This document shows positions 1 to 56,483 of a DNA stretch of 56,483 nt, one piece after another (positions within the stretch are counted from its first letter, which is position 1; every line of letters starts with the position of its first letter). Where the stretch lies: positions 1 through 56,483 of the forward strand of contig JAIBAP010000038.1 of assembly GCA_019695115.1 (NCBI GenBank), read 5' to 3'. Source of the stretch: Caldilineales bacterium. GTDB lineage: Bacteria > Chloroflexota > Anaerolineae > J102. A model generated the notes under the pieces. The model saw only the letters and a program-made list of their open reading frames with translations. It was not told the DNA's origin and searched no databases. The position numbers and the translations under genes were made by a program.

Positions 1-480
1 CGTCCTCAAGGCCAAAGGCGACGTCCTCGCCTTCCTCGACCGCAGAGACGAAGCCCTCACCCACTACGATAACGCCTTCCGCCTCTTCCAACAGGTCGGC
101 TCAAGCCTCGGTCAGGCCAACGTCCTCAAGGCCAAAGGCGACGTCCTCGCCTTCCTCGACCGCAGAGACGAAGCCCTCACCCACTACGATAACGCCTTCC
201 GCCTCTTCCAACAGGTCGGCTCAAGCCTCGGTCAGGCCAACGTCCTCCAGGCCAAAGGCGACGTCCTCGCCTTCCTCGACCGCAGAGACGAAGCCCTCAC
301 CCACTACGATAACGCCTTCCGCCTCTTCCAACAGGTCGGCGACCGCCTCGGTCAGGCCAACGTCCTCAAGGCCAAAGGCGACGTCCTCGCCTTCCTCGAC
401 CGCAGAGACGAAGCCCTCACCCACTACGATAACGCCTTCCGCCTCTTCCAACAGGTCGGCTCAAGCCTCGGTCAGGCCAA
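1..480 (+). repeat. Four tandem 120-bp repeats inside the TPR gene
   Basis: Four head-to-tail 120-bp units cover 1-480 and are nearly identical in DNA, including synonymous positions. I see only CAG for AAG at the start of unit 3, and a GACCGC for TCAAGC change near its end. Each unit encodes 40 residues, one TPR. The lack of synonymous divergence points to very recent expansion or ongoing homogenisation. A fifth, diverged unit begins at 481. Confidence 0.95.
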
Positions 481-769
481 CGTCCTCCAGGCCAAGGGCA
501 GTCTGGCCCTAAGACAAAATCAGACGCAAGAAGGTTTGGCCTTGCTGGATCAAGCCTTTTCACTATACGAAAGTATTGGCGGTCAAGTGGGTCTGGCGAA
601 TTGTGGCATTATTCTGGGGCGTTTTCGCGCTGCTCAGGGCGATTTCCGCGCCGCCATGGCCTACATGCAGCCCGCCGCCGACTTTGGCAAAGCCATCGGC
701 CACCCCTTGGGCGTGCAATTGCAGGCCGAGATCGACGCCTGGCGGGCGCAGATGGACGCTGGACGATAG
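2..769 (+). CDS. TPR-repeat protein, C-terminal part (5' end outside window)
   Basis: The reading frame is open from the window edge to a TAG at 767-769, giving 255 visible residues. The first 160 residues are four 40-residue units reading roughly NVLKAKGDVLAFLDRRDEAL followed by THYDNAFRLFQQVGSSLGQA, the spacing and helix pattern of kinesin-light-chain-type TPRs. Two more degenerate TPRs follow, ending in a hydrophilic tail. TPR solenoids bind proteins or peptides; in large bacterial proteins of this kind they usually follow an ATPase, kinase or protease domain, which would lie outside this window. The stop codon lies in a run of 7-base repeats (GGACGAT-type), so the last residues appear to be repeat-derived. 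The next gene begins three bases downstream. The TPR call is firm; the function of the whole protein is unknown. Confidence 0.85.
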   Translation, partial: VLKAKGDVLAFLDRRDEALTHYDNAFRLFQQVGSSLGQANVLKAKGDVLAFLDRRDEALTHYDNAFRLFQQVGSSLGQANVLQAKGDVLAFLDRRDEALTHYDNAFRLFQQVGDRLGQANVLKAKGDVLAFLDRRDEALTHYDNAFRLFQQVGSSLGQANVLQAKGSLALRQNQTQEGLALLDQAFSLYESIGGQVGLANCGIILGRFRAAQGDFRAAMAYMQPAADFGKAIGHPLGVQLQAEIDAWRAQMDAGR

Positions 770-883
770 ACGATGGACGACGGCACCATGCGCCATGAGC
801 GCCCTCACCCGGAACCCGGAACCCAGAACCCGGAACACCCACACACCAATCCCCAATCTCCACTCTCCACTCCCCAAACCCTC
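762..883. repeat. Heptanucleotide repeat cluster at TPR/glycosyltransferase junction
   Basis: Three short arrays with a 7-base period lie here: GGACGAT-type (about 760-783), CCCGGAA-type (808-836) and CCAATCC/CCACTCT-type (846-880). They span the TPR stop codon and encode the first 35 or so residues of the next gene. Confidence 0.85.
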
Positions 884-1963
884 GCCGTCATCCTCTGCAC
901 CCGCAACCGCCCGGCCGACCTGGCCCGCTGCCTGGCCAGCCTGGCCGCCCAAACCCGCCCTGCGGATGAGATCTGGGTCATCGATGCCTCGGAGAGGGCA
1001 GAGGACGGAGGTCAGAGGTCGGAGGACGGAGGTCAGAGGGCGGAGGTCGGAGGTCAGAGGGCGGGGGACGAAGGTCGAAGGACGAACACCACCGCCCAGC
1101 CCGGCCAATCTCCAATCCCCAATAACCAATCTCCAATCTCCAACAACCAATCTCCAATCTCCAATCTCCAATCCCCAATCCCCAACAACCAATCTCCAAT
1201 CTCCAATCTCCAATCCCCAATCCCCAATAACCACTCCCCACTAACCACCCTCCCCTCCCCCCCCGGCCTCCCTGCCCAGCGCAACCTGGGGCTGCGGCAG
1301 ACGCAAGCCGATGTCGTCGCCTTCTTCGACGACGATGTCGAGCTGGAGCCGGGCTATCTGGCGGCGCTGATGGCGGTGTACGAGCGGCGCTGGGGCGAAG
1401 GCGTGGGCGGGGTGGCGGGGTCCACGCCCGGCTGGCGGCAGTCGTCGGAGGGGGCCTGGTGGCTGAAGCGGGTGTTCGGGCTGACGCATGTGCAAGCAAG
1501 CGGCGAGGCCGTGCGGCTGCTGCCCACCCTCGGCCTCACCTGGGTGGCCCAACCCGCACACGAAATCCCCTGCGCCGCCCTCCCCGGCCACTGCATGAGC
1601 TTCCGGCGGGCGGCGCTGGATGGCATCGCCTTCGATGAGTCGTTGGGCGGCTATGCCGATGGCGAGGACATCGATGTGGGCATCCAGGTGGGCCGGCGCT
1701 ACCCGCTCTGGCAGACGCCCGACGCTCGCCTGACCCATCACAAGTCGCGGCTGCAGCGGGCCGACCTGCGTCGGCGCTTTTTCACCCGCACGCGCAATGA
1801 GCGCTATCTGCACCGCAAGCTGATGCCGCAGACGGCGTTCTACCGGCTGGCCTGGGCCTGGGGCGCGGTCGGGCGGCTGCTGGTGGCGGCGATGGTGGGG
1901 CTGCGCCAGGGCGCCCTCTCCCCACTCCACGGCGCCTGGGAGGGGCTACGCGCGGTGAAATGA
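773..1963 (+). CDS. Family 2 glycosyltransferase with in-frame repeat insertion
   Basis: The protein has 396 residues. The GT-A fold begins at residue 37 with [14 protein letters not shown], and the nucleotide-sugar/metal motif FFDDDVEL is at 185-192. An acceptor-side segment with [11 protein letters not shown] and a [12 protein letters not shown] motif follows, then a C-terminal hydrophobic stretch. Such enzymes transfer sugars from NDP-sugars to surface polysaccharides or lipids at the inner membrane. Residues 1-36 and about 74-164 are encoded by 7-base repeat arrays, so the normally contiguous step from the beta-2 aspartate region (VIDAS) to [10 protein letters not shown] is split by about 90 low-complexity residues rich in NQSPIS. 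The frame stays open through all of this. The start is uncertain: ATG 773 or ATG 788, as no start codon lies closer to the domain. The stop codon lies inside the first 91-bp hairpin unit. Confidence 0.8.
992..1086. repeat. Heptanucleotide array, GGTCAGA/GGACGGA type
   Basis: About thirteen 7-base units of the pattern GG(T/A)C(A/G)GA occur in tandem inside the glycosyltransferase frame. Because 3 x 7 = 21 bases, the encoded peptide repeats every 7 residues (EDGGQRS-like). Confidence 0.9.
1105..1257. repeat. Heptanucleotide array, CCAATCT/CCAATCC type
   Basis: About twenty tandem 7-base units (CCAATCT, CCAATCC, CCAATAA, CCAACAA, then CCACTCC) lie inside the glycosyltransferase gene. They encode alternating NNQSPIS / NLQSPIP heptads. 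Long open frames on the opposite strand (GDWRLEI-type) are by-products of the same periodicity. Confidence 0.92.
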
Positions 1964-2390
1964 CACAAATGGGGGAAACACAAATAATGGACTCTATCTG
2001 TGTTTTTCCCATTTGTGTCATCATCTTCTATCGCCGATAATCACGGCAAAATGACACAAATGGGGGAAACACAAATAATGGACTCTATCTGTGTTTTTCC
2101 CATTTGTGTCATCATCTTCTGTCGCCGATAATCACGGCAAAATGACACAAATGGGAGAAACACAAATAATTGGTTTTGTCTGTGTTTTTCTCATTTGTGT
2201 CATCATCTTCTGTCGCCGATAATCACGGCAAAATGACACAAATGGAGGAAACATAAATAATGGACTCTATCTGTGTTTTTCCCATTTGTGTCATCATCTT
2301 CTGTCGCCGATAATCACGGCAAAATGACACAAATGGGAGAAACACAAATAATTGGTTTTGTCTGTGTTCTTCCCATTTGTGTCATTCTGT
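1957..2390. repeat. Five tandem 91-bp hairpin units between convergent genes
   Basis: The ATGACACAAATGG landmark recurs at 1960, 2051, 2142, 2233 and 2324, an exact 91-bp period; the last copy is incomplete. Each unit holds a long inverted repeat: ATGACACAAATGGG.GAAACACA on the left pairs with TGTGTTTTTCCCATTTGTGTCAT on the right around a loop of about 16 bases. Two loop variants exist: units 1, 2 and 4 have TGGACTCTATC, and units 3 and 5 have TTGGTTTTGTC. This suggests a 182-bp block duplicated (2+3, 4+5). No gene is present. The array separates the converging glycosyltransferase and isomerase genes and could end transcription from both sides. Confidence 0.93.
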
Positions 2391-2391
2391 T

Positions 2392-3138
2392 CTACGTGTT
2401 TTGATTTGCAAGTGACCGCAGGTGGGCAAGGCTTTTGCCCGCGGCCTCGAACATGTCGGTGGCGCAGCGGTCGAGTTCGACGATCAGCCAGTCGGCGGAG
2501 GCAGCGGCCAGGGCGGCGGGGATATCGACTATGCCCTCGCCCAGCGCCACCATCGGGGCTTCGACCAGGCCGGGGCCATCCTTGACATGCAGCAGGGGGA
2601 CGCGCCGGCCGAGTGAGCGTAGCAGGCTGGCCGGGTCGCCGCCGCCGGTCTTGACCCAGTAGATGTCAAGCTCCAGCAGCACGGCCGGGTCGAGGTGCTC
2701 AAGCAGGTGCTGGAGGCCGGGCTTGCCCGCCACCGGCCACAGCTCGAACCAATGGTTGTGGTAGTGGAAGGCGATGTCGTGGCGGGCGAAGACGGCGGCA
2801 GCCTGGTTCAGCTCGTCGGCGGCGGCGCGGATGCTATCGAGGCTGGCGAAGCGTTCCGGTGGCAGCCAGGCGCAGACGGCGCGGCGCACGTCCAGGGCGT
2901 CGAGCAAGGCCAGGGCTTCTTTTTGTTTCTCGCCCAACGGCAGGGGCGTGTGGGCGCTGCAAACGGTCAGGCCCAGGCTGCGGAAGAGGCGGGCGGCGGC
3001 TTTGGGCGTCGTGCCAGGGAAGCCGGCCGTCTCGACGGCCTCGTAGCCCAGATCGGCCACCCGGCGGATGGCTGCGGCGAAGTCCTGGGCCAGGGCCTCG
3101 CGCACGGTGTAGAGTTGGAGGGCGATGTTCGGGTTCAT
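2392..3138 (-). CDS. Sugar phosphate isomerase/epimerase-like TIM barrel protein
   Basis: The protein has 248 residues and belongs to the xylose-isomerase-like (AP endonuclease 2) TIM barrel superfamily. It opens with [12 protein letters not shown] on strand 1. Metal-site strands read [28 protein letters not shown] and LIVELD, supplying the His, Glu and Asp ligands usual for the family. Members isomerise or epimerise sugars or inositols, or act as 3-keto-sugar hydratases; the substrate cannot be read here. The start codon overlaps the stop of the upstream ThuA-like gene by four bases (ATGA), so the two are translationally coupled. With the Gfo/Idh/MocA oxidoreductase this is a typical sugar catabolic set. 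Confidence 0.85.
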
Positions 3139-3860
3139 GGCTGGTGGAGGGGTTCGAGGGGCTGGGGGCGGTGGCCGAAGCTGCGCCGGGGGCTGTTGGT
3201 CGGGGCGGCCCAGCGGCAGCCATTGGCGATGACGCGCAGCACCTCAGGATGGCGATAGGTGGGGTAGGTTTCGTGGCCGGGGCGAAAGTAGAAGATCTTG
3301 CCGTGGCCGCGGGTGTAGCAGCAGCCACTGCGGAAGATTTCGCCGCCCTGGAACCAGGAGACGAGGACGAGTTCGTCGGGCGCGGGGACGTCGAAGAATT
3401 CGCCGTACATTTCCTCGTGTTCGATTTCGAAATGCTCACCCAGGCCATCGGCAATGGGATGGCCGGGCGCAACGACCCACACCCGCTCTCTCTCGCCCAC
3501 CTCGCGCCATTTCAGGTCGCAGCTCGTCCCCATCAGCCGCTTGAAGAGCTTGGAGAAATGGCCGGAGTGAAGGACGACGAGGCCCATGCCATCGAGGACG
3601 CGCTCTTGGACGCGCTCGACAATGGCATCTTGCACCTCGCCGTGGGCCATGTGGCCCCACCAGAGGAGGACATCCGTCTGGTCGAGGGCGGCGTCGCTCA
3701 GCCCGTGCTCCGGTTCATCGAGGGTGGCAGTGCGGACCGGAAAACCGGCTGCGCTCAGTCCCTCGGCCAGGGCGGTGTGGATGCCGTGCGGGTAAACGGC
3801 CTGCACGGCGGGGTCGGTTTTTTCGTGGCGGAATTCGTTCCAGATGAGGAGGTTTGGCAT
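3135..3860 (-). CDS. ThuA-like domain protein (trehalose utilisation family)
   Basis: The protein has 241 residues from ATG 3860 ([14 protein letters not shown]). An upstream in-frame ATG at 3935 is rejected because the extra residues are encoded by 7-base repeats. ThuA proteins have a class I glutamine-amidotransferase-like fold. Landmarks include [26 protein letters not shown], a GHPIADGL segment and the C-terminal [19 protein letters not shown], which closely matches the family's conserved end. ThuA is linked to oxidation of trehalose and related disaccharides to 3-keto sugars. It sits between an oxidoreductase and an isomerase, consistent with a 3-keto-sugar pathway; that role is inference. 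Confidence 0.85.
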
Positions 3861-3864
3861 GGTG

Positions 3865-3930
3865 TTGGGGAGTGGAGATTGGTTATTGGAGATTAGAGAT
3901 TGGAGGGCAATCTCTAATCTCCAATCTCGA
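3865..3930. repeat. Palindromic heptanucleotide array (GGAGATT / AATCTCC)
   Basis: 7-base units (GGAGATT, GGTTATT, AGAGATT) run up to 3902, and their complement runs back from 3908. The result is an 18-bp perfect stem (3885-3902 with 3908-3925) around a 5-base loop. It lies between the oxidoreductase stop and the ThuA start on the minus strand, so it may tune expression within the operon. Confidence 0.85.
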
Positions 3931-3935
3931 AACAA

Positions 3936-4934
3936 CTAACACCTAACAACTTGTCCGCCCTGCGCGGCGGAGGCGACGATGGCATCGTAGAGGCGGGCCA
4001 TGCGCAGGCCGACTTCGGGCGGGCAGGGGTTGGGGAGGTCGCCGCGGCGGACGGTCAGGAATTGCTCCCACACGCCCGATGAAGCAGGGACGGGGACGCG
4101 GCGCAGGTGGTGGCGGCCGGGGCGCTGGAGTTCCAGCCGCTCGCCATGAAAACCGGTGCGCAGGTTGCCGCGGCCACAGAAGACGCGGATGTCGGAGCCG
4201 AAGCTGGGTGTGGCCTCGCCGCAGGCGTGGAGCGTAGCCCAGGCGCCCGATTGCAGGCGGCCCATGACGACGCCCATGGTCTCGACCGGGCGGCCGTTGT
4301 TGTCCAGCCAGGCCGCCACCTCGCTGAATTCCTCGCCGGCGAGATCGACGACGGTGTTGAGCAGGTGGGCGCCGGTGTCGAAGAGGAAGCCGCCGCCAGC
4401 GAGTTCGGGGACCTGGCGCCAGGTGCCGGCGGTGTTCGGCCCCCAATCCTGCCAGCAAACGGCGCTGATGCTGAGGATGTGGCCCAATTCGCCCGACCGC
4501 AACAAGCGCACGGCGGTGCGAATCTGGGGCGAGAGGCTGCCGGGGAAGGCGACGACGAGCAGCCGGCCGGTGCGCCGCTGGACGGCGATCAGGCTTTCGG
4601 CTTCGGCGGCGTTCATCACCATCGGTTTTTCCAGCAGCACATCCAGCCCCGCTTCCAGACAGGCCACGGTCTGGTCGTGGTGGAAGGCGTGGGGGGTGAT
4701 GATGAAGGCGGCGTCGAGGGGATAGTCGGCCAGGAGTTTGGCCAGGTCGGGTTGGTTGGGCGGGGGCGTCAGGCCTGCTTCCGCGAAGATTTTGACAGCT
4801 TCGGCATAGGCGGCAGCCGACGGTTCGCAGATGGCGGCAATGGTGGTGCTATCCTGCTGCTTCAGCATCTGGCGGATGTGGTGGCGGGCCATGCCGCCGC
4901 AGCCGATGAGGGTGACGCGGGTGGGGTGGGTCAT
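3936..4934 (-). CDS. Gfo/Idh/MocA-family oxidoreductase
   Basis: The protein has 332 residues, the usual family length. The N-terminal Rossmann fold carries the dinucleotide motif GCGGMARHH (11-19), and the conserved LEKPMVMN with catalytic-site Lys103 follows. The second half has the alpha/beta substrate domain with [14 protein letters not shown], which supplies the Asp/His pair used by many family members. These enzymes oxidise or reduce sugar or inositol hydroxyls with NAD(P). It is probably the first gene of the minus-strand sugar operon, with the ThuA-like gene and isomerase downstream. The specific substrate is unknown. Confidence 0.88.
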
Positions 4935-4986
4935 GGGGTGGGGGTGGTTCGCGGCTGGAAATGTTCGTGAGTGGATCTCGACAAGA

Positions 4987-5029
4987 TGCGACGCACCGCA
5001 AGCGGCTGATTGCCTGGCAGTGCGTCGAC
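4987..5029. repeat. Short hairpin related to the dispersed GGTGCGACGCAC element
   Basis: TGCGACGCAC at 4987 is followed by GTGCGTCG at 5020, arms that match the terminal inverted repeats of the elements at 15297 and 42469. The interior is shorter and different. It lies in the 285-bp divergent gap before the ABC ATPase gene, where nothing else stands out. It could be a deleted copy or a chance match. Confidence 0.5.
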
Positions 5030-5219
5030 TGAAAGGCGATTCTATGCGCTGGAAGGAGGATGTGCAACTCCGAAGGGATGCCAGGCCATGCCTCCCTCAC
5101 CCCCGCCGAAAAGTTGCCCCACCCACCGGCCTGGCATAGAATGGCCCCCGACCACCCTTCCCTGCCCCGCCCGGCGCTACTGCCACCTCGCCGGAGCCGA
5201 CCATCCCCAGAGCGAACAC

Positions 5220-6158
5220 ATGATCGAAGTCTCCCACCTCTCCAAAGCCTACGGCCCCATCCAGGCCCTCGACGACATCTCCTTCTCCATCCATCGAGGC
5301 GAGATCGTCGGGCTGCTCGGCCCCAACGGCGCCGGCAAGACTACCCTGATGAAAATCCTCACCGGCTATCTGCAAGCCGACAGCGGCGAAGCCTGCATCG
5401 GCGGCTTGGACGTGCTGACGCAACGCCGCCAGGTGCAAGCCCTCATCGGCTACCTGCCCGAAAACGCCCCCCTCTACCACGAGCTTTCGGTCCAGGGCTA
5501 CCTGAAGATGATGGCCGACCTGCGCGAACTCCCCACCGCCGAGCAAGCCCCTGCCATCTCGGCGGCCGTGCGCGCGGCCGGGCTGGAAGAACGCCTGACC
5601 CAGCCCATCGGCACCCTCAGCAAGGGCTTCCGCCAGCGCGTCGGCCTGGCCCAGGCCATCCTCCACCGGCCCCAACTCCTCATCCTCGATGAGCCCACCG
5701 TCGGCCTCGACCCCACCCAGATCGTCGAAATCCGCCATCTCATCCGCGGCCTGGCCAAAACCAGCACCATCCTCCTTTCCACCCACATCCTGCCCGAAGT
5801 CGAACAGGTCTGCGACCGCGTCATCATCCTCATGAACGGCGAAATCAAGGCCGACGCCCGTCTGGCCGAACTTTCCGCCGCCGCCAGCGCCGTCCTCGTC
5901 CTCCGGCAGGCCCCGGCCGGGGTGGAAAAGACCCTGCGCTCGCTCCCCGGCGTCGCCGATATTCAAGTCGAACGCTCGCCCGACGGCTTCCCTGCCTACC
6001 GCATCCTCGCCCGCAAGCAGAACGGCGCCGCCACCGCCGACCTGACCCCGGCCATCTACGAACTCGCCCGCGACCAGAACTGGCCCCTGCGCGAGCTGCG
6101 CCGAGAGACCCGCACGTTGGAGACGGTTTTCAGCGAGTTGGCAGGCGGGGACAAGTAA
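5220..6158 (+). CDS. ABC transporter ATP-binding protein, GldA/NatA-like
   Basis: The protein has 312 residues from ATG 5220 (MIEVSHLSKAYG). A longer in-frame opening upstream lacks family similarity. Walker A is GPNGAGKTT (34-42), the Q-loop region reads IGYLPENAPLYHEL, the signature is LSKGFRQRVGLAQA, and Walker B plus D-loop is LLILDEPTVGLD, with the switch His in STHIL. The roughly 80-residue C-terminal domain ends in LRRETRTLETVFSEL, as in ATPases paired with ABC-2 permeases for gliding, polysaccharide or drug export. It normally needs a membrane partner, but the next gene is convergent and unrelated, so it is an orphan here. Confidence 0.88.
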   Translation: MIEVSHLSKAYGPIQALDDISFSIHRGEIVGLLGPNGAGKTTLMKILTGYLQADSGEACIGGLDVLTQRRQVQALIGYLPENAPLYHELSVQGYLKMMADLRELPTAEQAPAISAAVRAAGLEERLTQPIGTLSKGFRQRVGLAQAILHRPQLLILDEPTVGLDPTQIVEIRHLIRGLAKTSTILLSTHILPEVEQVCDRVIILMNGEIKADARLAELSAAASAVLVLRQAPAGVEKTLRSLPGVADIQVERSPDGFPAYRILARKQNGAATADLTPAIYELARDQNWPLRELRRETRTLETVFSELAGGDK

Positions 6159-6183
6159 AACGGGGGTGCGAGCGAGGGCTTCG

Positions 6184-7029
6184 TCAGGCCGCCAACGCCG
6201 CCGCCAGCGCCTCATCCCAATACAGTCGCCGGCCATCCTGCATCACGAACACGCTGTCCGCCTGCGCCAGCTCAATCGCTCCGTCGGTGGCATCCTCGCC
6301 AGCAGCGACTGCCAGGGCCGGCAACCCCGCCTTGCGCAACAGCCCCGCCCGCGCCGCCGCCCGTCTCACGTCGTTGCTATCCACCACCGACGAGACTTCA
6401 CAGGCCAGCCACACCTCCGGCGCCTCAGCCTGCCCCCGCAGCTGGCCGCGCAACAGCAGGTCGAGCGCCAACAGATCGGCGAATTCTGCCTCGGTCAGAA
6501 AGTGCTCGATGTCGGCGGCGAAGGCGCCGACATCGACGACGCGCACACGGCGCACGACCTGGGCGAAATAAGCTGAGGCGCGTTCACGGTAGCGTCGCTC
6601 CAGATTGTCACCTACAAGCCGGCCGACCCGAGTGTTGGTCTGTCTCAGAGCGATGGCCAACTCCTCCACTCGCTGCTCGGTTCGCTTCTGGGCTTCAGCC
6701 AACTCAACCAGAGCGACTTCGACCCGAGTCAAACGTGCTTCCGCCTGCTTCTGCGCCTCGGCCAGTTCCCCCACCCGCTGCTCGGTCCGCTTCTGCGCCT
6801 CGGCCAACTCGGCCATAATTGCGTCGATACGAACGAAGCGTTCGTTCGACCGGCGTTGCGCTTCGGCGAATTCGGCCCGCAGCGCCAAAATGTCCTCGCG
6901 ACGCACCGCCAATTGGTCGCGCATATCCCGCTCCAGAGATTCGGCAATGTGCAACATCGGCCGCTGGAGTTCGATCGGAAGTTCTAGAACGTGGGCTGCA
7001 TAGCTCATAGTCAAATCACGCCGCCCCAT
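6184..7029 (-). CDS. Coiled-coil protein with C-terminal nuclease-like domain
   Basis: The protein has 281 residues. A long coiled coil at roughly 45-140 contains repeated segments such as ELAEAQKRTEQRV. The C-terminal half, with FLTEAEFADLLALDLLL and the hydrophobic strand VWLACEVSS, resembles the DUF3782-type restriction-endonuclease-like fold, common in cyanobacteria and Chloroflexota. The acidic residue in CEVSS could be the remaining catalytic Glu; a following Lys is not evident. ATG 7029 has an AAGGG-type ribosome site 6-10 bases upstream and is preferred, though ATG 7008 is possible. The gene is convergent with the ABC ATPase. Its role is unknown, and the family name is given from memory of its look. 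Confidence 0.65.
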   Translation of the reverse strand: MGRRDLTMSYAAHVLELPIELQRPMLHIAESLERDMRDQLAVRREDILALRAEFAEAQRRSNERFVRIDAIMAELAEAQKRTEQRVGELAEAQKQAEARLTRVEVALVELAEAQKRTEQRVEELAIALRQTNTRVGRLVGDNLERRYRERASAYFAQVVRRVRVVDVGAFAADIEHFLTEAEFADLLALDLLLRGQLRGQAEAPEVWLACEVSSVVDSNDVRRAAARAGLLRKAGLPALAVAAGEDATDGAIELAQADSVFVMQDGRRLYWDEALAAALAA

Positions 7030-7084
7030 TGTAGCCCTTTTCTATTTCGACTTCAAGTCCGATTCAGGAGGTCAAAAACCCGTC

Positions 7085-7122
7085 GGGGGCATGGTCTCCA
7101 CGCCCCGGTCTCCACGCCCCGG
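7085..7122. repeat. 14-bp direct repeat with hairpin potential
   Basis: TCTCCACGCCCCGG occurs twice in direct tandem, and GGGGCATGG just upstream can pair with CCACGCCCC. The 14-base period is two times seven, matching the periodicity of the other low-complexity arrays. It lies just beyond the NmrA-like gene stop. Confidence 0.6.
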
Positions 7123-7135
7123 CAAAAAAAGGCGG

Positions 7136-7990
7136 TCAGCCCTGCAGGTGGTCGCGGGCGAAGTCGCGCAGCGAAACAGGCTCACGGCCCAGAAGCCAGC
7201 CCAGAAGGCGCGGGTTGCCGCTCAGACCGAACGCCTCGTAATAGCGAAACATCGCCAACAAGGTGGCGATGGCATAGCCCGAAAGACCCGCGGCCACCGC
7301 TCCTCGGCGCCAGGCCTCGCGGTCGACCACTTTCACCGTCACCGGCCGGCCTGCGCTTTCTGACAGGATGGCGGCCACCTCGGTCTGGCTCAGCGGCGGC
7401 GTACCGGCAAGCTCGTAGATCGCGCCGGCGTGCCCATCCTCCACCAGCACGCGGGCCGCAACTGCGGCCACATCAGCCAGGTCGACGAAACTCAGCCGGG
7501 AAGCAGCGGCATAGGGCACAGGATAGCGGCCCTGGTTCAGGATGGCCTCGGTCGCAGCCAGGATGTTCTGCATATAGACGGCCGGTTGCAGGATGGTGAA
7601 CGCCAGCCCGGACTCGAAGAGAAGCTCCTCCACCCGCAACTTCTGCCAATGATGGGGCATCTTCTCGGTCTGCGGGTGCAGCACTGAGTGGTAGACGAAG
7701 CGCTCCACCCCGGCGCTCGCCGCCGCCCCGATCACCGTGCGGCCGATGGCGACCTCGTGCGGGTGCATATTTGGGCAGATGTGGTAGACCGCCTGCACCC
7801 CCTCCATCGCTCGACGAATGTCGGCCGCATCCTCGAAATCGCCGGCAATGACCCGCTGTGCGCCCGCTGCGGCCATCGCCGTCGCTTGCGCCTGGCTGCG
7901 CACGAACGCGACCGGGCGTTGGCCGTGCTCGGCCAGCGCCCGGATGACCGCCCGGCCGGTCTTGCCCGCGGCCCCTGTGACCAGGATCAT
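7136..7990 (-). CDS. NmrA-like atypical short-chain dehydrogenase family protein
   Basis: The protein has 284 residues. The N-terminal nucleotide motif is MILVTGAAGKTGRAV, with the TGxxGxxG spacing of NAD(P)-binding atypical SDRs. VIAGDFEDAADIRRAMEGVQAVYHI follows the NmrA/HSCARG pattern of recording interactors step by step. The canonical YxxxK is replaced by a KMPHHWQKLRVEELL segment, as in NmrA-like redox sensors and quinone reductases. It lies 15 bases downstream of the zinc alcohol dehydrogenase gene on the same strand, so the two are probably co-transcribed. The substrate is unknown. Confidence 0.82.
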   Translation of the reverse strand: MILVTGAAGKTGRAVIRALAEHGQRPVAFVRSQAQATAMAAAGAQRVIAGDFEDAADIRRAMEGVQAVYHICPNMHPHEVAIGRTVIGAAASAGVERFVYHSVLHPQTEKMPHHWQKLRVEELLFESGLAFTILQPAVYMQNILAATEAILNQGRYPVPYAAASRLSFVDLADVAAVAARVLVEDGHAGAIYELAGTPPLSQTEVAAILSESAGRPVTVKVVDREAWRRGAVAAGLSGYAIATLLAMFRYYEAFGLSGNPRLLGWLLGREPVSLRDFARDHLQG

Positions 7991-8005
7991 GCTCGGTTCT
8001 GCCTC

Positions 8006-9214
8006 TCAGCGATAATCGAAGACGACCTTGATCGCCCCACTCCGCTTGTCTTGGGCGGTCTTGATCGCCTCCTGCCATTTCGCCAGCGGGAAGCGATGGG
8101 TGATGAGGCCGTCGATGGTCAGCTTGCCCTGCCGCAGCAATTCGATCGCCAGGTCGAAGGTCTGCATCTGCCGGCCTTCCCATGTCTCCTGACCATGCGA
8201 GTTGAGTCCGATCAGGTTGACCTCCTGGTGCCACACCGGCGTCAGGTCGAGGCCAAGCGGCTTGAGCTTGATCCCGGCCAACACCACCGTACCCCCGGCC
8301 CGCGTCCAACGCAGACAATCTTGCAGGGTCGCGTCCGAGCCGACGCAATCGTACACCACATCGAAACCGCCCAGACACATCCGGCTGCCCATCATGCCCT
8401 CGTAGCGTTTGGCGCCGGTGATGTGGCTGGTGGCGCCATAGCCGTCGTCGCCATCGAAAAAGCCATCGGCGCCCAACTTCTGCGCCATCTGGCGTTGGTG
8501 GGGATAGCGCGCGGCGACAGTAATCTGGCAGTCGGGCGACAGCGCCCGCAGCGCCTGGACGACGTTGAGGCCGACGACGCCGCTGCCCAATACCAACGCC
8601 TTTTCGCCTGGTTCTGGCAGGCGGCGCAGGGCCGTGCGCACCCCCACCGCCAACGGTTCGACCAGCGCCGCCTGGTCGTCGCTCAGGTCATCGGGCACAG
8701 GATAGACTTCGGTCTCGTGAGCGGTGTAGCCATCGCCCCAGCCGCCGCCCACCCCGCGCGGCCCCAGCCCCAAAGAACCGTTCTCGCAAAGGATGTAATT
8801 GCCGGCGGCGCACTGCCGGCAGAGCGGCTCGATCTCCTGGCTGCGGCAGGTGGCGGCCTGGAAACGCGTGTGCATCATCGCCCGGTCGCCCACTTTGAAG
8901 CGCGTCACGCCCGGTTCGACCTCGGTCACGACGCTTAGCACCTCATGCCCCAGATAGTAGCGCGTGGTTCCGGGCAGCGCGGCCGGGCCGATCTTGGGGT
9001 CGGCCTCGACATTGAGCAGGGCGAGGTCGCTGGCGCAGATGCCGCAGACCCTGTTCTGCACGCGCAGCCAGCGCGGGCCGGGGAGCGCCGGTTCGGGCAG
9101 GTCTTCGCAGCGGACGGGCGAGAACGGCGCATAGACCACGCCCTTCCAAACCGGCTTCATGACCTTCACGGCCAGCATCTTGGGGATATTCTTATCGACG
9201 TAAATAGCTCTCAT
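8006..9214 (-). CDS. Zinc-dependent alcohol/threonine dehydrogenase family protein
   Basis: The protein has 402 residues of the medium-chain dehydrogenase family. The catalytic zinc site begins with CGICASD and GHEV. A cysteine cluster around CRQCAAGNYILCEN corresponds to the structural zinc loop. The NAD fold has VLGSGVVGLNVVQAL, and a C-terminal substrate-domain helix follows. The segment ending GLGPRGVGGGWGDGYTAHE is typical of glucose/threonine-dehydrogenase-like members. A strong TAAGGAG ribosome site lies about 8 bases before ATG 9214. It likely oxidises a sugar or secondary alcohol with NAD(P), and is the first gene of a pair with the NmrA-like protein. Confidence 0.85.
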   Translation of the reverse strand: MRAIYVDKNIPKMLAVKVMKPVWKGVVYAPFSPVRCEDLPEPALPGPRWLRVQNRVCGICASDLALLNVEADPKIGPAALPGTTRYYLGHEVLSVVTEVEPGVTRFKVGDRAMMHTRFQAATCRSQEIEPLCRQCAAGNYILCENGSLGLGPRGVGGGWGDGYTAHETEVYPVPDDLSDDQAALVEPLAVGVRTALRRLPEPGEKALVLGSGVVGLNVVQALRALSPDCQITVAARYPHQRQMAQKLGADGFFDGDDGYGATSHITGAKRYEGMMGSRMCLGGFDVVYDCVGSDATLQDCLRWTRAGGTVVLAGIKLKPLGLDLTPVWHQEVNLIGLNSHGQETWEGRQMQTFDLAIELLRQGKLTIDGLITHRFPLAKWQEAIKTAQDKRSGAIKVVFDYR

Positions 9215-9300
9215 CGGATTAGCTCCTTAAGGTTAAGGACAAGAATCATCGCGTTTTGCCACACAAAAGGACAAAACCAACCCGAACCACGCCATGCACA

Positions 9301-10545
9301 CTACTTCATCGCCTGTCTTGCCTGTTGCACGATGCTGCGAAAACTCAGGCTGGCGTTGGAAAGGAGCGTATCGGCGCGAAAGAAGCGCGCGGAGAGAAGG
9401 ATGAAGCCATCCGTCGTTGCCAGCAAACCAGCCAGGCTGACGGCCAGTTGCCAGGCCGGCACCTGCGTGATGGTCAGCCGGGCCACCATTGCCGTGGGCG
9501 CCGTGAGCGGGAAGAGGCTGAAGATCAGGGCCAGGCCGCCGTCGGGATTGGCGGTAAAGGCATTGTTCAGCCAGATGGGCAGGAGCAACGGCAACATGAC
9601 GATGAACGTAAACTGAGCGCCCTCGCGCATCGTCGGCGCTAAAGCGCCCAACGCCCCCAAGATCGAGGCATAGAGCAGATAGCCGAGCAAGAAATAGATG
9701 AGGATGGCAGCGATCATGCCCGTCGAGTAAGCAAGGCCCCCGGCTATCCCTGCGGCCGGCGCCCAACGCCCCAGTGCGACGCGGCTGCCACCCAGCCAAA
9801 CCGCCATCTGAAACAAGGCCACCAGGCTGAGGCCAAATACCTTGCCGAACATCAGCTGCTTAGGGTTCAGGCTGAGCAACAACACTTCGGCGGTGCGATT
9901 CTCCTTCTCTTTGGCCACGCTTTGCAGCATGAAACCGGCGCTCATGGTGATGATGAAAAAGAGGATGAACATCGCCACAAAAGGCGCCAGATAAGCGAAG
10001 GGGCCGCTGGCGGTCGATTCATCCTTTCTCCCTTCTTGCGGCGCCAGGTCCTCACTGACCACGGTTGCCAATGGGTGCAGCGCCCGCCCGGCCAGATTGG
10101 CATCGCCGAGCAGGTTGTAGGCGGCGACGTAGTCCAGTACGGGGGCGCCGCCGATGCTGCTGAAGATGCTGAACTGCCGTGCCACCTGTGTCACCTCACC
10201 GCTGGCCAGAAAGTCGGGCGGGATGAGATAGTAGTGGTCGATGAGGCCGCTGGCGACGGCGGCTTTTGCCGCCGTTTCATCCTCGAAACGGCGGAACTGT
10301 TGTTCAGGCACGCCCGGCGCCGGCTGCCGCAACAGGCCAGAGGCATCGATGAAGCCGCTGGGGGCGCTGAGGCTGCGTGTGAACACCGTCTGGGGGTCAT
10401 CCGAAAGCTCATTTCCCGCCAGGATCTGCGGCAACAACGCCAGGCCGATGATGAAAAGCGGAAAGACAAAGGTCATCAGCCAAAACGACCGCCGATTGAT
10501 GGTGGTGGTGATCTCGTTCTTCATCACCAACAGGATGTTGTGCAT
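9301..10545 (-). CDS. ABC-2/NatB-type transporter permease (second)
   Basis: The protein has 414 residues. One N-terminal membrane segment (FWLMTFVFPLFIIGLALL) is followed by a large extracytoplasmic loop of about 150 residues and then five or so C-terminal membrane segments. The cytoplasmic motif KEKENRTAEVLLLSLNPKQL is the NatB-family hallmark next to the ATPase contact region. It lies 12 bases after the first permease and shares its layout, so the operon probably makes a heterodimeric exporter (ATPase plus two related permeases). NatAB-type systems export sodium, peptides or antibiotics; the substrate is not visible. Confidence 0.85.
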   Translation of the reverse strand: MHNILLVMKNEITTTINRRSFWLMTFVFPLFIIGLALLPQILAGNELSDDPQTVFTRSLSAPSGFIDASGLLRQPAPGVPEQQFRRFEDETAAKAAVASGLIDHYYLIPPDFLASGEVTQVARQFSIFSSIGGAPVLDYVAAYNLLGDANLAGRALHPLATVVSEDLAPQEGRKDESTASGPFAYLAPFVAMFILFFIITMSAGFMLQSVAKEKENRTAEVLLLSLNPKQLMFGKVFGLSLVALFQMAVWLGGSRVALGRWAPAAGIAGGLAYSTGMIAAILIYFLLGYLLYASILGALGALAPTMREGAQFTFIVMLPLLLPIWLNNAFTANPDGGLALIFSLFPLTAPTAMVARLTITQVPAWQLAVSLAGLLATTDGFILLSARFFRADTLLSNASLSFRSIVQQARQAMK

Positions 10546-10557
10546 TGCCTCGAACTC

Positions 10558-11752
10558 CTACCCTGCCCGGCGCGCTCGTCGGCGCCGCCAGAGCGATGCC
10601 CCCGCCGTCTGTCCATAGCGCAGCATTCCCATACGAAAGACGCGGGCGGCGATGAAAACACTGCCGGCCGCAGAAAGCACCAAGATACTCCAACTCAGCG
10701 CCAACTGCCAGGCCGGGATAGAGGTGGCGCCCCAACGCATGGCAATCGTGATAAAGGCCGTGGTCGGGAACAACGTCATGCCCACCATCAAAGGGCTGTC
10801 GGGCTGGGTGAACAGGAAAATGATGAAGAAAAACGGCAGGGTGAACAGGATATTCACCACCCCGGCGATTTGTTGGCCCTGTTGCTGGTCGGGCGCCAGG
10901 CTGCCCAATGTGGTCATCAGGCCAGCAACGAGGGCGTAGGTGGGCAGGAAGTAGAGGAAGATGATCCCCGCCAGGGCCCAGGTTGGCCGGATCGAAGCAA
11001 GCCAGTCGAGATGACGGGCAGCGACGAGCACGGCTGCGGCCAACACCGCCAACCAGAGCGCCACCTGGCTCAGCGCCACTGCCATCAGCCCGATCGCTTT
11101 GCCGCCCACCAACTGGCCCGGCGACAGCGATGTGAACAGGACTTCGACGGTGCGACTCTCTTTTTCGGTGGTGACGGCGCGCAGCATGTAACCGGCCGAC
11201 CCCATGACGATGAAAACGAAGAACAGGCCGACAACAAGAGGCAGCAAGAAGTTGCCGACATCGTTCTCGCCGCTGTACCGCTTACCATCGAGCGAACGCA
11301 GCGTCAGGTTCAAGCCTGCCGACAAACGTTTCTGCACCGCTTCTGGCTGACCTGCCAGCAAACCCAGGCGCACCACCTGCTCGAACTGATCCTGAGCCGC
11401 GCTGGAGGGCGGATCGCGCCAGTAATAGAGATGCGCCTGCCCGTTCATCCCATAATCTGGCGGCAGCAGATAGTAGCCCTGGATCTCGCCCGCAGCCAGC
11501 GCCGACCGAGCTGCCGACTCAGAGGCATAGGCCCGGAGGGAGAAATCGCCGGCCGAATTCAGGACGCCGGAGGTGAGCAGGCCTGACTGATCGACATAGC
11601 CAAGCGGTCGGGCTTCTTCCTCGTGGCGGATGGCAATGAGGGCGCTGATCACGATTACAGCCACAATCAGCAGCGGCACGGCCAGCGTTGCCACCAGAAA
11701 CGAACGCCTGCGCACCTGGTTCAGATACTCGGCCCTTGCCACCAGCCAGGCT

Positions 11753-11760
<8 letters not shown>
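10558..11760 (-). CDS. ABC-2/NatB-type transporter permease (first)
   Basis: The protein has 400 residues from GTG 11760 (VAKAWLVARAEYLNQVRRRSF). The GTG overlaps the ATPase stop codon by eight bases (GTGGCTAA), implying translational coupling; further-upstream starts would read antisense-like sequence inside the ATPase gene. It is built like its neighbour: N-terminal anchor FLVATLAVPLLIVAVIVI, a large outside loop, the motif TEKESRTVEVLFTSLSPGQL, and a C-terminal membrane bundle. The two permeases are diverged paralogues expected to pair as a heterodimer. Confidence 0.85.
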
Positions 11761-12679
<919 letters not shown>

Positions 12680-12872
12680 GGTTGTCGTGCGTTCGGCTGG
12701 GGCGGCGGGCGCGGTGGTGAGGGCGGTGGTGGTTAGGGCATGGGCAGGGTGCGACCCCATTGTGGCATGGGCGCAGTGATATGGCAAGCCGGGTATGGAC
12801 TTCGAGCACAGATTGGCTACAATGGGGCCGACGAGCACCCCACCCCCCACCGCAGCGCCTGGCCCCACTACC

Positions 12873-13667
12873 ATGACTACCACCATCGCCCTCGCCGGCA
12901 AAGGCGGGGTCGGCAAGACGACCCTCGCCGGCCTCATCGTTCGCTATCTGGCCGAGTCACAGCCCGACCCCATCCTGGCCATCGACGCCGACCCCAGCAG
13001 CAACCTGAACATGGTGCTGGGCCTGGAACTGGGCTGGACGGTCGGCGACATCCGTGAAGATCTGCTGTCGCAGGTCAAGCAGTCGTTGACGGCCGGCGGC
13101 GCCGCCATGGGCAGCCTGCCGGGCGGGCGCACGAAGCGCGACTATCTGGACTACGAGGTGCGCAATGCCGTGGCCGAAGGCAGCCGTTTCGATCTGATTG
13201 CCATGGGGCGCTCGGAGGGGCCGGGCTGCTATTGCGCGGTCAACCACAACCTGCGCGAGGTGGTGGACGCCATCAGCAAGCACTATCGCTACGTGGTCAT
13301 CGACAACGAGGCGGGGATGGAGCACCTGAGCCGGCGGACGACGCGCGATGTGCAGCACTTGATCGTGGTTTCGGACCCCAGCCAGCGCGGGTTGGTGGCG
13401 GCGCAGCGCATCGCCGGCTTCCGCCACGAGTTGGATATCGATATCGAGAACACCTGGCTCGTGCTCAATCGCGCCCCTCGCCAGCTGCCGGCCGAGCTAA
13501 CGGCCTTCATCCACACGCTCGACTTTCCCCTGCTGGGCGTCGTCCCCCAGGACGCCGATGTGACCGAGTTCGACGCCGGTGGCCGCCCGCTGGTGGAGAT
13601 CGACGGTGGTTCGGCGGTGTATCGGGCGGTGGGGGAGATGATGGCGCAGCTACTGCCGCGTGCGTAA
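12873..13667 (+). CDS. CooC-like MinD/ParA-family ATPase (nickel insertion, CODH maturation type)
   Basis: The protein has 264 residues from ATG 12873. A deviant Walker A with signature Lys, GKGGVGKTT (9-17), is followed by AIDADPSSNLNMVLG and the later VIDNEAGMEHLSRR. The paired cysteines in GPGCYCAVNHNLREV (C119 and C121) match the Cys-x-Cys metal site at the dimer interface of CooC. CooC uses ATP to help insert nickel into carbon monoxide dehydrogenase, and AcsF/CooC relatives serve acetyl-CoA synthase. No CODH gene is in the window. The nearest one-carbon gene is the formate dehydrogenase about 1.8 kb downstream, which fits a Wood-Ljungdahl setting but does not prove it. Confidence 0.85.
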   Translation: MTTTIALAGKGGVGKTTLAGLIVRYLAESQPDPILAIDADPSSNLNMVLGLELGWTVGDIREDLLSQVKQSLTAGGAAMGSLPGGRTKRDYLDYEVRNAVAEGSRFDLIAMGRSEGPGCYCAVNHNLREVVDAISKHYRYVVIDNEAGMEHLSRRTTRDVQHLIVVSDPSQRGLVAAQRIAGFRHELDIDIENTWLVLNRAPRQLPAELTAFIHTLDFPLLGVVPQDADVTEFDAGGRPLVEIDGGSAVYRAVGEMMAQLLPRA

Positions 13668-13875
13668 ACGGCAGAAGTGCTGGCCCACCCGGACGCTCTG
13701 ACGGCTTTGTTGCAGAGTAGGTGGCAGTCAGGGTAAACTGGGTGCCTTTAGTTCAGGCATAGCTTCCACCAACGGTGTTGGCTTCCACTGCGCAGGTATG
13801 TTTCTTCACCGTTTCGTGTTCGATTTCATCCAAAATGATCATTTATCACATTTCTCGCAAACAGGGAGAAGAATC

Positions 13876-14508
13876 ATGATTAACAACAAAACTCCACGCC
13901 TTCTTGCAGGCATCATGCTAGTGGCAGTCTGCCTCTTAATTCCCACGCGTTCACAATCCGACTCTGAAGCGACACCCACTTACGGCGAGATGACAGGCAA
14001 TGGAGCACCAGGGGGACAATTCAAGAAACAAGGAGTCAAGTACCAGTACAACCTGGCCAGGGCAGTGATGGGCATACCTGCATGGAATGGTTCACGATGG
14101 CCGGTCCATTTCAAGGTCTCATCGTTCATTCTTGGGGCTCAGGAAGGTTATCGGGTTGCATTTGGCGGCTCACCGCTAATCAAGACTATTAACGGTGTTC
14201 TCACATGGGATCCTGAGAATGAGAAGACTACCTATCCTTTAGATCGTAAGACCAAAGCTGTTAGTCGCACGGCGGCATGTAAGACAGCTGACAATAGGTG
14301 GCTGTACCTTGTCGCAGCCCGTGATGTGAATGTTGACTCACTGCTCAGCTTCTTTGGAGCAGTAGGCTGCGTTGCCGGAATGGAATTCGATGGGGGGATG
14401 TCGACAACGTTGGTATATCTCGGTACCGTGAAGGAGCGATCCGTGCTTTTCCCCGTTGGTGGTGGACGACCGATTGGGACAGGACTCGTTGTCTGGCGTG
14501 CCCCGTAA
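13876..14508 (+). CDS. Secreted phosphodiester glycosidase-like (NAGPA/DUF2233-type) protein
   Basis: The protein has 210 residues from ATG 13876, which has AGGGAGAAG upstream; an earlier in-frame ATG at 13798 would spoil the signal peptide. Residues 1-33 form a signal peptide (LLAGIMLVAVCLLIP core). The C-terminal half has AARDVNVDSLLSFFGAVGC and AGMEFDGGMSTTLVYLG, the LDGGGSTTL-type active-site motif of phosphodiester glycosidases that uncover GlcNAc-phosphodiesters. The N-terminal part is short for the family and could be divergent or reduced. Base composition is clearly lower in GC than the neighbours, and the downstream region holds mobile-like repeats, so recent acquisition is plausible. 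Confidence 0.7.
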   Translation: MINNKTPRLLAGIMLVAVCLLIPTRSQSDSEATPTYGEMTGNGAPGGQFKKQGVKYQYNLARAVMGIPAWNGSRWPVHFKVSSFILGAQEGYRVAFGGSPLIKTINGVLTWDPENEKTTYPLDRKTKAVSRTAACKTADNRWLYLVAARDVNVDSLLSFFGAVGCVAGMEFDGGMSTTLVYLGTVKERSVLFPVGGGRPIGTGLVVWRAP

Positions 14509-14545
14509 AAGCGTGTGTACAAACAGAACACTGGGACGGAAGAAA

Positions 14546-14580
14546 GAGGTCATCGAGGTTTCGACAACCTCGACGGCCTC
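14546..14580 (+). terminator. Hairpin after the glycosidase-like gene
   Basis: GAGGTCATCGAGGTT pairs with AACCTCGACGGCCTC around TCGAC, a 15-bp stem with G-T wobbles, 37 bases after the stop codon. It is followed by the pyrimidine-rich TTCTCCTCT, not a clean T-run, so terminator strength is uncertain. Confidence 0.6.
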
Positions 14581-14795
14581 TTCTCCTCTATTGGCAAGAA
14601 CATACAAAGATGTCAATAAAGCGAATTGAGGAGCTAGAATGCTATCTTTGGAAAAACAAGAACGCTATCGCAATATATATAAGCAAATCAATCATAACTG
14701 GCGATCTTCGGTCGAAATCTTTGCCGAACTGGCTCATCAGCCAGGGCTTTCCGGTTCTCATATCCACTGAGTCGTAAAGCGTCAGAGTGCTAATT

Positions 14796-15026
14796 ATGTC
14801 ATGCTGAGTGAAACGAAGCATCTGCGGGTCGATCACACAAGGTTGTTGCAGAGGAATTCCAGCGAAGCATCCATTCGCTACGCTCAGGACAGGTTCTCGC
14901 GTGGGCCATCCAAATCTCATGAATTGTATGATGCCTTTCCGTTAGTGCTGACCTAAGACGCGCGAGATGCTTCGCTGGTATGGTCTTCACCATGTAAGTT
15001 GGCCGATTGACCCGCTCAGCATGACA
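14796..15026. mobile_element. MITE-like element with TGTCATGCTGAG terminal inverted repeats
   Basis: The 231-bp segment begins TGTCATGCTGAG and ends with the exact complement CTCAGCATGACA. Further inside, CGAAGCATC on the left is matched by GATGCTTCG on the right. There is no coding capacity. The TGTCATNCTGAGCGAAGCGAAG kind of sequence is a familiar dispersed intergenic repeat in several bacterial phyla; calling this copy mobile is inference. Confidence 0.65.
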
Positions 15027-15296
15027 CACTATCGAGGAGTTCTCTTGCATCAAATGAGAAACGGAAAGCCCTGACTTATATTGCATTTAATGATGTATTA
15101 TTCCGCTTTTCGGTATTTATGGAGAGATTTATCAGAAGAGAAAATAAGATACATATTGTTGGCGATTTTCGCAAGATATGATCATTATTGTGTAATTGAG
15201 GCAGGTGAAGTTCGGAGTTGAGGACGAAATAGGAACTTGTTTCATATTGCCAAAAAATCGAATATGCTTGCCAAAACAGTAAGTTTTCACATGAGG

Positions 15297-15388
15297 GGTG
15301 CGACGCACTTCGCGAGCGTAAACGACTCGGGTTTCAGCACAATGTAGGTCATGAAGTCGTTCAAAGCGCGTCGCACCTGAACTGATAC
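15297..15388. repeat. Dispersed 92-bp palindromic element, copy A
   Basis: It starts GGTGCGACGCACTT and near its end has AAAGCGCGTCGCACC followed by TGAACTGATAC. The copy at 42469-42560 differs at only about 7 of 92 positions. The terminal inverted repeats enclose a conserved interior with GACTCGGGTTTCAG and TGAAGTCG. It ends 62 bases before the formate dehydrogenase start, so it could act in its leader or promoter. Confidence 0.88.
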
Positions 15389-15450
15389 CCAAAACACAAC
15401 CTGGAATCAATTGCTTTCGCATCACGCTCCCATTTACCACGACATCGACG

Positions 15451-17589
15451 ATGAACAACACCCGCCTCGTTCCCACCACCTGCCCCTTCTGCGGCGTCGG
15501 CTGCCAGATTCAACTCAATATCCAGGATGATCGCATCATCCGCGTGACGACCGACTTCGACATGGCCCCGAACTATGGCAAGCTTTGCGTCAAGGGGCGC
15601 TTCGGCACGGATTTCGTCCATCACCCCACGCGGCTGAAGAAACCGCTGATCCGCAAGGACATCGTGCCCGGCCAACCCTTTGGCAAGGCCCGCCGCGCCG
15701 TCTCGCTGGCCGCAGACTATCGCGAGGCCACGTGGGATGAGGCGCTCGACCTGATCGCCGACCAATTGGTGGCCATCTACCGGCAGTCGGGCGGGGACGC
15801 ACTGGGCACCTATTGCTGCGCCAAGGCCACCAACGAAGACAACTACATCTTCCAGAAGCTGTTCCGCACCATCTTCGGCACCAACAATGTCGATCACTGC
15901 TCGCGGCTGTGCCATGCCGGCTCGGTGGCGGGGCTGATGCGCACCATCGGCTCGGCGGCCATGTCCAACAGCATCGAGGAGATGGAGACTCTCGACACCT
16001 TCCTCGTCACCGGCTCCAACACCACCGAAAACCACCCCGTCATCGCCCTCAGCCTGAAGAAAGCGGTGGAGCGCGGGGCCAAATTGATCGTGGTTGATCC
16101 GCGCCACATCGAACTGGTCGATTATGCCGCCCTCTGGCTGCAACAGCGACCGGGGACGGATGTGGCCGTCTTCCACGCCATGGCCAACGTCATCGTCAGC
16201 GAGAAACTGTACGACGCCGACTACATCGCCAGGCATACCGAAGGCTTCGAGGCCTACGCCGCCACCCTGGCGCCCTTCACGCCCGCATGGGCCGAGGGCG
16301 TGAGCGGCGTCCCCGCCGCCAAGATCCGGCAGGCGGCGCGCATGTACGCGCAGGCAGAGACGGCGGCGCTCTATTGGGGCATGGGCATCAGCCAGAGCAC
16401 GCACGGGGCCGACAACGCCACGGCGCTCGTCAACCTGGCCATGATGTGCGGGCATCTGGGCAAATACGGCGGCGGTCTGAATCCGTTGCGCGGACAGAAC
16501 AACGTTCAGGGCTGCTCGGATATGGGCGGGCTGCCCAACGTCCTGCCCGGCTACCGCTTCCTCACCGACCCGGCCGTCCGTCAGCAATTCGAACAAGCCT
16601 GGGGGAGGCCGATCAAGCCCACGCCCGGCCTGACCGCGGTGGAGATGGTGCACGCCGCCGACCGCGGCGACATCCGCGCCATCTATGTCATGGGCGAAGA
16701 CCCCATGACCTCGGAGCCAAACCTGAATCACGCCCATCACGCCCTGGAAAAGCTCGATTTGCTGGTGATCCAGGACATCTTCGCCAACGAGACGGCGCTG
16801 TACGGGCATGTCATCCTGCCGGCGGCCAGCTTCGCCGAGAAATCCGGCACCTTCACCAACACCGAACGCCGGGTGCAGCGAGTGCGGCCGGCCCTGCCCC
16901 CGCCCGGCGACGCTCGCCCCGACCTCGACATCCTCCTCGACCTGGCCCGCCGCCTAGAAGCGCGGCTCGGCATCCATGTGCAGCCGGGGTGGGATTACGC
17001 CGGCCCGGCCGAGGTCTGGGCCGAGGTGGGGCGGCTGGCGCCGGAATTTGCCGGCATCACCTACCAGCGGTTGGAGAAAGTCGGCATCCAGTATCCGTGC
17101 CACGATGAAGACCACCCCGGCACCGTCTGTCTGTTCATGGACGGGGTGCCGCTCGGCAAGGGCAAGTTCTGGCCGCTTGAGTTCCAGCCGCCGGTCGAGA
17201 CGCCCGACGAGGTCTACCCGCTCAATCTTTCCACCGGGCGCGTGCTCTATCATTGGCACGGCGGCACGCTCACCCGCCGCTCGGTCCTCAACGACATCTA
17301 CCCCGAACCCGTCGTCGAGGTCAATCCGGTCGATGCCCATGCCATCCCTGCCGTCACCGGCGACCTGGTGCGCATCGCCTCGCGGCGGGGCGAAGTGGTG
17401 GCCCGCGTCGAAGTCACCGACCGCTCGCCCATCGGCGCCGTCTTCTTGCCCTTCCATTTTGCCGAAGCCGCCGCCAACCTGCTCACGCTCGACGCACTCG
17501 ACCCCGCCGCCAAAATCCCCGATTTCAAGAACACCGCCGTCGCCATCACCCCGGCCGAGGAGCACGGCTGGAAGTTGGTGCTACAATGA
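15451..17589 (+). CDS. fdhA: Formate dehydrogenase-like molybdopterin oxidoreductase, catalytic subunit
   Basis: The protein has 712 residues. A [4Fe-4S] site is formed by C11, C14, C18 and C46 (CPFCGVGC then KLCVKG). The active-site pair reads LCHAGSV with Cys154-His155 where E. coli FdhF has selenocysteine-His, so this is a cysteine enzyme. Molybdopterin-binding parts include TGSNTTENHPV, GMGISQSTHG, RGQNNVQGCSDMG and the C-terminal dinucleotide domain ending in IPDFKNTAVAI. LPAASFAEKSGTFTNTERRVQ is typical of formate dehydrogenases. The length equals FdhF; the extra N-terminal iron-sulfur domains of NAD-linked FdhA are absent, and no electron-transfer subunit is adjacent. The nearby fdhD supports the formate dehydrogenase call over nitrate reductase. 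Confidence 0.88.
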   Translation: MNNTRLVPTTCPFCGVGCQIQLNIQDDRIIRVTTDFDMAPNYGKLCVKGRFGTDFVHHPTRLKKPLIRKDIVPGQPFGKARRAVSLAADYREATWDEALDLIADQLVAIYRQSGGDALGTYCCAKATNEDNYIFQKLFRTIFGTNNVDHCSRLCHAGSVAGLMRTIGSAAMSNSIEEMETLDTFLVTGSNTTENHPVIALSLKKAVERGAKLIVVDPRHIELVDYAALWLQQRPGTDVAVFHAMANVIVSEKLYDADYIARHTEGFEAYAATLAPFTPAWAEGVSGVPAAKIRQAARMYAQAETAALYWGMGISQSTHGADNATALVNLAMMCGHLGKYGGGLNPLRGQNNVQGCSDMGGLPNVLPGYRFLTDPAVRQQFEQAWGRPIKPTPGLTAVEMVHAADRGDIRAIYVMGEDPMTSEPNLNHAHHALEKLDLLVIQDIFANETALYGHVILPAASFAEKSGTFTNTERRVQRVRPALPPPGDARPDLDILLDLARRLEARLGIHVQPGWDYAGPAEVWAEVGRLAPEFAGITYQRLEKVGIQYPCHDEDHPGTVCLFMDGVPLGKGKFWPLEFQPPVETPDEVYPLNLSTGRVLYHWHGGTLTRRSVLNDIYPEPVVEVNPVDAHAIPAVTGDLVRIASRRGEVVARVEVTDRSPIGAVFLPFHFAEAAANLLTLDALDPAAKIPDFKNTAVAITPAEEHGWKLVLQ

Positions 17590-17617
17590 GACATTTTGAT
17601 CACTAGAGGTAGGTTCT

Positions 17618-17797
17618 ATGCGACAGATCGTGATCTATCCCGGCGAGGATGATTATTGGGTGGTCGAATGCCCCAGTTTGCCGGGCTGCATCAGCCAGGA
17701 TCGGACGAAAGAGGAAGCCATTGCCAACGCAAAGGAGGCTATCCGGCTCACCATCGCCGTCCTTGAGGAAGATCATCTCCCTGTTCCTTATGCTTAA
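17618..17797 (+). CDS. HicB-like small protein (orphan antitoxin fold)
   Basis: The protein has 59 residues from ATG 17618 to TAA 17797, beginning MRQIVIYPGEDDYWVVECP. The pattern of two strands, SLPGCISQDRTKEEAI and a following helix ending LPVP is that of the HicB partial RNase H-like fold. HicB normally neutralises the HicA mRNA interferase, but no HicA-like gene is adjacent on either side. The last eight bases overlap the fdhD start (ATGCTTAA), so it is translated in the same operon. It may be a solitary regulator or the remnant of a toxin-antitoxin pair. Confidence 0.75.
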   Translation: MRQIVIYPGEDDYWVVECPSLPGCISQDRTKEEAIANAKEAIRLTIAVLEEDHLPVPYA

Positions 17798-18641
17798 CGA
17801 CCTGCCAACGGGCGCGCTTCCCGTCGCCTACCACTTGTACGAGCGCGGGCGCTGGGCGGAGGTAAATGCCGCCATCGTCGAAGAAACCTCGCTCTGTATC
17901 CACGTCAACGGGCAGGAGTTGGCAACCTACCAGTGCTCGCCCCTCGACCAGGAGGCGATGGCGCTGGGCTTTTTGCGTTCGGAAGGATTGATCGCCGGCC
18001 TCGAAGACATCGCCGTGGTCGAGCTTTCGGGCAGGGGGACGTGCGTGGATGTGTGGCTGAAGAAGGAGGTCGAGCTGCCGCAACGCCGGATCAAGACAAC
18101 CGGCTGTGGCGAAGGGGTGACGTTCGATGACCTCAGCAAGGCGCGGGCGCCGTTGAACGACGAGCTCATGGTCGCGCCCGAACGGATCTTCGCCCTGTAC
18201 GAACAGATGAGCAGAAGGATCGCCCTCTATCCTCTCACGCGCGGCATTCATGCTTCGGCGCTGTGCTCGCCCGAGCAGGCGCTGATCGTGGCCGAGGATG
18301 TGGGGCGGCACAACACACTGGACAAGCTGTGGGGCAAGGCCATGCAGCAGGGGATCAGCGTGACCGGCAGGATCATCGTCACCACCGGGCGGATCAGTTC
18401 CGAGATGCTTGGTAAGGCGGCCAAGATGGGCGTCGGCATCATCGCCTCGCGCACCTCGCCCACCAGCCGTTCGACCGGCCTGGCCCGCGCCTGGAATATC
18501 ACGGTGGTGGGCTATCTGCGCCGCGAGAGTATGCGCGTCTATTCGGCGCCGCAGCGACTGTGCGCACCGGGGACGGCAGCGCCACTGTCAGTGACCGTGC
18601 CGCCATCATCCGACCTCGTCGCGTCTGGCGTAGGACCCTGA
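17790..18641 (+). CDS. fdhD: FdhD, formate dehydrogenase sulfurtransferase accessory protein
   Basis: The protein has 283 residues from ATG 17790 (MLNDLPTGALPVAYHL), whose start overlaps the HicB-like gene by eight bases. FdhD transfers sulfur from a cysteine desulfurase to the molybdenum cofactor of formate dehydrogenase. Landmarks are VEETSLCIHVNGQEL, LALGFLRSEGLI-type helix, the loop KTTGCGEG with Cys106, and the strongly conserved AEDVGRHNTLDK and TTGRISSEMLGKAAKMGV. The E. coli CxxC pair is reduced to one cysteine here (CGEG), a variation seen outside enterobacteria. About 35 C-terminal residues beyond the fold have no recognised role. The cyclase gene starts 11 bases downstream. Confidence 0.92.
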   Translation: MLNDLPTGALPVAYHLYERGRWAEVNAAIVEETSLCIHVNGQELATYQCSPLDQEAMALGFLRSEGLIAGLEDIAVVELSGRGTCVDVWLKKEVELPQRRIKTTGCGEGVTFDDLSKARAPLNDELMVAPERIFALYEQMSRRIALYPLTRGIHASALCSPEQALIVAEDVGRHNTLDKLWGKAMQQGISVTGRIIVTTGRISSEMLGKAAKMGVGIIASRTSPTSRSTGLARAWNITVVGYLRRESMRVYSAPQRLCAPGTAAPLSVTVPPSSDLVASGVGP

Positions 18642-18652
18642 GTTTTGCCGCC

Positions 18653-21600
18653 ATGCCTGACCAAATGCGTTGGCTTGTCCCGCACACGATCCTTTACCAC
18701 CACGCCCGCAACCAGCAGCGTGGGCGTTTGCGGGCGGCCTCGATGTTCGTGGACATCTCCGGCTTCACGCAGCTGACCGAGACCCTGATGCAGCATGCCA
18801 AAGACGGAGCCGAGGTGTTGACCGAGGTGCTGAACAGCATCTTCCACCCCATCGTGCAGGAGGTTTACGACCACGGCGGCTTCATCTCCACGTTCGCTGG
18901 CGATGCCTTCACCGCCCTCTTCCCGCTGCGGGAGCCAGAAGCGGTTGTGCACGCCACCCAGACCGCCTTCTTCGTCAGCGAGTTCTTCGCCCGCAATCGG
19001 CTGGTCGAGACCAAATACGGGAGCTTCGAGCTGGGGGCCAAGGTGGGGCTGGGGGTAGGGCGGGTGGAGTGGGGCATCCTCGGTCAGGGGATGCACGCTT
19101 TCTACTTCCGCGGCGAAGCGGTGGATGAGTGTGCTGCCAGCGAACACCACGCCAGCCGCGGCGAGATCGTGGCCAGCCAGATGCTGGTGGACAAGTTGGG
19201 CGGGCAGGCGTCGGCGGTCGCTGTTAGCGGCGGTTTTGCCCGGCTGCTGAGCCTCGATGCCGCCGTTTTGCCGCGCTTGCGCCGGCGGCCCCGGCCGGCG
19301 CGAGGCGCCCTGGCCCCCTTCCTGCTCGACGCTGTCATCGATCTGACGCAGCGGGCCGAATTCCGCACTGTCGCCAGCATCTTCCTCGCCTTCGATGAAC
19401 CGGGCGACGAGAAGGCTCTCGATGCCTTCACCTCAGAGGTGCTCGAACTGGCCCGCCGCTATGGCGGCTACTTCAATAAGATGGATTTTGGCGACAAGGG
19501 CGGGGTGATGTTGCTCTTGTTTGGCGCACCCACATCGTACGAAGACAATCTCGCCCGCGCCGCCAATTTCCTGCTGGCGCTGCGGGGCGAGGGGGAGCGG
19601 GCGGAGGTGAGCTGGCGGGCGGGGCTGACTTTCGGCACCGTCTATGCGGGGATCATGGGCGGTGAAGAACGCTGTGAATACACGGCCATCGGCGACATCG
19701 TCAACCTGTCGGCGCGGCTGGCCATGCACGCCGCCTGGGGCGAGGTCTGGGCCAGCGCCGAAGTGCGGTCGCTCCTGGCCGGCGACTACGACTTCGAAAC
19801 CCAGGGCAGCCATCAGTTCAAGGGCAAGGGCGCGGCGTTGGAGGTCTTTCGTCTGCTCCGCCGCAAGGAAGTGGGCGAGAAACTCTATGCCTCGCCCATG
19901 TTTGGCCGCCAGCACGAGATGTCGGTTCTGCACTCGTTCCTGGCACCAATGCTGGAGCGGGGGCGCTTCGCCGGCCTGATCTACGTCTATGGCGAACCCG
20001 GCATGGGCAAGAGCCGGCTGGTGTATGAGGTCAGACAAGACCTGGCGAGCAGACATGCCCTCGGCTGGGCCTACTGCCCCAGCGAAGGCGTCCTCCGCCA
20101 ATCGCTTAACCCGATCGTCTACTACCTACGCGGCTTCTTTGGCCAGTCCAAAGAGCAAAGCGAGGACGAGAACAAAGCCCGCTTCGGCGCCGCCCTGACC
20201 GGGCTGATCGGCCGGCTGCCGGACAACCCAGAGGGGGCCGAGCTGGGGCGAGAATTGGATCGCACCCGCTCGATGTTGGGCGCGCTGGTCGACCTGCGCT
20301 GGCCCGGCTCGCTCTACGAAACCCTCGAACCCAAACTGCGGTTCGAGAACACGCTCACCGCCCTCGTCAGCCTGATGCAGGCCGAGAGCCGACTGCATCC
20401 GCTGGTGATCGAGATCGACGACGGCCAGGTGATGGACGCCGACACGGCCAACCTGCTGCAACTCCTCACCCGCGAGGCGGCCGATTTTCCCGTCGCCTTC
20501 ATCGTCAGCGCCCGCTACCGCGACGACGGCAGCAAGTTCCGAGTGCAAGTGGATGAAGCGGTGGCGGTGAGCGAGGTTGATCTGAACTATCTGGCCGCCA
20601 ATGACCTGCGTGCTTTTGCCGAGCAGTCGCTGGGCGAAGTCCTGGCCGATGACGTAGTCGATCTGCTGGCCGAAAAAACGAACGGCAACCCCTTCTTCAT
20701 CGAGCAATTGGCGCTCGACCTGCGGGAACGAAAACTGCTGGTTGTCGACCCGGGCGGGAAAGGCCTGACCCTGGCCCCGGCCTACGCCACCGAGGTCCCC
20801 ACCACGATCACGGCCGTGCTGGTGGCCCGGCTCGACCGTCTCTCGGCTGCGATCAAACAGGTGGTGCAGACGGCGGCCGTGTTGGGCCGGGAGTTCGAGC
20901 TGCTGGTGCTGTCGCACATGCTGCGCGGCGACGCCGAAATGAGAACAAAGGTGGCCGCAGCAACCGGACAGGATATTTGGTCGGCGGTGGATGAACTGCG
21001 CTATCTGTTCAAGCACGCCTTGCTGCGCGATTCGGCCTACGACATGCAGTTGCGCGCCCACCTGCGCGGGCTGCACCAGGCCGCCGGCGAAGCCTTCGAG
21101 ACCGTCTATGCGCGCGATCTTGCCAGCCGCTATGTCGACCTGGCCTACCACTTCGAGCAAGCGGGCGTCGTCGACAAAGCCCGGCGCTACCTGCACCAGG
21201 CCGGCGATCAGGCCAAGGCCAACTACCTGAACCAGATGGCGCTTTCGCTCTTCGAGCGGCTGTTGGCACTGCTCGACCCGCACGACCCGGCGCGGGCAGC
21301 TGTCTACGAACAGCGGGGCGAGATCTACGCCACCATCGGCGAGCACGACCTGGCCCTGCAACAGTACAAGGCGGCGCTGGCCAGCCTGAGCGCCAACACC
21401 GGCCTAGCAGTCGATCGCGAGGCGCCTGGGCTTTACCGCAAAGTCGGCCTGGTGTACATGAACAAGGGCGAGTATGCGGTGGCCTTCGAGTGGATGGGCC
21501 GGGCCGAGCGCATAGCGTTGGAAGCTGGCAATACCGAGATGGCTCGCATCCACACCGCCACCGCCGCCGTGCTCTACCGGCAAGGCAAGGCCACCGAGGC

Positions 21601-22573
21601 CCTGAGCCGCTGCCAGATGGGTTTGGAGATCGCCGCCCAACTGAACGAGGCGGCTGAGATCGCCTACGGCCACATGCTGCGCGGCACCATCCACACCGGG
21701 CTGGGCCAGCTCGACGAAGCCATCGCCGACTACGAGCAGAGCCTGGCCCTGAGCCGCAACCTGGGCGATTTGCAGCAACTGACGAAGGCCGACAACAGCC
21801 TCGGCGCCGTCTACTACTACAAGGGCGACTGGGAGCGCGCCATCCATCACTATCGCCAGAGCCTGGAGGTGGCCGAGAAGATCGGTTATGTCGACCAACA
21901 GGCTACCGTGTCCAACAACCTGGGCGAGATCTTCATCATCCAGGGTCGGCTGGCCGAGGCCGCCGCCGCCTTTCAGAGTTGCCTGAATACCTGGCGGCGC
22001 ACTGGTTTTCAGGTGGGGGTGGCGCTCTCGTATTGGAACCTGGCCCAGGTTGCGGTCATGAGCGAGGAATGGCAGGCGGCCCTCGACCACCTGCAACGCA
22101 GCCTGGAAACGCTCGAACGTCTCGGCGCGCGCGATTGGCTGACAGCCGAGGTCTATCGGCTGCTGGCCGAGGTGCACCTGGGGTTGGGCAAACTGGCCGA
22201 GGCCTGGCGCTACGCCGATCAGTCACTCGAAATCGCGACCACACAGGACCTGAAGCTGATCGAAGGCAACGCCCGCCGCGTCCAGGGTCGCCTCCACCGC
22301 GAACACAATCGCTGGCAAGAAGCCGAACAAGCCTTGCTGGCCAGCCTGAAACTGGCCGAAGAACTGGGCATCCGCCACGAGCAAGGGCAGGCGTTGATTG
22401 AGTTGGCGCATCTCTATCGGGCCTGGGAGCAGACCGAAGCAATCGACGCCCACGAAAGCACGGTGGAGGAGATTTTGAACCGCGCCATCACGCTGTTCGA
22501 AGAACTGGACGCGCGCTGGCATCTCGACAGGGCGCGGGCCTTACGCGCAGAAATCAGGGCGATCGGAGGCTGA
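18653..22573 (+). CDS. Soluble-adenylyl-cyclase-like protein: two cyclase domains, AAA/STAND ATPase, TPRs
   Basis: The protein has 1306 residues from ATG 18653. Cyclase domain 1 (about 28-205) keeps the metal Asp in MFVDISGFTQLTE (D34) and GGFISTFAGDAFTALF (D84), but has ECAASEHHA where transition-state Asn/Arg are expected. Cyclase domain 2 (about 238-410) lacks the first Asp (IFLAFDEPG) but has YTAIGDIVNLSARLA with Asn and Arg. The two would complement in one composite site, as in mammalian soluble adenylyl cyclase, which shares this C1-C2-ATPase-TPR order. Walker A GEPGMGKS is at 447-454, Walker B-like LVIEIDDGQ follows, then a GREF winged segment, with TPRs from about 820 to the end. It is cytosolic, and the TPR/ATPase part probably senses a signal. 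The crp gene starts after 9 bases. Confidence 0.88.
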   Translation: MPDQMRWLVPHTILYHHARNQQRGRLRAASMFVDISGFTQLTETLMQHAKDGAEVLTEVLNSIFHPIVQEVYDHGGFISTFAGDAFTALFPLREPEAVVHATQTAFFVSEFFARNRLVETKYGSFELGAKVGLGVGRVEWGILGQGMHAFYFRGEAVDECAASEHHASRGEIVASQMLVDKLGGQASAVAVSGGFARLLSLDAAVLPRLRRRPRPARGALAPFLLDAVIDLTQRAEFRTVASIFLAFDEPGDEKALDAFTSEVLELARRYGGYFNKMDFGDKGGVMLLLFGAPTSYEDNLARAANFLLALRGEGERAEVSWRAGLTFGTVYAGIMGGEERCEYTAIGDIVNLSARLAMHAAWGEVWASAEVRSLLAGDYDFETQGSHQFKGKGAALEVFRLLRRKEVGEKLYASPMFGRQHEMSVLHSFLAPMLERGRFAGLIYVYGEPGMGKSRLVYEVRQDLASRHALGWAYCPSEGVLRQSLNPIVYYLRGFFGQSKEQSEDENKARFGAALTGLIGRLPDNPEGAELGRELDRTRSMLGALVDLRWPGSLYETLEPKLRFENTLTALVSLMQAESRLHPLVIEIDDGQVMDADTANLLQLLTREAADFPVAFIVSARYRDDGSKFRVQVDEAVAVSEVDLNYLAANDLRAFAEQSLGEVLADDVVDLLAEKTNGNPFFIEQLALDLRERKLLVVDPGGKGLTLAPAYATEVPTTITAVLVARLDRLSAAIKQVVQTAAVLGREFELLVLSHMLRGDAEMRTKVAAATGQDIWSAVDELRYLFKHALLRDSAYDMQLRAHLRGLHQAAGEAFETVYARDLASRYVDLAYHFEQAGVVDKARRYLHQAGDQAKANYLNQMALSLFERLLALLDPHDPARAAVYEQRGEIYATIGEHDLALQQYKAALASLSANTGLAVDREAPGLYRKVGLVYMNKGEYAVAFEWMGRAERIALEAGNTEMARIHTATAAVLYRQGKATEALSRCQMGLEIAAQLNEAAEIAYGHMLRGTIHTGLGQLDEAIADYEQSLALSRNLGDLQQLTKADNSLGAVYYYKGDWERAIHHYRQSLEVAEKIGYVDQQATVSNNLGEIFIIQGRLAEAAAAFQSCLNTWRRTGFQVGVALSYWNLAQVAVMSEEWQAALDHLQRSLETLERLGARDWLTAEVYRLLAEVHLGLGKLAEAWRYADQSLEIATTQDLKLIEGNARRVQGRLHREHNRWQEAEQALLASLKLAEELGIRHEQGQALIELAHLYRAWEQTEAIDAHESTVEEILNRAITLFEELDARWHLDRARALRAEIRAIGG

Positions 22574-22582
22574 GAAAGATCA

Positions 22583-23296
22583 ATGTCCGCGCTCGCCATC
22601 TTGCAGCAGACTCCGGGTTTCGCCGATCTGCCCACGCCCGATTTGGTCGATCTGGCAGACAGGATGAGCCAGCGCACTTTTGCACGGGGGATGATCATTT
22701 TCCATAAGGGCAGCATCGGCCAGAGCCTCTATCTGATCGGCTCCGGCCATGTACGGATTTTTCTGCTTAGCGAGACGGGTCGCGAGATTTCGCTCGAAGT
22801 TTTGTCTCGTGGCGATTACTTTGGCGAATTGGCGCTGCTAGACAATCTGCCGCGCTCGGCCGGGGCGCTGGCCATGGAGCGAACGGTGACGTATACCCTG
22901 CAGCGCGAGGATTTCTGGCGGCTGCTCGACGCCCACCCCAGGCTGGCTCTGCCGATGTTGACGCTGATGGGAAAGCGGCTTCGGCAGATGATCGACTATG
23001 CCGAGCATCTGGCCTTTACCGATGTGCAGGGTCGAGTGGCGGCCAAGCTCCTGGAGTTGGCGGAGCGCTTTGGCGAGACGACAGGTGGGGCAAGCGGCGG
23101 AGGCGGAGCGGGCATCGATCTCGTGTTGCCGATGACGCAGGGCGAGCTGGCAACCTGGGTAGCATCCAGCCGCGAGAGCGTGAACAAGGTGTTGGGAGTT
23201 TTCCGGGACCAGCGTTTGATCCGGCTGGACGGGCAGCACATCGCCATCCTCGACCAGCGCGGCCTGCGGCGGTGGCTGGCCAGCGCCAGGGTGTGA
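22583..23296 (+). CDS. Crp/Fnr-family cyclic nucleotide-responsive regulator
   Basis: The protein has 237 residues. The N-terminal cNMP-binding domain has the phosphate-binding cassette GDYFGELALLDNLPRSAG with E82, R91 and S92, the residues that hold cAMP in Crp. A dimer helix follows (about 115-160). The C-terminal Crp-type winged helix reads MTQGELATWVASSRESVNKVL. The ASSRE recognition helix keeps the Arg-Glu pair that reads GTG/CAC half-sites in E. coli Crp. A low-complexity GGASGGGGAG loop lies between the domains. It sits directly after the cyclase gene, so cAMP is its likely ligand. A perfect Crp consensus site overlaps its own stop codon. Confidence 0.92.
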   Translation: MSALAILQQTPGFADLPTPDLVDLADRMSQRTFARGMIIFHKGSIGQSLYLIGSGHVRIFLLSETGREISLEVLSRGDYFGELALLDNLPRSAGALAMERTVTYTLQREDFWRLLDAHPRLALPMLTLMGKRLRQMIDYAEHLAFTDVQGRVAAKLLELAERFGETTGGASGGGGAGIDLVLPMTQGELATWVASSRESVNKVLGVFRDQRLIRLDGQHIAILDQRGLRRWLASARV

Positions 23297-23307
23297 TGAA
23301 GTTCACA
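23292..23307. promoter_or_regulatory. Perfect Crp-type operator TGTGA-N6-TCACA
   Basis: The dyad TGTGA TGAAGT TCACA is identical to the E. coli Crp consensus in both half-sites. It overlaps the stop codon of the crp gene (TGA 23294-23296) and lies 21 bases before a -35-like box. Its centre is about 64 bases upstream of the start point predicted from the -10 box, close to class I Crp spacing. The upstream regulator has the matching recognition helix residues. Confidence 0.75.
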
Positions 23308-23328
23308 GCCAGATGGTGAGCGACCTCA

Positions 23329-23357
23329 TTGGCGGCAAGGATAAAGGGGTGTATGCT
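23329..23357 (+). promoter_or_regulatory. Sigma70-like promoter for the repeat peptide gene
   Basis: TTGGCG (23329-23334) and TATGCT (23352-23357) are separated by exactly 17 bases. They lie 50 bases before the start codon and downstream of the Crp site. The boxes match consensus at 4/6 each, so this is a plausible activator-dependent promoter. Confidence 0.55.
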
Positions 23358-23406
23358 GCCCCCATCAATCCCACTTCCTCCACACCACACAAAGGAGAAT
23401 TTCTCG

Positions 23407-24573
23407 ATGACAACCGAAGCTGTACAGAGCATCATTGGCCGGGCCGTCACCGAAGCGGCCTTCCGCTCCGCTCTCTTTGCCGATCCCGATCAGGCATTGG
23501 CCGGTTATGCGCTGACCGACGCAGAAAAGGCATCATTGCGAGCGATCGATTTCGAGACGATGGATTCATTTGCGGGCGCGCTGGATGATCGCATCTCCAA
23601 GGCGTTTGCCCTCGGTTCGCTTTTTGGCGCCGACATGGGTGCGGCGGCATTGGGCGGCATGGATGCTGGCAGTTCTGCGGGGGCGGGCCTGGGAGCGGCT
23701 GATCCGGCCGGGTCTGGCGCTACCGGATTCGCGGCCTGGGATCCGGGCAATTCCGGCGACGCCGGATTCGCTGCCTGGGATCCGGGCAATACTGGCGACG
23801 CCGGATTCGCTGCCTGGAGTCCGGATAATGCCGGAGCAGGATTGGGCGCTGACGCAGGCAGCGCCGGCAGCGTAGGCCTGGGCGCTGATGCAGGCAGCGC
23901 CGGCAGTGTCGGCCTGGGCGCCGACGCCGGTAGCGCCGGCAGCATGGGTCTAGGGGCTGATGCAGGCAGCGCCGGCAGCGTGGGCCTGGGCGCCGATGCT
24001 GGCAGCGCTGGCAGCGTGGGCTTGGGCGCCGATGCTGGCAGCGCCGGCAGCGTGGGCTTGGGCGCCGATGCTGGCAGCGCCGGCAGCGTGGGCCTGGGCG
24101 CCGACGCCGGCAGCGCCGGCAGCGTGGGCTTGGGCGCCGACGCCGGCAGCGCCGGCAGCGTGGGCTTGGGTGCCGATGCTGGCAGCGCCGGCAGCGTGGG
24201 CCTGGGCGCTGATGCTGGCAGCGCCGGCAGCGTAGGCCTGGGCGCTGATGCTGGCAGCGCCGGCAGCGTAGGCCTGGGCGCCGATGCCGGCAGTTCTTCA
24301 GTCCCGTTCGCAGATGGTAGCATTGGCATGGGCGCGGATGCGGGCAGTTCGGCTGGTGCGAGCGCCGGGGCGAGTGCAGGCAGTTCGGTCGTCGATGGCA
24401 GCATCGGCATGGGCGCAGATGCTGGTAGTTCGGCTGGTGCAAGCGCTGGAGCGAGTGCAGGCAGTTCTTCAGTCCCGTTCGCAGATGGTAGCATTGGCAT
24501 GGGCGCGGATGCGGGCAGTTCGGCCGGGGCGGGCCAGATCGGCTTTGCCTCCGAGATCATGCGCAACCCCTGA
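23407..24573 (+). CDS. Repeat-rich peptide with Franean1_4349-type RiPP leader-like N-terminus
   Basis: The protein has 388 residues from ATG 23407 with AAAGGAG nine bases upstream. Residues 1-70 look like a leader of the Franean1_4349/NHLP-like RiPP precursor group: IGRAVTEAAFRSALFADPDQAL, then LTDAEKASLRAIDFETM and FAGALDDRISKAF. The rest is low complexity: three 13-residue GFAAWDPGNSGDA units (about 107-145), twelve 12-residue GADAGSAGSVGL units (147-290), then longer GSIGMGADAGSSAGASAG blocks. There is no Cys and no signal peptide. It could be a precursor with repeated core peptides, or a large repetitive surface protein exported through a leader. The next gene encodes a PqqD-like/M50 protease, the type of partner expected for a leader peptide. 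The RiPP assignment is by resemblance only. Confidence 0.7.
   Translation: MTTEAVQSIIGRAVTEAAFRSALFADPDQALAGYALTDAEKASLRAIDFETMDSFAGALDDRISKAFALGSLFGADMGAAALGGMDAGSSAGAGLGAADPAGSGATGFAAWDPGNSGDAGFAAWDPGNTGDAGFAAWSPDNAGAGLGADAGSAGSVGLGADAGSAGSVGLGADAGSAGSMGLGADAGSAGSVGLGADAGSAGSVGLGADAGSAGSVGLGADAGSAGSVGLGADAGSAGSVGLGADAGSAGSVGLGADAGSAGSVGLGADAGSAGSVGLGADAGSAGSVGLGADAGSSSVPFADGSIGMGADAGSSAGASAGASAGSSVVDGSIGMGADAGSSAGASAGASAGSSSVPFADGSIGMGADAGSSAGAGQIGFASEIMRNP
23725..23838 (+). repeat. Three 39-bp repeats (GFAAWDPGNSGDA)
   Basis: Three tandem units starting at 23725, 23764 and 23803 encode 13 residues each with Trp-Asp-Pro or Trp-Ser-Pro. The third drifts into the following 36-bp repeat block. 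Confidence 0.85.
23845..24276 (+). repeat. Twelve 36-bp repeats (GADAGSAGSVGL)
   Basis: Twelve exact-period 36-bp units encode GADAGSAGSVGL, with one Met for Val in unit 3. Unlike the 120-bp TPR repeats, these units carry many synonymous differences (GAT/GAC, GCT/GCC, GTG/GTC/GTA), so the amino-acid sequence appears to be under selection. A thirteenth, altered unit begins at 24277. Confidence 0.93.
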
Positions 24574-24647
24574 AACCACCATCGCGGATGCTGAGCTTAT
24601 CTGCCAAACTGCGCTCTGTGACCGTAGGATAGACAAACTGCTGTTCG

Positions 24648-24686
24648 GGCGCTGGATTGCCGGCAAGGTGCCGGCAATCCAGCGCC
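24648..24686 (+). terminator. 17-bp perfect hairpin between peptide and protease genes
   Basis: GGCGCTGGATTGCCGGC (24648-24664) pairs perfectly with 24670-24686 around the loop AAGGT, followed by TTTGCTGTTG. It sits 74 bases after the peptide gene and 24 bases before the protease start. It may be a partial terminator or mRNA 3' stabiliser, so that more peptide than protease is made. Confidence 0.72.
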
Positions 24687-24710
24687 TTTGCTGTTGCACC
24701 GGAGTCGGAT

Positions 24711-27700
24711 ATGGAGAACTCGACCATGTGGAACCAGATTACCGAAGCCGTCCGGCAGCCGCCGCGCAGGACGGGCTTGTGGGCCTGGCTGGCCGCCAAA
24801 GTAGACCTGGCCCAATACCGGCCGCAGGCGGCGCCTGGGGTGGAGGTCAGCCATTTGCAGGGGCGCGAGGGCGAGTATTATGTGATCAAGAATCCCGCTG
24901 CCAAGACCTATTACCGGCTGAACGACAAGGATTTCTTCCTCTGGCAGCAGATGGATGGCACGAAAAGTGTCAAAGACCTGGTGATCGCCTTTTTCACCGC
25001 CTATGGTTCCTTCGCCTTCCCCCGTGTGGCAACGCTGGTGCAGGGTCTGAAAACAAACCTCCTTCTCAGCGATCAGCCGGCGGGCGTCTATCAAGCAACG
25101 CATCGCCAACTTGAGCAACGCCGCCCCGACCATTGGTTGAACTCACTCTGGCAGGGATTCTTGCAGCGACCCTTCGCCATCGATGGGCTGGATGGGATCA
25201 TCGGCGGGGTCTATCGCCGCGTGGCCTGGCTGTTCTACACCCGTATCGTTCAAATCCTCTTCCTCCTCATCAGCATCCTGGGCCTGGTCGCCTTTGTCCG
25301 CTTGATGAGGGCGGGCGGTCACAACTTGTTCAGAAGCGGTGGGTCGGTGTTGCTTGGGCTACTCAGCCTTCTCATCGCCAATATGGTCGTCATCTTCGTC
25401 CACGAAATGGGTCACGCGCTAACCGTCAAACACTACGGTCGCGAGGTGCGACGGGCCGGGTTTATGATCTACTTTGGCATGCCTGCCTTTTTCGTCGATA
25501 CCACCGACATCTGGATGGAAGCCAAACGCGGTCGTCTGGCCGTCACCTGGGCGGGGCCTTATATCAACCTCGTTTGTAGTGGGTTGGCGGTCATCCTCCT
25601 TACCCTTTGGCCGGCGATGCGAGGCGCCGGTTTCCTTTTCCAGTTCGCTTTCCTGGGCTACCTCATTGTCTTCGTCAACCTCAACCCGCTGCTGCAACTG
25701 GATGGCTACTATCTGCTGATGGATTGGCTGGAAATCCCGCTGCTGCGCTTCAAATCCCTCAGCTTCTTGCGCGAGGGTTTGCCCAAGAAATTTCGTCGCC
25801 CCGACCCCACAGCGCCGGGACGAGCGCGCTTCGCCCTGCCTTCGCTCTCGGCCTTTTCGCGCGAAGAGCGGATTTTCGCTGTTTTCGGGCTGCTTTCGGC
25901 CATTTGGTCGGTCTATGCCATCTATCTGGCCGGCTCCTTCTGGCAGCGGCAACTCGCCAACTCGGTCAACGCCCTCCTTCGGCAAGGTAATGATGCCGGC
26001 CGCTTTGCCGCTGCACTCGGCGGCGTAGCCATCAGCCTGCCCTTTGTCCTCGCCCTGGGCTTTGCGGCTTTCGCTCTGGGCCGCGGCTTGCTGAAATCGC
26101 TGGCGCGCAAGGGGGTCTTTGCCAGCAATACCCGCGTCGCCGTGCTCCTGGCTGCAGGCGCCCTCGGCCTCAGCCTCGCCCCTCGCCGGCTGGCGGCGCC
26201 CATTCTGGTCACAGGTCTGAGCCTGGCCGCCCTGATCGTCGCTGTGATCATGGCCGCTCGCAACATCCGCGTTTATGCCGGGGCGCGCAGGGTCTGGCAT
26301 TTCTGGCTGCTGGGCGGTTTGGCGGCGCTGTTGTTGGCGGTCGAGGCAGCGACGATGGCTGGCTGGCTGGCGCCCGATTTGTTCTGGTTGATCAACCTGG
26401 CCCTCACCGTACTGGCGCTGGCATCGTTGGCCGGGGCGTTGTTCGAGTTCACCGCCCGCGGGCGGACGAGTTTTGGCCCGGCCTGGATTCTGATCGGCCT
26501 CGGCCTGGCCTCGGCAGCGCTTGCCACCCTCCTGAGGTCCGCCGCCCCCGAATTGCTTGTACTCGGCTTGCTCCTGCTGGCCACCGGACTCTTTTTGTAC
26601 GATCTATCCTCGCGACGTCTTCAGCTGACGCTGCCACGACCCGATTTCGCTGCCGATCTCGATGACGAAGTGCGTTTACAGCGGGCGGTCGGTTGGATGA
26701 TGAACGGCATCAACCATGTGGTTGGCGAAATCTCAGGCCCACGAGCCGAAAGACGAGTGCGGGCGCGATTGCAGGGCAATGCCGCCACGGCCGGCTGGCG
26801 CATCGGCATCGATGCTTCAGACACGCGCCCCCCCGCCGATATGACGCTGGCCGAGCAGGGGCGCGAGTCGGCAGAGGCTATGAATGTGCTACTCGAACTG
26901 GTGCAGGCCGAGATCGGCGATAAGCTGACAACCAGGACGCTCCAACATGCCTATGACTTGCTTCCCTGGGAAGAACGCGAGATCGGCGCTGAAGTCCTCT
27001 TTCCCCAGGTCGAGCGGGCGGCGGCGCTCAGCCGCGATTTCAGGGATACGCGCAACGACTACACGGCCCTACTGCGCCAAATGCCACTCTTTGCCAGCAT
27101 GACCGCCCACGAGATCCAACTACTCGCGCGGCGGTTGAAAGCCACGACGCACCCCGCCGGCGAGGTCATCATCCGCCAGGGAGAGACCGGAGATCGCTTC
27201 TACATCATCAAACAAGGTGAGGTGGAGGTCAGCCGGGCGGACGAGCGCGGCGTGACCGAGGTGGTGGCGCGGCTCCACCGCGGCGACTACTTCGGCGAGT
27301 TGGCCCTCCTGGCTGACGCCCCCCGCAATGCCACCTGCCGCGCCCTCATTTCCACACAGACTGTGGCCCTCAGTCGCCGCGAGTTCGAGCTGCTGGTGAA
27401 GAACCGCTTTGCCATGCGCGAAAAGCTGGACAGGTCGATCACCCACGCCGACCTGTTGCGCCGCATCCCCCTGTTCGACGAACTGGATGGGCGGCAAATC
27501 CAGCAGCTCACCGCCGAATTGCATCCACGCCAGCTTGAGGCCGGCGTCGAGTTGATCCGCCAGGGCGAGGAAGGCGACGCCTTCTACATCATCGAGGCCG
27601 GGCGGATGCAGGTGTCGGTCGGCGAGCTGGGCCAGGAGCGCATCGTGCGCGAGTTGGGGCCGGGTGAATATGTGGGCGAGGTGGCCTTGCTGCACAAGGT

Positions 27701-27869
27701 GCCGCGCACGGCCACGGTGCGGGCGCTGACGGCGGGACGGGTGTTGGTGCTGGACAAAGAATCGTTCGACCGTTTCGTTTCCATGCATTTGCAGGCGGGT
27801 CGCATGCTAGAGCGCACAGCCAGCCGCCATCTGGTCGATTCGCGCCGGGCGGCGCTCTCAGCCGCCTGA
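24711..27869 (+). CDS. PqqD-like/M50 membrane metalloprotease fused to two cNMP-binding domains
   Basis: The protein has 1052 residues from ATG 24711 with GGAG upstream. Residues 35-110 resemble the PqqD/RiPP-recognition fold (YYVIKNPAAKTYYRLNDKDFFLWQQMDGTKSV, with breaks, then LVIAFF). A membrane domain follows: HEMGH zinc motif at 231-235, DIWMEAKRGRLAVTWAGPYIN, and the third-ligand motif NLNPLLQLDGYY with Asp331, as in S2P/M50 site-2 proteases and 'putative peptide zinc metalloprotease' proteins. About ten more membrane helices reach residue 650. After a cytosolic linker come two cNMP domains (about 788-895 and 918-1030) with intact cassettes, FGELALLADAPRNAT and VGEVALLHKVPRTAT, both holding the Glu and Arg that bind cyclic nucleotide. 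Likely role: cAMP-gated cleavage or export of the upstream peptide. The domain calls are strong; the role is inference. Confidence 0.85.
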   Translation: MENSTMWNQITEAVRQPPRRTGLWAWLAAKVDLAQYRPQAAPGVEVSHLQGREGEYYVIKNPAAKTYYRLNDKDFFLWQQMDGTKSVKDLVIAFFTAYGSFAFPRVATLVQGLKTNLLLSDQPAGVYQATHRQLEQRRPDHWLNSLWQGFLQRPFAIDGLDGIIGGVYRRVAWLFYTRIVQILFLLISILGLVAFVRLMRAGGHNLFRSGGSVLLGLLSLLIANMVVIFVHEMGHALTVKHYGREVRRAGFMIYFGMPAFFVDTTDIWMEAKRGRLAVTWAGPYINLVCSGLAVILLTLWPAMRGAGFLFQFAFLGYLIVFVNLNPLLQLDGYYLLMDWLEIPLLRFKSLSFLREGLPKKFRRPDPTAPGRARFALPSLSAFSREERIFAVFGLLSAIWSVYAIYLAGSFWQRQLANSVNALLRQGNDAGRFAAALGGVAISLPFVLALGFAAFALGRGLLKSLARKGVFASNTRVAVLLAAGALGLSLAPRRLAAPILVTGLSLAALIVAVIMAARNIRVYAGARRVWHFWLLGGLAALLLAVEAATMAGWLAPDLFWLINLALTVLALASLAGALFEFTARGRTSFGPAWILIGLGLASAALATLLRSAAPELLVLGLLLLATGLFLYDLSSRRLQLTLPRPDFAADLDDEVRLQRAVGWMMNGINHVVGEISGPRAERRVRARLQGNAATAGWRIGIDASDTRPPADMTLAEQGRESAEAMNVLLELVQAEIGDKLTTRTLQHAYDLLPWEEREIGAEVLFPQVERAAALSRDFRDTRNDYTALLRQMPLFASMTAHEIQLLARRLKATTHPAGEVIIRQGETGDRFYIIKQGEVEVSRADERGVTEVVARLHRGDYFGELALLADAPRNATCRALISTQTVALSRREFELLVKNRFAMREKLDRSITHADLLRRIPLFDELDGRQIQQLTAELHPRQLEAGVELIRQGEEGDAFYIIEAGRMQVSVGELGQERIVRELGPGEYVGEVALLHKVPRTATVRALTAGRVLVLDKESFDRFVSMHLQAGRMLERTASRHLVDSRRAALSAA

Positions 27870-27913
27870 TTCCAACACCCAAACGCACCTACGAGTCGCC
27901 CTTCACCCTCCGC

Positions 27914-27951
27914 CTCATCGTCCATCGTCCTCCGTCCTCCGTCCATCGCCC
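27914..27951. repeat. Heptanucleotide array, TCCATCG/TCCTCCG type
   Basis: Five to six 7-base units (TCCATCG, TCCTCCG) follow the protease gene in the 178-bp gap before the zinc-finger gene. No gene or clear terminator is seen in the rest of the gap. Confidence 0.8.
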
Positions 27952-28047
27952 CATCCTGCGCGAAATGCGCCGCCAATCAAGCTGACCTGGGTTGCAATTT
28001 GCTGATGCGGCGCTGCCGCTCATACAATGGCCGTATGAGGAGGCGCT

Positions 28048-28260
28048 ATGAACTGCTGGCATTGTGATCGCCCCGCCCACGCCTGTTGCCGTTTCTGCGG
28101 GCGGGCTGTGTGCAAAGAACATACCCAGGTTTTTCCCCACATCGAAGCCATCTACCGCAACGATCAGGGCGCATACAAGGCCCTGGTGGTGGCGAATGCT
28201 GTCTATTGCGGCGCCTGTCAGCCGCGCGAAGACCCTATCGATCTGCCGCCGTTACCCTGA
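28048..28260 (+). CDS. Small zinc-finger protein (B-box/DUF2180-like)
   Basis: The protein has 70 residues from ATG 28048 with a GAGGAGG ribosome site. Cysteine and histidine pairs occur as CWHC, CCRFCGRAVCKEH and a C-terminal CGAC, enough for two zinc sites in a cross-brace as in B-box or DUF2180 proteins. The segment CRFCGRAVCKEH is the characteristic part. Such proteins are small cytosolic binding modules of unknown function in archaea and Chloroflexota. The 223-bp gap downstream holds no recognisable feature. Confidence 0.72.
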   Translation: MNCWHCDRPAHACCRFCGRAVCKEHTQVFPHIEAIYRNDQGAYKALVVANAVYCGACQPREDPIDLPPLP

Positions 28261-28483
28261 AGCGCACGAAGACGACGGCCAGGAGAGGCTTGGGGAGAGG
28301 CCGACGAGAACTCGGGCCACTGAGTCGCGGCCTGGGGTCGTGAAGCCCGCCGCCGGGGGCCTCGGCAGGCGCAGAAAAAGGAGTCACGCCACTTTGAGCA
28401 GACGGTCAACATTGGTATGATGAACAGTCGCGCTTTCTGCGCCCTGCTTTCCCCACCCCCGACCGCACTCAGGCCCCATCCGC

Positions 28484-29626
28484 ATGCCCGACCCCATCCT
28501 CGCCCCCGGCCTCATCCCCGAACCGCCCGCCGTCCCCCTGGTCGATCGCGGCGCCGGCTTCAAAGAAGGAACCGCCCTCTACCTGGTGCGGCACGGCGAA
28601 TCGATGACCAACACCTACGAGAACATCCACGCCTTCGACCCCAACCTGACGGCGTTGGGGTGGGCGCAGGCGCTGGCCGTGGCCGGGTGGATGGCCGAGC
28701 AAACGCCGGTGGATGTGGTCGTGACCTCGCCCCTCCGTCGAGCCTTCAGCACCGCCCTGGCCATCGCCCATGCTCAGGGCCTGAAACCGGTGGAGATGCC
28801 CGGTCTGGAGGAGTTCAGCCACGAGTTCTGGGATGAGATGCCCTTCCATCACCCCACCCGCCCCTGGTGGGGCCGGCTGGACTGGGAGCCGACCTTCGAG
28901 CAGGCCCCCATCTTCGTTGCCTTCCGCGACCGCGTCTATCAGGCCCTGGCCGAAGTGCTGGAACGATTCGGCGGCCAGCGCATCTGCCTGGTCAGCCACG
29001 GCGGCACCATGAGCGTGCTCACGGCGGCGATGGTCGGCAGCCAGCACCTGGGGGTGTGGAACGCCAACACCGGCGTCAGCCTCTTCGTCTGGCCGGAATG
29101 GAAGCGCTGGCTGGTGCACTACATCAACCGCACCGAACACCTGCTCAGCCTGGACGCCAGGCGCTTTCCCCGACTCGAAGGCGCCCTGCCAACCGACAAC
29201 GGCCTCTGGCGGCTGCCCGACTCCCCCACCCGTCCGCAGGTCGATCCTCGCCTCGGCTACCTGGCCAATCTCCTCCAGCGCAAACACCGCATCCTCTTCC
29301 TGTTCCCGCCCGACCCGTTCACCCCCGTGCGCGTCTCGCTGCGCGCCCGGCGGGCCATGGTCGTCGGCGTCGACCCGTTGGCGCTGGAAGCCGGCGAAGC
29401 CCATCGCGCCCGGCTCAACGCCAACCATATCCGCTTCGAGCACCTCTTCCTGCCCCTGCCCTACCCTGACGGCTACTTCCACTTCGTCGTCTTGGGCGAG
29501 CACCCTGCCCTGGCCGCGGTAGAAGCCAGCGGCGAGATCGCACGCGTACTTGGCGAGGACGGCAGGATCATCCGCCCGGCCGCCCTCACTGGCGAGACCG
29601 TAGCCATCCCCAACGGGCTCTCGTGA
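28484..29626 (+). CDS. Histidine phosphatase fused to a methyltransferase-like C-terminal domain
   Basis: The protein has 380 residues. The N-terminal half (about 28-215) is a histidine phosphatase: YLVRHGESMTNT with the phospho-accepting His, the second Arg in SPLRRAFSTAL, and the later CLVSHGGTMSVL. The C-terminal part (about 265-370) retains the end of a class I methyltransferase: VVGVDPLALEAGEAH, LPLPYPDGYFHFVVLGEHP and EIARVLGEDGRII. The SAM-binding glycine loop is replaced by FLFPPDPFTPVRV, so methyltransferase activity is doubtful. The fusion is unusual. It is followed by a GT39 gene with a four-base GTGA overlap, which suggests work on a phosphorylated sugar or lipid intermediate. Confidence 0.8.
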   Translation: MPDPILAPGLIPEPPAVPLVDRGAGFKEGTALYLVRHGESMTNTYENIHAFDPNLTALGWAQALAVAGWMAEQTPVDVVVTSPLRRAFSTALAIAHAQGLKPVEMPGLEEFSHEFWDEMPFHHPTRPWWGRLDWEPTFEQAPIFVAFRDRVYQALAEVLERFGGQRICLVSHGGTMSVLTAAMVGSQHLGVWNANTGVSLFVWPEWKRWLVHYINRTEHLLSLDARRFPRLEGALPTDNGLWRLPDSPTRPQVDPRLGYLANLLQRKHRILFLFPPDPFTPVRVSLRARRAMVVGVDPLALEAGEAHRARLNANHIRFEHLFLPLPYPDGYFHFVVLGEHPALAAVEASGEIARVLGEDGRIIRPAALTGETVAIPNGLS

Positions 29627-31251
29627 TCCGGCAACCATCGGCTGTTGCCCACCTCACGCTCCGGAGCGATGGGTGGCTGGCGTTGGGCTTCACCGCCTTC
29701 GGCCTCATCGTCCGCCTGTTCTGGGTCTTGCGGCCCCGCGCCGTCCATTGGGACGAGCCTGACTATCTGCTCCTGGCCCGCAATCTCCTGCGCGGCCAGG
29801 GCTACCAGATCCTCGGCCTCCCCGAAACCCATCTCCCCCCCATCGCTCCCTGGCTGGCGACGGCGTCGCTGGCCCTGGGGACACCCGTCGACCTGGCCAT
29901 GAGCCTGTGGCACGCCCTGGCCGGCGCCCTCTTCTGCGGGCTGATCTTCCTCATCGCCCTGGACATCGGCGGCCACCGGCCGGCGGCCTTGTGGACCGGT
30001 TTGCTGGCTGTCGTGGCCTCGCCGCTCGTCGTCCGCCCCCTCTACTGGGGCAGCATGACCGAATCGCTGTTCTTGCTCTGGCTCTGGCTGGGGCTGTGGG
30101 CGGTCTGGCGGCTGCTGCACGGCGGGAGCTGGCGGGCCGGGCTGGCCGCGGGCCTGGCCCTGGCCCTCAGCTATCTCACCCGACCCGAAGGTCTGCTGTG
30201 GTGGGCGCTGTTTGCCGCCGTCGCCCTGGCCCTGGTCATCGGCCGGCGCGAGTTCCGCCGGCAGGTCTGGCCGGGTCTGGCCCTCTACCTGCTCGTCTTC
30301 CTCCTCCTATCAGGCAGCTACTGGCTCTACCTCTACCGCAGCACCGGCCAATTCCTGATCAGCGGCAAAACGGGCATCACCCTGCTCCAGGCCGAGAGCG
30401 TCAACAAAGATGTGAGCGTCGTCCTCGACAGTTCCGGCCAGGAGGTCTTGTGGCTGTCGCCCGAGCGCTACCAGATCGGCATCGCCTCATCGGTCGAAAG
30501 TGACCCACTTGGCCTGCTCAAGCGTTTTGTCGCCAATCTCCGCAATCTGCCAGGCGCAGTCCTCGGCGCCCTGGTTCCCGTCCACCTCCTGGTCTTGATC
30601 GGTCTGGGGTTGTGGGCGCAACCGTGGGGGCGAAAGCAGCTGGTCGAGCAGGCGTTCTGGCTGGCCTGTCTGCTGCCGCTGGCCATCGTCCCTCTAACGC
30701 ACCTGCTACCCCGCCTGCTTGTGCCCTTGCTGCCGGTGGCGCTGGTCTGGGCAGGGCAGGGCGTGCAGCGGCTGGTGGAGTGGGGTCGCGGCGCCGCCTG
30801 GCCCTGGCCGCGGCTGAGCGGGCAGATGCCCCGGCTGCTTGCCTGGCTCTGGCCGCTCTTGCTGGCCCTGTTCCTGGTCGCTCTGGCCGCCAACAGCCAG
30901 ATCGACGACGAACGGGCCGGCCAGGCCACGATCACCCCCGGCCACAAACAGGCGGGCCTGTGGTTGGCCGCCAACAGCCGGCCCGACCAGGCCATCATGA
31001 CTCGCAACAGCGAGATCGCCCTCTACGCCGACCGTCCCCTGGCCCCACTGCCCAACGCCGAACTCGACCAGGTGCTCGACTACGCCCGGCGACACAAGGC
31101 CGGTTTCCTGGCCATCGATGACATCGAGCTGCGGCTGCTGCGGCCGCAGTTCGCCCACATCGCCGAACCCGGCCAAACCCCACCCCAACTCGAACAAGCG
31201 GCCGTCTTTCCCGGCCCCATGCGCACCACCTACATCTTCCGCTTCCACTGA
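29623..31251 (+). CDS. GT39/ArnT-like polytopic glycosyltransferase
   Basis: The protein has 542 residues from GTG 29623, overlapping the phosphatase stop by four bases. About eleven membrane helices are predicted by eye. The first outside loop has HWDEPDYLLLARNLL, the acidic motif after helix 1 that binds the lipid-phosphate sugar donor in GT-C enzymes. A soluble C-terminal domain (about 420-542) includes MTRNSEIALYADR. It probably transfers a sugar from a polyprenyl-phosphate carrier outside the membrane. uvrA starts nine bases downstream and may share the transcript. Confidence 0.83.
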   Translation: MIRQPSAVAHLTLRSDGWLALGFTAFGLIVRLFWVLRPRAVHWDEPDYLLLARNLLRGQGYQILGLPETHLPPIAPWLATASLALGTPVDLAMSLWHALAGALFCGLIFLIALDIGGHRPAALWTGLLAVVASPLVVRPLYWGSMTESLFLLWLWLGLWAVWRLLHGGSWRAGLAAGLALALSYLTRPEGLLWWALFAAVALALVIGRREFRRQVWPGLALYLLVFLLLSGSYWLYLYRSTGQFLISGKTGITLLQAESVNKDVSVVLDSSGQEVLWLSPERYQIGIASSVESDPLGLLKRFVANLRNLPGAVLGALVPVHLLVLIGLGLWAQPWGRKQLVEQAFWLACLLPLAIVPLTHLLPRLLVPLLPVALVWAGQGVQRLVEWGRGAAWPWPRLSGQMPRLLAWLWPLLLALFLVALAANSQIDDERAGQATITPGHKQAGLWLAANSRPDQAIMTRNSEIALYADRPLAPLPNAELDQVLDYARRHKAGFLAIDDIELRLLRPQFAHIAEPGQTPPQLEQAAVFPGPMRTTYIFRFH

Positions 31252-31260
31252 CCCACCGTC

Positions 31261-34179
31261 ATGGCTCAAGACAAGCTCATCGTTCGCGGCGCCCGCGAGC
31301 ACAACCTGAAGAATATCACGGTCGAGATCCCGCGCGACCGTCTGGTCGTGATCACCGGACTGTCGGGGTCGGGCAAATCATCGCTGGCCTTCGACACCAT
31401 CTATGCCGAAGGTCAGCGGCGTTATGTCGAGTCACTCTCGGCCTATGCCCGGCAGTTTCTGGGCCTGATGGAAAAGCCCGACATCGACCAGATCGAGGGC
31501 CTCTCCCCGGCCATCTCTATCGACCAGAAAGGCGCCAGCCGCAACCCGCGCTCCACTGTCGGCACCGTCACCGAAGTCTACGACTACCTGCGCCTGCTGT
31601 TTGCCCGCATCGGCATCCCCCACTGCCCCAACTGCGGCCAGCCGATCAGCCGCCAAACCACCGAACAGATCGTCGATACCATCGCCGCCCTGCCCGACCA
31701 CACGCGGCTTCTCATCCTGGCGCCGTTGATCAAAGACCGCAAGGGCGAGCACAAGGCCGTGTTCGAGGATGTACGCAAGGCTGGTTTTGTACGTGTGCGC
31801 GTGAACGGCCAGGTCTTCGACGTCAACGACGAGATCGAGTTGGATCGCTACAAGACCCATACCATCGAGGCCGTCGTCGACCGCGTCATCGTCCAACACG
31901 GCGATGGCAACGGCGCCGGCATGGACTTCACCCGCCTGGCCGACTCGGTGGAGACGGCGCTGCACCTGGGCAGCGGCATCATGACCCTGACCGATGTCAG
32001 CGACCCTGACCGGCCCAGCGACCGGCTGTTCTCGGAACACATGGCCTGCGCCAACTGCGGCCTCAGCCTGCCCGAGATCGAACCCCGCACCTTCTCCTTC
32101 AACTCGCCCCACGGCGCCTGCCCCACCTGCACCGGCCTGGGCACGCAGATGGAGTTCGACCCCGAGCTGATCGTCCCCGACCCTGAACTCTCGTTGGCCG
32201 ATGGCGCCATCCAGCCCTGGTCATCCGACACCAGCACCTACTACCAGGCCCTGCTCGAAGCCGCCGGCCACCACTACGGCATCCCCTTCCAGACGCCCTG
32301 GAAACAGCTCAGCCGCAAACAGCAAGACATCATCCTCTACGGCGGCAAGCGCGAGGAGGCGATACGCGTGCGTTATGTCAATCAACAGGGGATGGAGCGC
32401 GAATACCAGACGGGCTACGAAGGCGTCATCCCCAACCTCCAGCGCCGCTACCGCGAGACGACCTCGGAATATATCCGCAGCGAGTACCTGGAACGCTACA
32501 TGACCCACCGCCCCTGCCCCGCCTGCGGCGGCAAGCGGCTGCGGCCCGAGGCGCTGGCCGTCACGGTCCAGGATTTGAACATCCACCAGATCACGCAGAT
32601 GTCGGTCAGCGAGGGCTTACAGTGGGTGTGCAACCTGCGCGGCTTGCAGCCCGGCGAAAACTACAACGCCGCCCTGCCCGAGGAAGTCCCCCCCGGCTCG
32701 CCCCTCAGCGCCCGCGAATGGACCATCGCCCGCCAGATCCTCAAGGAGATCCAGGCCCGGCTGGGCTTCATGCAGGATGTCGGGCTGGAATACCTGACCA
32801 TCAACCGGCAGGCGGGGACGCTCAGCGGCGGCGAGGCCCAGCGCATCCGCCTGGCCACGCAGATCGGCTCGCAACTGACGGGCGTGCTCTACATCCTGGA
32901 TGAACCGAGCATCGGGCTGCATCAGCGCGACAACGGCCGCCTGCTGCGCACCCTCAGCGGGCTGCGCGACCTGGGCAACACGGTGCTGGTGGTGGAGCAC
33001 GACGAAGAGACGATGCACGCCGCCGATTGGATCATCGACATGGGACCAGGGGCGGGCGAGCATGGCGGCCGGATCGTGGCCGAAGGCTCGGTCGAGGCCA
33101 TCCTCTCCCACCCCGACAGCCTGACCGGCGCCTTCCTCTCTGGCCGCCGCCAGATCGCCATCCCCAAGCAACGACGGCCGGGCAACGGCGATTATCTGAT
33201 CGTGCGCGGGGCGACTGAAAACAATCTCAAGAACCTGGATGTCCGCTTCCCGCTGGGCAAGTTCATCGTCGTCACCGGCGTCAGTGGGTCGGGCAAGTCG
33301 TCATTGGTGGTGGACACGCTGTATCAGGCCATCGCCCGGCGTTTGTATGGGGCGCACGGCAAGCCGGGCAGTCACGAAGGCGTAGAGGGGCTGGAACTGC
33401 TGGACAAAGTCATCGACATCGACCAATCGCCCATCGGTCGCACACCGCACTCCAACCCCGCTACCTACACCGACCTTTTCTCGCCCATCCGCACCCTCTT
33501 CGCCGACCTGCCAGAATCGAAACTGCGCGGCTACAAGCCGGGGCGCTTCTCGTTCAACGTCAAGGGCGGGCGCTGCGAAGCCTGCCAGGGCGACGGCATC
33601 ATCCGCATCGAGATGCAATTTCTGCCCGATGTCTATGTGCCGTGTGAGGTCTGCCACGGCAAGCGCTACAATCGCGAGGCACTGGAGATCAAATACAAGG
33701 GCAAGAGCATCGCTGATGTGCTGGAGATGACGGTGGAGGAAGCCCTGGAATTCTTCGCCAGCATCACCAGCATCCGCAACAAGCTGGACACGATCTTGCG
33801 CGTCGGGCTGGGCTATATCAAGCTCGGCCAACCGGCCACCACCCTCTCTGGCGGCGAGGCCCAGCGCGTCAAGCTGGCCAAAGAACTCTCGCGGCGGGCC
33901 ACCGGCAAGACACTGTACATCCTCGATGAGCCGACCACCGGCCTGCACTTCGCTGACGTGGAAAAGCTGCTGAACGTCCTCCACGACCTGGCCGACCGCG
34001 GCAACACCGTCCTGGTGATCGAGCACAACCTGGACGTGATCAAGACCGCCGACTGGATCATCGACATGGGGCCGGAGGGAGGCGACAAGGGCGGGCGCAT
34101 CGTGGTCGAAGGCCCGCCCGAGCTGGTGGCCCAGCATCCTCGCTCCTACACCGGCCAGTATCTGCGCAGAGTGCTCTGA
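31261..34179 (+). CDS. uvrA: UvrA, excinuclease ABC subunit A
   Basis: The protein has 972 residues, close to the normal 940-980. The two ABC modules are evident: Walker [10 protein letters not shown] near 32 and GVSGSGKSS in the second half, with signatures LSGGEAQRI and LSGGEAQRV and Walker [14 protein letters not shown] and [14 protein letters not shown]. Zinc modules read CPNCGQP, CANCGLS with [13 protein letters not shown] and CEACQGDG with CEVCHGKR. UvrA dimers scan DNA for bulky lesions and load UvrB. No uvrB or uvrC is nearby. No LexA-type box was recognised. Confidence 0.98.
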
Positions 34180-34301
34180 CAGCAGCGAACACCCGACAGG
34201 CGTTTGACTTGCCCCATCATCCGGCATAGAATGAGCAGACCGGCGCCCAGTTGGCGCCGAGTTCGGTCTTCGTCTCACCCCGATTGGCAGCCTTGAAAGC
34301 C

Positions 34302-35549
34302 ATGCGTCCCCAACCACTTACAGTCCCATTTCGTCTCTCTCGCGTCGTGATCTTCGCCCTGGCCCTGGTCACGGCGCTTTTTGTGACTGCCTGCGGCGGT
34401 TCTCCTTCCCCCACCCCCACGCCCACCCGCACCCCCACCCCGCTCGAACCGACGGCCACCCCCACACCCGTCCCCACCAACACCCCACTCCCCACCGCCA
34501 CCCCCACGCCCACGGCCACGCCCGCCGGGACCGACACCCCCACCCCCACCGCCACCGCCACACCCACCTCCACCCCCGACCCGAACGTGATCAACCCGGC
34601 CGTGGATGCGGGCGTCTCGCCCTTCACCGGGCAGCGACTCGACCCGGCCATCCTCCAGCGCCGGCCGCTGGCGATCAAGATCGCCAACGACGAGATTGCG
34701 CACACCCGCCAGTCGGGTCTGAATCAGGCCGATATCAACGTCGAAAGCCGGGTGGAGTACAGCTACACACGCTATACTTCGCTCTTCCACAGCCAGGATG
34801 CACCGCGCGTCGGCCCAATTCGCAGCGCCCGCCTGATCGACCGCGACCTGCCGGTCATCTTCGACGCCATCCTCGGCTTCTCCGGCGCCGTCAAAGACGT
34901 GCGCGACCAGCTCTACAACTCCGATCTCAAGGATCAGATCATCGAGCAGGCGCTCAACGGCCCCTCCTACTACCGCGACCCCACCTGGGGGCCGCCCAAC
35001 AACCTCTTTGCCGACACCAGCGTGTTGCGCCGCACGGCCGAAGCTCGCGGCTGGAACACGCCACCCCAGTCACCCCTGAAAACCGTTTTCTCGGAAGCGC
35101 CTCCGGCCGGTGGTTCGCCTGCCACCAGCGTCAATGTCCCCTATCCGGTGCTGCCCGTAAATTGGCGCTACGACGCCGGCACAGGACGCTGGTTCCGGTG
35201 GGCCGGCGGCGAAGCGCACATCGATCAGGCCAGCGGCCAGCAGGTCAACGCCGCCAACGTCGTCGTCTTGGCCGCCAACCACGTCGTCACCCTGATCATC
35301 GAGCATGGCGACGTGCGCCAGGGCGAGGGCCAGAACTGCCGCAACTGTTCGGTCGAGATCCAGCTCTGGGGCGAAGGCCCGCTGAAAATCCTGCGCGACG
35401 GCATGGTCTACGAAGGCAAGTGGGTTCGCCCCGAACGCTTTGCTCCCTTCCGCTTCCTCGATGCCAATGGCAACGACATCCCGCTCAAGCCCGGCAACAG
35501 CTGGTGGCAGGTCGCGCCCCTGGAGTTGGCCGTGACGACGACGCCGTAA
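34302..35549 (+). CDS. DUF3048 (YerB-like) lipoprotein with Pro/Thr linker
   Basis: The protein has 415 residues from ATG 34302. A lipoprotein signal ends in LFVTACGG with Cys31. Residues 34-95 are a Thr/Pro-rich linker (TPTPTPTRTPTPL-like), then comes the DUF3048 domain: SPFTGQRLDPAIL, RPLAIKIANDEIAHTRQSG, SLFHSQDAPRVGPIRSAR and GPSYYRDP. A C-terminal part has PVNWRYDAGTGRWFRWAGG. B. subtilis YerB belongs to this family; the function is unknown but extracellular and membrane anchored. Confidence 0.9.
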   Translation: MRPQPLTVPFRLSRVVIFALALVTALFVTACGGSPSPTPTPTRTPTPLEPTATPTPVPTNTPLPTATPTPTATPAGTDTPTPTATATPTSTPDPNVINPAVDAGVSPFTGQRLDPAILQRRPLAIKIANDEIAHTRQSGLNQADINVESRVEYSYTRYTSLFHSQDAPRVGPIRSARLIDRDLPVIFDAILGFSGAVKDVRDQLYNSDLKDQIIEQALNGPSYYRDPTWGPPNNLFADTSVLRRTAEARGWNTPPQSPLKTVFSEAPPAGGSPATSVNVPYPVLPVNWRYDAGTGRWFRWAGGEAHIDQASGQQVNAANVVVLAANHVVTLIIEHGDVRQGEGQNCRNCSVEIQLWGEGPLKILRDGMVYEGKWVRPERFAPFRFLDANGNDIPLKPGNSWWQVAPLELAVTTTP

Positions 35550-35563
35550 TCGGAGGTTTCAGA

Positions 35564-35756
35564 ATGGTGACCGATACAATTCGCGAACTCGAAAACCGGT
35601 TGGCTGCTGGTGCAAGCCAGACGCCTGGGCAGCAGCGAATCGGACCTTTTGCGCGCCTATCCAACTTTGCGCGCTGAAGATCTGGCCAATGCCTGGGCTT
35701 ACCACCGGTCGCATCGAGAGGAAATCGAACAACAGATTATCAATCGCGCAACCTGA
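35564..35756 (+). pseudogene. Frameshifted DUF433-type antitoxin remnant
   Basis: ATG 35564, with GGAGG upstream, starts MVTDTIRELENRLAAGASQT but stops early. In another frame from about 35607 the sequence reads LLVQARRLGSSESDLLRAYP then TLRAEDLANAWAYHRSHREE to a TGA at 35754. That second part matches the C-terminal helices of DUF433 antitoxin-like proteins. A frameshift or small deletion between the two parts explains the break. No toxin gene is adjacent. Confidence 0.62.
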
Positions 35757-35798
35757 TAGTCCAAACATATCTTCTCGTTCTTCAAGGAGGAAGAACAC

Positions 35799-37064
35799 AT
35801 GACTACCACCGCAACGAAGCGGAGATACAGCGCCTCGGATGTCGCCAAGGCGCAGTTCAACAAGGCCATCGCCTATCTCGACCTGAAGGAAGACCTGGCC
35901 GAATACCTGATGACGCCCAAACGCGAGTTGATCGTCCACTTTCCGGTGATCATGGACGATGGCCGCGTGCAGATGTTCACCGGCTACCGCGTCCATCACA
36001 ACACCGTCAAAGGCCCCACCAAAGGCGGCATCCGCTACCATCCCGACGTGACGCTGGACGAAGTGCGGGCGCTGGCGATGTGGATGACCTGGAAGTGCGC
36101 CCTGATGAACCTTCCTTATGGGGGGGCCAAAGGCGGGGTGCAGGTGGATCCCAAACAACTCAGCAAGAACGAACTTCGCCACCTCACCCGGCGCTATGCC
36201 ACCGAAATCAGCATTCTCATCAGCCCGGAAGGCGATGTCCCTGCGCCCGATGTAGGCACCAACCCCGAAGTGATGGCCTGGATCATGGATACTTACTCCA
36301 TGCACCGCGGCTATAGCACGCCGGCCGTCGTCACCGGCAAACCGATCAGCATCGGCGGCTCGCAGGGACGCATCGAGGCCACCGGCACAGGGGTGATGTG
36401 CACCACCATCGAAGCGATGAAGCACATGCACCTGAACTCGACCGATACAGCCGTGGCGGTGCAGGGTTTTGGCAATGTCGGCTCGGTGGCGGCCCTGCGC
36501 ATGTGGGAACAGGGCTGCAAGATCGTGGCGTTGAGTGATGTCAACGGCGGCGTCTACAGCGAGCGCGGCCTCAATGTACGCGATGTCCTTCACCATCAGA
36601 AGGAAAACAACACGATCTCGAACTACCCCCAGGCCGACCAGATCAGCAACGAGGAACTGCTCACCTGCAAGTGCGATGTCCTCATCCCTGCCGCGCTCGA
36701 GGGCGTGGTGGACGAGCTGATTGCGCCGAATGTCAAGGCCAAATTGATCGCCGAAGGCGCCAACGGCCCCTGCACCACGGAGGGCGAGGCCATCTTGCTG
36801 GATAAAGGCGCCACCTTCGTCCCCGACATCCTCTGCAACGCCGGCGGCGTCACCGTCTCCTATTTCGAATGGGTGCAAGACCTCCAGGGTTTCTTCTGGA
36901 CCGAAGCGGAGATCAACGAACGCCTGCGCCGGCTGATGATCGAAAACTTCCATGCCGTGTGGGACACGGCCCTGGAGAAACGGATCGACATGCGCACCGC
37001 CGCCTACACCCTGGCCATCGGCCGCGTCGTCGATGCCATCGAGGTGCGCGGGATTTATCCGTAG
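35799..37064 (+). CDS. gdhA: Glutamate dehydrogenase (Glu/Leu/Phe/Val dehydrogenase family)
   Basis: The protein has 421 residues from ATG 35799 with an AAGGAGG ribosome site. Substrate and catalytic motifs are present: GPTKGGIRYHPDVT, MTWKCALMNLPYGGAKGG with the catalytic Lys, and PAPDVGTNPEVMAWIMDTYS. The NAD fold has VAVQGFGNVGSVAA. The length and motif style fit the hexameric 420-residue glutamate dehydrogenases of thermophilic and related bacteria, interconverting glutamate and 2-oxoglutarate with ammonia. It appears monocistronic and is convergent with a GT39 gene across a repeat array. Confidence 0.93.
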   Translation: MTTTATKRRYSASDVAKAQFNKAIAYLDLKEDLAEYLMTPKRELIVHFPVIMDDGRVQMFTGYRVHHNTVKGPTKGGIRYHPDVTLDEVRALAMWMTWKCALMNLPYGGAKGGVQVDPKQLSKNELRHLTRRYATEISILISPEGDVPAPDVGTNPEVMAWIMDTYSMHRGYSTPAVVTGKPISIGGSQGRIEATGTGVMCTTIEAMKHMHLNSTDTAVAVQGFGNVGSVAALRMWEQGCKIVALSDVNGGVYSERGLNVRDVLHHQKENNTISNYPQADQISNEELLTCKCDVLIPAALEGVVDELIAPNVKAKLIAEGANGPCTTEGEAILLDKGATFVPDILCNAGGVTVSYFEWVQDLQGFFWTEAEINERLRRLMIENFHAVWDTALEKRIDMRTAAYTLAIGRVVDAIEVRGIYP

Positions 37065-37065
37065 G

Positions 37066-37172
37066 GAAGGTAGACAAGTGGCAGGTGGCAAGTGGCAGGT
37101 AGGCAAGTGGCAGGTCGCTGACTGCTGACTACTTCCCTGTTTCCTTGTCTACTTGTCTACCTACCTACTTTT
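37066..37172. repeat. Heptanucleotide array (GGCAAGT/GGCAGGT) with palindromic ends
   Basis: Alternating GGCAAGT and GGCAGGT units (37078-37114) are followed by CTGACTG and CTTGTCTAC repeats. GGTAGACAAGT on the left pairs with ACTTGTCTACC on the right. The array fills the gap between the convergent gdhA and GT39 genes and could act as a bidirectional terminator. Confidence 0.8.
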
Positions 37173-39144
37173 CTACAAAAAACGGCCCCAAATCGATGGA
37201 ATCGCCGCCGGTGGCAAGCTGCGAGCGGCTGCCATCGGCGCGGCTGTAAAGCCCCACCCGCCAGCGATAGCTTCCGGCAGGGAGCTGCAGGCGGTAAGGC
37301 TGGATGAGGACATCGCCCGGCCACCAATCACGACTGAGCAGGGCCAGGCCATCCACCTGGCCCGCCCGCTCGCCCGTGGCTTCGTCCAGGACATGGTTGA
37401 AGGCCGTGAAATCACCGGCGCGGGTGGCGGCGGGCGGGTCGAGCACTTTCCAGATGAGTGTGACTTCCAGGGGCTGGCCGGCGCGGGCGTCGATGGGCAG
37501 CCGATAGCCCACCAGCGACAGACCGGCGTCGAACACGGCGGGCGGGTCGAGCGGCGTCACCCCCAGCTCTTCCAGGTTGGCGGGCGGGAGTTCAAAGAGT
37601 CGGGCGGGCGGCAGGCCGGCAGCCATCTGGCCCGACCAGACCCCATCGCCCAGCGCTTCCAGCCGGGCTGCGGTCTCGGCATCTTCTATCGTCCACAGGT
37701 AGAGGCTTGGCCGCTCGGCGGCGAGAAGCAGGGCCGGGGGCGAGGTGGGGGCGACGAAACGGGCAAACGGTGGGTTGCCGATCAGGGTGGCGATGGCGGC
37801 AGGGTCGCTCTGTTGGCCGGGGTCCACGCCGCGCACGGCCACGCGCACCTGGTCGGTTCCCAGCCGTCTGGCATGGAGGCGCGTCTCGGCCATGACCTGC
37901 TGCCAACGGCCCAGCGGCACGCCAAAGGCTTCGGCGCCAGCGCCCTGCTGGATCGCCTGACTGACCTCGGCATAGCTCCAGACCCAGATCAGGAGGACGG
38001 TGACGGCGGTTGCTGCCATCACCGCCATTCGGCCCTGAACCGGCAGGCGGACGGTCATAGCCTCCAGACCGAGGGCGAAGAAGATCGCCGGTAGGGGCAG
38101 GAGTACGGTCCAATACTGGGGATAGAGGCGGAACGGGCCGAGCGCCAGCAGGAGCAGCGGCCCGATCAGCCAGGCCAGGAGGAGGATCGCCCCCCGACGA
38201 CGCTGCGGGCGCTTCAACCAAAGCACGGTGCGGCCTAACCCGATCACAACCAACGCCAGGACCAGCCAGGCCAGCCAATCGCCGCTGCGCCACCACAGGT
38301 TGGCCGCCGATGGCAGCCCGGTGAGGCCGGCCACCCCCGCCCCACCCAACACCTGCCAGGCCGAATGCCAGCGGTCGAAAAAGGCGTCGCTGGCGGCGGC
38401 CGGGGCCAGGCCGCCCAGCGCCGCCGCCAAATCGCCGCTATGCTTCGCCAGACCGAGCCTCGTCCACGTCGCCAGCCCCCACACGTAGGGAAGTAGCAAG
38501 AGAGCCGCTGCCGCTGCTCCCCAGGCCGTCCAGCGTTGGCGCCAACGCCGGGGCGCCACCAGCAGCGCCGCCAACCAACTGGCCGCCTGCACAAGCGCCA
38601 ACACGTGGGCCAGAACCTGCAAAGCCGCCAGCACCGGGAACCAGAACGCCGTCCGGCTGCGGACGCGCACCACCACCTGCCAGGCCACCCACAGCAAGGC
38701 GACGCTGAACACGACCTGGATGTGCGCCCAGAGTTTGCGGTCATAGAGCACCAACCAGGGATGGACGGCCATGTAAAGCGCCGCCAGCCAGCCCAAACGA
38801 CGGCCGCCAATCTGCCGGGCGAGGGCGTAGGTCAGGGCCACGGCCATGACGCCGAGCGCCCCCACCATCCATACCGCCGCCTCCGGCCGACGGACGAAAG
38901 CCAGCGGCGCGGCCAGAAGCCAGGCGTCGAAAGCCGAACGAGGGACGCCCACCGAGGTGCCGCCGCTCAGCAGCGGCAGATCGCCGCCCTGGACGATGGC
39001 CAGCGCCATGCCGGTGATGTGCGCTTCGTCGTACTTGAACTCCACCAGCCCCAGATCGAGCCAGCGCAGGGCTGCCGCCAGCAGCAACACGCCCACGATC
39101 GCCAACCGTTGCCAAAGCAGGCCGACCATCCGCTCGCTGTTCAT
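37165..39144 (-). CDS. GT39-like polytopic glycosyltransferase with beta-rich C-terminal domain
   Basis: The protein has 659 residues. After the first helix comes EFKYDEAHITGMALAI, the acidic loop expected for lipid-phosphate-sugar-dependent GT-C enzymes. Around ten more membrane helices run to residue 410. The soluble C-terminal part (about 420-659) ends in a beta-rich segment (LSLVGYRLPIDARAGQPLEVTL, with breaks, to YRWRVGLYS) like that in the GT39 protein at 53476. It is divergent from miaB across about 210 bases with no other feature seen. Confidence 0.83.
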   Translation of the reverse strand: MNSERMVGLLWQRLAIVGVLLLAAALRWLDLGLVEFKYDEAHITGMALAIVQGGDLPLLSGGTSVGVPRSAFDAWLLAAPLAFVRRPEAAVWMVGALGVMAVALTYALARQIGGRRLGWLAALYMAVHPWLVLYDRKLWAHIQVVFSVALLWVAWQVVVRVRSRTAFWFPVLAALQVLAHVLALVQAASWLAALLVAPRRWRQRWTAWGAAAAALLLLPYVWGLATWTRLGLAKHSGDLAAALGGLAPAAASDAFFDRWHSAWQVLGGAGVAGLTGLPSAANLWWRSGDWLAWLVLALVVIGLGRTVLWLKRPQRRRGAILLLAWLIGPLLLLALGPFRLYPQYWTVLLPLPAIFFALGLEAMTVRLPVQGRMAVMAATAVTVLLIWVWSYAEVSQAIQQGAGAEAFGVPLGRWQQVMAETRLHARRLGTDQVRVAVRGVDPGQQSDPAAIATLIGNPPFARFVAPTSPPALLLAAERPSLYLWTIEDAETAARLEALGDGVWSGQMAAGLPPARLFELPPANLEELGVTPLDPPAVFDAGLSLVGYRLPIDARAGQPLEVTLIWKVLDPPAATRAGDFTAFNHVLDEATGERAGQVDGLALLSRDWWPGDVLIQPYRLQLPAGSYRWRVGLYSRADGSRSQLATGGDSIDLGPFFVEK

Positions 39145-39353
39145 GGCGCGATGTCCGCCGCAAAGTGTTCCATGCGCCGATGATACCCGCCCGGCTGCGG
39201 ATCGAGCAATTCCGCCCGGCTGCCCGGCTGCCCGGCTGCCTGCTGGCCGGCTGGTCTTTGGCTCCGCCCGGCTGGCCTGCTATAATCCCCCCTCCATCAA
39301 CCCATCCACCTTCGCATCTGGCCCCGCCTACACGGGAGCGCCACGGAGCAATC

Positions 39354-40730
39354 ATGAACAAATACCATATCTGGACCATCGGCTGCCAGATGAACGTGGC
39401 CGATTCCACGCACGTGGGGGCCGAGCTAGAAAAGCTGGGCCTGGAACCAACCGCCGACATCGACGACGCCGATATCGTCGTCCTCAATACCTGTGTGGTG
39501 CGCCAAAGCGCCGAAGACAAAGCCGCGGGCAAACTGGGGGCGCTGCGACACTGGCGACAAACCCAACCCGACCGCACCCTGGCCCTGATGGGCTGCATGG
39601 TGGGCGTCAAGCCATCGCCCCGGCTGACCGCCGCCTATCCCTGGGTCGATGTCTTCATGGGGCCGAGCGAGGCGGCGCCGCTGGTCGATTATCTGCGCAA
39701 CCGCGCTGTGGACGAAGAATTGGCCGCCATCGAACGCCAACAACTCGCCCGCCGCTACCAGGTGCAGGACGGCGTCTACCCGACCGCCTCACTCAAACAC
39801 CTGGCTTTGCTCGGCGAGGCCCCGGTGGCCGCCCATGTCCCGGTCGTCTACGGCTGCTCGCACGCCTGCACCTTCTGCATCATCCCCTTCCGCCGCGGCA
39901 TCGAGCGCAGTCGCCCGCTGCCCGAGATCGTGCAAGAAGTCCGGGGGCTGGTGGCGCAGGGCGTGCGCGAGGTCACGCTGTTGGGCCAGATTGTCGATCG
40001 CTACGGCTACGATTGGGACGGCTCGCCCAACCTGGTCGATTTGCTGCGGGCGGTCAACGACGTCGACGGCCTCGAGCGCATCCGCTTCCTCACCAGCCAC
40101 CCCAACTATATGAGCGATAGCTTGCTGGAAGCAGTGGCCCGTTTGCCCAAGGTTATGCCCCACATCGAAGTCCCCATCCAGGCGGGCGCTGACGAGGTGT
40201 TGGCCCGGATGAAGCGCGGCTACACGTCCGCCGACTATCGCCGGCTGGTGCAGCGCATCCGCCAGATCGTGCCGGGCGCCGCCATCCACACCGACATCAT
40301 CGTCGGTTTCCCCGGCGAGACCGAGGCCCAGTTCCAGCAAACCTATGACGTGCTGGAAGAACTGCGGCTGGACAAGGCCCATCTGGCCCGCTACAGCCCT
40401 CGCCCCGGCACCGTCAGCGCCCGGCGGATGGAGGACGATGTGCCGGACGAAGAAAAACGCCGCCGCCACGCCCTGCTCGAAGAACAACACGAACGCATCA
40501 GCGCCGACCTCAACCGGCGTTGGCTGGGCAAGCAGGTGCAGGTGCTGGTCGAGGACAAACACAAGGGCAAGTGGCGGGGCCGCACCCCTCAGAACCGGCT
40601 TGTCTTCCTGGACGATGCCGCCGATCGGCGCGGGCAGGTGCTGGAGGTGGAGATCACCTGGACGGGGCCGTGGAGTATGCAGGCGTGGCTGCCACAGCCG
40701 GCGGCGCTGGAGACCATCGCCCTGGTCTGA
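39354..40730 (+). CDS. miaB: MiaB-like tRNA-2-methylthio-N6-(dimethylallyl)adenosine synthase
   Basis: The protein has 458 residues from ATG 39354 with CGGAG upstream. The UPF0004 domain begins MNKYHIWTIGCQMNVADS, with auxiliary-cluster cysteines at GCQMN, NTCVVR and GCMVG. The radical-SAM motif is YGCSHACTFCIIPFRRG (CxxxCxxC). A TRAM domain (about 385-440) follows. The family methylthiolates adenosine 37 of tRNAs or, in paralogues, other targets; the overall layout and GCQMN start favour MiaB over MtaB or RimO. Confidence 0.9.
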   Translation: MNKYHIWTIGCQMNVADSTHVGAELEKLGLEPTADIDDADIVVLNTCVVRQSAEDKAAGKLGALRHWRQTQPDRTLALMGCMVGVKPSPRLTAAYPWVDVFMGPSEAAPLVDYLRNRAVDEELAAIERQQLARRYQVQDGVYPTASLKHLALLGEAPVAAHVPVVYGCSHACTFCIIPFRRGIERSRPLPEIVQEVRGLVAQGVREVTLLGQIVDRYGYDWDGSPNLVDLLRAVNDVDGLERIRFLTSHPNYMSDSLLEAVARLPKVMPHIEVPIQAGADEVLARMKRGYTSADYRRLVQRIRQIVPGAAIHTDIIVGFPGETEAQFQQTYDVLEELRLDKAHLARYSPRPGTVSARRMEDDVPDEEKRRRHALLEEQHERISADLNRRWLGKQVQVLVEDKHKGKWRGRTPQNRLVFLDDAADRRGQVLEVEITWTGPWSMQAWLPQPAALETIALV

Positions 40731-40764
40731 TGCTGATACGAGCGCAGGGCAACGTCCACCGCCC

Positions 40765-40801
40765 AAAAACAGGCCCCTGCGCTTGCAGCCAGGGGCCTGT
40801 T
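40765..40801 (-). terminator. Rho-independent terminator after the LysM protein gene
   Basis: AACAGGCCCCTG and CAGGGGCCTGTT form a 12-bp perfect stem around ten bases. Read on the minus strand it is followed by a T-run (AAAAA at 40765-40769 on plus). It lies just beyond the LysM gene stop and between convergent genes. Confidence 0.85.
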
Positions 40802-40824
40802 CACGGTCGGAGAACGAGCGATGC

Positions 40825-42399
40825 CTACTTGCCGGCCGGCATCGGCCCGCAGGGCACGTCGAGCACCTGTTTCGGATAGATCAGGCGGGGGTTCTTGATC
40901 CCGTTTGCCTTCGCCAGCGCCTTCACCGTGGTGTGATAGTGCCTGGCGATGCCGCTGAGGGTGTCGCCGCGCTTGACGACATAGGTGCAGACCGACGGCG
41001 GGGGAGGCGGCGGGGTGACGCCATCCGCAACCCAATGGCATTTGCGCAGTTGCACATCGTCGAAGTCGAAGTCTACCTCACGTTCGACCGTGGCCCACTT
41101 CTTCAGCCCGAGCAGGTACAGCACGAGCTTGTCGGATGAGGCGGTGAAGGTGGTGGAGTAGCTGCTGTAGCTGCCCGGTGCGGTGCGCACCGAGATGCCG
41201 GAAACGGGCATCCCCCAGCGCCCACTGAGATCGGCGAGCGAGGCAATCGGCCCATCGCCGGTGCGGTAGCCCCAATGCACTTCGTAGCGATTGGCGTCCT
41301 CGTCGGCGTGCGCGGCTTCCTCGCGGATCATCGACCTGGCGCTGAACTGGTAGATGGCGCCCTTCTCCAGCCACCACACACGCTGGTAGATGCCGATCCA
41401 GCGGTCGGGCTGGGTGGCGCTCATGCCTTTGCTGTTGATCTCGAGCAGTTGCGCGTGTTTGCCCTCGGCCACCACCGGCGCCCAGGTGTCATCGTAGTAG
41501 CCGTAGTTGGCGGCGCCGCCGTTGTGATAGGCCGTCCAGTATTTGGCTGTGCCGTAGGCGTCGAAGCCGCCCTCGAAGTTGCCGTTGGCCAGCAGGTTGG
41601 GGCCGTCGCACACCAGTTGCGGTTTGGGAATGACTACCGGCGGCAGAGGCGGGTGGGTCGGGTGCAACGGTGGGGGTGGTGGGGGTTCTGGCAGCGGTTG
41701 CGGCTCGGGGTGATGCGGAAGCCCCGGTCTGCCCGGCAGCGGGCCTGTCAACGAGATGGCGTCGAAGTCGAAATCCACCTCGCGGTTCCAATCGCCCCAC
41801 TTCATGCGGCCGGCGATGAAGACCGTGAGCACGTCGCCCGTTGCCTTGATCGGGAGAGAAACATCATAGTAGCCGCTGGGATTGGCCCGGTCCTGGATCG
41901 GCCCGGCATTGACCTCCTGCCAGCTCGCTTTCGACCAGTCGGTGCCGCCATCCTGGCTCAGACCAACCAAAACGACATAGCGCCAGGGGTCGCCGCCGGC
42001 CGCCAAATCATCGGCGCGCATCAGCGCCTTGAACTTGAGCTGATAGACCTGGCCTTTCACGACATGGACGGTCTGATAGATGCCGGCGGTGCTGTTGGCG
42101 TCGGCTGCATCCTTCTTGGTGTTGATCTCGATCAGCTGGGCGTGTTTGCCGACCACCACCGGCGCCCAACCCTCATCATAGAAACCATACCCGGCCCGGC
42201 CGCCAGAGGTGAAACAGCCCCAGGCGGTGCCAACAGCGCCGCAACCGCCCGTAGCTGCAAAACCGCCCTCGAAATCGCCATTCTTCAGCAATTCGCCGGT
42301 TGGGGCGTTCTTTGCTACCGAAGTGACGATCACGGCCACAAGCATCACCATCAGGGCTAAAGACAGTGCGACCGCAAGCGTACGATTCTTGAACTTCAT
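40825..42399 (-). CDS. Secreted LysM protein with two carbohydrate-binding-like modules
   Basis: The protein has 524 residues from ATG 42399 with GGAGGCGG upstream. An N-terminal membrane/signal segment is at 12-30 ([19 protein letters not shown]). Two homologous beta-sandwich-like modules follow, each starting with [11 protein letters not shown] or [11 protein letters not shown] and ending with [11 protein letters not shown] or [11 protein letters not shown], like CBM4/CBM9-type or DUF642-like modules. They are joined by a long Pro/His linker. The C-terminus has a proline spacer and one LysM motif ([17 protein letters not shown]) that binds peptidoglycan GlcNAc. It likely sits on the cell wall and binds a polysaccharide. 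The dispersed palindromic element lies about 70 bases upstream. Confidence 0.82.
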
Positions 42400-42440
42400 T
42401 GTCCGCCTCCTTGAACAGAGTTCTGATTGCGAGAACGAGT

Positions 42441-42560
42441 GGAGGTGCGACGCACTTTCCACTTTGGAGGTGCGACGCACTGCGCGAGCGCAAATGACTC
42501 GGGTTTCAGCACAATGCAGGTCCTGAAGTCGCTCAAAGTGCGTCGCACCTGAACTGATAC
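42441..42560. repeat. Dispersed 92-bp palindromic element, copy B, with duplicated end
   Basis: 42469-42560 matches copy A (15297-15388) at about 85 of 92 positions. Its ends GGTGCGACGCACT and AGTGCGTCGCACC are a perfect 13-bp inverted repeat. An extra copy of the left end (GGAGGTGCGACGCACT) lies at 42441-42456, 25 bases before the main one. The element is upstream of the LysM gene but in the opposite reading orientation relative to copy A and its gene. Confidence 0.9.
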
Positions 42561-42729
42561 TTGATCCCGATGAAACCTGCTAATAGCTCAAGAATAGCAG
42601 AAAACGCGGGCGCTGTCAAGCACTTTGCGACAAAAGCGCGCGAAATTCTGGACAAATAGCGCGCGCGGGGAAGTGCGTGTTCCGTCGCTCGCGCACCCCA
42701 GCAGTCCCACAGGATGGCCCGACGAAAAC

Positions 42730-42884
42730 GCCTCACGCTTCACGCTTCACGTTTCACGCCTCACGCTTCACGTTTCACGTTTCACGCTTCACGCTTCACG
42801 CCTCACGCCTCACGCTTCACGCCTCACGCTTCACGTTTCACGCCTCACGCTTTCACGGAACACGGAACACGCAACACGCAACAA
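42730..42884. repeat. Heptanucleotide array, CACGCTT/CACGTTT/CACGCCT type
   Basis: More than twenty 7-base units of CACGYYT run in tandem, passing into CACGGAA and CACGCAA units at the end. This is the longest pure array in the window. It lies between the GT4 gene end and the LysM gene region. Confidence 0.95.
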
Positions 42885-42894
42885 ACCTCACATC

Positions 42895-44112
42895 TCACCC
42901 CTCCTCCCCCAACACCCGCCGATAACACGCCAACGTCAGATCGGCAATGTGATCCCAGTTGAAATCACGTTGCGCCGCCGCCTGCGCCTGCTGCGCCCGC
43001 ACGGACGCGGCTTCGGGGTGGCGCAGGACATCGAGGATGCCCTCGGCCAGGGACTGCGCCTGGCCAGGGGCCACGCACAGCCCCGTCTCGCCCGGCGCCA
43101 CCACCTCGCCCAGCCCGCTGCCCGCCGCCACCACCACCGGCGTCCCCGCCGCCATCGCCTCCAGCGCCACGATGCCAAACGGTTCGTAGCGGCTGGGGAA
43201 GATGGCCACATCCGCCACCGCATACATCTGATTGCGTGTCTCGTCATCGATAAATCCCGCCAGATGGACATGGGCCGCCAGACCCAGGCGGGCAATGGCT
43301 GCTTGCAGGTCAGGCAGCAGGCTGCCCTTGCCGGCAATGACGGCGCGAGCGCCGGGAAACTCCCGCAAGATGGCCGGCATGGCCTCCACCAGCAGGTCGG
43401 CGCCCTTCTCCCACACCAGCCGCCCGACGTTGAAGATCAGCGCCTCGTCGGCGCCCGCCCACTGTGCCCGAAAAGCCGCCAGTTCCCCGCGCTGCTGGCG
43501 CAGACCGGCGTAGGCTTCGGCCTCGACGCCATTGGCGATGACCACCACCCGCTCGGCCTCGGCGCCCAGCTCGCGAATGACCTCGTTGCGCATGAAATGG
43601 CTACAGGCGATGATGGCATCGGCATGTTTTGCCAGGTAGCTCTCGGCCCTGTGGATGCGCTGATTGATGTCGGCCGTGAGATTGCCCGACATCCGGCCCC
43701 ATTCGGTGGCGTGCAAGGTGGCCACGAGCGGGATGCCAAAACGCTGCTGCAGGTTGTTGGCCGCAAAGCCCACCAGCCAATCGTGGGCGTGGATCAGGTC
43801 GAAGTGTTCGCCGGACTCGATCCAGCCGGCGATGACGGCGGCGAGGGCGTCATTCATCTGCCAGATCTGATCGACGAAATCAGCGCCATCGCGCGGGCGC
43901 GGGGCCTCGACACGACGGATATGGCCGTACGGTCCAACTATCTCCTGGGCAGGCCAGGCGGAGTCGTAGCGCGGCAACACAAGGTCAACCTGGGTTCGCC
44001 GACTGAGGCGCGGGACAAGGGCGCGAACATGGGCGCCCAAACCGCCCACCCGGTTGAATTCGTATTCGGTGGCGAGCATGAGAACATGCGGCAAGGAAGC
44101 GGCTTTGTTCAT
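42895..44112 (-). CDS. Family 4 glycosyltransferase (glycogen synthase-like)
   Basis: The protein has 405 residues. The N-terminal half has MLATEYEFNRVGGLGAHVRAL, matching the starch/glycogen synthase KxGGL-type glycine loop, and FDLIHAHDWLVGFAA. The C-terminal half has IFNVGRLVWEKGADLLVEA and PSRYEPFGIVALEAMAAGTPVV, the EX7E donor-binding signature of GT4 enzymes. It transfers a hexose from a nucleotide sugar; glucan or glycolipid synthesis are both possible. Its start overlaps the binding-lipoprotein stop by four bases (ATGA). Confidence 0.88.
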   Translation of the reverse strand: MNKAASLPHVLMLATEYEFNRVGGLGAHVRALVPRLSRRTQVDLVLPRYDSAWPAQEIVGPYGHIRRVEAPRPRDGADFVDQIWQMNDALAAVIAGWIESGEHFDLIHAHDWLVGFAANNLQQRFGIPLVATLHATEWGRMSGNLTADINQRIHRAESYLAKHADAIIACSHFMRNEVIRELGAEAERVVVIANGVEAEAYAGLRQQRGELAAFRAQWAGADEALIFNVGRLVWEKGADLLVEAMPAILREFPGARAVIAGKGSLLPDLQAAIARLGLAAHVHLAGFIDDETRNQMYAVADVAIFPSRYEPFGIVALEAMAAGTPVVVAAGSGLGEVVAPGETGLCVAPGQAQSLAEGILDVLRHPEAASVRAQQAQAAAQRDFNWDHIADLTLACYRRVLGEEG

Positions 44113-45032
44113 GGTGTATCGGAGAGGGGAACACAGCAGGCGCCGCCCTGACGCCGAAAGAGTTGGACGGGCGGGAGCGGGACAGAAACAAGAGCCTGCA
44201 CCAGGTCGGGGCGCGACTTGTGGCGGGCCAAGAGCGCCAGGGCCTCGTCGGCGGCGGCGTAGGCCAGGGCGGCCATGGGGGTGGGTGGGGCGCCGGCCAG
44301 TTGTTCATAGGCAGACGTGAAATCGGTGGGCAGGGTCGCGGGGACGGCCATCGCCCAGACCAGTCCCTCTGCCCCATCTCCGGCCCAGATGCCGAACGCT
44401 TCCTCGGCTGCCACCGACCCGGCCGCTGGAACCAGATCCGGGCGGGTCTTCACGAGATCAGCCAGGGTAAGCGGATCGCCCAGCCAAATGCCGGGGGTGG
44501 TGACGGGCAGCTGCCAGGTGGAGGTGGCATCGGGTGCAGAAGCAGCCAACGCCTGGGCGATGCGGCTGCCTGTGCCGGCAAAGGGCGCGATGCCAGGCGG
44601 CAGGGCATCGGGCAGGGGGGCCAGGCTGAGGGTGGGGAGGCCATGATCGGCCAGTTTGGGTAGGCTGGCGAGGGCTGTATGGCCTTGCGGCGGGCCGAGT
44701 ACGAGCAACACATCCGGGTCGAGGGCTAGTTGGTCGGGGAGGATGGCGGCCAGGGCGGGGTCGCCGTCATCGTTGAGCGCCACCAGTTCGACCCGCGGCA
44801 CGTTGCCGGCGTCGTTCCATTGCTGGATGCGCAGGCGCACAGCATGAAGCACACTGTAGCCCAGCGAGCGCGATGGCCCCTCGAAGGGCGCGATCAGGCC
44901 GATCTTGACCACCGGCGGTGCACCCCGATTGGCGCACGCGCCCAAAACCAGGCCCGCCGCCAAACCCATCAGCCCAATGCACGCCGCGGTCATTGCTGAC
45001 CGGAGGAGTCTCGACATCTTTGTCGTCATCAC
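44109..45032 (-). CDS. Periplasmic-binding-protein-like lipoprotein
   Basis: The protein has 307 residues. The lipoprotein signal ends LVLGACANRG with Cys33. The mature part VVKIGLIAPFEGPSRSLGYS is the start of a Leu/Ile/Val-binding (Peripla_BP_6) fold, and VLLVLGPPQGHTALASLPKLADHGLPTL-like text (in parts) follows its first domain. It is shorter than transporter-linked members (about 350-400) and no permease genes are nearby. It may sense or tether something during envelope growth alongside mltG and the GT4 enzyme. Confidence 0.75.
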   Translation of the reverse strand: MMTTKMSRLLRSAMTAACIGLMGLAAGLVLGACANRGAPPVVKIGLIAPFEGPSRSLGYSVLHAVRLRIQQWNDAGNVPRVELVALNDDGDPALAAILPDQLALDPDVLLVLGPPQGHTALASLPKLADHGLPTLSLAPLPDALPPGIAPFAGTGSRIAQALAASAPDATSTWQLPVTTPGIWLGDPLTLADLVKTRPDLVPAAGSVAAEEAFGIWAGDGAEGLVWAMAVPATLPTDFTSAYEQLAGAPPTPMAALAYAAADEALALLARHKSRPDLVQALVSVPLPPVQLFRRQGGACCVPLSDTP

Positions 45033-45073
45033 CTGTAGGAAGAACTGTGTATCAGGAAGAGGTCACGATGCCC

Positions 45074-46294
45074 TCAGCCCCCGGAACCGTAGGTCTGGAC
45101 GTTGAGTTGGTGTTCGGCGCCGGTGGTGGCGAAGACGTGGGCGCCATCGCCGCTGGCCACGAAGTAACAGTAGAGGGTGTCGGCTGGCTGAATAGCGGCC
45201 TGGATCGAGGCCAGGCTGGGGCTGGCGATGGGGCCGGGAGGCAGGCCGGGATAGACGTAGGTGTTGTAGGGTGAGTTGAATTGCAGGTAGTCCTCCACCT
45301 TCTGCACGGTCGGCCACCAGGTGCCTTTTTCGGGGTCGAAGCCCATGGCATATTGGGCGGTCGGGTCGGCCTGGAGGTAGCCAAAGGTCTCGTTGGCACA
45401 GGTATCGCCCAGGCGGTTGCGGTAGGTCGAGGCGATCAGCGGGCGCTCATCGGCCAGAACGGCCTCGCGTTCGATGATCGAAGCCAGGGTCAGGGCCTGG
45501 TGAAAGGTGAGACCAGAGGCGGCAATCGCCTGGCGCATATTGTCATCCACGCGCAGTTCGAGCGTCTCGAACATCGTACGCAGCACCTGGGCCGAGGTGG
45601 CGCCGATGGGGAAACGATAGGTGTCAGGGAACAGGTAGCCTTCGAACGAAACCCCGGCCGGCTTGTCTTTGATCAGCGGATAGTCGGGCAGGCCCAGCAA
45701 CGCCAGGTCGCCCGACCGCACGGTGGCCAAGAAGTCAGCGGCGCCGACGACGCCGGCCTCTTCCAGCACCTGGGCGATCTCCTCAGCCCGTTTGCCCTCC
45801 GGGATGCGAACCGTGACCTCCTCAGCGCGCGCGCTCTGCAGGGCTGCGGCGATCTCCGGCACGTTCATGGCCTTCGAGAGCAGGAAGTCCCCGGCCTCAA
45901 GTTGCTGGTCGATGCCATTCATCCGCATATACAGCCGGAACAGGCTGGCGTTGCGGATCAGGCCCAGGTCTTCGAGTCGCTGCGAGATGTCGAAACCGGT
46001 TTCGCCCAGGGCGACATGGAAGGGCATGGGTTCGGCGTTGGCGTCCACCGGTGTTTCGATGGCGCCGCGGTTCAGGTTGAGATAGAACTGCAAGGCCTGA
46101 TCTTCGATGGTATCGGGGTTGAGGGTGCGCCAGGGAGCGTTGACATTGCGCACCAGTTTGGCATCGCTGCCTTCCTGTCGGTAAGCTGCCGACTGCGAGC
46201 GCGTCCATTGTCCGGCAACCCAGGCGATGGCAGCGATGGCGGCAACGGTGGCAAGGAAGAAAAGCAGGCGAGGCAGAGCGCGGATGAATGACAT
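45074..46294 (-). CDS. mltG: MltG, endolytic murein transglycosylase
   Basis: The protein has 406 residues. One N-terminal membrane anchor (about 9-28) is followed by a LysM-like subdomain and the YceG catalytic domain. Landmarks are VRIPEGKRAEEIAQ, FEGYLFPDTYRFP, LASIIEREAVLADER with the likely catalytic Glu275, and NTYVYPGLPPGPIASPS. MltG cuts nascent glycan strands and helps set their length. The gene follows ruvX by 26 bases, a common bacterial neighbour pair. Confidence 0.95.
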   Translation of the reverse strand: MSFIRALPRLLFFLATVAAIAAIAWVAGQWTRSQSAAYRQEGSDAKLVRNVNAPWRTLNPDTIEDQALQFYLNLNRGAIETPVDANAEPMPFHVALGETGFDISQRLEDLGLIRNASLFRLYMRMNGIDQQLEAGDFLLSKAMNVPEIAAALQSARAEEVTVRIPEGKRAEEIAQVLEEAGVVGAADFLATVRSGDLALLGLPDYPLIKDKPAGVSFEGYLFPDTYRFPIGATSAQVLRTMFETLELRVDDNMRQAIAASGLTFHQALTLASIIEREAVLADERPLIASTYRNRLGDTCANETFGYLQADPTAQYAMGFDPEKGTWWPTVQKVEDYLQFNSPYNTYVYPGLPPGPIASPSLASIQAAIQPADTLYCYFVASGDGAHVFATTGAEHQLNVQTYGSGG

Positions 46295-46321
46295 AGTGAC
46301 TGGTGATCGCCAGGTCGAGGC

Positions 46322-46735
46322 CTAGCCATCTTTCGGTTGGGCGTCGAAGAAGGACTGCAAGATGAGAGTGGCGGCGATGGCGTCGTTGTGGGGATGGCGG
46401 CGGCGGCCAAGCTCGCCGATGATCTCGTCGGCAGCGAAGGAACTGAGACGTTCATCCCAGAAGCTGACGGGCAACGATACCTGCCGCTCCATGAGACGAA
46501 CGTAGTTGCGAATTCGTTTCGCCTGCGGGCCTTCGCTGCCATCCATGTTGTAGGGCAGCCCGACCAGCAGCCGGTCGGCGTGGTTTTCGGCGGCGATGCG
46601 GGCGATGGCGGCGAACTCTTCGCGCTTGACCCGACGGGTGATGATCCCCAGCGGCCGGGCCAGGCGGGCATCATCGCTGCCGGCTGCCAGGCCGATGCGT
46701 CGTTCGCCGATGTCGAGCGCCAACCAGGTGGGCAT
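46322..46735 (-). CDS. ruvX: RuvX/YqgF, Holliday junction resolvase-like / pre-16S rRNA nuclease
   Basis: The protein has 137 residues, normal for the family. The RNase H fold begins WLALDIGERRIGLAAGS with the first catalytic Asp. LLVGLPYNMDGSEGPQA and VSFWDERLSSFAADEI carry the conserved Gly-Leu-Pro and Asp-Glu-Arg motifs, and HNDAIAATLILQSF the last Asp. YqgF matures the 16S rRNA 5' end in E. coli. It lies 33 bases after the baseplate-J-like gene in the mltG operon. Confidence 0.95.
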   Translation of the reverse strand: MPTWLALDIGERRIGLAAGSDDARLARPLGIITRRVKREEFAAIARIAAENHADRLLVGLPYNMDGSEGPQAKRIRNYVRLMERQVSLPVSFWDERLSSFAADEIIGELGRRRHPHNDAIAATLILQSFFDAQPKDG

Positions 46736-46768
46736 GGGGTCAGCAGAACGGTCGGGGCAGGGTGGCGC

Positions 46769-48334
46769 CTACTCTTGCAGGACGCGCACCCGGATGCGGG
46801 TGGGGATGTAGGGCAGGCGGCCAAGCCAGTCGCGGTCGAGTTCGATCACAGGCGGCCTGGCCAGGTCGAACCGGCGCTGAAGCACGGCTGCCGCCTCGGA
46901 AACCGGCACGCCGGCCAGGAGGGCGCGCACTTGGCCGGCCGGGATGGGCGCCAGGGCGTCGCCGCTGGCCGTCAGGGTCATGGCAACGGCTTCGGCCTCG
47001 AAACGGTTGAAGGTCGGTTGCCCGATCTGCACCGTGTCTTCGAGCAGGAAATTCTCGGCAGGGACGGTGTTGCGAAGCGAGCGGTCGGCCAGGCTGCGGG
47101 CGCCATCGAGATCGACGGCCGTCCCGCGCGCCAGTAGTTGCAGCGTCAGGCCCACGCTGTCGGCCTGCTCGCCGGCAAAACGGTCGTAGGTCTCGGCCAG
47201 GGTGAAGGTCTCAACCGTCTCGGGCGGGATGTACTCGCCCTGGCGCAGGCTGGCGGCCAGTTTCTCGTAGGCCAGCCGCTGCACGCTTTCCTGCAACTGG
47301 CCCAACACCCTCTCCTTGTCGGCCTGGGTGACGACGACAACATCGGCCACCGAGCCGCCGCCCGTGCCTGCTTCGTTGTTGGCGCGCAGGCTGAGGCCGA
47401 GCGGTCCCTCCACCTCACTGATCGTGCCGGCGGACACGTTTCCCTGGCGCCCCGACTCGACCGCTTCGATCGCCACCCCGGCCCGCTGCCCGATTCCGGA
47501 CGGCACCGTGACCTCGGCCTGGGTGCGAAAGCGGATGTTGTTGCCCGTGACCGTGCGCACCACCGTGTTGACAGGGACTTTGACCTCGCGGGCGGTGCGG
47601 TTGATCAAGATGACGAAGCCGCGGGCCTTGCCCGCCGGCGCAAAGTCGGAGCCAGTGGCCTGGGTCGAGGCTGTGCCCTCGACGCGCGCCTGGACGAGAC
47701 GCGCCGGCACCAGGCTGTTGCTGGCATTGGGTTCATCGATGCCGGTCTGGGCCGTTACCTCGACGGAACTGACGAAACGGGTATGCGCCGGGGTGAGGGT
47801 GACGGTGGCGCTGGGGAGCAGCACCATCGCCAGCCCAAAGAGCAGACCGGCGATCAGCAAGCTGATGGCCACATAGCCGAGCGAACGCGCCCACCAGGCG
47901 TCTCGTCGCCGGCGGATGACGCCATCAAAGACTGTGACCCCACCGGCCGTGGCGATGACGGGCGCAGCCAGACCCAGCCCCACCTTCTGCGGTGGGCGGA
48001 CAACGGCCGGCCGGGCGGCAGTGGGCGCGGGCAGGGCAGGTTCGGGCCTGGGATAGCGCCAACGCTCGCTCGCAGCCTGGGCCGAGGCAAAGGTGGGCAC
48101 GCCGGCGCGCCGGGCAAAGTAGCACACGTCGGCGTCGGCTGTGACAAGCCCCACCTGCACCCCGGCGGCGTCGGCCTGGCGGCGCAGCAGCCGCAGCCGC
48201 ACCTCGCTGGCGAATTCATCGGCCGGCGCGGGCAAGACGAAGGCGACCCGCTCGCCGGCGATGGCCTGGCGGACGCCGACGCCGGCAGCGGCCAGCGTGG
48301 CCGGCGCAGGGAGATCGATGATGTGAAGGGACAT
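46769..48334 (-). CDS. Membrane protein with baseplate J/gp47-like domain
   Basis: The protein has 521 residues from ATG 48334 (MSLHIIDLPAPATL); an upstream in-frame ATG at 48442 lies in a repeat array and is rejected. Residues 1-150 form a cytosolic part resembling a small alpha/beta domain, then a single membrane helix (about 170-192, YVAISLLIAGLLFGLAMVLL). The outside half has VEVTAQTGIDEPNASNSLVPAR, then VPVNTVVRTVTGNNIRFRTQ and VAIEAVESGRQGNVSAGTI, the beta-domain pattern of phage baseplate J proteins. No other phage or injection genes are near, so it is probably a chromosomal envelope protein. It heads the operon with ruvX, mltG, the binding lipoprotein and the GT4 gene. Confidence 0.75.
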   Translation of the reverse strand: MSLHIIDLPAPATLAAAGVGVRQAIAGERVAFVLPAPADEFASEVRLRLLRRQADAAGVQVGLVTADADVCYFARRAGVPTFASAQAASERWRYPRPEPALPAPTAARPAVVRPPQKVGLGLAAPVIATAGGVTVFDGVIRRRRDAWWARSLGYVAISLLIAGLLFGLAMVLLPSATVTLTPAHTRFVSSVEVTAQTGIDEPNASNSLVPARLVQARVEGTASTQATGSDFAPAGKARGFVILINRTAREVKVPVNTVVRTVTGNNIRFRTQAEVTVPSGIGQRAGVAIEAVESGRQGNVSAGTISEVEGPLGLSLRANNEAGTGGGSVADVVVVTQADKERVLGQLQESVQRLAYEKLAASLRQGEYIPPETVETFTLAETYDRFAGEQADSVGLTLQLLARGTAVDLDGARSLADRSLRNTVPAENFLLEDTVQIGQPTFNRFEAEAVAMTLTASGDALAPIPAGQVRALLAGVPVSEAAAVLQRRFDLARPPVIELDRDWLGRLPYIPTRIRVRVLQE

Positions 48335-48371
48335 CAGGAGAAGGTGAACACTTAGAAAATCGCTATCGTCC

Positions 48372-48440
48372 ACCGATGGACGAAGGACGAAGCGTTTCGA
48401 TGGAGGAATCGCTTTGGTCCTCCGTCTTTCGTCTTTCGTC
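48372..48440. repeat. Palindromic heptanucleotide arrays (GACGAAG / TTCGTCT)
   Basis: GATGGAC-GAAGGAC-GAAGC units (48374-48394) face TCCGTCT-TTCGTCT-TTCGTC units (48418-48440), which are near-complementary. A hairpin could form upstream of the baseplate-J-like gene and downstream of the nucleotidyltransferase gene. Confidence 0.78.
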
Positions 48441-48480
48441 AAATCAGAAACGGAACTTATGTTTTCAAAGTGACTTGGGC

Positions 48481-48789
48481 TTAGACAAGCGGGATGCCAG
48501 TGTTCAAGATTTCGGCGACGAAGGGGGTGGGGTCGTCGAACTCCGCACTGGAAAACGGATGTGGTTCGATGCGACTATCGAAATTGGCGCTCCATTTCAT
48601 CAATTCCATTTGCATCAGAAATGAGTTCTCGAGATTGCTCATTGCTATCCCCAGGTCGATATCACTGTCATCATCGAAGTCGCCCTTAGCATAAGAGCCA
48701 AATAGATAGGCGCGATCAAAGCTAATATCATTGTTTTTCAGCATATTCAAGTATCCCTGGGCTAACTTCACAGCAGTGGTTTGATCCAT
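48481..48789 (-). CDS. MNT-type minimal nucleotidyltransferase (antitoxin-like)
   Basis: The protein has 102 residues. The polymerase-beta-like motif GSYAKGDFDDDSDIDL (31-46) has the GSxxxG and DxD residues needed for catalysis. In HEPN/MNT toxin-antitoxin pairs this enzyme silences the HEPN RNase by adding AMP to a tyrosine. The partner HEPN gene is 26 bases upstream, in the order toxin then antitoxin. Confidence 0.88.
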   Translation of the reverse strand: MDQTTAVKLAQGYLNMLKNNDISFDRAYLFGSYAKGDFDDDSDIDLGIAMSNLENSFLMQMELMKWSANFDSRIEPHPFSSAEFDDPTPFVAEILNTGIPLV

Positions 48790-48815
48790 GTTCTGAATTC
48801 TCCTATATCAGCCAT

Positions 48816-49172
48816 CTATTTCGCGGCAAACGTCTTCGTTGCTGTGCGGTAGAAATCATGCCTGTAATCTTCGTAGTGTCCGCGAAGATTGAAGGTCGTC
48901 ACTTGCGCTAGGAACATCCTCGTTTCAGGAGTCACATCGAGCAACGAGCGATCGGCTAAACGAACCAGGTTGTGCCAGCGAGGTAGCTCTTCATCAAATT
49001 GCTTGATGAAGTAGGCTTTGATCAGCTTCTCGGTAACAAGATGGCCGACGAAGAGCGCCCAGGCATAGTCACCGCTCTCGAAAAGGTGCTGCATCGTCAC
49101 AAAGTCACGGTCGGCGGACGCAACCCAGTGCGCTACTTTTGCTGCGCGATCCGTCGCCAAATCCTCAGGCAT
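48816..49172 (-). CDS. HEPN-domain protein (toxin-like), coupled to alaS
   Basis: The protein has 118 residues from ATG 49172, which overlaps the alaS stop by eight bases (ATGCCTGA); the longer frame antisense-like inside alaS is rejected. The HEPN four-helix bundle is suggested by AKVAHWVASADRDFVTM, YAWALFVGHLVTEKLIKAYF and WHNLVRLADRS. The end reads NLRGHYEDYRHDFY. The classic R-x4-6-H RNase motif is not clean here, so RNase activity is uncertain. HYEDY offers tyrosines that could be AMPylated by the neighbouring nucleotidyltransferase. Confidence 0.8.
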   Translation of the reverse strand: MPEDLATDRAAKVAHWVASADRDFVTMQHLFESGDYAWALFVGHLVTEKLIKAYFIKQFDEELPRWHNLVRLADRSLLDVTPETRMFLAQVTTFNLRGHYEDYRHDFYRTATKTFAAK

Positions 49173-51885
49173 GAGGGCGAACGGTCTCGACGGCAGCTGC
49201 CAGGGCGTCGGCCAGCCGGCTGGGGTCTCTGCCGCCGGCCTGGGCCATGTCCGGCCGGCCGCCGCCGCTGCCGCCGATGACGGGGCCGATGGCTTTGACG
49301 ATGGCGTTAGCATTGACGCCGCTGGCGACGACGTCGGGCGTGGCTGCGGCCAGGACGGCCGGGCGGCCATCGAAGACGGCGCCCAACACGACGACCCCGG
49401 AACCGAGCTTGTTCCGCAGATCGTCGGCCATCAGCCGCATCCCATTCATATCCGCCACTTCTACGGTCGTGGCCAGGACGGTGATGCTGCCGACCTTCTG
49501 CGCTTTGCGGGCCAGTTCTTCCGCCTGGTGGACGATGGCCTGTTGGCGGAGTCGCTGCAACTCGCGCGCCATGTCGCTCACCTGGTCGCGCAGGTCTTGC
49601 AGCCTGGCTTCCAGGGATACAACCGGCGCACTGAGCGAGTGCGACAGCCGGTTGAGGATGCCCAGATGTTGGCGGGCGAAGTGTTCGGCTCCGGCCCCGG
49701 TCAGGGCCTCGATGCGTCGCACGCCCGCCGCGGACGCACCTTCGCTGACAATGACGAAGCTCCCGATCTGGGCCGTGTTGTGGACGTGGGTGCCGCCACA
49801 CAACTCGCGACTACAAAAATCATGTCCCCCAGTCTCGACACGTTCGATGCAATCGCCCAGAAAGACCGTGCGGACGATGTCGCCGTACTTTTCGGTAAAG
49901 AGGGCGGTGGCGCCTTCGGCAAGGGCCTGTTTGTAGCCCTTGTGTTCGATCTTCAGCGGATAACCGGCCAGAATCGCCTGGTTGACGGTTTCGCTAATGT
50001 GGTCGAGTTGGTCGATTGTGATTGGGGCATCGTAGCTGAAGTCGAAGCGCAGCCGGTCGGGCGCGACCAACGACCCAGCCTGGTGCACATCGCGGCCCAG
50101 GTGGGTGCGCAGGGCCTCGTGCAGCAAGTGGGTGGCGGTGTGATTGCGCATGATGTCCCACCGCCGGCCGGCATCCACCACCGCTTCGGCGCTGTCGCCG
50201 ATGCGCGGGCTGCCGGCGACGATGGTGGCGCGATGGACGGGCAGCGCCGACACTGGCCGGGCCATGTCGGTCACTCGCGCTTCCCAACCGGCGGCGATGA
50301 TCCGACCGGTGTCGCTGACCTGGCCGCCGGCGGCGACATAGAATGGCGTCTCGGCCAGGATGAGGTCCACTTCCTCGCCGGCGCCGGCGCTTTCCACCAA
50401 CTCGCCCTGGCTCAGGATGCCGATCACCTGAGTGGTGCAGGTCAGAGCGCCGTAGGGGTCGTAATCGATGCCGCCCTCGGGCAGCAGGCCGCGCTGCTGG
50501 AGCTTGCCCAGCGCCCGCGCGTAGTGCTCGGCGCCGGCGGCGAATTGAATCTCGCCGATCTTGCCCTGGCTGGTGCGGCGATGCGCTTCTTCGGCGGCCT
50601 GGAACCCGGCTTCCTCGATGGTGAAGCCGCGCTCATTGCAGATGTCGCGGGTGATGGGCAACGGCAGGCCGTACGTTGACTTCAGATCGAAGGCGCTGTC
50701 GCCGGGCAATTCGCTGATCCCCTGCGCCGACAGTTCCGCCAGAATACGATCCAGTTCAGACTGAGCGCGGTCAAGGGCGGCGATGAACTGCTCCTCCTCG
50801 CGCGTCACCGTGCGGCGGATGAGGGCGGCGCGGTCGTTCAGTTCGGGATAGATGCTGCCCATGCGGGCAATCACGGCCTCGCCGACCTGGGCCAGGAAGG
50901 GGCTGGTGAGGCCCATCGTGCGGCCAAAACGGAAGGCGCGGCGGATGACCGTGCGCAGCACATAGGGCGCGCCCGCCGGGCCGGGGCGGACGCCATCGGC
51001 GATGAGGAAGGCGGCCGCCCGGGCGTGGTCGGCGATGACGCGGTAGGCCGTCTGGTAGTGCTGGCGTTGGTCGGTTGTGTGGCCGAGCAGGGCCTGGATG
51101 TGATCGAGGATGGGCGTGAAGAGGTCGGTTTCGTAGTTGACCGGCGTACCCTGCACCACACCGACGATGCGCTCCAGCCCCATGCCGGTGTCGATGCCGG
51201 GCCGGGGCAGGGGGGTGCGCACGCCGTTGGCATCCTGGTTGTACTGCATGAAGACCAGGTTCCAGATTTCCAGCCAGCGGTCGCAGCCGTTGTCGATCAA
51301 GACCGAGCAATCGGGCCGGCCGCAGGTGCAGGCTTGTGGCCCCCAGTCGAAGTGCACCTCGCTGGTGGGACCGCAGGGGCCGACATCGCCCATCGACCAG
51401 AAGTTGGTCTTTTCGCCCATGCGGTAGACCCGGGCCGGGTCGATGCCCATGTCCTGCGTCCAGTAACCAAAGGCGTCGTCGTCGTCCTGGAAGACGGTGT
51501 AGTACAGCCGGGCGGGGTCGAGCCCAAGCACCCCGGTGAGGAAGTCGTAGGCAAAGCGGATGGCGTCGCGCTTGAAGTAGTCGCCAAAGCTGAAGTTGCC
51601 CAGCATCTCGAAAAAGGTGTGATGCCGGGGCGAAGGGCCGACGTTTTCCAGGTCGTTGTGTTTGCCCGAGCCGCGCACGCACTTCTGGGCCGTGGCCGCG
51701 CGCAGGTAGGGCCGGGTCTCGAAGCCCAGGAACACATCCTTGAACTGCACCATGCCGGCGTTGGTCAGCAGGATGGTGTCGTCGTTGTAGGGGATGAGGG
51801 AGGAGCTGGGGACGCGCTGGTGGCCGTGTTCTTCGAAGAATTCGAGGAAGGCGTCGCGGACTTGGTCGCTGGTGAACGGGCGCAT
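49165..51885 (-). CDS. alaS: Alanyl-tRNA synthetase
   Basis: The protein has 906 residues from ATG 51885 (MRPFTSDQVRDAFLEFFEE). The class II catalytic core has LTNAGMVQFKDVFLG and FFEMLGNFSFGDYFKRDAI. The editing domain has HTATHLLHEAL and CSRELCGGTHVHNT, with the zinc/editing His and Cys. A central insertion CTCGRPDC is a cysteine cluster seen in some bacterial AlaRS. The C-terminal DHHA1-type domain ends the protein. It charges tRNA-Ala and proofreads Ser/Gly. Downstream it is translationally coupled to the HEPN gene. A hairpin lies 39-66 bases upstream. Confidence 0.97.
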   Translation of the reverse strand: MRPFTSDQVRDAFLEFFEEHGHQRVPSSSLIPYNDDTILLTNAGMVQFKDVFLGFETRPYLRAATAQKCVRGSGKHNDLENVGPSPRHHTFFEMLGNFSFGDYFKRDAIRFAYDFLTGVLGLDPARLYYTVFQDDDDAFGYWTQDMGIDPARVYRMGEKTNFWSMGDVGPCGPTSEVHFDWGPQACTCGRPDCSVLIDNGCDRWLEIWNLVFMQYNQDANGVRTPLPRPGIDTGMGLERIVGVVQGTPVNYETDLFTPILDHIQALLGHTTDQRQHYQTAYRVIADHARAAAFLIADGVRPGPAGAPYVLRTVIRRAFRFGRTMGLTSPFLAQVGEAVIARMGSIYPELNDRAALIRRTVTREEEQFIAALDRAQSELDRILAELSAQGISELPGDSAFDLKSTYGLPLPITRDICNERGFTIEEAGFQAAEEAHRRTSQGKIGEIQFAAGAEHYARALGKLQQRGLLPEGGIDYDPYGALTCTTQVIGILSQGELVESAGAGEEVDLILAETPFYVAAGGQVSDTGRIIAAGWEARVTDMARPVSALPVHRATIVAGSPRIGDSAEAVVDAGRRWDIMRNHTATHLLHEALRTHLGRDVHQAGSLVAPDRLRFDFSYDAPITIDQLDHISETVNQAILAGYPLKIEHKGYKQALAEGATALFTEKYGDIVRTVFLGDCIERVETGGHDFCSRELCGGTHVHNTAQIGSFVIVSEGASAAGVRRIEALTGAGAEHFARQHLGILNRLSHSLSAPVVSLEARLQDLRDQVSDMARELQRLRQQAIVHQAEELARKAQKVGSITVLATTVEVADMNGMRLMADDLRNKLGSGVVVLGAVFDGRPAVLAAATPDVVASGVNANAIVKAIGPVIGGSGGGRPDMAQAGGRDPSRLADALAAAVETVRPHA

Positions 51886-51923
51886 GGGGTGTCGTGGGCA
51901 GGGGAAGGGGCGGTAAGACGAAA

Positions 51924-51951
51924 TTGCAGCCTGGGTGGGGCCAGGCTGCAA
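51924..51951 (-). terminator. Hairpin upstream of alaS (terminator or attenuator)
   Basis: TTGCAGCCTGG and CCAGGCTGCAA form an 11-bp perfect stem around GTGGGG. On the minus strand it is followed by TTTCGTC and then alaS, 38 bases on. It could end the upstream antitoxin/HNH transcript or attenuate alaS; no T-box features were found. Confidence 0.6.
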
Positions 51952-51999
51952 TCCGATTCTACTCGTTTTTTGTCCTTTCGGCCAAAAAGCCGGGCGAGG

Positions 52000-52095
52000 C
52001 TACAAGCCTATGACTTTGCTCAACCCCGCAAGCGCCGAACGATAATCAGCGCGATGAATGACCAATTGTCGAAGCGAGAAAGGTATATGGCGCAT
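52000..52095 (-). pseudogene. Truncated HNH endonuclease remnant
   Basis: Directly after the small antitoxin-like gene (TGAATG junction) a 31-residue frame reads MRHIPFSLRQLVIHRADYRS and then ends. LRQLV..RADYR resembles the N-terminus of short HNH endonucleases (LRxxVxxRAxxRCEYC), with the first zinc Cys replaced and the rest lost. Small proteins like the upstream one are often followed by such an HNH gene. The call is by resemblance. Confidence 0.42.
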
Positions 52096-52305
52096 TCAAA
52101 TCGGCTGTTCGTTGGGCAGAGAACGCAGCTCGAGCAGAGACAAGAATTCCGCCAGATCGACAAGGCCCTCGGCCTCGTCTCGCTCGCGGCCGGTCAATTT
52201 CTCGCCTGCATCCTGACGGTCAAGCAGATCCTGGAGGCGGGCCTGCACCGCTTCTGGCAAACGAAAATGCAACATTTCGACGGGAAGTTCGATGGTTTGG
52301 ATCAT
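52096..52305 (-). CDS. Small antitoxin-like protein upstream of HNH remnant
   Basis: The protein has 69 residues from ATG 52305 (MIQTIELPVEMLHFRLPEAV). The segment LPEAVQARLQDLLDRQDAGE then LTGRERDEAEGLVDLAEFLS matches a small uncharacterised family common in cyanobacteria and Chloroflexota, usually paired with HNH or PIN genes. It is mostly helical. ATG 52377 is possible but adds residues without family resemblance. Its partner appears to have decayed. Confidence 0.68.
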   Translation of the reverse strand: MIQTIELPVEMLHFRLPEAVQARLQDLLDRQDAGEKLTGRERDEAEGLVDLAEFLSLLELRSLPNEQPI

Positions 52306-52405
52306 GGCTGGCAACTCTTCTGAAAGTGGCGCCTTGCACCGACCAGAGTATAGCATGAGCGACACGCCGGCGGTCAATCGCCCCGCCGACTCAGCCCGCT
52401 GTATC

Positions 52406-53443
52406 TCATTGGCTGGCGCTTGAGCGGTCAGGGGCCAGGAGCAAAACGGCGCGGTTGGCGCAATGCGGCAAGGCCCGCCCCGCCAGCCCCGCCAGCAGAT
52501 TCTCGACCGCCATCTCGGCCATGCGGACGCGAGTGGGCAGGCTGGCGCTGCCGATGTGCGGCAGGACGACGACGTTCGGCAGGGCCAGCAGGGGATGATG
52601 GGGAGGAAGCGGTTCGGGCGTGGTCACATCCAGCCCGGCGGCGGCGATGCGGCCAGAGGCCAGCGCCTCGACCAGGGCGGTCTGATCGACCACGCCCCCG
52701 CGGGCGGTGTTGATCAGGACAGCGGCCGGCTTCATCTGCGCCAGGGCGGAGGCGTCGATCAGGTGGTGGGTGGCCGCCGAGTAGGGGCAGTGCAGGCTGA
52801 TGAAGTCGCTGCGGGCCAGCAATTCGGCGAAATCGACCCAGGTCGCGCCCAGGTCGGCTGCCAGCGGGCTGGGGCGGGGGTTGTGATAGAGGAGGGTGAC
52901 GCCGAACCCGGCCAGACGGCGGGCGACGGCGGCGCCGATGCGCCCGAGGCCGATAATACCGACGGTGCTGCCGTGCAAGTCCGGTCCAACCCAGCCCAGG
53001 GGATCCCAGGTGCGCCAGCGGCCGGCCCGCACATCGTTGGCGGCCTCGACCAGCCGCCGGGCCGTGGCCAGCATCAGGGCCAGGGTCAGGTCGGCGGTGG
53101 CCTCGGTCAGCACGCCGGGCGTGTGGCCCACGGGGATGCCCCGCGCCGTACAGGCGGCGAGATCGATGTTGTCCACCCCCACCGCCATCTGGCTGACCAC
53201 GCGCAGCCCTGGCCCGGCTGCCTCCAGCAGGGCGGCGTCGATGCGGTCGGTCAGCAGGCACAGCAGCCCATCGCAGCCGGCCACGCGCTCGCACAGCGCC
53301 TCATACGGCGGCGGCCCCGGTTCCGGCCAGACATCGAGGGCGATGGGCGCCGCCAACAACGGCGCCCTGGCCGCCTCCGGCAGAACGCGGGTGAGGAAGA
53401 CGCGGGGAAGGGAGGGCGATGGGGGGTTGGCAGCTGGCGACAT
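52406..53443 (-). CDS. D-isomer-specific 2-hydroxyacid dehydrogenase (glyoxylate/hydroxypyruvate reductase type)
   Basis: The protein has 345 residues from ATG 53443. The NAD motif is VGIIGLGRIGAAVARRL; a catalytic Arg lies in INTARGGVVDQTALVEAL, a Glu in GLDVTTPEPLPPHHPLL, and the His in VVVLPHIGSASLPTR. VSQMAVGVDNIDLAACTARG is the substrate-domain hinge typical of glyoxylate reductase (GyaR/GhrB). It reduces glyoxylate or hydroxypyruvate with NAD(P)H. It lies 32 bases after the GT39 gene. Confidence 0.88.
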   Translation of the reverse strand: MSPAANPPSPSLPRVFLTRVLPEAARAPLLAAPIALDVWPEPGPPPYEALCERVAGCDGLLCLLTDRIDAALLEAAGPGLRVVSQMAVGVDNIDLAACTARGIPVGHTPGVLTEATADLTLALMLATARRLVEAANDVRAGRWRTWDPLGWVGPDLHGSTVGIIGLGRIGAAVARRLAGFGVTLLYHNPRPSPLAADLGATWVDFAELLARSDFISLHCPYSAATHHLIDASALAQMKPAAVLINTARGGVVDQTALVEALASGRIAAAGLDVTTPEPLPPHHPLLALPNVVVLPHIGSASLPTRVRMAEMAVENLLAGLAGRALPHCANRAVLLLAPDRSSASQ

Positions 53444-53475
53444 GGTGATCACGCGGCGCGGGGACGGCGGGAGCC

Positions 53476-55797
53476 TCATTCGATGCGCAGCGGGCAAAGC
53501 GCCAGGGCATCGCCCAGCGTCTGGCCGACGGCATCGAGCAAGGGCAAACGTGCGCTCGCGTCCGGCCGGTACAGGCCGACGAGGGGATGATAGAGGCCGG
53601 GCGGGGCATCCTCCGGCACGACGAGCAGGCGGCGGTCGGCGGCGACGGGCGGGCCATCAGCCTGGGCCACTTTGGCGCCCGTGCGGTCGTCGAGGAGCTG
53701 GACGAAGACCGAGACCCCCGCCATCTCCGCGGACCCCATCTCCCACGCCAGACTCAACTCGACCACCTGGCCGGGAGAAACGGCCCGCGGCCCCAGGATG
53801 AAGGCGCGGAGCCTGACCCCACCCGCAAAGGCGGCGATGCTTTCCCCATCCTCGCCCGGCTGCAACTCGAAAGCCCCCACCCGCACGCTATCCCCCAGGG
53901 CCGAGCCGTCGGCCGCCACGGCTGCCAGCCGTTCGCCGCTGACCGGGTCGTAGACTGCCAGGTTCAGAACGGCGCGATCGGGTGGGCAGGCGGCGCGGGG
54001 GACGCCGATGAGGGCGAGGTCGGGGACGATCTTACCCGTCGGCCAGCCCGAAAGCGGGCGCTCACCCCGGCCAGGGGCGGCGTCGCGCTGGGCGAGGACG
54101 CGGTCGTGCTCGCCCAGGAGTTGGGCGCTGACCCTGGCCTCGGCTGGGGCCGGCCCATCGCGGCGCCACCACAGGCGCACGGCCAATGGCTGACCGGGTT
54201 GCAGCGATGCAGCCAGGGGTTCGGCTGCCAGCAGGGTGAGGCCATCGCCGAAGCGGACGGGGAAGGGCAGAAGCGAGGGCGGCGCCGCCGCCGGCAACGG
54301 CTCGAAGCCGGCCTGACGCCGGTAGACCACGACCGGGCTACCCCAGAAGCGGGCGTCGTCGAAGCGTTGCACGGGCCGGTAGGCCGCCTGGAACCAGGCA
54401 TCGCCGCGCGGATCGAGGTTGTAGAGTGGGTTGATGGCGGTGAGGGCCAGGTAGTCGGGCTGGTAGGTCTGCAACGTCCAGGCGGGGTCGCCGCGCGCCA
54501 GGGCGGCGGCGGCGGCCGGCTGGATCAGGCCCAGGAAATCGACCATCGGCCGGTCGCTGCTAAAGCCCATGACGCCGACCTCGCTCACGCCGACGGTTGC
54601 GGCGGCCGGGGTCTCGGCGGCCAACCACTCGCCCACCCGCCGATAGACATCGACTTTGGCCTCGGGCAGGACTTTGCTGAGGGCCGTGTTCGGCTCGGGC
54701 AAGGGGGCGTGCAGGCCGCGTGCGATGCCGGCGAGTGACCAGACGGGCGGGAACAGGAGCAGGGCCGAGGCGGCAACCAGGGCAAGGGGGCGCAGCGCCG
54801 GGTTGAGCTTGCCGGCCGTCTCGACCAGCCCCGCCCCGCCCAGGGCCAGCAGGAGGACGGTCGCCGGAACCAACGGCGCGTAGTACCAGAAGTAGGGCGC
54901 GACGCCCAACCACTGGTAGGCGGCGGCGTGCAAGACCGCCCAGCCGACGAAGACCAGCGCCCATCGCTGGCGACGGAGGGCGCGGATGAAGCCGGCGACC
55001 AAGAAGAGGCCGCTGAGGGCATAGAGAGGCGCTTGCGCCAGCCAGCCGGTCAGCAGGATGCCCAGCCCACCCAGATAGCTCGTCCCGGCAAAGAAGCCGG
55101 TGACGCCAACGGCGGTCTGGCCGCGCTTGGCAAACAGCGTGACCGGCAGAGGCGAGCCGAAACTGAGGGTCAGGAAGATCAGGACGGGGGCGGCGACGGC
55201 GATTCCTGCCAGGGCCATACGCCAGGGTGGGCGTCGCCGCCGCGCTGCTCGCCAGGCAAAGAGGAGGAGGGCGAGGAGGGCGGCGTCGTAGCGGGTGACG
55301 GTAGCCAGGCCCAGCCAGATGCCCGCCCAGCCGGGCCGGTCGCGGGCGTCGGCTACGAACGCCGCCAACGCCAGGGCGAGGAGTAAAGCCGTCTCCATGC
55401 CCAGCGCCAGCCACAGCAGCGGCGCCAGCAGATACAGCGCCCCCGCCAGCCAGGCCACCGTCCGCTGCCCCTGGCGCAGCGCGTAGGCGGCCAACAGCGC
55501 CGCCCCCGCGCCAATGCACAGCCCCCCCAACACGTTTCCCACCAGCGGCAGGTCGAGTCCCAGGCGGGCAGGCAGGCTGAGCAGCAGCCCATACAGCGGC
55601 GCCGTAGTGCTGAGCACGCGTTCGCCTGGGTTGTAGACGAAGCCGAGGCCGCGGGCCAGATTGGCGGCGTAGCGATAGGTGACGAAGGCATCATCGACGG
55701 CAAGACGGCGCAGGCTGATGGTGAGGCCCACCAACGCCAGCGCCGCCAGCGCCAATCCGCCAGTTTCCCACCGGCGACGGATGCCCGGCCTCACCAC
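53476..55797 (-). CDS. Large GT39-like polytopic glycosyltransferase
   Basis: The protein has 773 residues from GTG 55797, overlapping the nitroreductase stop by seven bases. The membrane part has about eleven helices. The first loop reads LAVDDAFVTYRYAANLARGLGF-like text in two parts, with the acidic DDAF expected of GT-C enzymes acting on lipid-phosphate donors. The soluble C-terminal region (about 440-773) has two beta-rich segments, including LRLW-type AVRLWWRRDG and ELSLAWEMGS, similar in style to the end of the 37165 protein. Its acceptor is unknown. Confidence 0.82.
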   Translation of the reverse strand: MVRPGIRRRWETGGLALAALALVGLTISLRRLAVDDAFVTYRYAANLARGLGFVYNPGERVLSTTAPLYGLLLSLPARLGLDLPLVGNVLGGLCIGAGAALLAAYALRQGQRTVAWLAGALYLLAPLLWLALGMETALLLALALAAFVADARDRPGWAGIWLGLATVTRYDAALLALLLFAWRAARRRRPPWRMALAGIAVAAPVLIFLTLSFGSPLPVTLFAKRGQTAVGVTGFFAGTSYLGGLGILLTGWLAQAPLYALSGLFLVAGFIRALRRQRWALVFVGWAVLHAAAYQWLGVAPYFWYYAPLVPATVLLLALGGAGLVETAGKLNPALRPLALVAASALLLFPPVWSLAGIARGLHAPLPEPNTALSKVLPEAKVDVYRRVGEWLAAETPAAATVGVSEVGVMGFSSDRPMVDFLGLIQPAAAAALARGDPAWTLQTYQPDYLALTAINPLYNLDPRGDAWFQAAYRPVQRFDDARFWGSPVVVYRRQAGFEPLPAAAPPSLLPFPVRFGDGLTLLAAEPLAASLQPGQPLAVRLWWRRDGPAPAEARVSAQLLGEHDRVLAQRDAAPGRGERPLSGWPTGKIVPDLALIGVPRAACPPDRAVLNLAVYDPVSGERLAAVAADGSALGDSVRVGAFELQPGEDGESIAAFAGGVRLRAFILGPRAVSPGQVVELSLAWEMGSAEMAGVSVFVQLLDDRTGAKVAQADGPPVAADRRLLVVPEDAPPGLYHPLVGLYRPDASARLPLLDAVGQTLGDALALCPLRIE

Positions 55798-56303
55798 CTC
55801 TCCCAGTGCACCACATCCGCCAGCGGACGGCGGCCGCCCTGTTTGGGTGGGCGAGCGAGGTCGTCGGGGTTGGCGGGATAGCCGAAGGAGATGGCGCTAT
55901 AGCACATCAGTTCGGGCGGCAGGCCCAGCAGCTCCCGCGCTCGTTCGATCTCGTAGATGTTGGCCATGACCGAGCCAATGCCGAGTTCGTGCGCGGCCAG
56001 CATCATGTTCTGGGCGGCGGCGCCCAAATCGAAGGCCACCGGCCAGCGTTCGCGCCAGTCTCCGGTGACAAGAGCCACGCCCACCGTCGCCCCGGCCAGA
56101 TGCCCGGCCCAGTCTCCGCACTGGCTGAGAGCGATCAGGCGTTCACGGTCGCGCAGGACGATGAAATGCCAGGGTTGGTTGTTCTTGGAGCTGCCGGCCA
56201 GCCGCCCGGCGTTGAGAATGCGGTTCAAATCCGCCTCGGCGATGGCCTGGTCGCTGAACTGCCGAAGCGAGCGTTTGCTGCGGATGGCATCATAAACATT
56301 CAT
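55791..56303 (-). CDS. Nitroreductase-family flavoprotein
   Basis: The protein has 170 residues, the usual size. It begins MNVYDAIRSKRSLRQFSDQAI, the FMN phosphate-binding Arg-Ser-x-Arg motif. SSKNNQPWHFIVLRD is the conserved Asn-x-Gln-Pro-Trp flavin loop, and NMMLAAHELGIGSVM and SAISFGYPAN complete the fold. Substrates range from nitroaromatics to dihydropteridines and cannot be read from sequence. It is the first gene of the minus-strand run through GT39 to the 2-hydroxyacid dehydrogenase. Confidence 0.9.
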   Translation of the reverse strand: MNVYDAIRSKRSLRQFSDQAIAEADLNRILNAGRLAGSSKNNQPWHFIVLRDRERLIALSQCGDWAGHLAGATVGVALVTGDWRERWPVAFDLGAAAQNMMLAAHELGIGSVMANIYEIERARELLGLPPELMCYSAISFGYPANPDDLARPPKQGGRRPLADVVHWERW

Positions 56304-56316
56304 AGCTGCGTCTCTT

Positions 56317-56360
56317 CGTTGATTGTTGATTGTTGAGTGTTGAGTGTTGAGTGTTGAGAT
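56317..56360. repeat. Heptanucleotide array, GTTGATT/GTTGAGT type
   Basis: Six 7-base units (GTTGATT x2, GTTGAGT x3, GTTGAGA) lie just upstream of the nitroreductase gene. The remaining 123 bases to the window edge show no gene. Confidence 0.85.
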
Positions 56361-56483
56361 GCCGTTGGTTTATTTATGGTCAAGTAAAGTAGGCATGGAA
56401 ACTGGTTGAACAATGGTTGAGCGTGTGGCAAAATGAGCGTCGGCCATAGACGTATGGCAGCAACTACAGCCAAGTCACTTTGA

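Follow-up and report, generated by a model that had tools for sequence, protein, structure and literature searches.

Tandem arrays of seven-base units lie inside a gene for a family 2 glycosyltransferase (GT2) of a Caldilineales bacterium (Chloroflexota, class Anaerolineae; assembly GCA_019695115.1). The gene is located on contig JAIBAP010000038.1, whose 56,483 nucleotides were analyzed as a whole and are referred to as the window. The original prediction, made from the DNA letters, took these arrays for a possible phase-variation switch of a surface sugar. The locus thus raises the question whether the arrays regulate this particular enzyme, or whether they have reached it by a process that concerns the genome at large.

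Heptanucleotide arrays in the GT2 gene

The ORF of 396 amino acids at 773–1963 is open over its full length, and its product matched the Pfam family Glycos_transf_2 with an E-value of 5.9e-15 (56 bits, cut-off 23.3), which identifies it as a member of GT2. With this protein no NCBIfam model scored above its cut-off, leaving the assignment at generic GT2. The features of the window are as follows (all plus strand).

2–769: TPR ORF with its 5′ end beyond the contig; its stop codon TAG (767–769) lies inside a heptamer array
751–780: heptamer array with units resembling TGGACGA; it covers both the TPR stop codon and the ATG at 773, the first of the GT2 ORF
773–1963: GT2-family glycosyltransferase ORF, 396 amino acids; further in-frame ATG at 788
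807–836: heptamer array, unit ACCCGGA (TRF), in the N-terminal extension of the GT2 ORF
846–880: five degenerate CCAATCY-like units, an unscored reading by eye under the TRF score limit
993–1081: heptamer array, units GAGGTCG and AGGACGG, inside the GT2 coding sequence
1105–1247: heptamer array, units CCAATCT, CCAATCC and CCAACAA, with a 42-bp higher-order repeat (3.2 copies); encoded peptide predicted to be unstructured
1958–2385: 91-bp hairpin repeat, 4.7 tandem copies, at and behind the GT2 stop codon, distinct from the heptamer arrays
42728–42883: intergenic heptamer array, ACGCTTC units passing into AACACGC units
56318–56358: heptamer array GTTGAGT (TRF) at the right contig end

TRF assigned the unit GAGGTCG to the array at 993–1081 (77% match; 1001–1081 at period 7, 993–1076 at period 21) and the unit CCAATCT to that at 1105–1228/1247 (83% match). 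The identity at a lag of seven bases was 0.77 (993–1081), 0.81 (1105–1247), 0.91 (807–836) and 0.83 (751–780), and in none of the four cases was it matched by any of 2000 base shuffles. Both internal arrays are located between the conserved segments VIDAS and GLPAQRN, and the peptides encoded by the GT2 arrays are of the SPISNLQ/NNQ and GGQRSED types. The open frame, the Pfam match and the TRF results together bear out that seven-base arrays sit in frame within an otherwise conserved GT2 gene. A length of about 90 residues had been given for the repeat, in agreement with the 91 residues found from VIDAS to GLPAQRN; contrary to what had been stated, the repeat is not pure: exact period-7 tracts do not exceed 27 bp because the units are degenerate, and 23 bp of non-repeat sequence separate the two arrays. 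The arithmetic by which a seven-base unit keeps the frame only in multiples of three is correct. The 42-bp higher-order unit is a multiple of 21 and therefore frame-neutral, which fits growth filtered by frame, although it would be met by chance in one of three cases. The earlier description covered both internal arrays and overlooked that the 5′ end of the gene is likewise heptamer-built (751–780, 807–836 and, by eye, 846–880).

The candidate starts at 773 and 788 follow the stop of the TPR gene by 4 and 19 bases, respectively, and translational coupling of GT2 to the TPR gene is possible. Past palindromic repeats, the other neighbors are a TIM-barrel isomerase-like protein, ThuA and a Gfo/Idh-like protein; judged by Pfam, the genes adjacent to GT2 give no pointer to glycan synthesis. 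The 91-bp hairpin repeat folded with −40.9 kcal/mol (z −9), and its half of ~28 nt occurs 131 times in the genome, clustered with other periods (~35, 57, 71 and 74 bp) and in several cases at contig ends. The identical-looking TPR units at the left end of the contig are encoded by a 120-bp repeat (1–499; 4.2 copies, 96% alike). This repeat would stem from recent expansion or gene conversion, and its presence probably explains why the contig breaks off here.

Homologues, fold and integrity of the GT2 protein

As the original prediction had proposed, the protein was aligned to homologues free of the insertion. Among 41 genomes searched by protein, four contained a close full-length homologue, G001 from the same genus and G006, G010 and G012 from the same family, and the heptamer arrays were absent from all four. 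The distance from VIDAS to GLPAQRN was 91 residues in the window protein versus 21 (G001), 23 (G010), 23 (G012) and 56 (G006), the difference to G001 amounting to 70 residues or 210 bases. At the site of the arrays, the G006 homologue carries a long non-repetitive insert, which indicates that this loop tolerates length.

The loop was also modeled, as had likewise been proposed. An AlphaFold2 model built with 25 sequences had a mean pLDDT of 80.6 and a pTM of 0.76, with core strands above 90 (an earlier five-sequence model was poor, pLDDT 43, and was not used). Residues 77–139 were mostly below a pLDDT of 50, and the bordering strands 66–71 and 157–161 were both present; the flanking core strands are thus predicted to be kept, with the array region as a low-confidence excursion. 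Foldseek matched the model to GT-A enzymes (6nqt, 4d0z, 9jn3 and others) at TM-scores by query length of ~0.4–0.5, with ~0.45–0.50 for matches such as 6nqt and 9jn3. Judging from the model, whose reach does not extend to activity, the arrays could loop out as an unstructured segment without upsetting the GT2 fold.

All four homologues start at a common ATG, where the window reads ACT (869–871) within the 5′ heptamer stretch. The ancestral start has been overwritten by heptamers, so translation would need an upstream start at 773 or 788. This overwriting could equally mark GT2 as a gene on its way out: the arrays would then have struck a gene no longer under selection, and the open frame would be a transient accident. 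The strand residues RV/VV of the homologues, which read TT in the window protein, are in line with such a loss, as is the number of arrays, four in the GT2 gene being the most per gene in the sample apart from three in an E2 acyltransferase gene. However, conserved columns were changed in the window protein (8/135) no more than in the other four (13/140, 7/134, 11/138 and 14/141), and dN/dS versus G001, which mostly reflects the time before the insertion, was well below 1 (~0.24 for the C-terminal and ~0.13 for the N-terminal part). Column changes and dN/dS hence give no sign of decay. With a frame open over 396 codons and a confident model core in addition, we consider a decaying gene unlikely.

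Heptamer arrays across the genome

The survey of arrays covered the window and 100 further stretches of 20 kb, together 2,056,483 of 5,986,056 bp. These stretches lay at fixed, non-random coordinates (C1–C37, C39, C40 and C45), and the density may be slightly too high because the repeats of C45 were already known; the assembly is a draft of 135 contigs, and array lengths may therefore be wrong. Genes were called with a home-made hexamer caller (1,629 genes, coding fraction 0.857), and an array was counted as genic only if its frame was open. In total 364 period-7 arrays were detected (177 per Mb), compared with 27, 22 and 21 per Mb at the control periods 6, 8 and 9; period 7 far exceeded periods 5, 6 and 8–11, with arrays at many loci. 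Extrapolated from this sample, the whole genome would contain about a thousand heptamer arrays.

The period-7 arrays were intergenic in 276 cases, at a gene edge in 58, gene-internal in 24 and at a gene end in 6. Thus, 334 of 364 were non-genic despite the coding fraction of 0.857, a clear excess outside coding sequence. Genic shares at the control periods were 53/56 (period 6), 25/44 (period 9) and 7/46 (period 8), the difference between periods 7 and 6 being highly significant (Fisher p 9e-42). As period-6 arrays, which are unable to break the frame, are nearly all genic, the depletion of period 7 in genes concerns the frame.

At least 20 families of heptamer units were found in this one genome, often as mosaics in which a single array switches from one word to another with the seven-base register kept. 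The commonest units in the first 61 stretches were AATCTCC, AACCAAT, ACGCCTC, AACACGC, ACCTGCC and AACAATC, and the dominant unit, GGAGATT, has two-G tracts only. An 18-base pattern of the CCAATCY family gave 212 matches in the genome versus none for the reversed control. The window array at 42728–42883 is a typical mosaic; apart from one additional T, it stays in register as its word changes from the ACGCTTC to the AACACGC type. Another dispersed element, which by eye is of the type CCTGAGTGAAGCGAAGGA, occurs inside or between heptamer arrays (L127:7945–10008, minus strand; L114:2456–2705); it sits in the linker of a LeuCD fusion (peptide EPVLSAAKDDRS) and in an intergenic array.

Host genes and reading frame

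The 30 genic arrays belong to 22 called genes, and 24 of them are internal to 17 genes, of which L202 is doubtful. The two arrays of L202 are located in an N-terminal extension that is probably false, because the MFS match starts at residue 475. Pfam identified UbiD, an FdrA-like CoA ligase, an S8 protease (subtilase), an E2 (dihydrolipoamide) acyltransferase, a NuoG/formate-dehydrogenase-like protein, TrpF, QueG, a xanthine-dehydrogenase-like protein, an aconitase-type LeuCD fusion, CarB, a UvrD helicase, an NAD-dependent epimerase, PFOR and a phosphopantetheinyl transferase (PPTase) as hosts. A connection with surface polysaccharide is conceivable for two of the 17 hosts, GT2 and the epimerase; most of the others belong to central metabolism.

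In-gene arrays occupy loops or linkers in CarB, TrpF, LeuCD, PFOR, QueG, the E2 acyltransferase and other hosts, and according to the Pfam borders most of them are interdomain. In E2, three linkers contain one array each (residues ~79–91, 163–180 and 223–238) around its lipoyl (4–76), E3-binding (best 185–219) and catalytic (239–458) domains, and LeuCD has two arrays between residues 427 and 546. The arrays are missing from the E2, TrpF and LeuCD homologues of related genomes, whose length varies at those same linkers or loops. Two proteins with heptamer arrays (L200:4733–5620 and L193:10354–14058) also bear in-frame repeats of triplet period (GGETQ, GGGV). The NuoG/formate-dehydrogenase-like ORF (L113:12912–14153, plus strand) stops at ...DHCARL*, early in the molybdopterin domain (profile position 81/353); in view of formate dehydrogenase sequences, this stop may be a selenocysteine codon.

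Coding on both sides could be tested for 286 of 292 array clusters. All 12 clusters within one gene were in phase and open, and a further 21 lie between two called genes that share a coding strand. Split genes were searched for by coding potential on both sides and by Pfam, at a sensitivity restricted by 75-bp flanks and a hexamer threshold. None was found in the 19 of these 21 pairs scanned with Pfam, whose flanking sides were separate proteins. Two of the scanned pairs had one side lacking a family, and in L090 both sides were complete members of the same family. The pairs left unscanned were L100 (right-hand gene uncalled) and L202 (neighbor called on the opposite strand). Random array lengths would predict about two OFF genes per in-frame one, and none was found.

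These data bear on the original prediction that slippage of the GT2 arrays toggles the enzyme and thereby varies a surface glycan, as in NeuO of E. coli K1. A seven-base unit in frame within a glycosyltransferase, further arrays at the 5′ end of the gene, the usual site of switches, and the precedent of a heptanucleotide inside a sugar-modifying gene, as given by NeuO (PMC13001214), are all features that such a switch would have. The arrays nevertheless contain no near-perfect run: units are degenerate, the longest exact tract in GT2 is 27 bp, and none of the 30 genic arrays reaches an exact tract of 42 bp, whereas NeuO has 3–53 repeats of one stated unit, with 42 of 64 genomes OFF (PMC13001214). 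Moreover, every one-gene cluster is ON, the hosts include CarB, TrpF, LeuCD, PFOR and QueG, and the genes next to GT2 show no sign of glycan assembly. At ~177 arrays per Mb, most of them intergenic, the claim of a switch is left unsupported, unproven rather than refuted, and we regard a switch at this locus as quite unlikely.

Encoded peptides and strand orientation

Because seven and three share no factor, every frame on a given strand of a pure heptamer array yields the identical cyclic heptapeptide (ten units checked), for example PISNLQS from CCAATCT and GGRRSEV from GGAGGTC. It follows that, in a pure array, stops are all-or-none per strand, and that slippage alters only the downstream frame and never the array peptide. 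At least one strand was open in all three frames in 26 of 30 genic versus 253 of 334 non-genic arrays.

The word CCAAT was on the sense strand in a ratio of 13:2 in genes and of 46:20 between co-directional genes (p 0.002), and the two ratios did not differ (Fisher p 0.22). Neutral spread leaves this orientation bias unexplained. The peptides of the GT2 arrays might have been selected as flexible or binding segments that tune the enzyme; they are polar and predicted to be unstructured, their word shows the sense-strand bias of 13:2, and the tandem repeats in Borg ORFs are described to form disordered regions (PMC9879509). However, the genic bias is statistically indistinguishable from the intergenic one and hence gives no basis for claiming peptide selection. 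In addition, the closest homologues manage without the array peptide, which is dictated by the DNA word and recurs in unrelated enzymes. A selected linker function is therefore very unlikely.

Distribution among related genomes

Of 298 genomes of the class, 75 contained the CCAATCY pattern. Among 301 genomes drawn from the phylum it occurred in 18, with 13 positives in the 263 that lie outside the class. The distribution of the pattern is patchy, with 0 (G001) and 1 (G002) matches in the other two genomes of the genus, and vertical inheritance of the CCAATCY words was rejected on these counts. Other heptamer families do occur in G001, where 200 kb contained 16 arrays (80 per Mb), and G029 had no heptamer array in 200 kb. 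Loss of mismatch repair was rejected as a simple cause, as the present genome is among the 273 of 298 class genomes in which MutS_I was detected. A false in-frame insert, made by short-read assembly joining repeat-bearing contigs, would suit a draft of 135 contigs with repeats at contig ends, but is scarcely credible given the same in-frame pattern in many independent genes, the CCAATCY unit in 75 of 298 class genomes and GT2 flanks that align to homologues on both sides.

Interpretation

Most likely, the GT2 arrays belong to a heptanucleotide repeat of many families that is dispersed throughout the genome, and are tolerated here, in frame, within a loop that varies and is probably disordered. 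The arrays are present at many loci, depleted from coding sequence, conserved in frame within their hosts and placed in loops that vary in length among relatives. Heptamer arrays accumulate mainly between genes; within a gene, they would persist only if the bases gained or lost overall are divisible by three, the frame in use contains no stop, and the peptide falls into an already length-variable loop, linker or terminus. In GT2, they fill the connection between two core strands of the GT-A fold and have overwritten the ancestral start codon, and the enzyme is probably made and probably folded with a disordered excursion of ~80 residues. We infer a mutational process combined with purifying selection as the cause, an active GT2 protein, and repeats without a dedicated function at this locus. 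The feature from which the analysis started is true and unusual; its meaning lies outside the GT2 gene, which is one of many tolerant sites.

Tentatively, and with more doubt than confidence, a repeat process that spreads by itself in steps of seven bases may operate in some Anaerolineae. Its register would stay constant as the word changes, and it would have introduced linkers that are disordered, free of stops and indifferent to frame into core enzymes many times over, and in doing so also replaced a start codon. If true, such a process would be a route from non-coding repeats to protein linkers. Others have proposed a link between the seven-base step and the contact length of a polymerase, as quoted in two papers (PMC4692102, PMC4679880).

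Most descriptions treat heptanucleotide arrays as curiosities of intergenic DNA or, within genes, as phase switches. Here, a visible fraction lies in frame in housekeeping enzymes, at linkers that vary in relatives, and offers a natural insertion set with which to ask what protein loops tolerate long disordered segments. The case also cautions that a non-triplet repeat in a glycosyltransferase need not be a phase switch.

Comparison with known repeat systems

No earlier account of heptamer arrays lying in frame within enzymes of Anaerolineae emerged from a literature search that covered few subscription journals. The STRR heptanucleotides of Calothrix and other cyanobacteria (Mazel 1990) are reportedly short tandem units dispersed in the genome. 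The arrays studied here resemble these by that description.

Closely related systems include the GGGNATC and GGGGA(C/T)T heptamers of Xanthomonas and Nostoc, which are dispersed, mostly non-coding, near gene ends and variable in length between relatives, and which form G4 structures, preferentially with four units (Rehm 2015, PMC4692102). The authors considered phase variation unlikely in view of ordinary metabolic host genes (PMC4692102). The present arrays share the dispersal and the mainly non-coding location, and their AATCCCC family is the complement of Nostoc GGGGATT; they differ in having at least 20 unit families, mosaics and in-frame arrays inside enzymes, and the dominant GGAGATT is not rich in four-G tracts (PMC4692102). 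The (GATAGRA)n repeat of Chloroflexus aurantiacus, a single unit in 22 satellites, has the phylum and the scattered heptamers in common, whereas the arrays described here come from another class, number hundreds and comprise many units (PMC6749651).

TAACTGA repeats of Beggiatoaceae, cyanobacteria and Bacteroidetes occur mostly in 2–6 copies just upstream of start codons, with a stop in the forward orientation, and were predicted to be tolerated between protein modules or at protein ends (MacGregor 2015, PMC4679880); they, too, are heptamers with a patchy distribution across distant taxa, but the unit differs (PMC4679880). NeuO of E. coli K1, a phase-variable O-acetyltransferase, has a single (AAGACTC)n array in its 5′ coding region, with 3–53 copies and most genomes OFF; it shares with GT2 the in-frame heptanucleotide array in a gene for a sugar-modifying enzyme, whereas its other traits were not seen here (PMC13001214). 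Finally, Borg tandem repeats are dispersed, persist in ORFs only if the frame is unbroken and create disordered segments. In Borg ORFs the unit length itself is divisible by three, whereas the unit here is seven bases long and only the total length obeys the triplet rule (PMC9879509).

Follow-up and report, generated by a model that had tools for sequence, protein, structure and literature searches.

The window analysed here is a stretch of 56,483 nucleotides on contig 38 of the 6.0-Mb genome of a Caldilineales bacterium, a member of the Chloroflexota. Between fdhD (17649-18641) on one side and a histidine-phosphatase gene on the other, it carries, in this order, genes and features for a sAC-like cyclase, a Crp-family regulator, a Crp operator, a leader-repeat protein, a hairpin, a membrane protease uniting an RRE, an M50 core and two cyclic-nucleotide-binding domains (CNBDs), and a 70-residue Cys/His protein, with all five genes on the forward strand. 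Pfam places a molybdopterin oxidoreductase, a PMT_2-type membrane glycosyltransferase and uvrA in the wider neighbourhood. A sequence-only reading of the window had proposed that the first four genes form a circuit in which cAMP acts both on transcription of a peptide gene and on the protease that matures the peptide, and all the features on which it drew are present where it had placed them. Among the genes lying between about 13.8 and 34.2 kb of the window, Pfam revealed no RiPP-modifying enzyme or peptide exporter; the scanned neighbours in the related loci L090, L093, L096 and L162 included no RiPP-modifying enzyme, and Rfam recognized no RNA family in positions 17000-30000.

In the product of the first gene (18653-22573), Pfam recognizes two cyclase homology domains, an AAA_16 ATPase and TPR. 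The closest solved structures are those of human ADCY10 (E 2e-22), with which the protein shares the succession of two cyclase domains bearing catalytic residues and an ATPase/TPR part. When it is aligned to 4cm2 over both catalytic domains, the equivalents of D47, D99, K334, T405, N412 and R416 (human ADCY10 numbering) are kept. With the two metal Asp, the Lys/Thr adenine pair and the Asn/Arg pair present, the protein can be classed by its residues as a putative sAC-like class III adenylyl cyclase. It differs from the human enzyme at the bicarbonate site, where the equivalents of K95 and R176 are replaced.

The crp gene (22583-23296) follows the end of the cyclase ORF (22573) after the nine-base gap that had been noted before. 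Pfam, PDB matches and an ortholog alignment agree on its assignment, with GlxR and Mtb CRP as the nearest solved relatives. The earlier claim of an intact cAMP pocket stands for the phosphate-binding cassette (FGELALL..PRSA; FGELALLDNLPRSA), in which Arg-Ser is kept, but not for the C-helix, since the ortholog alignment shows Met-Ile at the TS motif, i.e., at the equivalents of the cAMP contacts Thr127-Ser128. E. coli CRP with hydrophobic substitutions in the TS motif is active without cAMP (PMC11253593), and T127I and T127L recur among CRP* alleles (PMC2743635). The Met-Ile pair therefore weakens the proposal that cAMP acts twice in the window genome. The Crps of L088 and L089 have Thr-Thr at this motif, and in those of L096 and L162 His replaces the R82 equivalent. 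Since the window Crp is devoid of T127/S128 and the latter two of the R82 equivalent, control of transcription by cAMP is not a requirement conserved across the loci. As judged from these residues, cAMP is a plausible transcription coactivator in some members, while its control of the transcription arm in the window genome is doubtful, and that arm may run without it.

The recognition helix of the window Crp, SSRESVNKVL, contains the RE.VNK found in mycobacterial CRP and GlxR, for which TGTGAN6TCACA is the consensus site as well. In these two proteins, which regulate globally, the Thr of the TS motif is retained. The window genome differs in that its only intergenic perfect site is the local one. 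This site, TGTGATGAAGTTCACA (23292-23307), overlaps the crp stop codon, just as the sequence-only reading had described it. The number of perfect operators in the 6.0-Mb genome (three, the two others sitting within coding ORFs) is at chance level and was rejected as evidence when taken alone, so that the operator claim rests on conservation and not on the motif. The 1.25 Mb of related loci contain five perfect TGTGAN6TCACA sites against 0.54 expected by chance. All five, in L088, L089, L093, L096 and L162, lie a short way upstream of the leader gene, with the difference that in L088 a small ORF stands between site and leader gene; a Crp gene belongs to the same cluster each time. Including the window, six loci from distant Chloroflexota genomes combine a Crp ortholog, a perfect site, an Os1348/NHLP-leader gene and an adjacent M50 gene; the proposed neighbourhood is thus conserved among relatives. 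The recognition helix RESVNK is common to the six Crps; at L090, the nearby Crp has RGRVNR and the locus bears no perfect site. Two gene orders occur, crp-operator-leader-protease in the window, L088 and L089, and crp-protease-Cys/His-operator-leader in L093, L096 and L162, and because the site always stands before the leader gene, it tracks this gene and not the end of crp.

A -10-like box (TATGCT, 23352-23357, forward strand) begins 60 bp past the operator start. Such a hexamer is present 59-60 bp from the start of the site in five of the six loci, a joint score reached by none of 2000 shuffles, and with this spacing the centre of the site would fall near -63 to -65, not far from -61.5, where class I activators bind. 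Taken together, the sequence comparisons strongly support a link between Crp and the leader gene. Between the leader and protease genes lies a perfect hairpin of 18-19 bp (24647-24687, forward strand; -42.9 kcal/mol, z -6.9), which is probably a terminator or attenuator. Perfect hairpins 3' of the leader gene were present in all five loci that could be read (window, L088, L089, L093 and L096); they measure 11-18 bp and are unrelated in sequence between loci. Such conservation is expected of a terminator that yields more precursor than protease.

The leader-repeat protein (23407-24573) has 388 residues, with the leader in residues 1-65 followed by a Gly/Ala/Ser repeat core. Its scores for NF038399 (Os1348 NHLP clan; 72.5 bits, cut-off 40) and PF14407 (50.0 bits, cut-off 48) both exceed the curated thresholds, which identifies the leader, by sequence, as that of a putative Os1348 family precursor of the NHLP clan. 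The core comprises 320 residues with a periodicity of 12 and no Cys. Tandem Repeats Finder resolves the underlying minisatellite into a 36-bp unit present 12.5 times (23843-24293, forward strand) and encoding GADAGSAGSVGL units. The leader-like peptide with 12-residue repeats that had been described is thereby confirmed. Long repeat products (171-388 residues) are typical of all six Crp-type loci; their units measure about 12, 7, 13, 5, 5 and 5 residues, the cores are uniformly free of Cys, and L162 has a pentapeptide-repeat domain (PF00805, 79 bits) as its core. Where Chloroflexota have a protease-linked leader gene but no Crp, the gene product mostly has about 80 residues. In Micromonosporaceae isolates, the leader proteins are long and, judged by eye, carry Ca-binding-like D-rich repeats at their end. 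Members of this family that retain M50 protease, Cys/His protein and leader include Actinoplanes and Dactylosporangium. As leader and protease are conserved among the loci and the repeat units change freely, we would guess that the polypeptide ends up as a surface or secreted fibrous product rather than as small free peptides.

The protease gene (24711-27869) was analysed by Pfam, alignments and predicted folds. A membrane M50 protease with a PqqD-like domain and two intact cyclic-nucleotide pockets had been claimed, and all these parts are there, the PqqD-like domain with a qualification: the Pfam PqqD score is below the cut-off in the window protein, though 13 of 27 relatives match (best 2.5e-8) and the predicted fold agrees. 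Sequence-profile matches of this region in the PDB consisted of designed beta-trefoils only and were discarded as spurious short matches, so the fold was predicted instead; since a fold search with the whole protease returned CNBD structures only, the domain was folded alone. The model of residues 41-118 (24831-25064) has a beta3-alpha3 fold with a pLDDT of 94.5. Its best matches are the RREs of lasso-peptide B1 proteins with bound leader (Z 9.7-10, 74 residues aligned, rmsd 2.7-2.9), and RREs of sactipeptide synthases, a lantibiotic dehydratase and PqqD itself (3g2b, Z 7.0) follow at lower scores. By predicted fold, the N-terminal domain is thus an RRE. The M50 core matches mjS2P (3b4r, E 6.4e-7). 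H231, E232 and H235 of the zinc motif HEMGH (25401-25415) and its partner D331 in LDGYY are invariant in the M50 alignments, and the location of the HExxH and LDG motifs in membrane helices marks the protein as a putative M50, or site-2, protease. The full-length model (pLDDT 84.5) shows, besides RRE and M50 core, additional helices that are long and hydrophobic, a linker that is helical, and the two CNBDs.

The CNBDs (27099-27866; Pfam 162 bits in two stretches) match the regulatory tandems of PKA and PKG. Both contain the cassette GE[LIV]ALL..PR[STN]A, as GELALLADAPRNA and GEVALLHKVPRTA, with N and T at a position that in PKA and PKG helps to choose between cAMP and cGMP. On this sequence evidence, the pockets are PKA-like and apparently intact. 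Across the family, most relatives linked to a Crp have intact cassettes, and at most loci that lack Crp the cassettes are degenerate. The strict motif is confined to one of the two CNBDs in L096, L162 and L090, and L050 and L094 have a cyclase and no motif-intact CNBD. Actinobacterial and Chloroflexales relatives employ this protease family in a form that lacks intact CNBDs.

Class III cyclases were detected at six loci (window, L088, L050, L090, L093 and L094) and at none of the remaining ones; for L096 and L162 this refers to the locus sequence examined. In G092, another contig carries a cyclase near a leader gene, and in G076 the sole class III cyclase detected in the genome is the one at this locus. 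With the density seen in 11 relatives, 2.4 cyclase domains per Mb, as background, six cyclases in 25-30 leader-linked loci, a number of loci counted by hand, amount to an enrichment with P of about 6e-5 to 2.5e-3. A link between cyclases and the protease/leader locus is thus supported. The linked cyclases vary in architecture (sAC-like with two domains, zinc-ribbon/AAA/TPR, CHASE2), which argues for selection on their product and not for common descent of one gene block. Two connections of the proposed circuit, from Crp to the peptide and from the cyclase to the locus, hold up; the action of cAMP on transcription is in doubt here, and gating of the protease by cAMP and release of repeat units are predicted steps.

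The 70-residue Cys/His protein (28048-28260), which is zinc-finger-like, is a conserved partner of the protease. Its gene lies just outside the interval considered by the sequence-only reading and had been overlooked. It occurs within 2 kb of 46 out of 104 related M50 genes, 45 times on the same strand, and a leader gene is found within 6 kb in 39 of these 104 protease loci, some of which are on short contigs. The PqqD-M50 part retrieved 80 loci from 84,980 species genomes. Targeted profiles were used, because false frames that overlap real genes swamped an all-against-all clustering of the ORFs. A class-wide search detected the protease in 36 of 396 genomes; an Os1348-leader gene accompanies it in 32 of these 36 and is present in 78 of the 360 others (Fisher P 9e-16, an optimistic value because the genomes are related). 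The gene set is mostly missing from the window's own family. In G019, a genome of the same genus, the Cys/His gene is accompanied by remnants of the protease gene in two frames, leader and operator being absent, which represents a decayed or partial copy of the set. The search for relatives around G076 yielded three genomes only.

The nearest described counterparts are M50 proteases that mature leader-tagged peptides in daptide and epipeptide systems. The architecture is homologous to that of the daptide protease (NF041824, 145.3 bits, with the match beginning in the PqqD-like region) and of the EpeP/YydH proteases (NF058609, 52 bits); EpeP is presumed both to cleave EpeX and to export it (PMC10885120). 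However, the window protease stays far under the equivalog cut-offs of 300 and 225, respectively, and differs by its two CNBDs and extra membrane helices. A daptide partner enzyme was not seen among the neighbours checked. Because the daptide cut-off was missed and no modification enzyme is linked, we do not file the locus as a daptide or epipeptide member. Precedents for cyclic-nucleotide modules next to RiPP-like loci are the bacteriocin-transport-associated CNBD proteins of TIGR03896 (91 bits, below the cut-off of 161) and the TOMM kinase/cyclase fusions of TIGR03903 (180 bits, below the cut-off of 706); in the window, unlike in those systems, the sensor is fused to the protease. Os1348 of Pseudomonas is a protein of 85 residues from the cluster Os1348-1351 under Gac control (PMC7726476). 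The window locus departs from it by the long repeat core, Crp control and the RRE-M50-CNBD protease. By analogy, the locus is best read as working like the epipeptide and daptide leader-processing systems with a second-messenger layer added, and we did not find the same combination described in the open-access PMC papers searched.

Promoter, RRE fold, protease motifs, intact pockets and gene linkage are supported by comparison; leader docking, cleavage, cAMP as the ligand, gating of the protease and export we infer. The dedicated Crp-family regulator would bind the operator adjoining its own gene and activate a short, hairpin-terminated transcript for the leader-tagged repeat polypeptide. The Os1348/NHLP leader would dock on the RRE of the M50 protease, which would cut the precursor at the membrane, remove the leader and perhaps also help to free the Gly/Ala/Ser-rich repeat region. 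The two C-terminal CNBDs would gate or localise the protease on a cyclic nucleotide from the linked cyclase, so that signal and processing are coupled. A modification enzyme would play no part, and the Cys/His protein may, as a guess, be an accessory protein or chaperone. As a whole, this reading of a Crp-switched, RRE/M50-processed and cyclic-nucleotide-gated repeat protein seems to us probable, if with moderate confidence; the lack of a linked exporter and the scarcity of the set in the window's family count against it, as do the residue changes in the Crps of the window, L096 and L162, the cyclase-bearing loci L050 and L094 with no motif-intact CNBD, the single strict cassette in L096, L162 and L090, the relatives whose proteases lack intact CNBDs, and the cyclase-free sequence examined at L096 and L162. 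More tentatively, and as a possibility that we would not call probable, this may be the first second-messenger-gated RRE protease, in which a membrane protease that docks the leader is under the control of a cyclic nucleotide and releases, without a modification enzyme, secreted or surface repeat polypeptides built of 12-mer, 13-mer, heptad-like or pentapeptide units, the module occurring in Chloroflexota and, sensor-less, in Actinobacteria.

In principle, the same repeat protein could be switched by Crp and processed by the RRE/M50 protease with cyclic-nucleotide parts that are vestigial or sense another ligand, Crp being constitutive and the CNBDs serving structure or membrane tethering. The CRP*-type change to Met-Ile in the window Crp, the Arg-to-His exchange in the Crps of L096 and L162 and the degenerate CNBDs of most protease relatives speak for such a state, yet it fits poorly with the intact cassettes in most Crp-linked members, the Thr-Thr kept by L088 and L089 and the enrichment of architecturally diverse cyclases, and we consider it rather unlikely. 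That the locus makes a true RiPP, whose modification enzymes would have their genes in another part of the genome and whose repeats would be released as many small core peptides like GADAGSAGSVGL, appears improbable. Other RiPP classes do have precursors with several cores, the leader belongs to a RiPP precursor family and an RRE is present; however, neither a RiPP-modifying enzyme nor a transporter is found among the neighbours checked, the six Crp-type cores contain no Cys, and repeat units that differ wholly between loci, one being a pentapeptide-repeat domain, suggest a folded or fibrous product. The PADLOC models for PycC and PycTIR/TIR effectors match the cyclase with 59.7 bits and the CNBDs with 68.7 and 72.7 bits, which raises the idea of a Pycsar-type system, for defence or abortive, that uses cyclic nucleotides and has the M50-CNBD protein as its effector, but the matches reflect general domain similarities, the K334/T405 equivalents of the cyclase are of the adenine type, an RRE protease with a linked leader peptide would have to act as effector and many family members have no linked cyclase, which makes this very improbable. 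That a cyclase-Crp pair merely adjoins an unrelated leader-protease pair by chance would agree with the chance-level operator count and the rarity of the set in the family, but it is disfavoured by the recurrence of Crp, operator, leader and protease in six loci and by the cyclase enrichment, and is just as hard to credit.

Leader processing of the RiPP type is usually regarded as constitutive as soon as its genes are expressed. Under our preferred reading of a cyclic-nucleotide-gated RRE protease, a protease with its own sensors, a signal-producing enzyme and a transcriptional switch in one locus could place supply and release of the product under the control of a single second messenger. It would further suggest that RRE-guided proteolysis serves long repeat proteins and not just small modified peptides, and it offers a testable function for a widespread orphan set of Os1348 leader, M50 protease and 70-residue Cys/His protein in Chloroflexota and Micromonosporaceae. 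Isolates of the Micromonosporaceae have these genes as well, arranged as M50, Cys/His, leader.

In the three Chloroflexota loci with the gene order crp, protease, Cys/His gene, operator and leader (L093, L096 and L162), the start of crp is in every case overlapped by about 26-32 bp by a gene for a lipoprotein-like protein of approximately 660-690 aa with an InhA-like MAM domain (L093, 7150-9216; L096, 7248-9224; L162, 4732-6708), and this gene looks like a member of the operon in all three. A peptidase gene, encoding an M16 enzyme, is present between the M50 and leader genes in G076 (L049, 3797-5128), the genome whose only detected class III cyclase resides in the protease locus.

In Micromonosporaceae, the M50 protease and the Cys/His protein occur together with a leader protein of 230-446 aa (L132, L136, L139, L140, L146, L148, L152, L155, L158 and L166). 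Several of these leader proteins end in C-terminal D-rich, Ca-binding-like repeats. The protease in these same loci carries no intact cyclic-nucleotide-binding domains.

The M50 protease is also present without a linked leader in the genomes of family f35 (L057-L079), where a leader gene of 70-100 aa is located elsewhere in the same genome. In G019, which belongs to the same genus as the window, the protease is spread over two frames (L048, 6494-9217) and the Cys/His gene is present, while a leader was not found nearby.

The genome containing the window harbors, on contig 74 (L084, 8927-12921), a second Os1348-type leader gene immediately 5' of the gene for a 1190-aa AAA-TPR-pentapeptide protein lacking a cyclase domain, and a third leader on contig 55. 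On contig 82, an AGRGDL repeat array lies in frame within a sarcosine-oxidase-like ORF (L086, 8707-11817). An unlinked leader match is followed, at a distance of approximately 210 bp, by a perfect TGTGAN6TCACA sequence (L197, 1886-1901).

Follow-up and report, generated by a model that had tools for sequence, protein, structure and literature searches.

The window analyzed here, a 56,483-nucleotide stretch of DNA from a Caldilineales bacterium (Chloroflexota), contains a cassette in which the genes for a cyclase-TPR protein, a CRP-family regulator, a leader-bearing precursor with a repetitive tail, a 1052-aa M50 protein and a small zinc-finger protein follow one another in this order. All features of this cassette are located on the forward strand and are numbered by their positions in the window.

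The repetitive precursor

The precursor gene (23407..24573) codes for 388 aa, with an ATG start codon, a TGA stop codon and a GGAG ribosome-binding site upstream; the predicted protein is devoid of Cys and consists of an Os1348/NHLP-clan leader and a tail of Gly/Ala/Ser/Asp repeats. The leader domain (residues 4-64, 23416..23598) had originally been likened to leaders of the Franean1_4349/NHLP kind, and a profile search of the precursor bore this out: NF038399 (Os1348 family NHLP-clan protein) is matched along its entire length (profile positions 1-63 of 63; 72.5 bits, cut-off 40, E 2.2e-20), and PF14407 (Frankia_peptide) yields 50.0 bits for the whole protein (gathering score 48, E 3.6e-13) and 53.7 bits for the N-terminal part alone. 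The leader assignment is supported because both scores exceed the curated cut-offs; the NHLP proteusin leader profile TIGR03793 gave 12.7 bits where 50.9 are required. AlphaFold predicts that residues 3-73 are helical (pLDDT about 90-97). At the end of the leader lies a conserved R-I-S-K (23590..23601), a putative cleavage region, and the pattern R-x-[ST]-[KM] is the end of most leaders in an alignment of the relatives. PF14407 goes back to ATP-grasp precursor families (Iyer et al. 2009, cited in PMC8939145); the leader is of the same kind as those of the NF038399 and PF14407 families, but here it is followed by a long repeat tail and is not adjoined by an ATP-grasp gene.

The tail is dominated by twelve full 12-aa units, GLGADAGSAGS(V/M) (23839..24270), which read GLGADAGSAGSV, one of them with terminal M instead of V; a thirteenth, partial unit begins at 24271, and TRF delineates the corresponding 36-bp array at 23843-24293 (12.5 copies, score 678). 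TRF and the alignment of the units thus confirm the originally described run of twelve near-invariant repeats without Cys. This array is flanked by two further repeat sets on which the original prediction was silent, namely three 13-aa units GFAAWDPGN(S/T)GDA, i.e. GFAAWDPGNSGDA (23725..23841), and three units GSIGMGADAGSSAGA... with SAGASAGAS spacers (24316..24549; the units begin at 24316, 24397 and 24487). The 12 units comprise 10 distinct DNA sequences but only 2 protein sequences (pS 0.404, pN 0.008, pN/pS 0.019). Only 1 of the 33 nucleotide differences from the consensus is non-synonymous, whereas random placement with the transition share kept equal gave 21.8 on average and no fewer than 11 in any of 5000 trials; the 33 differences are partly non-independent, given that units duplicated after divergence share them, yet the excess is still large. 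Purifying selection at the protein level acts on the 12-aa repeat, as had been proposed from the synonymous differences between units, and neutral drift of the repeat is rejected because of the single non-synonymous change.

No Pfam repeat family was found in the precursor tail, nor was there a match to the pentapeptide repeats of PF00805 anywhere in the precursor. Two candidate identities for the tail were discarded: a collagen-like adhesin profile scored 18.4 bits where 325 are required, and inspection showed a period of 12, not the 9 of RTX repeats. The AlphaFold pLDDT is below 50 almost throughout the tail, which is weak evidence given the lack of alignment depth; because the tail had no aligned relatives, these low values are compatible with a fold. 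The junctions between the 12-aa units show neither a basic nor any other evident cut site.

Control elements and the protease

The first gene of the cassette (18560..22573) encodes a class III nucleotide cyclase with two cyclase domains, an AAA domain and TPR repeats (Pfam Guanylate_cyc, AAA_16 and TPR); the metal residues Asp65 and Asp115 are in the first cyclase domain, and Asn382 and Arg386 are in the second. Cyclase-TPR proteins beside leader-type peptide genes are likewise represented by the TOMM kinase/cyclase (TIGR03903) and the putative peptide-modification cyclase (TIGR04510), but the window protein reached only 180.3 bits against TIGR03903 (cut-off 705.75), and in contrast to TOMM systems the cassette is devoid of azoline enzymes, no YcaO being found in the genome. 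The adjacent gene (22583..23296) encodes a CRP-family regulator (PF00027, PF13545) with the cyclic-nucleotide pocket motif GELALLDNLPRSA and an SRESVNK recognition helix. A pattern scan for TGTGA-N6-TCACA detected the perfect palindrome TGTGATGAAGTTCACA (23292..23307), a putative CRP site, 115 bp upstream of the precursor start. It is the only match in the window with at most one mismatch, and the 6-Mb genome contains three perfect palindromes altogether. A perfect palindrome also precedes the precursor in five related loci (L130, L131, L132, L134 and L176), all of which encode a CRP protein with the RESVNK helix. In related cassettes, it is located 112-502 bp from the leader start (in L132, 162 bp from the leader methionine and 47 bp from the start of the reading frame). 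The perfect palindrome is missing in L133, where the CRP helix is SRGRVN, and in the remaining Os17 loci scanned. All six loci with the palindrome, including the window, carry long repetitive tails; because these loci are related, they do not represent independent events. Between the precursor and protease genes, folding predicts a 19-bp hairpin (24647..24687; -42.9 kcal/mol, z -6.9), a putative terminator or attenuator.

The 1052-aa protein (24711..27869) combines a PqqD/RRE-like domain, an M50 protease and tandem cyclic-nucleotide-binding domains. Residues 45-115 (24843..25055) are modeled as three strands followed by three helices (b-b-b-a-a-a). PF05402 was found in 8 of 42 relatives, a profile search of the PDB retrieved PqqD, TfuB1 and PaaA at E 0.02-0.07, and the PqqD-related ScmD was matched in 8 of 15; each of these matches is weak, yet together with the model they converge on one domain class, pointing to an RRE-like domain. 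Residues 1-143 alone retrieved nothing from the PDB sequences, and the structure search with the whole model bore on the nucleotide-binding part only. Designed beta-trefoils, which the PDB profile search also retrieved, were ascribed to a short motif that recurs and were dismissed as artefactual. The zinc motif HEMGH (residues 231-235, 25401..25415) and the distal Asp331 conform to the HExxH plus distal Asp signature of M50, with H231, E232, H235 and D331 invariant across 42 sequences; PF02163 scored 20.8 bits, below 27.2, and the daptide M50 protease profile NF041824 scored 145.3 bits against 300. The C-terminal tandem domains (27069..27851) give 162.2 bits to PF00027 over two stretches, with the pocket Glu and Arg in place, and match the regulatory subunit of PKA; as in the latter, both pocket motifs, GELALLADAPRNATCRA (862) and GEVALLHKVPRTATVRA (989), are intact, but here they are joined to a protease and not to a kinase inhibitor. 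RiPP-pathway M50 proteases (EpeP and TglG/TmoG, PMC10885120; daptide NF041824) are likewise membrane zinc proteases encoded beside a leader-bearing substrate, but the window protein differs from them by the fusion to RRE-like and tandem cyclic-nucleotide domains. Downstream, a gene for a 70-aa Cys/His-rich zinc-finger-like protein (28048..28260) also adjoins the M50 gene in relatives.

None of the window genes adjoining the precursor encodes a core-modifying enzyme, rSAM_ocin_1 matches in the genome are all below the cut-off, Nif11 leaders have no match in the genome, and no exporter gene was seen adjoining the cassette. Two more Os17 leader genes of the same genome (L060, G000:C74:14071-14208; L061, G000:C55:5999-6160) are without an M50 gene nearby, and the first of these precedes an AAA-TPR protein. 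No leader match was obtained in two other genomes of the genus and no relative was found in the plasmid collection. In one of the two, G001, the zinc-finger gene is kept, and the M50 gene is split between frames and shows similarity only from about residue 328 onward.

Relatives of the cassette

Of the 396 genomes covered by a class-wide survey, 35 contained M50 relatives and 170 contained leaders, and scanning the GTDB genomes yielded 80 M50 loci from Chloroflexota, Actinomycetota, Bacillota and other phyla. An Os17 leader lies within 2.5 kb of the M50 gene in 33 of the 80 loci and a zinc-finger gene within 1.5 kb in 35; all 45 Os17 matches in these loci are within 5 kb of the M50 gene, and 40 of them are within 1.9 kb. 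NF038399 is matched by 27 of 27 precursors and PF14407 by 25 of 27. On this conserved leader, the tails are lineage-specific and range from 0 to 3053 aa; they are Cys-poor and mostly acidic, with repeat periods of 13 aa (L131), 5 aa (L132, L134 and L176) or 6 aa (L160 and L162). The tail of L176 is a pentapeptide-repeat tail (PF00805, 1.3e-22), those of Actinomycetota are acidic, Gly-rich and end in DxDGDG-rich segments, and others consist of only a few residues. In L131, 10 of the 12 units are identical as protein and all 12 are distinct in DNA (pS 0.62). The nearest M50 relative, L130, shares 50 of 67 leader residues and has an unrelated tail. Because the tails of the nearest relatives vary from 3 aa (L133) to 323 aa, a long tail is not needed for the cassette; mapping long, short and absent tails onto the M50 tree requires 10 changes. 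Leader-only proteins of 73-79 aa are found within the same cassette type in G025 and G092. In another family, the leaders adjoin rSAM_ocin_1 C-methyltransferases (622-651 bits), a true RiPP context.

In four genomes from a genus of the same family (L125, 4639-9966, in G013; also L126, L127 and L065 in G017, G011 and G015), Os17-like leaders are followed by tandem Trp repeats, either 3-5 copies of the GPNGPWGWQF type or a 13-aa unit present about 20 times. Their neighbors are genes for a polyprenyl-synthase-like protein, a PDZ histidine kinase and a LuxR-type regulator (seen in L125), an order resembling ComQXPA, which a 2014 census recorded only in Firmicutes (PMC4008528). Os17-like domains also occur inside a 706-aa glycosyltransferase-like protein (L120, 1838-3958) and a 682-aa protein (L121, 1791-3839) and, being parts of larger proteins, are outside any precursor role.

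Interpretation of the cassette

The explanation that we consider best, with confidence somewhat above even, is a cyclic-nucleotide-controlled, leader-directed system for processing repetitive cargo. The cyclase-TPR protein would make a cyclic nucleotide upon some signal, and the CRP-family protein would bind the palindrome and switch the precursor on, the hairpin 3' of the precursor holding the protease level under the precursor level. The membrane protein would then bind the folded helical leader through its RRE-like domain, and its M50 site would cut at or near the conserved R-I-S-K/Ala-Gly-rich segment, with the tandem cyclic-nucleotide domains acting as the gate. The repetitive tail, an acidic, Cys-free polypeptide whose exact unit sequence would matter, would be freed most likely whole. 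We infer leader binding, cleavage, nucleotide gating, export and tail function from sequences and models. The strict conservation across all 12 unit positions favors a specific tail sequence, and the absent cut sites and tailoring enzymes favor a tail that acts as a whole chain. Short-tailed relatives with rSAM C-methyltransferases, which fit an ordinary RiPP, count against this explanation, as do the lack of an exporter gene next to the cassette, the short tails among the nearest relatives and the failure of AlphaFold to model a tail structure. A broader proposal, possible but doubtful, is that the Os1348-type 'leader' serves as a tag for protein sorting in general and that RRE-fused, cyclic-nucleotide-gated M50 proteases process proteins so tagged and release them whatever their length, from a few to about 3000 residues; if so, this would be a protein-sorting pathway separate from RiPP maturation.

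The principal alternative to the gated release of whole cargo, which we regard as unlikely, is a multi-core RiPP or pheromone precursor, with the tail cut after leader removal into separate products, namely about twelve identical 12-mers and the Trp units of 13 aa. The near-invariance of the 12 positions at a pS of 0.40, and likewise at 0.62 in L131, would be expected of such cores, and the precursor resembles graspetide precursors with repeated cores (PMC8939145) in joining a leader to repeated units. Support also comes from G011, G013, G015 and G017, where Os17-like leaders followed by Trp repeats have a polyprenyl-synthase-like gene and one for a histidine kinase as neighbors (in G013 additionally a response regulator), from the RiPP-type paralogue sets with rSAM_ocin_1 in the family, and from an M16 peptidase-like gene, read from sequence, between the precursor and M50 genes of L110. 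However, in contrast to multi-core graspetides, neither a modifying enzyme nor linker cut sites were found here, and the tails of relatives, which include a pentapeptide-repeat protein and proteins of 200-3000 aa, are not core-like. Only under this alternative would each unit be a core peptide, as originally suggested.

It is rather improbable that the tail is a leader-targeted structural protein, either folded as a beta-solenoid or a calcium-bound roll or forming assemblies at the cell surface. Tight packing would be consistent with the strict conservation of the units, the L176 tail matches PF00805, and actinobacterial relatives end in DxDGDG-rich segments; against this, the window tail has no recognizable repeat family or confidently modeled fold and falls far short of the adhesin profile, and its 12-aa period differs from the 5-aa pentapeptide and 9-aa RTX periods. 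The AlphaFold model does not support the solenoid originally envisaged. A neutral minisatellite expansion, with function confined to the leader domain, for example as a scaffold, would agree with the leader-only proteins and the complete change of tails among relatives but is very improbable and largely refuted, the synonymous bias of the unit changes being incompatible with neutrality.

Under the cyclic-nucleotide-controlled processing system, known parts are combined in a manner of which we saw no description in the open literature that we searched; the search, outside the scope of which most subscription journals fall, found no papers on Franean1_4349, Os1348 or a cyclic-nucleotide M50 RiPP protease. 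One cassette unites a predicted enzyme for second-messenger synthesis, a transcription factor and its putative site, a repetitive substrate, and a protease that would bind the leader and has two nucleotide sensors, an unusually complete control circuit around a repetitive precursor. Because these parts share one cassette, the control of leader-peptide processing by cyclic nucleotides can be tested directly. Furthermore, long repeat proteins are often attached to this leader family, which is filed under RiPPs, so that naming such genes small-peptide precursors may mislead.

Elsewhere in the window, tandem repeats of more than 90% identity are located at 1-499 (120-bp unit, 4.2 copies) and 1958-2385 (91-bp unit, 4.7 copies), and arrays of 7-bp units (CCAATCT and ACGCTTC) at 1105-1247 and 42728-42857 lie in or beside reading frames.

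Follow-up and report, generated by a model that had tools for sequence, protein, structure and literature searches.

We propose a model in which a membrane protease from a Caldilineales bacterium (Chloroflexota) is an RRE-guided intramembrane leader peptidase for an NHLP precursor and is gated by cAMP, with cAMP also driving transcription of that precursor; we judge this proposal to stand evenly between right and wrong. The window, a stretch of 56,483 nucleotides, belongs to contig JAIBAP010000038.1, on whose + strand the genes for a cyclase, a CRP-type regulator, the NHLP precursor, the protease and a Cys-rich protein follow one another in a same-strand run. The presence of a protease with an RRE and cyclic-nucleotide-binding (CNB) domains beside a precursor, a CRP-type switch and a cyclase suggests cAMP control of peptide maturation.

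Domain architecture of the protease

The protease (P0001) is encoded at 24711–27869 (+) by an unbroken open reading frame of 1052 amino acids with an ATG start; the longest frame begins at a TTG at 24657. ORF, domain and model evidence agree on an RRE-S2P-CNB-CNB order, and the original prediction of an M50 protease joined to a PqqD-like domain and two CNBs is borne out by sequence, profile and fold. Fold searches with the AlphaFold2 model (mean pLDDT 88) confirm RRE, site-2 protease (S2P) and PKA-R-type folds. The PqqD-like RRE domain (residues 36–123; 24816–25079, +), assigned by fold, lies N-terminal to the protease and aligns with 6jx3 (VIA-align Z 11.1) and 5v1u (Z 10.7), structures solved with bound lasso-peptide leader. 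The S2P (M50) core (residues 153–416; 25167–25958, +) is recognized by profile comparison to MJ0392 (E 1.7e-7) and by fold matches to 3b4r, SpoIVFB and RseP (RseP/SpoIVFB Z 10.5–11.6). PF05402 (PqqD; 15.9 against a cut-off of 23.4 bits) and PF02163 (Peptidase M50; 20.8 against a gathering threshold of 27.2 bits) remain sub-threshold on the protease, yet both domains are upheld by profile and fold comparison. The HEMGH zinc/catalytic motif (residues 231–235; 25401–25415, +) and the LDG third-ligand motif (residues 330–332; 25698–25706, +) are intact, as had been claimed; H, E and H of the former and D and G of the latter are invariant across all 45 aligned rows. In the structure predicted for the whole chain, read together with the motifs, the CNB pockets do not appear collapsed and the M50 site does not appear non-catalytic. 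A second hydrophobic block of about seven helices (residues 428–635; 25992–26615, +) is missing from relatives of ~720 residues; no fold was assigned to it, the CNBs having taken up the whole-model fold list.

The fusion recurs in the phylum. A homologue of residues 1–486 is found at E ≤ 1e-15 in 61 of 400 genomes, and 54 of 80 mapped homologues carry two CNBs and one carries three; on these counts the fusion is not due to chance, and an artefact or one-off event is ruled out. The 25 rows with no or one CNB include several frames that end at a contig edge (e.g. L072, L111, L120, L076, L115 and L121). In L109 the CNBs are encoded in an overlapping frame, L075 and L078–L080 are NHLP-linked relatives devoid of CNBs, and L051 has the permuted order CNB-RRE-S2P. 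A genome of the same genus (G001) harbours a gene that lacks the RRE and the HExxH half and has no NHLP match; this paired absence counts in favour of the proposed link between protease and precursor, although the gene loss may be a draft-assembly error. In the literature searched (titles, abstracts and passages of PMC7159879 and PMC10986499) no description of an S2P/M50-CNB fusion was found.

The NHLP precursor as candidate substrate

Upstream of the protease, at 23407–24573 (+), lies the gene for a precursor-like protein of 388 amino acids of the NHLP clan (Os1348 family), which scores 72.4 on NF038399 (cut-off 40 bits) and 49.9 on PF14407 (cut-off 48). Its leader spans residues ~1–70 and repeats follow: a 36-bp tandem repeat in 12.5 copies (23843–24293, +) encodes LGADAGSAGS(V/M)G twelve times, as near-identical 12-residue units whose codon differences over all pairs are 249 synonymous and 11 non-synonymous. 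An NHLP gene is located within 5 kb of 25 of 68 protease matches, in 20 of 61 genomes, where 0.35 would be expected by a Poisson estimate that treats related genomes as independent, an excess of about 70-fold. A small Cys/His-rich protein of 70 amino acids (P0003; 28048–28260, +) is a conserved neighbour, with homologues at 37 of 79 protease loci and at 20 of the 21 that have an NHLP gene.

The S2P fold would also suit a site-2 protease of the classical kind, which would act on a regulator tethered to the membrane, by releasing or degrading it, and not on the NHLP protein, and two clades, one in the Chloroflexales and one in the Ardenticatenia/Anaerolineae, have no NHLP gene nearby. Against this stand the leader-binding type of the RRE fold, the strong NHLP linkage and a scan of 10 neighbouring frames that turned up no gene for an anti-sigma or a tethered factor, and we consider such a role improbable. 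SpoIVFB and mjS2P/MJ0392 likewise combine an S2P core with a C-terminal cytosolic sensor domain of nucleotide type; however, they have CBS where the window protein has CNB, they have no RRE, and Pro-sigmaK takes the place of the NHLP precursor.

Another parallel is daptide MpaP, reported in excerpts of PMC10036551 as an RRE-dependent intramembrane leader peptidase. The two proteins share an N-terminal RRE, an S2P core and, by analogy for the window protein, a putative role as leader peptidase of a neighbouring precursor. The daptide RRE-S2P model (NF041824) matches 41 of 41 A3 members, and on the window protease it scores 149.8 bits, below its cut-off of 300. The systems differ further in that daptide tailoring genes were not seen among the scanned neighbour frames, that the precursor is of another family, and that the window protein bears CNBs, of which those excerpts make no mention for MpaP.

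It is also conceivable, though in our estimation quite unlikely, that the NHLP protein functions uncleaved, in the manner of Os1348, an antibiotic-related protein from Pseudomonas, or that it is a repeat protein with a structural role; the protease would then set its amount or provide immunity. Os1348 is described in PMC7726476 as a stable homodimer that is possibly itself a bacteriocin, and many NHLP proteins hold little beyond the leader while some have cores of more than several hundred residues. Repeats that are short, strongly conserved and differ mostly by synonymous substitutions sit better with a core peptide present in multiple copies, and the RRE-S2P precedent is one of leader removal.

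For the leader peptidase that we favour, the genomes appear to leave a vacancy. The NHLM C39 peptidase-ABC exporter (TIGR03796) exceeds its cut-off in none of the 26 genomes examined, the window's own included, which leaves room for another leader peptidase; weak ABC matches occurred in all 14 control genomes of that search, and the exporter was dropped as a partner. HetC and the NHLM exporters resemble the window protein in placing a CNB on an enzyme with a presumed role in peptide cleavage and export, but they use a C39-type peptidase and an ABC exporter instead of RRE-S2P, and the HetC CNB binds ppGpp. We take TIGR03896 to be a CNB linked to NHLM peptidase-exporter operons.

Cyclic-nucleotide sensing and transcriptional control

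The C-terminal part of the protease comprises CNB-A (residues 786–905; 27066–27425, +), with the cassette FGELALLADAPRNAT at 27291–27335 (residues 861–875), and CNB-B (residues 915–1035; 27453–27815, +), with the cassette VGEVALLHKVPRTAT at 27672–27716 (residues 988–1002). PF00027 recognizes two stretches (E 3e-48; 162.2 bits, cut-off 27.5), and both phosphate cassettes are complete, retaining the Glu and Arg that had been noticed in them. The likeness to the PKA regulatory subunit, which had been drawn from the tandem arrangement, holds for each domain by fold. CNB-B of the model aligns with 5kjy (Z 22.0, rmsd 1.7 over 139 residues) and superposes on cAMP-bound PKA, whereas superpositions of the tandem pair give an rmsd of 10–17 Å; the relative orientation of the CNBs thus differs or is not predicted by the model. 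With PKA-R and PKG the window protein shares tandem CNBs and complete cassettes (5j3u, E 3e-18); unlike theirs, its CNBs are covalently joined to a protease and would not serve to inhibit a kinase, and the inter-domain orientation in the model is different.

Would cAMP be the ligand? In fold comparison CNB-B matches best the PKA G316R/A336T mutant and, equally well, CNB-B of PKG II, and it carries an RTA triplet, which also occurs in PKG. Of 45 aligned homologues, 18 retain the cassette Arg in CNB-B and 19 in CNB-A, and 24 have the CNB-A Glu; canonical pockets are therefore dispensable family-wide. The loss of the pocket Arg in most of the family is in line with a protein that is still an NHLP leader peptidase but whose CNBs either have a different ligand, such as ppGpp or cGMP, or simply serve to position or dimerise the enzyme, as are the dispensability of the CBS sensor domain in SpoIVFB and the finding, in passages of PMC10986499, that the HetC CNB has ppGpp and not cAMP as its ligand. 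With both cassettes complete in this protein, and with an adenylyl-type cyclase and a CRP-type operator at the locus, we regard this alternative as doubtful. The cassette Arg is associated with the NHLP link (14/18 versus 4/27; Fisher p 3.5e-5), but on a 'quick' tree of 54 rows, with rows lacking two CNBs or a readable cassette left out, the trait shows about 3 changes and 3 independent pairs and is not independent of phylogeny; with so few changes, the association was set aside as functional proof.

The CRP/FNR-family regulator (237 amino acids; 22583–23296, +; PF00027 and HTH_Crp_2) has 4byy, 4cyd and 3d0s as its nearest solved chains (E 1e-30 to 2e-31). A perfect CRP-type operator, TGTGATGAAGTTCACA (23292–23307, +), starts 115 bp 5' of the precursor ATG and is one of 3 exact TGTGA-N6-TCACA sites in the 5.99 Mb genome. 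The same operator is found at 116 bp from the precursor ATG in the sister locus L068, and related palindromes at 98–107 bp in a second clade. A further exact operator-type site lies 17 bp 5' of the first listed start of the permuted gene in L051, and L011 has one exact operator-type site. The loci hold no more such operators than shuffles do (exact 2 versus 2.0; one-mismatch 18 versus 26.3), so that enrichment was dropped and only position and conservation count in favour. No convincing E. coli-type sigma-70 promoter was seen 5' of the precursor. A 19-pair hairpin between the precursor and protease genes (24647–24687, +) is a possible partial terminator in a region whose terminator-like sites are not in excess (6 versus 5.2 in shuffles).

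The gene run opens with a sAC/ADCY10-like class III cyclase with two catalytic domains, AAA and TPR (18653–22573, +; longest frame from 18560). Aligned with 4cm2, it keeps the metal Asp pair, the Lys/Thr adenine contacts and the Asn/Arg, roles that we assign from general knowledge. It shares with ADCY10 the C1-C2-AAA-TPR order and the aligned catalytic residues (E 1.8e-22), but has T and A at the residues aligned with K95 and R176, which we take to be the bicarbonate site. Cyclase genes lie near 4 of 21 NHLP loci (0.58 expected) and 6 of all 79 loci (2.1 expected), given a background of ~2.25 per Mb (139 matches in 61.7 Mb, summed over the genome table); this linkage is modest and was dropped as a strong signal.

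A model for cAMP-governed peptide maturation

What would such a module do? In the model that we favour, the RRE would bind the NHLP leader of the upstream-encoded repeat protein, and cleavage by the S2P core would separate this leader from the repeat core. The two C-terminal CNBs would switch cleavage on (or off) with cAMP, whose source is probably the sAC-like cyclase at the head of the run. cAMP would also load the CRP-type regulator, which would bind the operator at 23292 and drive the precursor's transcription; the same transcription, continuing past the hairpin, would reach the protease gene. Thus cAMP may govern how much of a repeat-rich peptide or polyprotein is supplied as well as how it matures, and the product would then be released or exported. 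Ligand-gated proteolysis, as first suggested for this protein, is a plausible hypothesis. The original prediction did not include the substrate candidate, the CRP gene with its perfect operator, the sAC-like cyclase or the leader-binding character of the PqqD-like domain; with these, what had looked like a sensor-bearing protease becomes a probable module for peptide maturation.

More tentatively, and against the balance of probability, the circuit may resemble a 'prohormone convertase', in which cAMP from the co-encoded cyclase drives transcription of the multi-copy precursor and, by way of the tandem PKA-type CNBs, allosterically opens the RRE-guided protease that cuts it, so that one short peptide would be released in many copies under two cAMP-dependent gates. 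Small-ligand gating of intramembrane proteases is largely an open question, and a CNB fusion that comes with a candidate substrate, cyclase and operator lets it be tested directly in cya/crp strains of E. coli. The NHLP/Os1348 clan, for which no C39 exporter passed its cut-off in these 26 genomes, gains a candidate leader peptidase, and repeat-rich, possibly multi-copy peptides are indicated in the little-studied phylum Chloroflexota. If the circuit holds true, it would represent a cyclic-nucleotide-gated intramembrane protease, a kind for which the literature searched yielded no description, and a new RiPP-like class that extends across Chloroflexota and into Parafrankia.

Domain composition and predicted structure

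The protease gene (24711-27869, + strand) is an intact ORF encoding 1052 aa. The original prediction described an M50 metalloprotease joined to a PqqD-like domain and two cyclic-nucleotide-binding (CNB) domains, and this composition is borne out by sequence, profile and fold: two PF00027 stretches (E 3e-48 in a Pfam scan, in which PF02163 and PF05402 score under their cut-offs), a family profile of 41 rows (the window protein and 40 relatives) that matches the solved site-2 protease (S2P) MJ0392 at E 1.7e-7, and the predicted RRE and S2P folds. In NCBIfam, the daptide intramembrane metalloprotease model scores best (residues 40-416, E 2.7e-42), at 145 bits against a cut-off of 300. The HEMGH and LDG motifs had been called intact, and indeed none of the 45 aligned homologue rows deviates at HExxH or at the Asp-Gly of LDG.

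AlphaFold2 modelling of the whole chain (45 sequences; mean pLDDT 88.0, pTM 0.64), a check proposed with the original prediction, recovered the RRE, the S2P core and PKA-type CNB folds; residues 1-425 were modelled with pLDDT 91.7 and pTM 0.86 (41 sequences). In the model the N-terminal domain is an RRE, and by fold it comes closest to lasso-peptide RREs whose structures include their leaders (6jx3, Z 11.1, rmsd 2.4 over 82; 5v1u, Z 10.7). The core resembles RseP orthologues (7w6y, Z 11.6), SpoIVFB:pro-sigmaK (8vjl, Z 10.5) and mjS2P (3b4r, Z 9.4), the last also being the top Foldseek match (E 1.6e-3). Although a Z of ~11 is only a modest score when the core is helical, the sequence profile and the motifs concur with the predicted S2P fold. 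Helix counting suggests about 12 membrane helices, so that RRE and CNBs would share one side. The tandem had been said to recall the PKA regulatory subunit. Each CNB is alike, CNB-B matching cAMP-bound PKA RIalpha CNB-B closely (5kjy, Z 22.0, rmsd 1.7 over 139), but the match of the tandem to PKA R (5j3u, E 3e-18) comes with a large rmsd; thus the likeness is limited to single domains and does not extend to their arrangement.

The precursor, its operator and the neighbouring genes

Upstream on the same strand (+) lie genes for formate dehydrogenase alpha (15451-17589), FdhD (17649-18641), a cyclase of sAC layout (18653-22573), a CRP-family regulator (22583-23296) and an NHLP-clan (Os1348 family) precursor-like protein (23407-24573). 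In the NHLP protein, a leader of ~70 residues precedes a core that contains the unit LGADAGSAGS(V/M)G twelve times; of the codon differences between these units, counted across all unit pairs, 249/260 are synonymous. NHLP cores are wholly different from lineage to lineage, yet often tandem repeats (AIDRGGEELTGVP at homologous locus L068, SDTLAQ at L146, QSTVES at L139, TARN at L122, AEAGS at L158); the remaining NHLP proteins are a leader alone or carry several hundred low-complexity residues. L147 (2999-20000, G103:C20) has a series of six or more NHLP-leader ORFs, a few of them ~1000 residues long, next to a CNB-less RRE-S2P gene. A 19-pair hairpin (24647-24687) separates the precursor and protease genes; in peptide operons, hairpins at such positions often reduce downstream expression.

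The only exact TGTGA-N6-TCACA site in the window (23292-23307) starts 115 bp upstream of the precursor ATG. Genome-wide there are three such sites and none of the reversed control pattern. Among 80 loci (1.23 Mb), the sole other exact site lies 116 bp upstream of the NHLP start at L068, the sister locus of the window gene; as shuffled sequence of equivalent length is expected to hold 2.0, the number is ordinary and position is what counts as evidence. A related palindrome occurs 98-107 bp before the NHLP gene at L122, L139, L146 and L062, and the six aligned promoters all share TGTG, CACA and a second GTGA. The solved chains closest to the regulator, with an almost identical recognition helix in alignments, are 4byy, 4cyd and 3d0s, which we take to be GlxR and Rv3676, with binding sites of the TGTGA-N6-TCACA form. 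Separately, L051 carries an exact site (7291-7306) just upstream of a permuted three-CNB RRE-S2P gene.

In an alignment with 4cm2, the cyclase has the same metal aspartates, lysine (of NK), threonine (of EYT) and Asn/Arg (of VNLxAR), but differs at the positions of K95 and R176. In sAC the aspartates serve for metal, the lysine and threonine for adenine contact, and K95 and R176 for the bicarbonate site. The cyclase starts ~12 bp past the FdhD stop, formate dehydrogenase alpha and FdhD running straight into it (15451-22573). This gene run hints at formate/CO2-linked cAMP signalling, despite the unconserved aligned bicarbonate-site residues. At the beginning of the window, a truncated reading frame (2-766, 255 aa, open at that end) is similar to the AAA-TPR part of the sAC-like cyclase.

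Distribution and cassette conservation

Homologues of protease residues 1-486 occur in 61/400 phylum genomes, and the NHLP model NF038399 matches 59/63 genomes searched with it and 0/14 control genomes. In the match tables, leaving out genomes G025 and G001, an NHLP gene lies within 5 kb of 25/68 protease matches (20/61 genomes), against 0.35 expected. The best 80 matches of a species-genome collection scan represent 79 loci, mostly from Chloroflexota, with two Parafrankia and drafts labelled Latescibacterota, Edwardsbacteria, Gracilibacteria, Deltaproteobacteria and Acetobacteraceae. NHLP genes are present at 21 of these 79 loci. Flank lengths vary, so a missing neighbour is weaker evidence than a present one. 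A very constant RRE-S2P neighbour (37/79 loci, including 20/21 NHLP loci) is the Cys/His-rich gene, found in the window 3' of the protease (28048-28260, +; 70 aa, MNCWHCDRPAH...); its product, with only a sub-threshold C5HCH match, is perhaps a processing partner. Cyclases occur at 4/21 NHLP loci (0.58 expected) and 2/58 others (1.5 expected), a modest linkage. At L069 a CHASE2 cyclase stops 54 bp upstream of the protease gene, and at L162 a cyclase stops ~14 bp upstream of an NHLP gene.

The protease comes in three layouts: a long one, a short one that lacks the second hydrophobic block, and a permuted one in which two or three CNBs stand at the N-terminus; L051 and L067 (6816-10502) have three ahead of RRE-S2P. 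A CNB-less clade (L082, L083, L091, L096, L101, L106 and others) carries a ~160-aa N-terminal extension, and its neighbour gene, by our reading of the sequence, resembles an FHA-domain protein, a possible exchange of sensory input.

Across 45 aligned homologues, the phosphate cassette retains Glu in 24 and Arg in 19 at CNB-A, and Glu in 45 and Arg in 18 at CNB-B, figures that weigh against the gating proposal. An NHLP neighbour accompanies 14/18 Arg-bearing rows versus 4/27 others, an association tempered by just 3 changes of the trait on the tree. In the draft genome G001, of the same genus, a decayed gene copy (L049 8498-11218, G001:C18) retains the C-terminal half with both CNBs, and the Cys/His-rich gene is kept too, while the RRE and HExxH half is absent and a frame break follows; the NF038399 search gave no match in this genome. 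The pattern is consistent with joint loss of substrate and protease, or with an assembly fault in this single draft.

A putative cAMP-gated leader peptidase

What might such a protease do? Daptide MpaP is described as an RRE-dependent, intramembrane RRE-S2P leader peptidase (PMC10036551), and TmcP, of the S2P clan, as taking off the TMcin leader (PMC13252029). Since RRE-S2P proteins are known as leader peptidases, we read the window protease as a putative NHLP leader peptidase. Two accounts caution against presuming cAMP or gating: HetC likewise bears a CNB, essential on this peptide-processing exporter, yet its ligand is reported as ppGpp (PMC10986499), and the CBS domain of SpoIVFB is reported as non-essential (PMC11486902). 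The most likely, if unproved, use of the CNBs is cAMP gating, and we propose that the protease would remove the NHLP leader under the control of cAMP acting through its CNBs.
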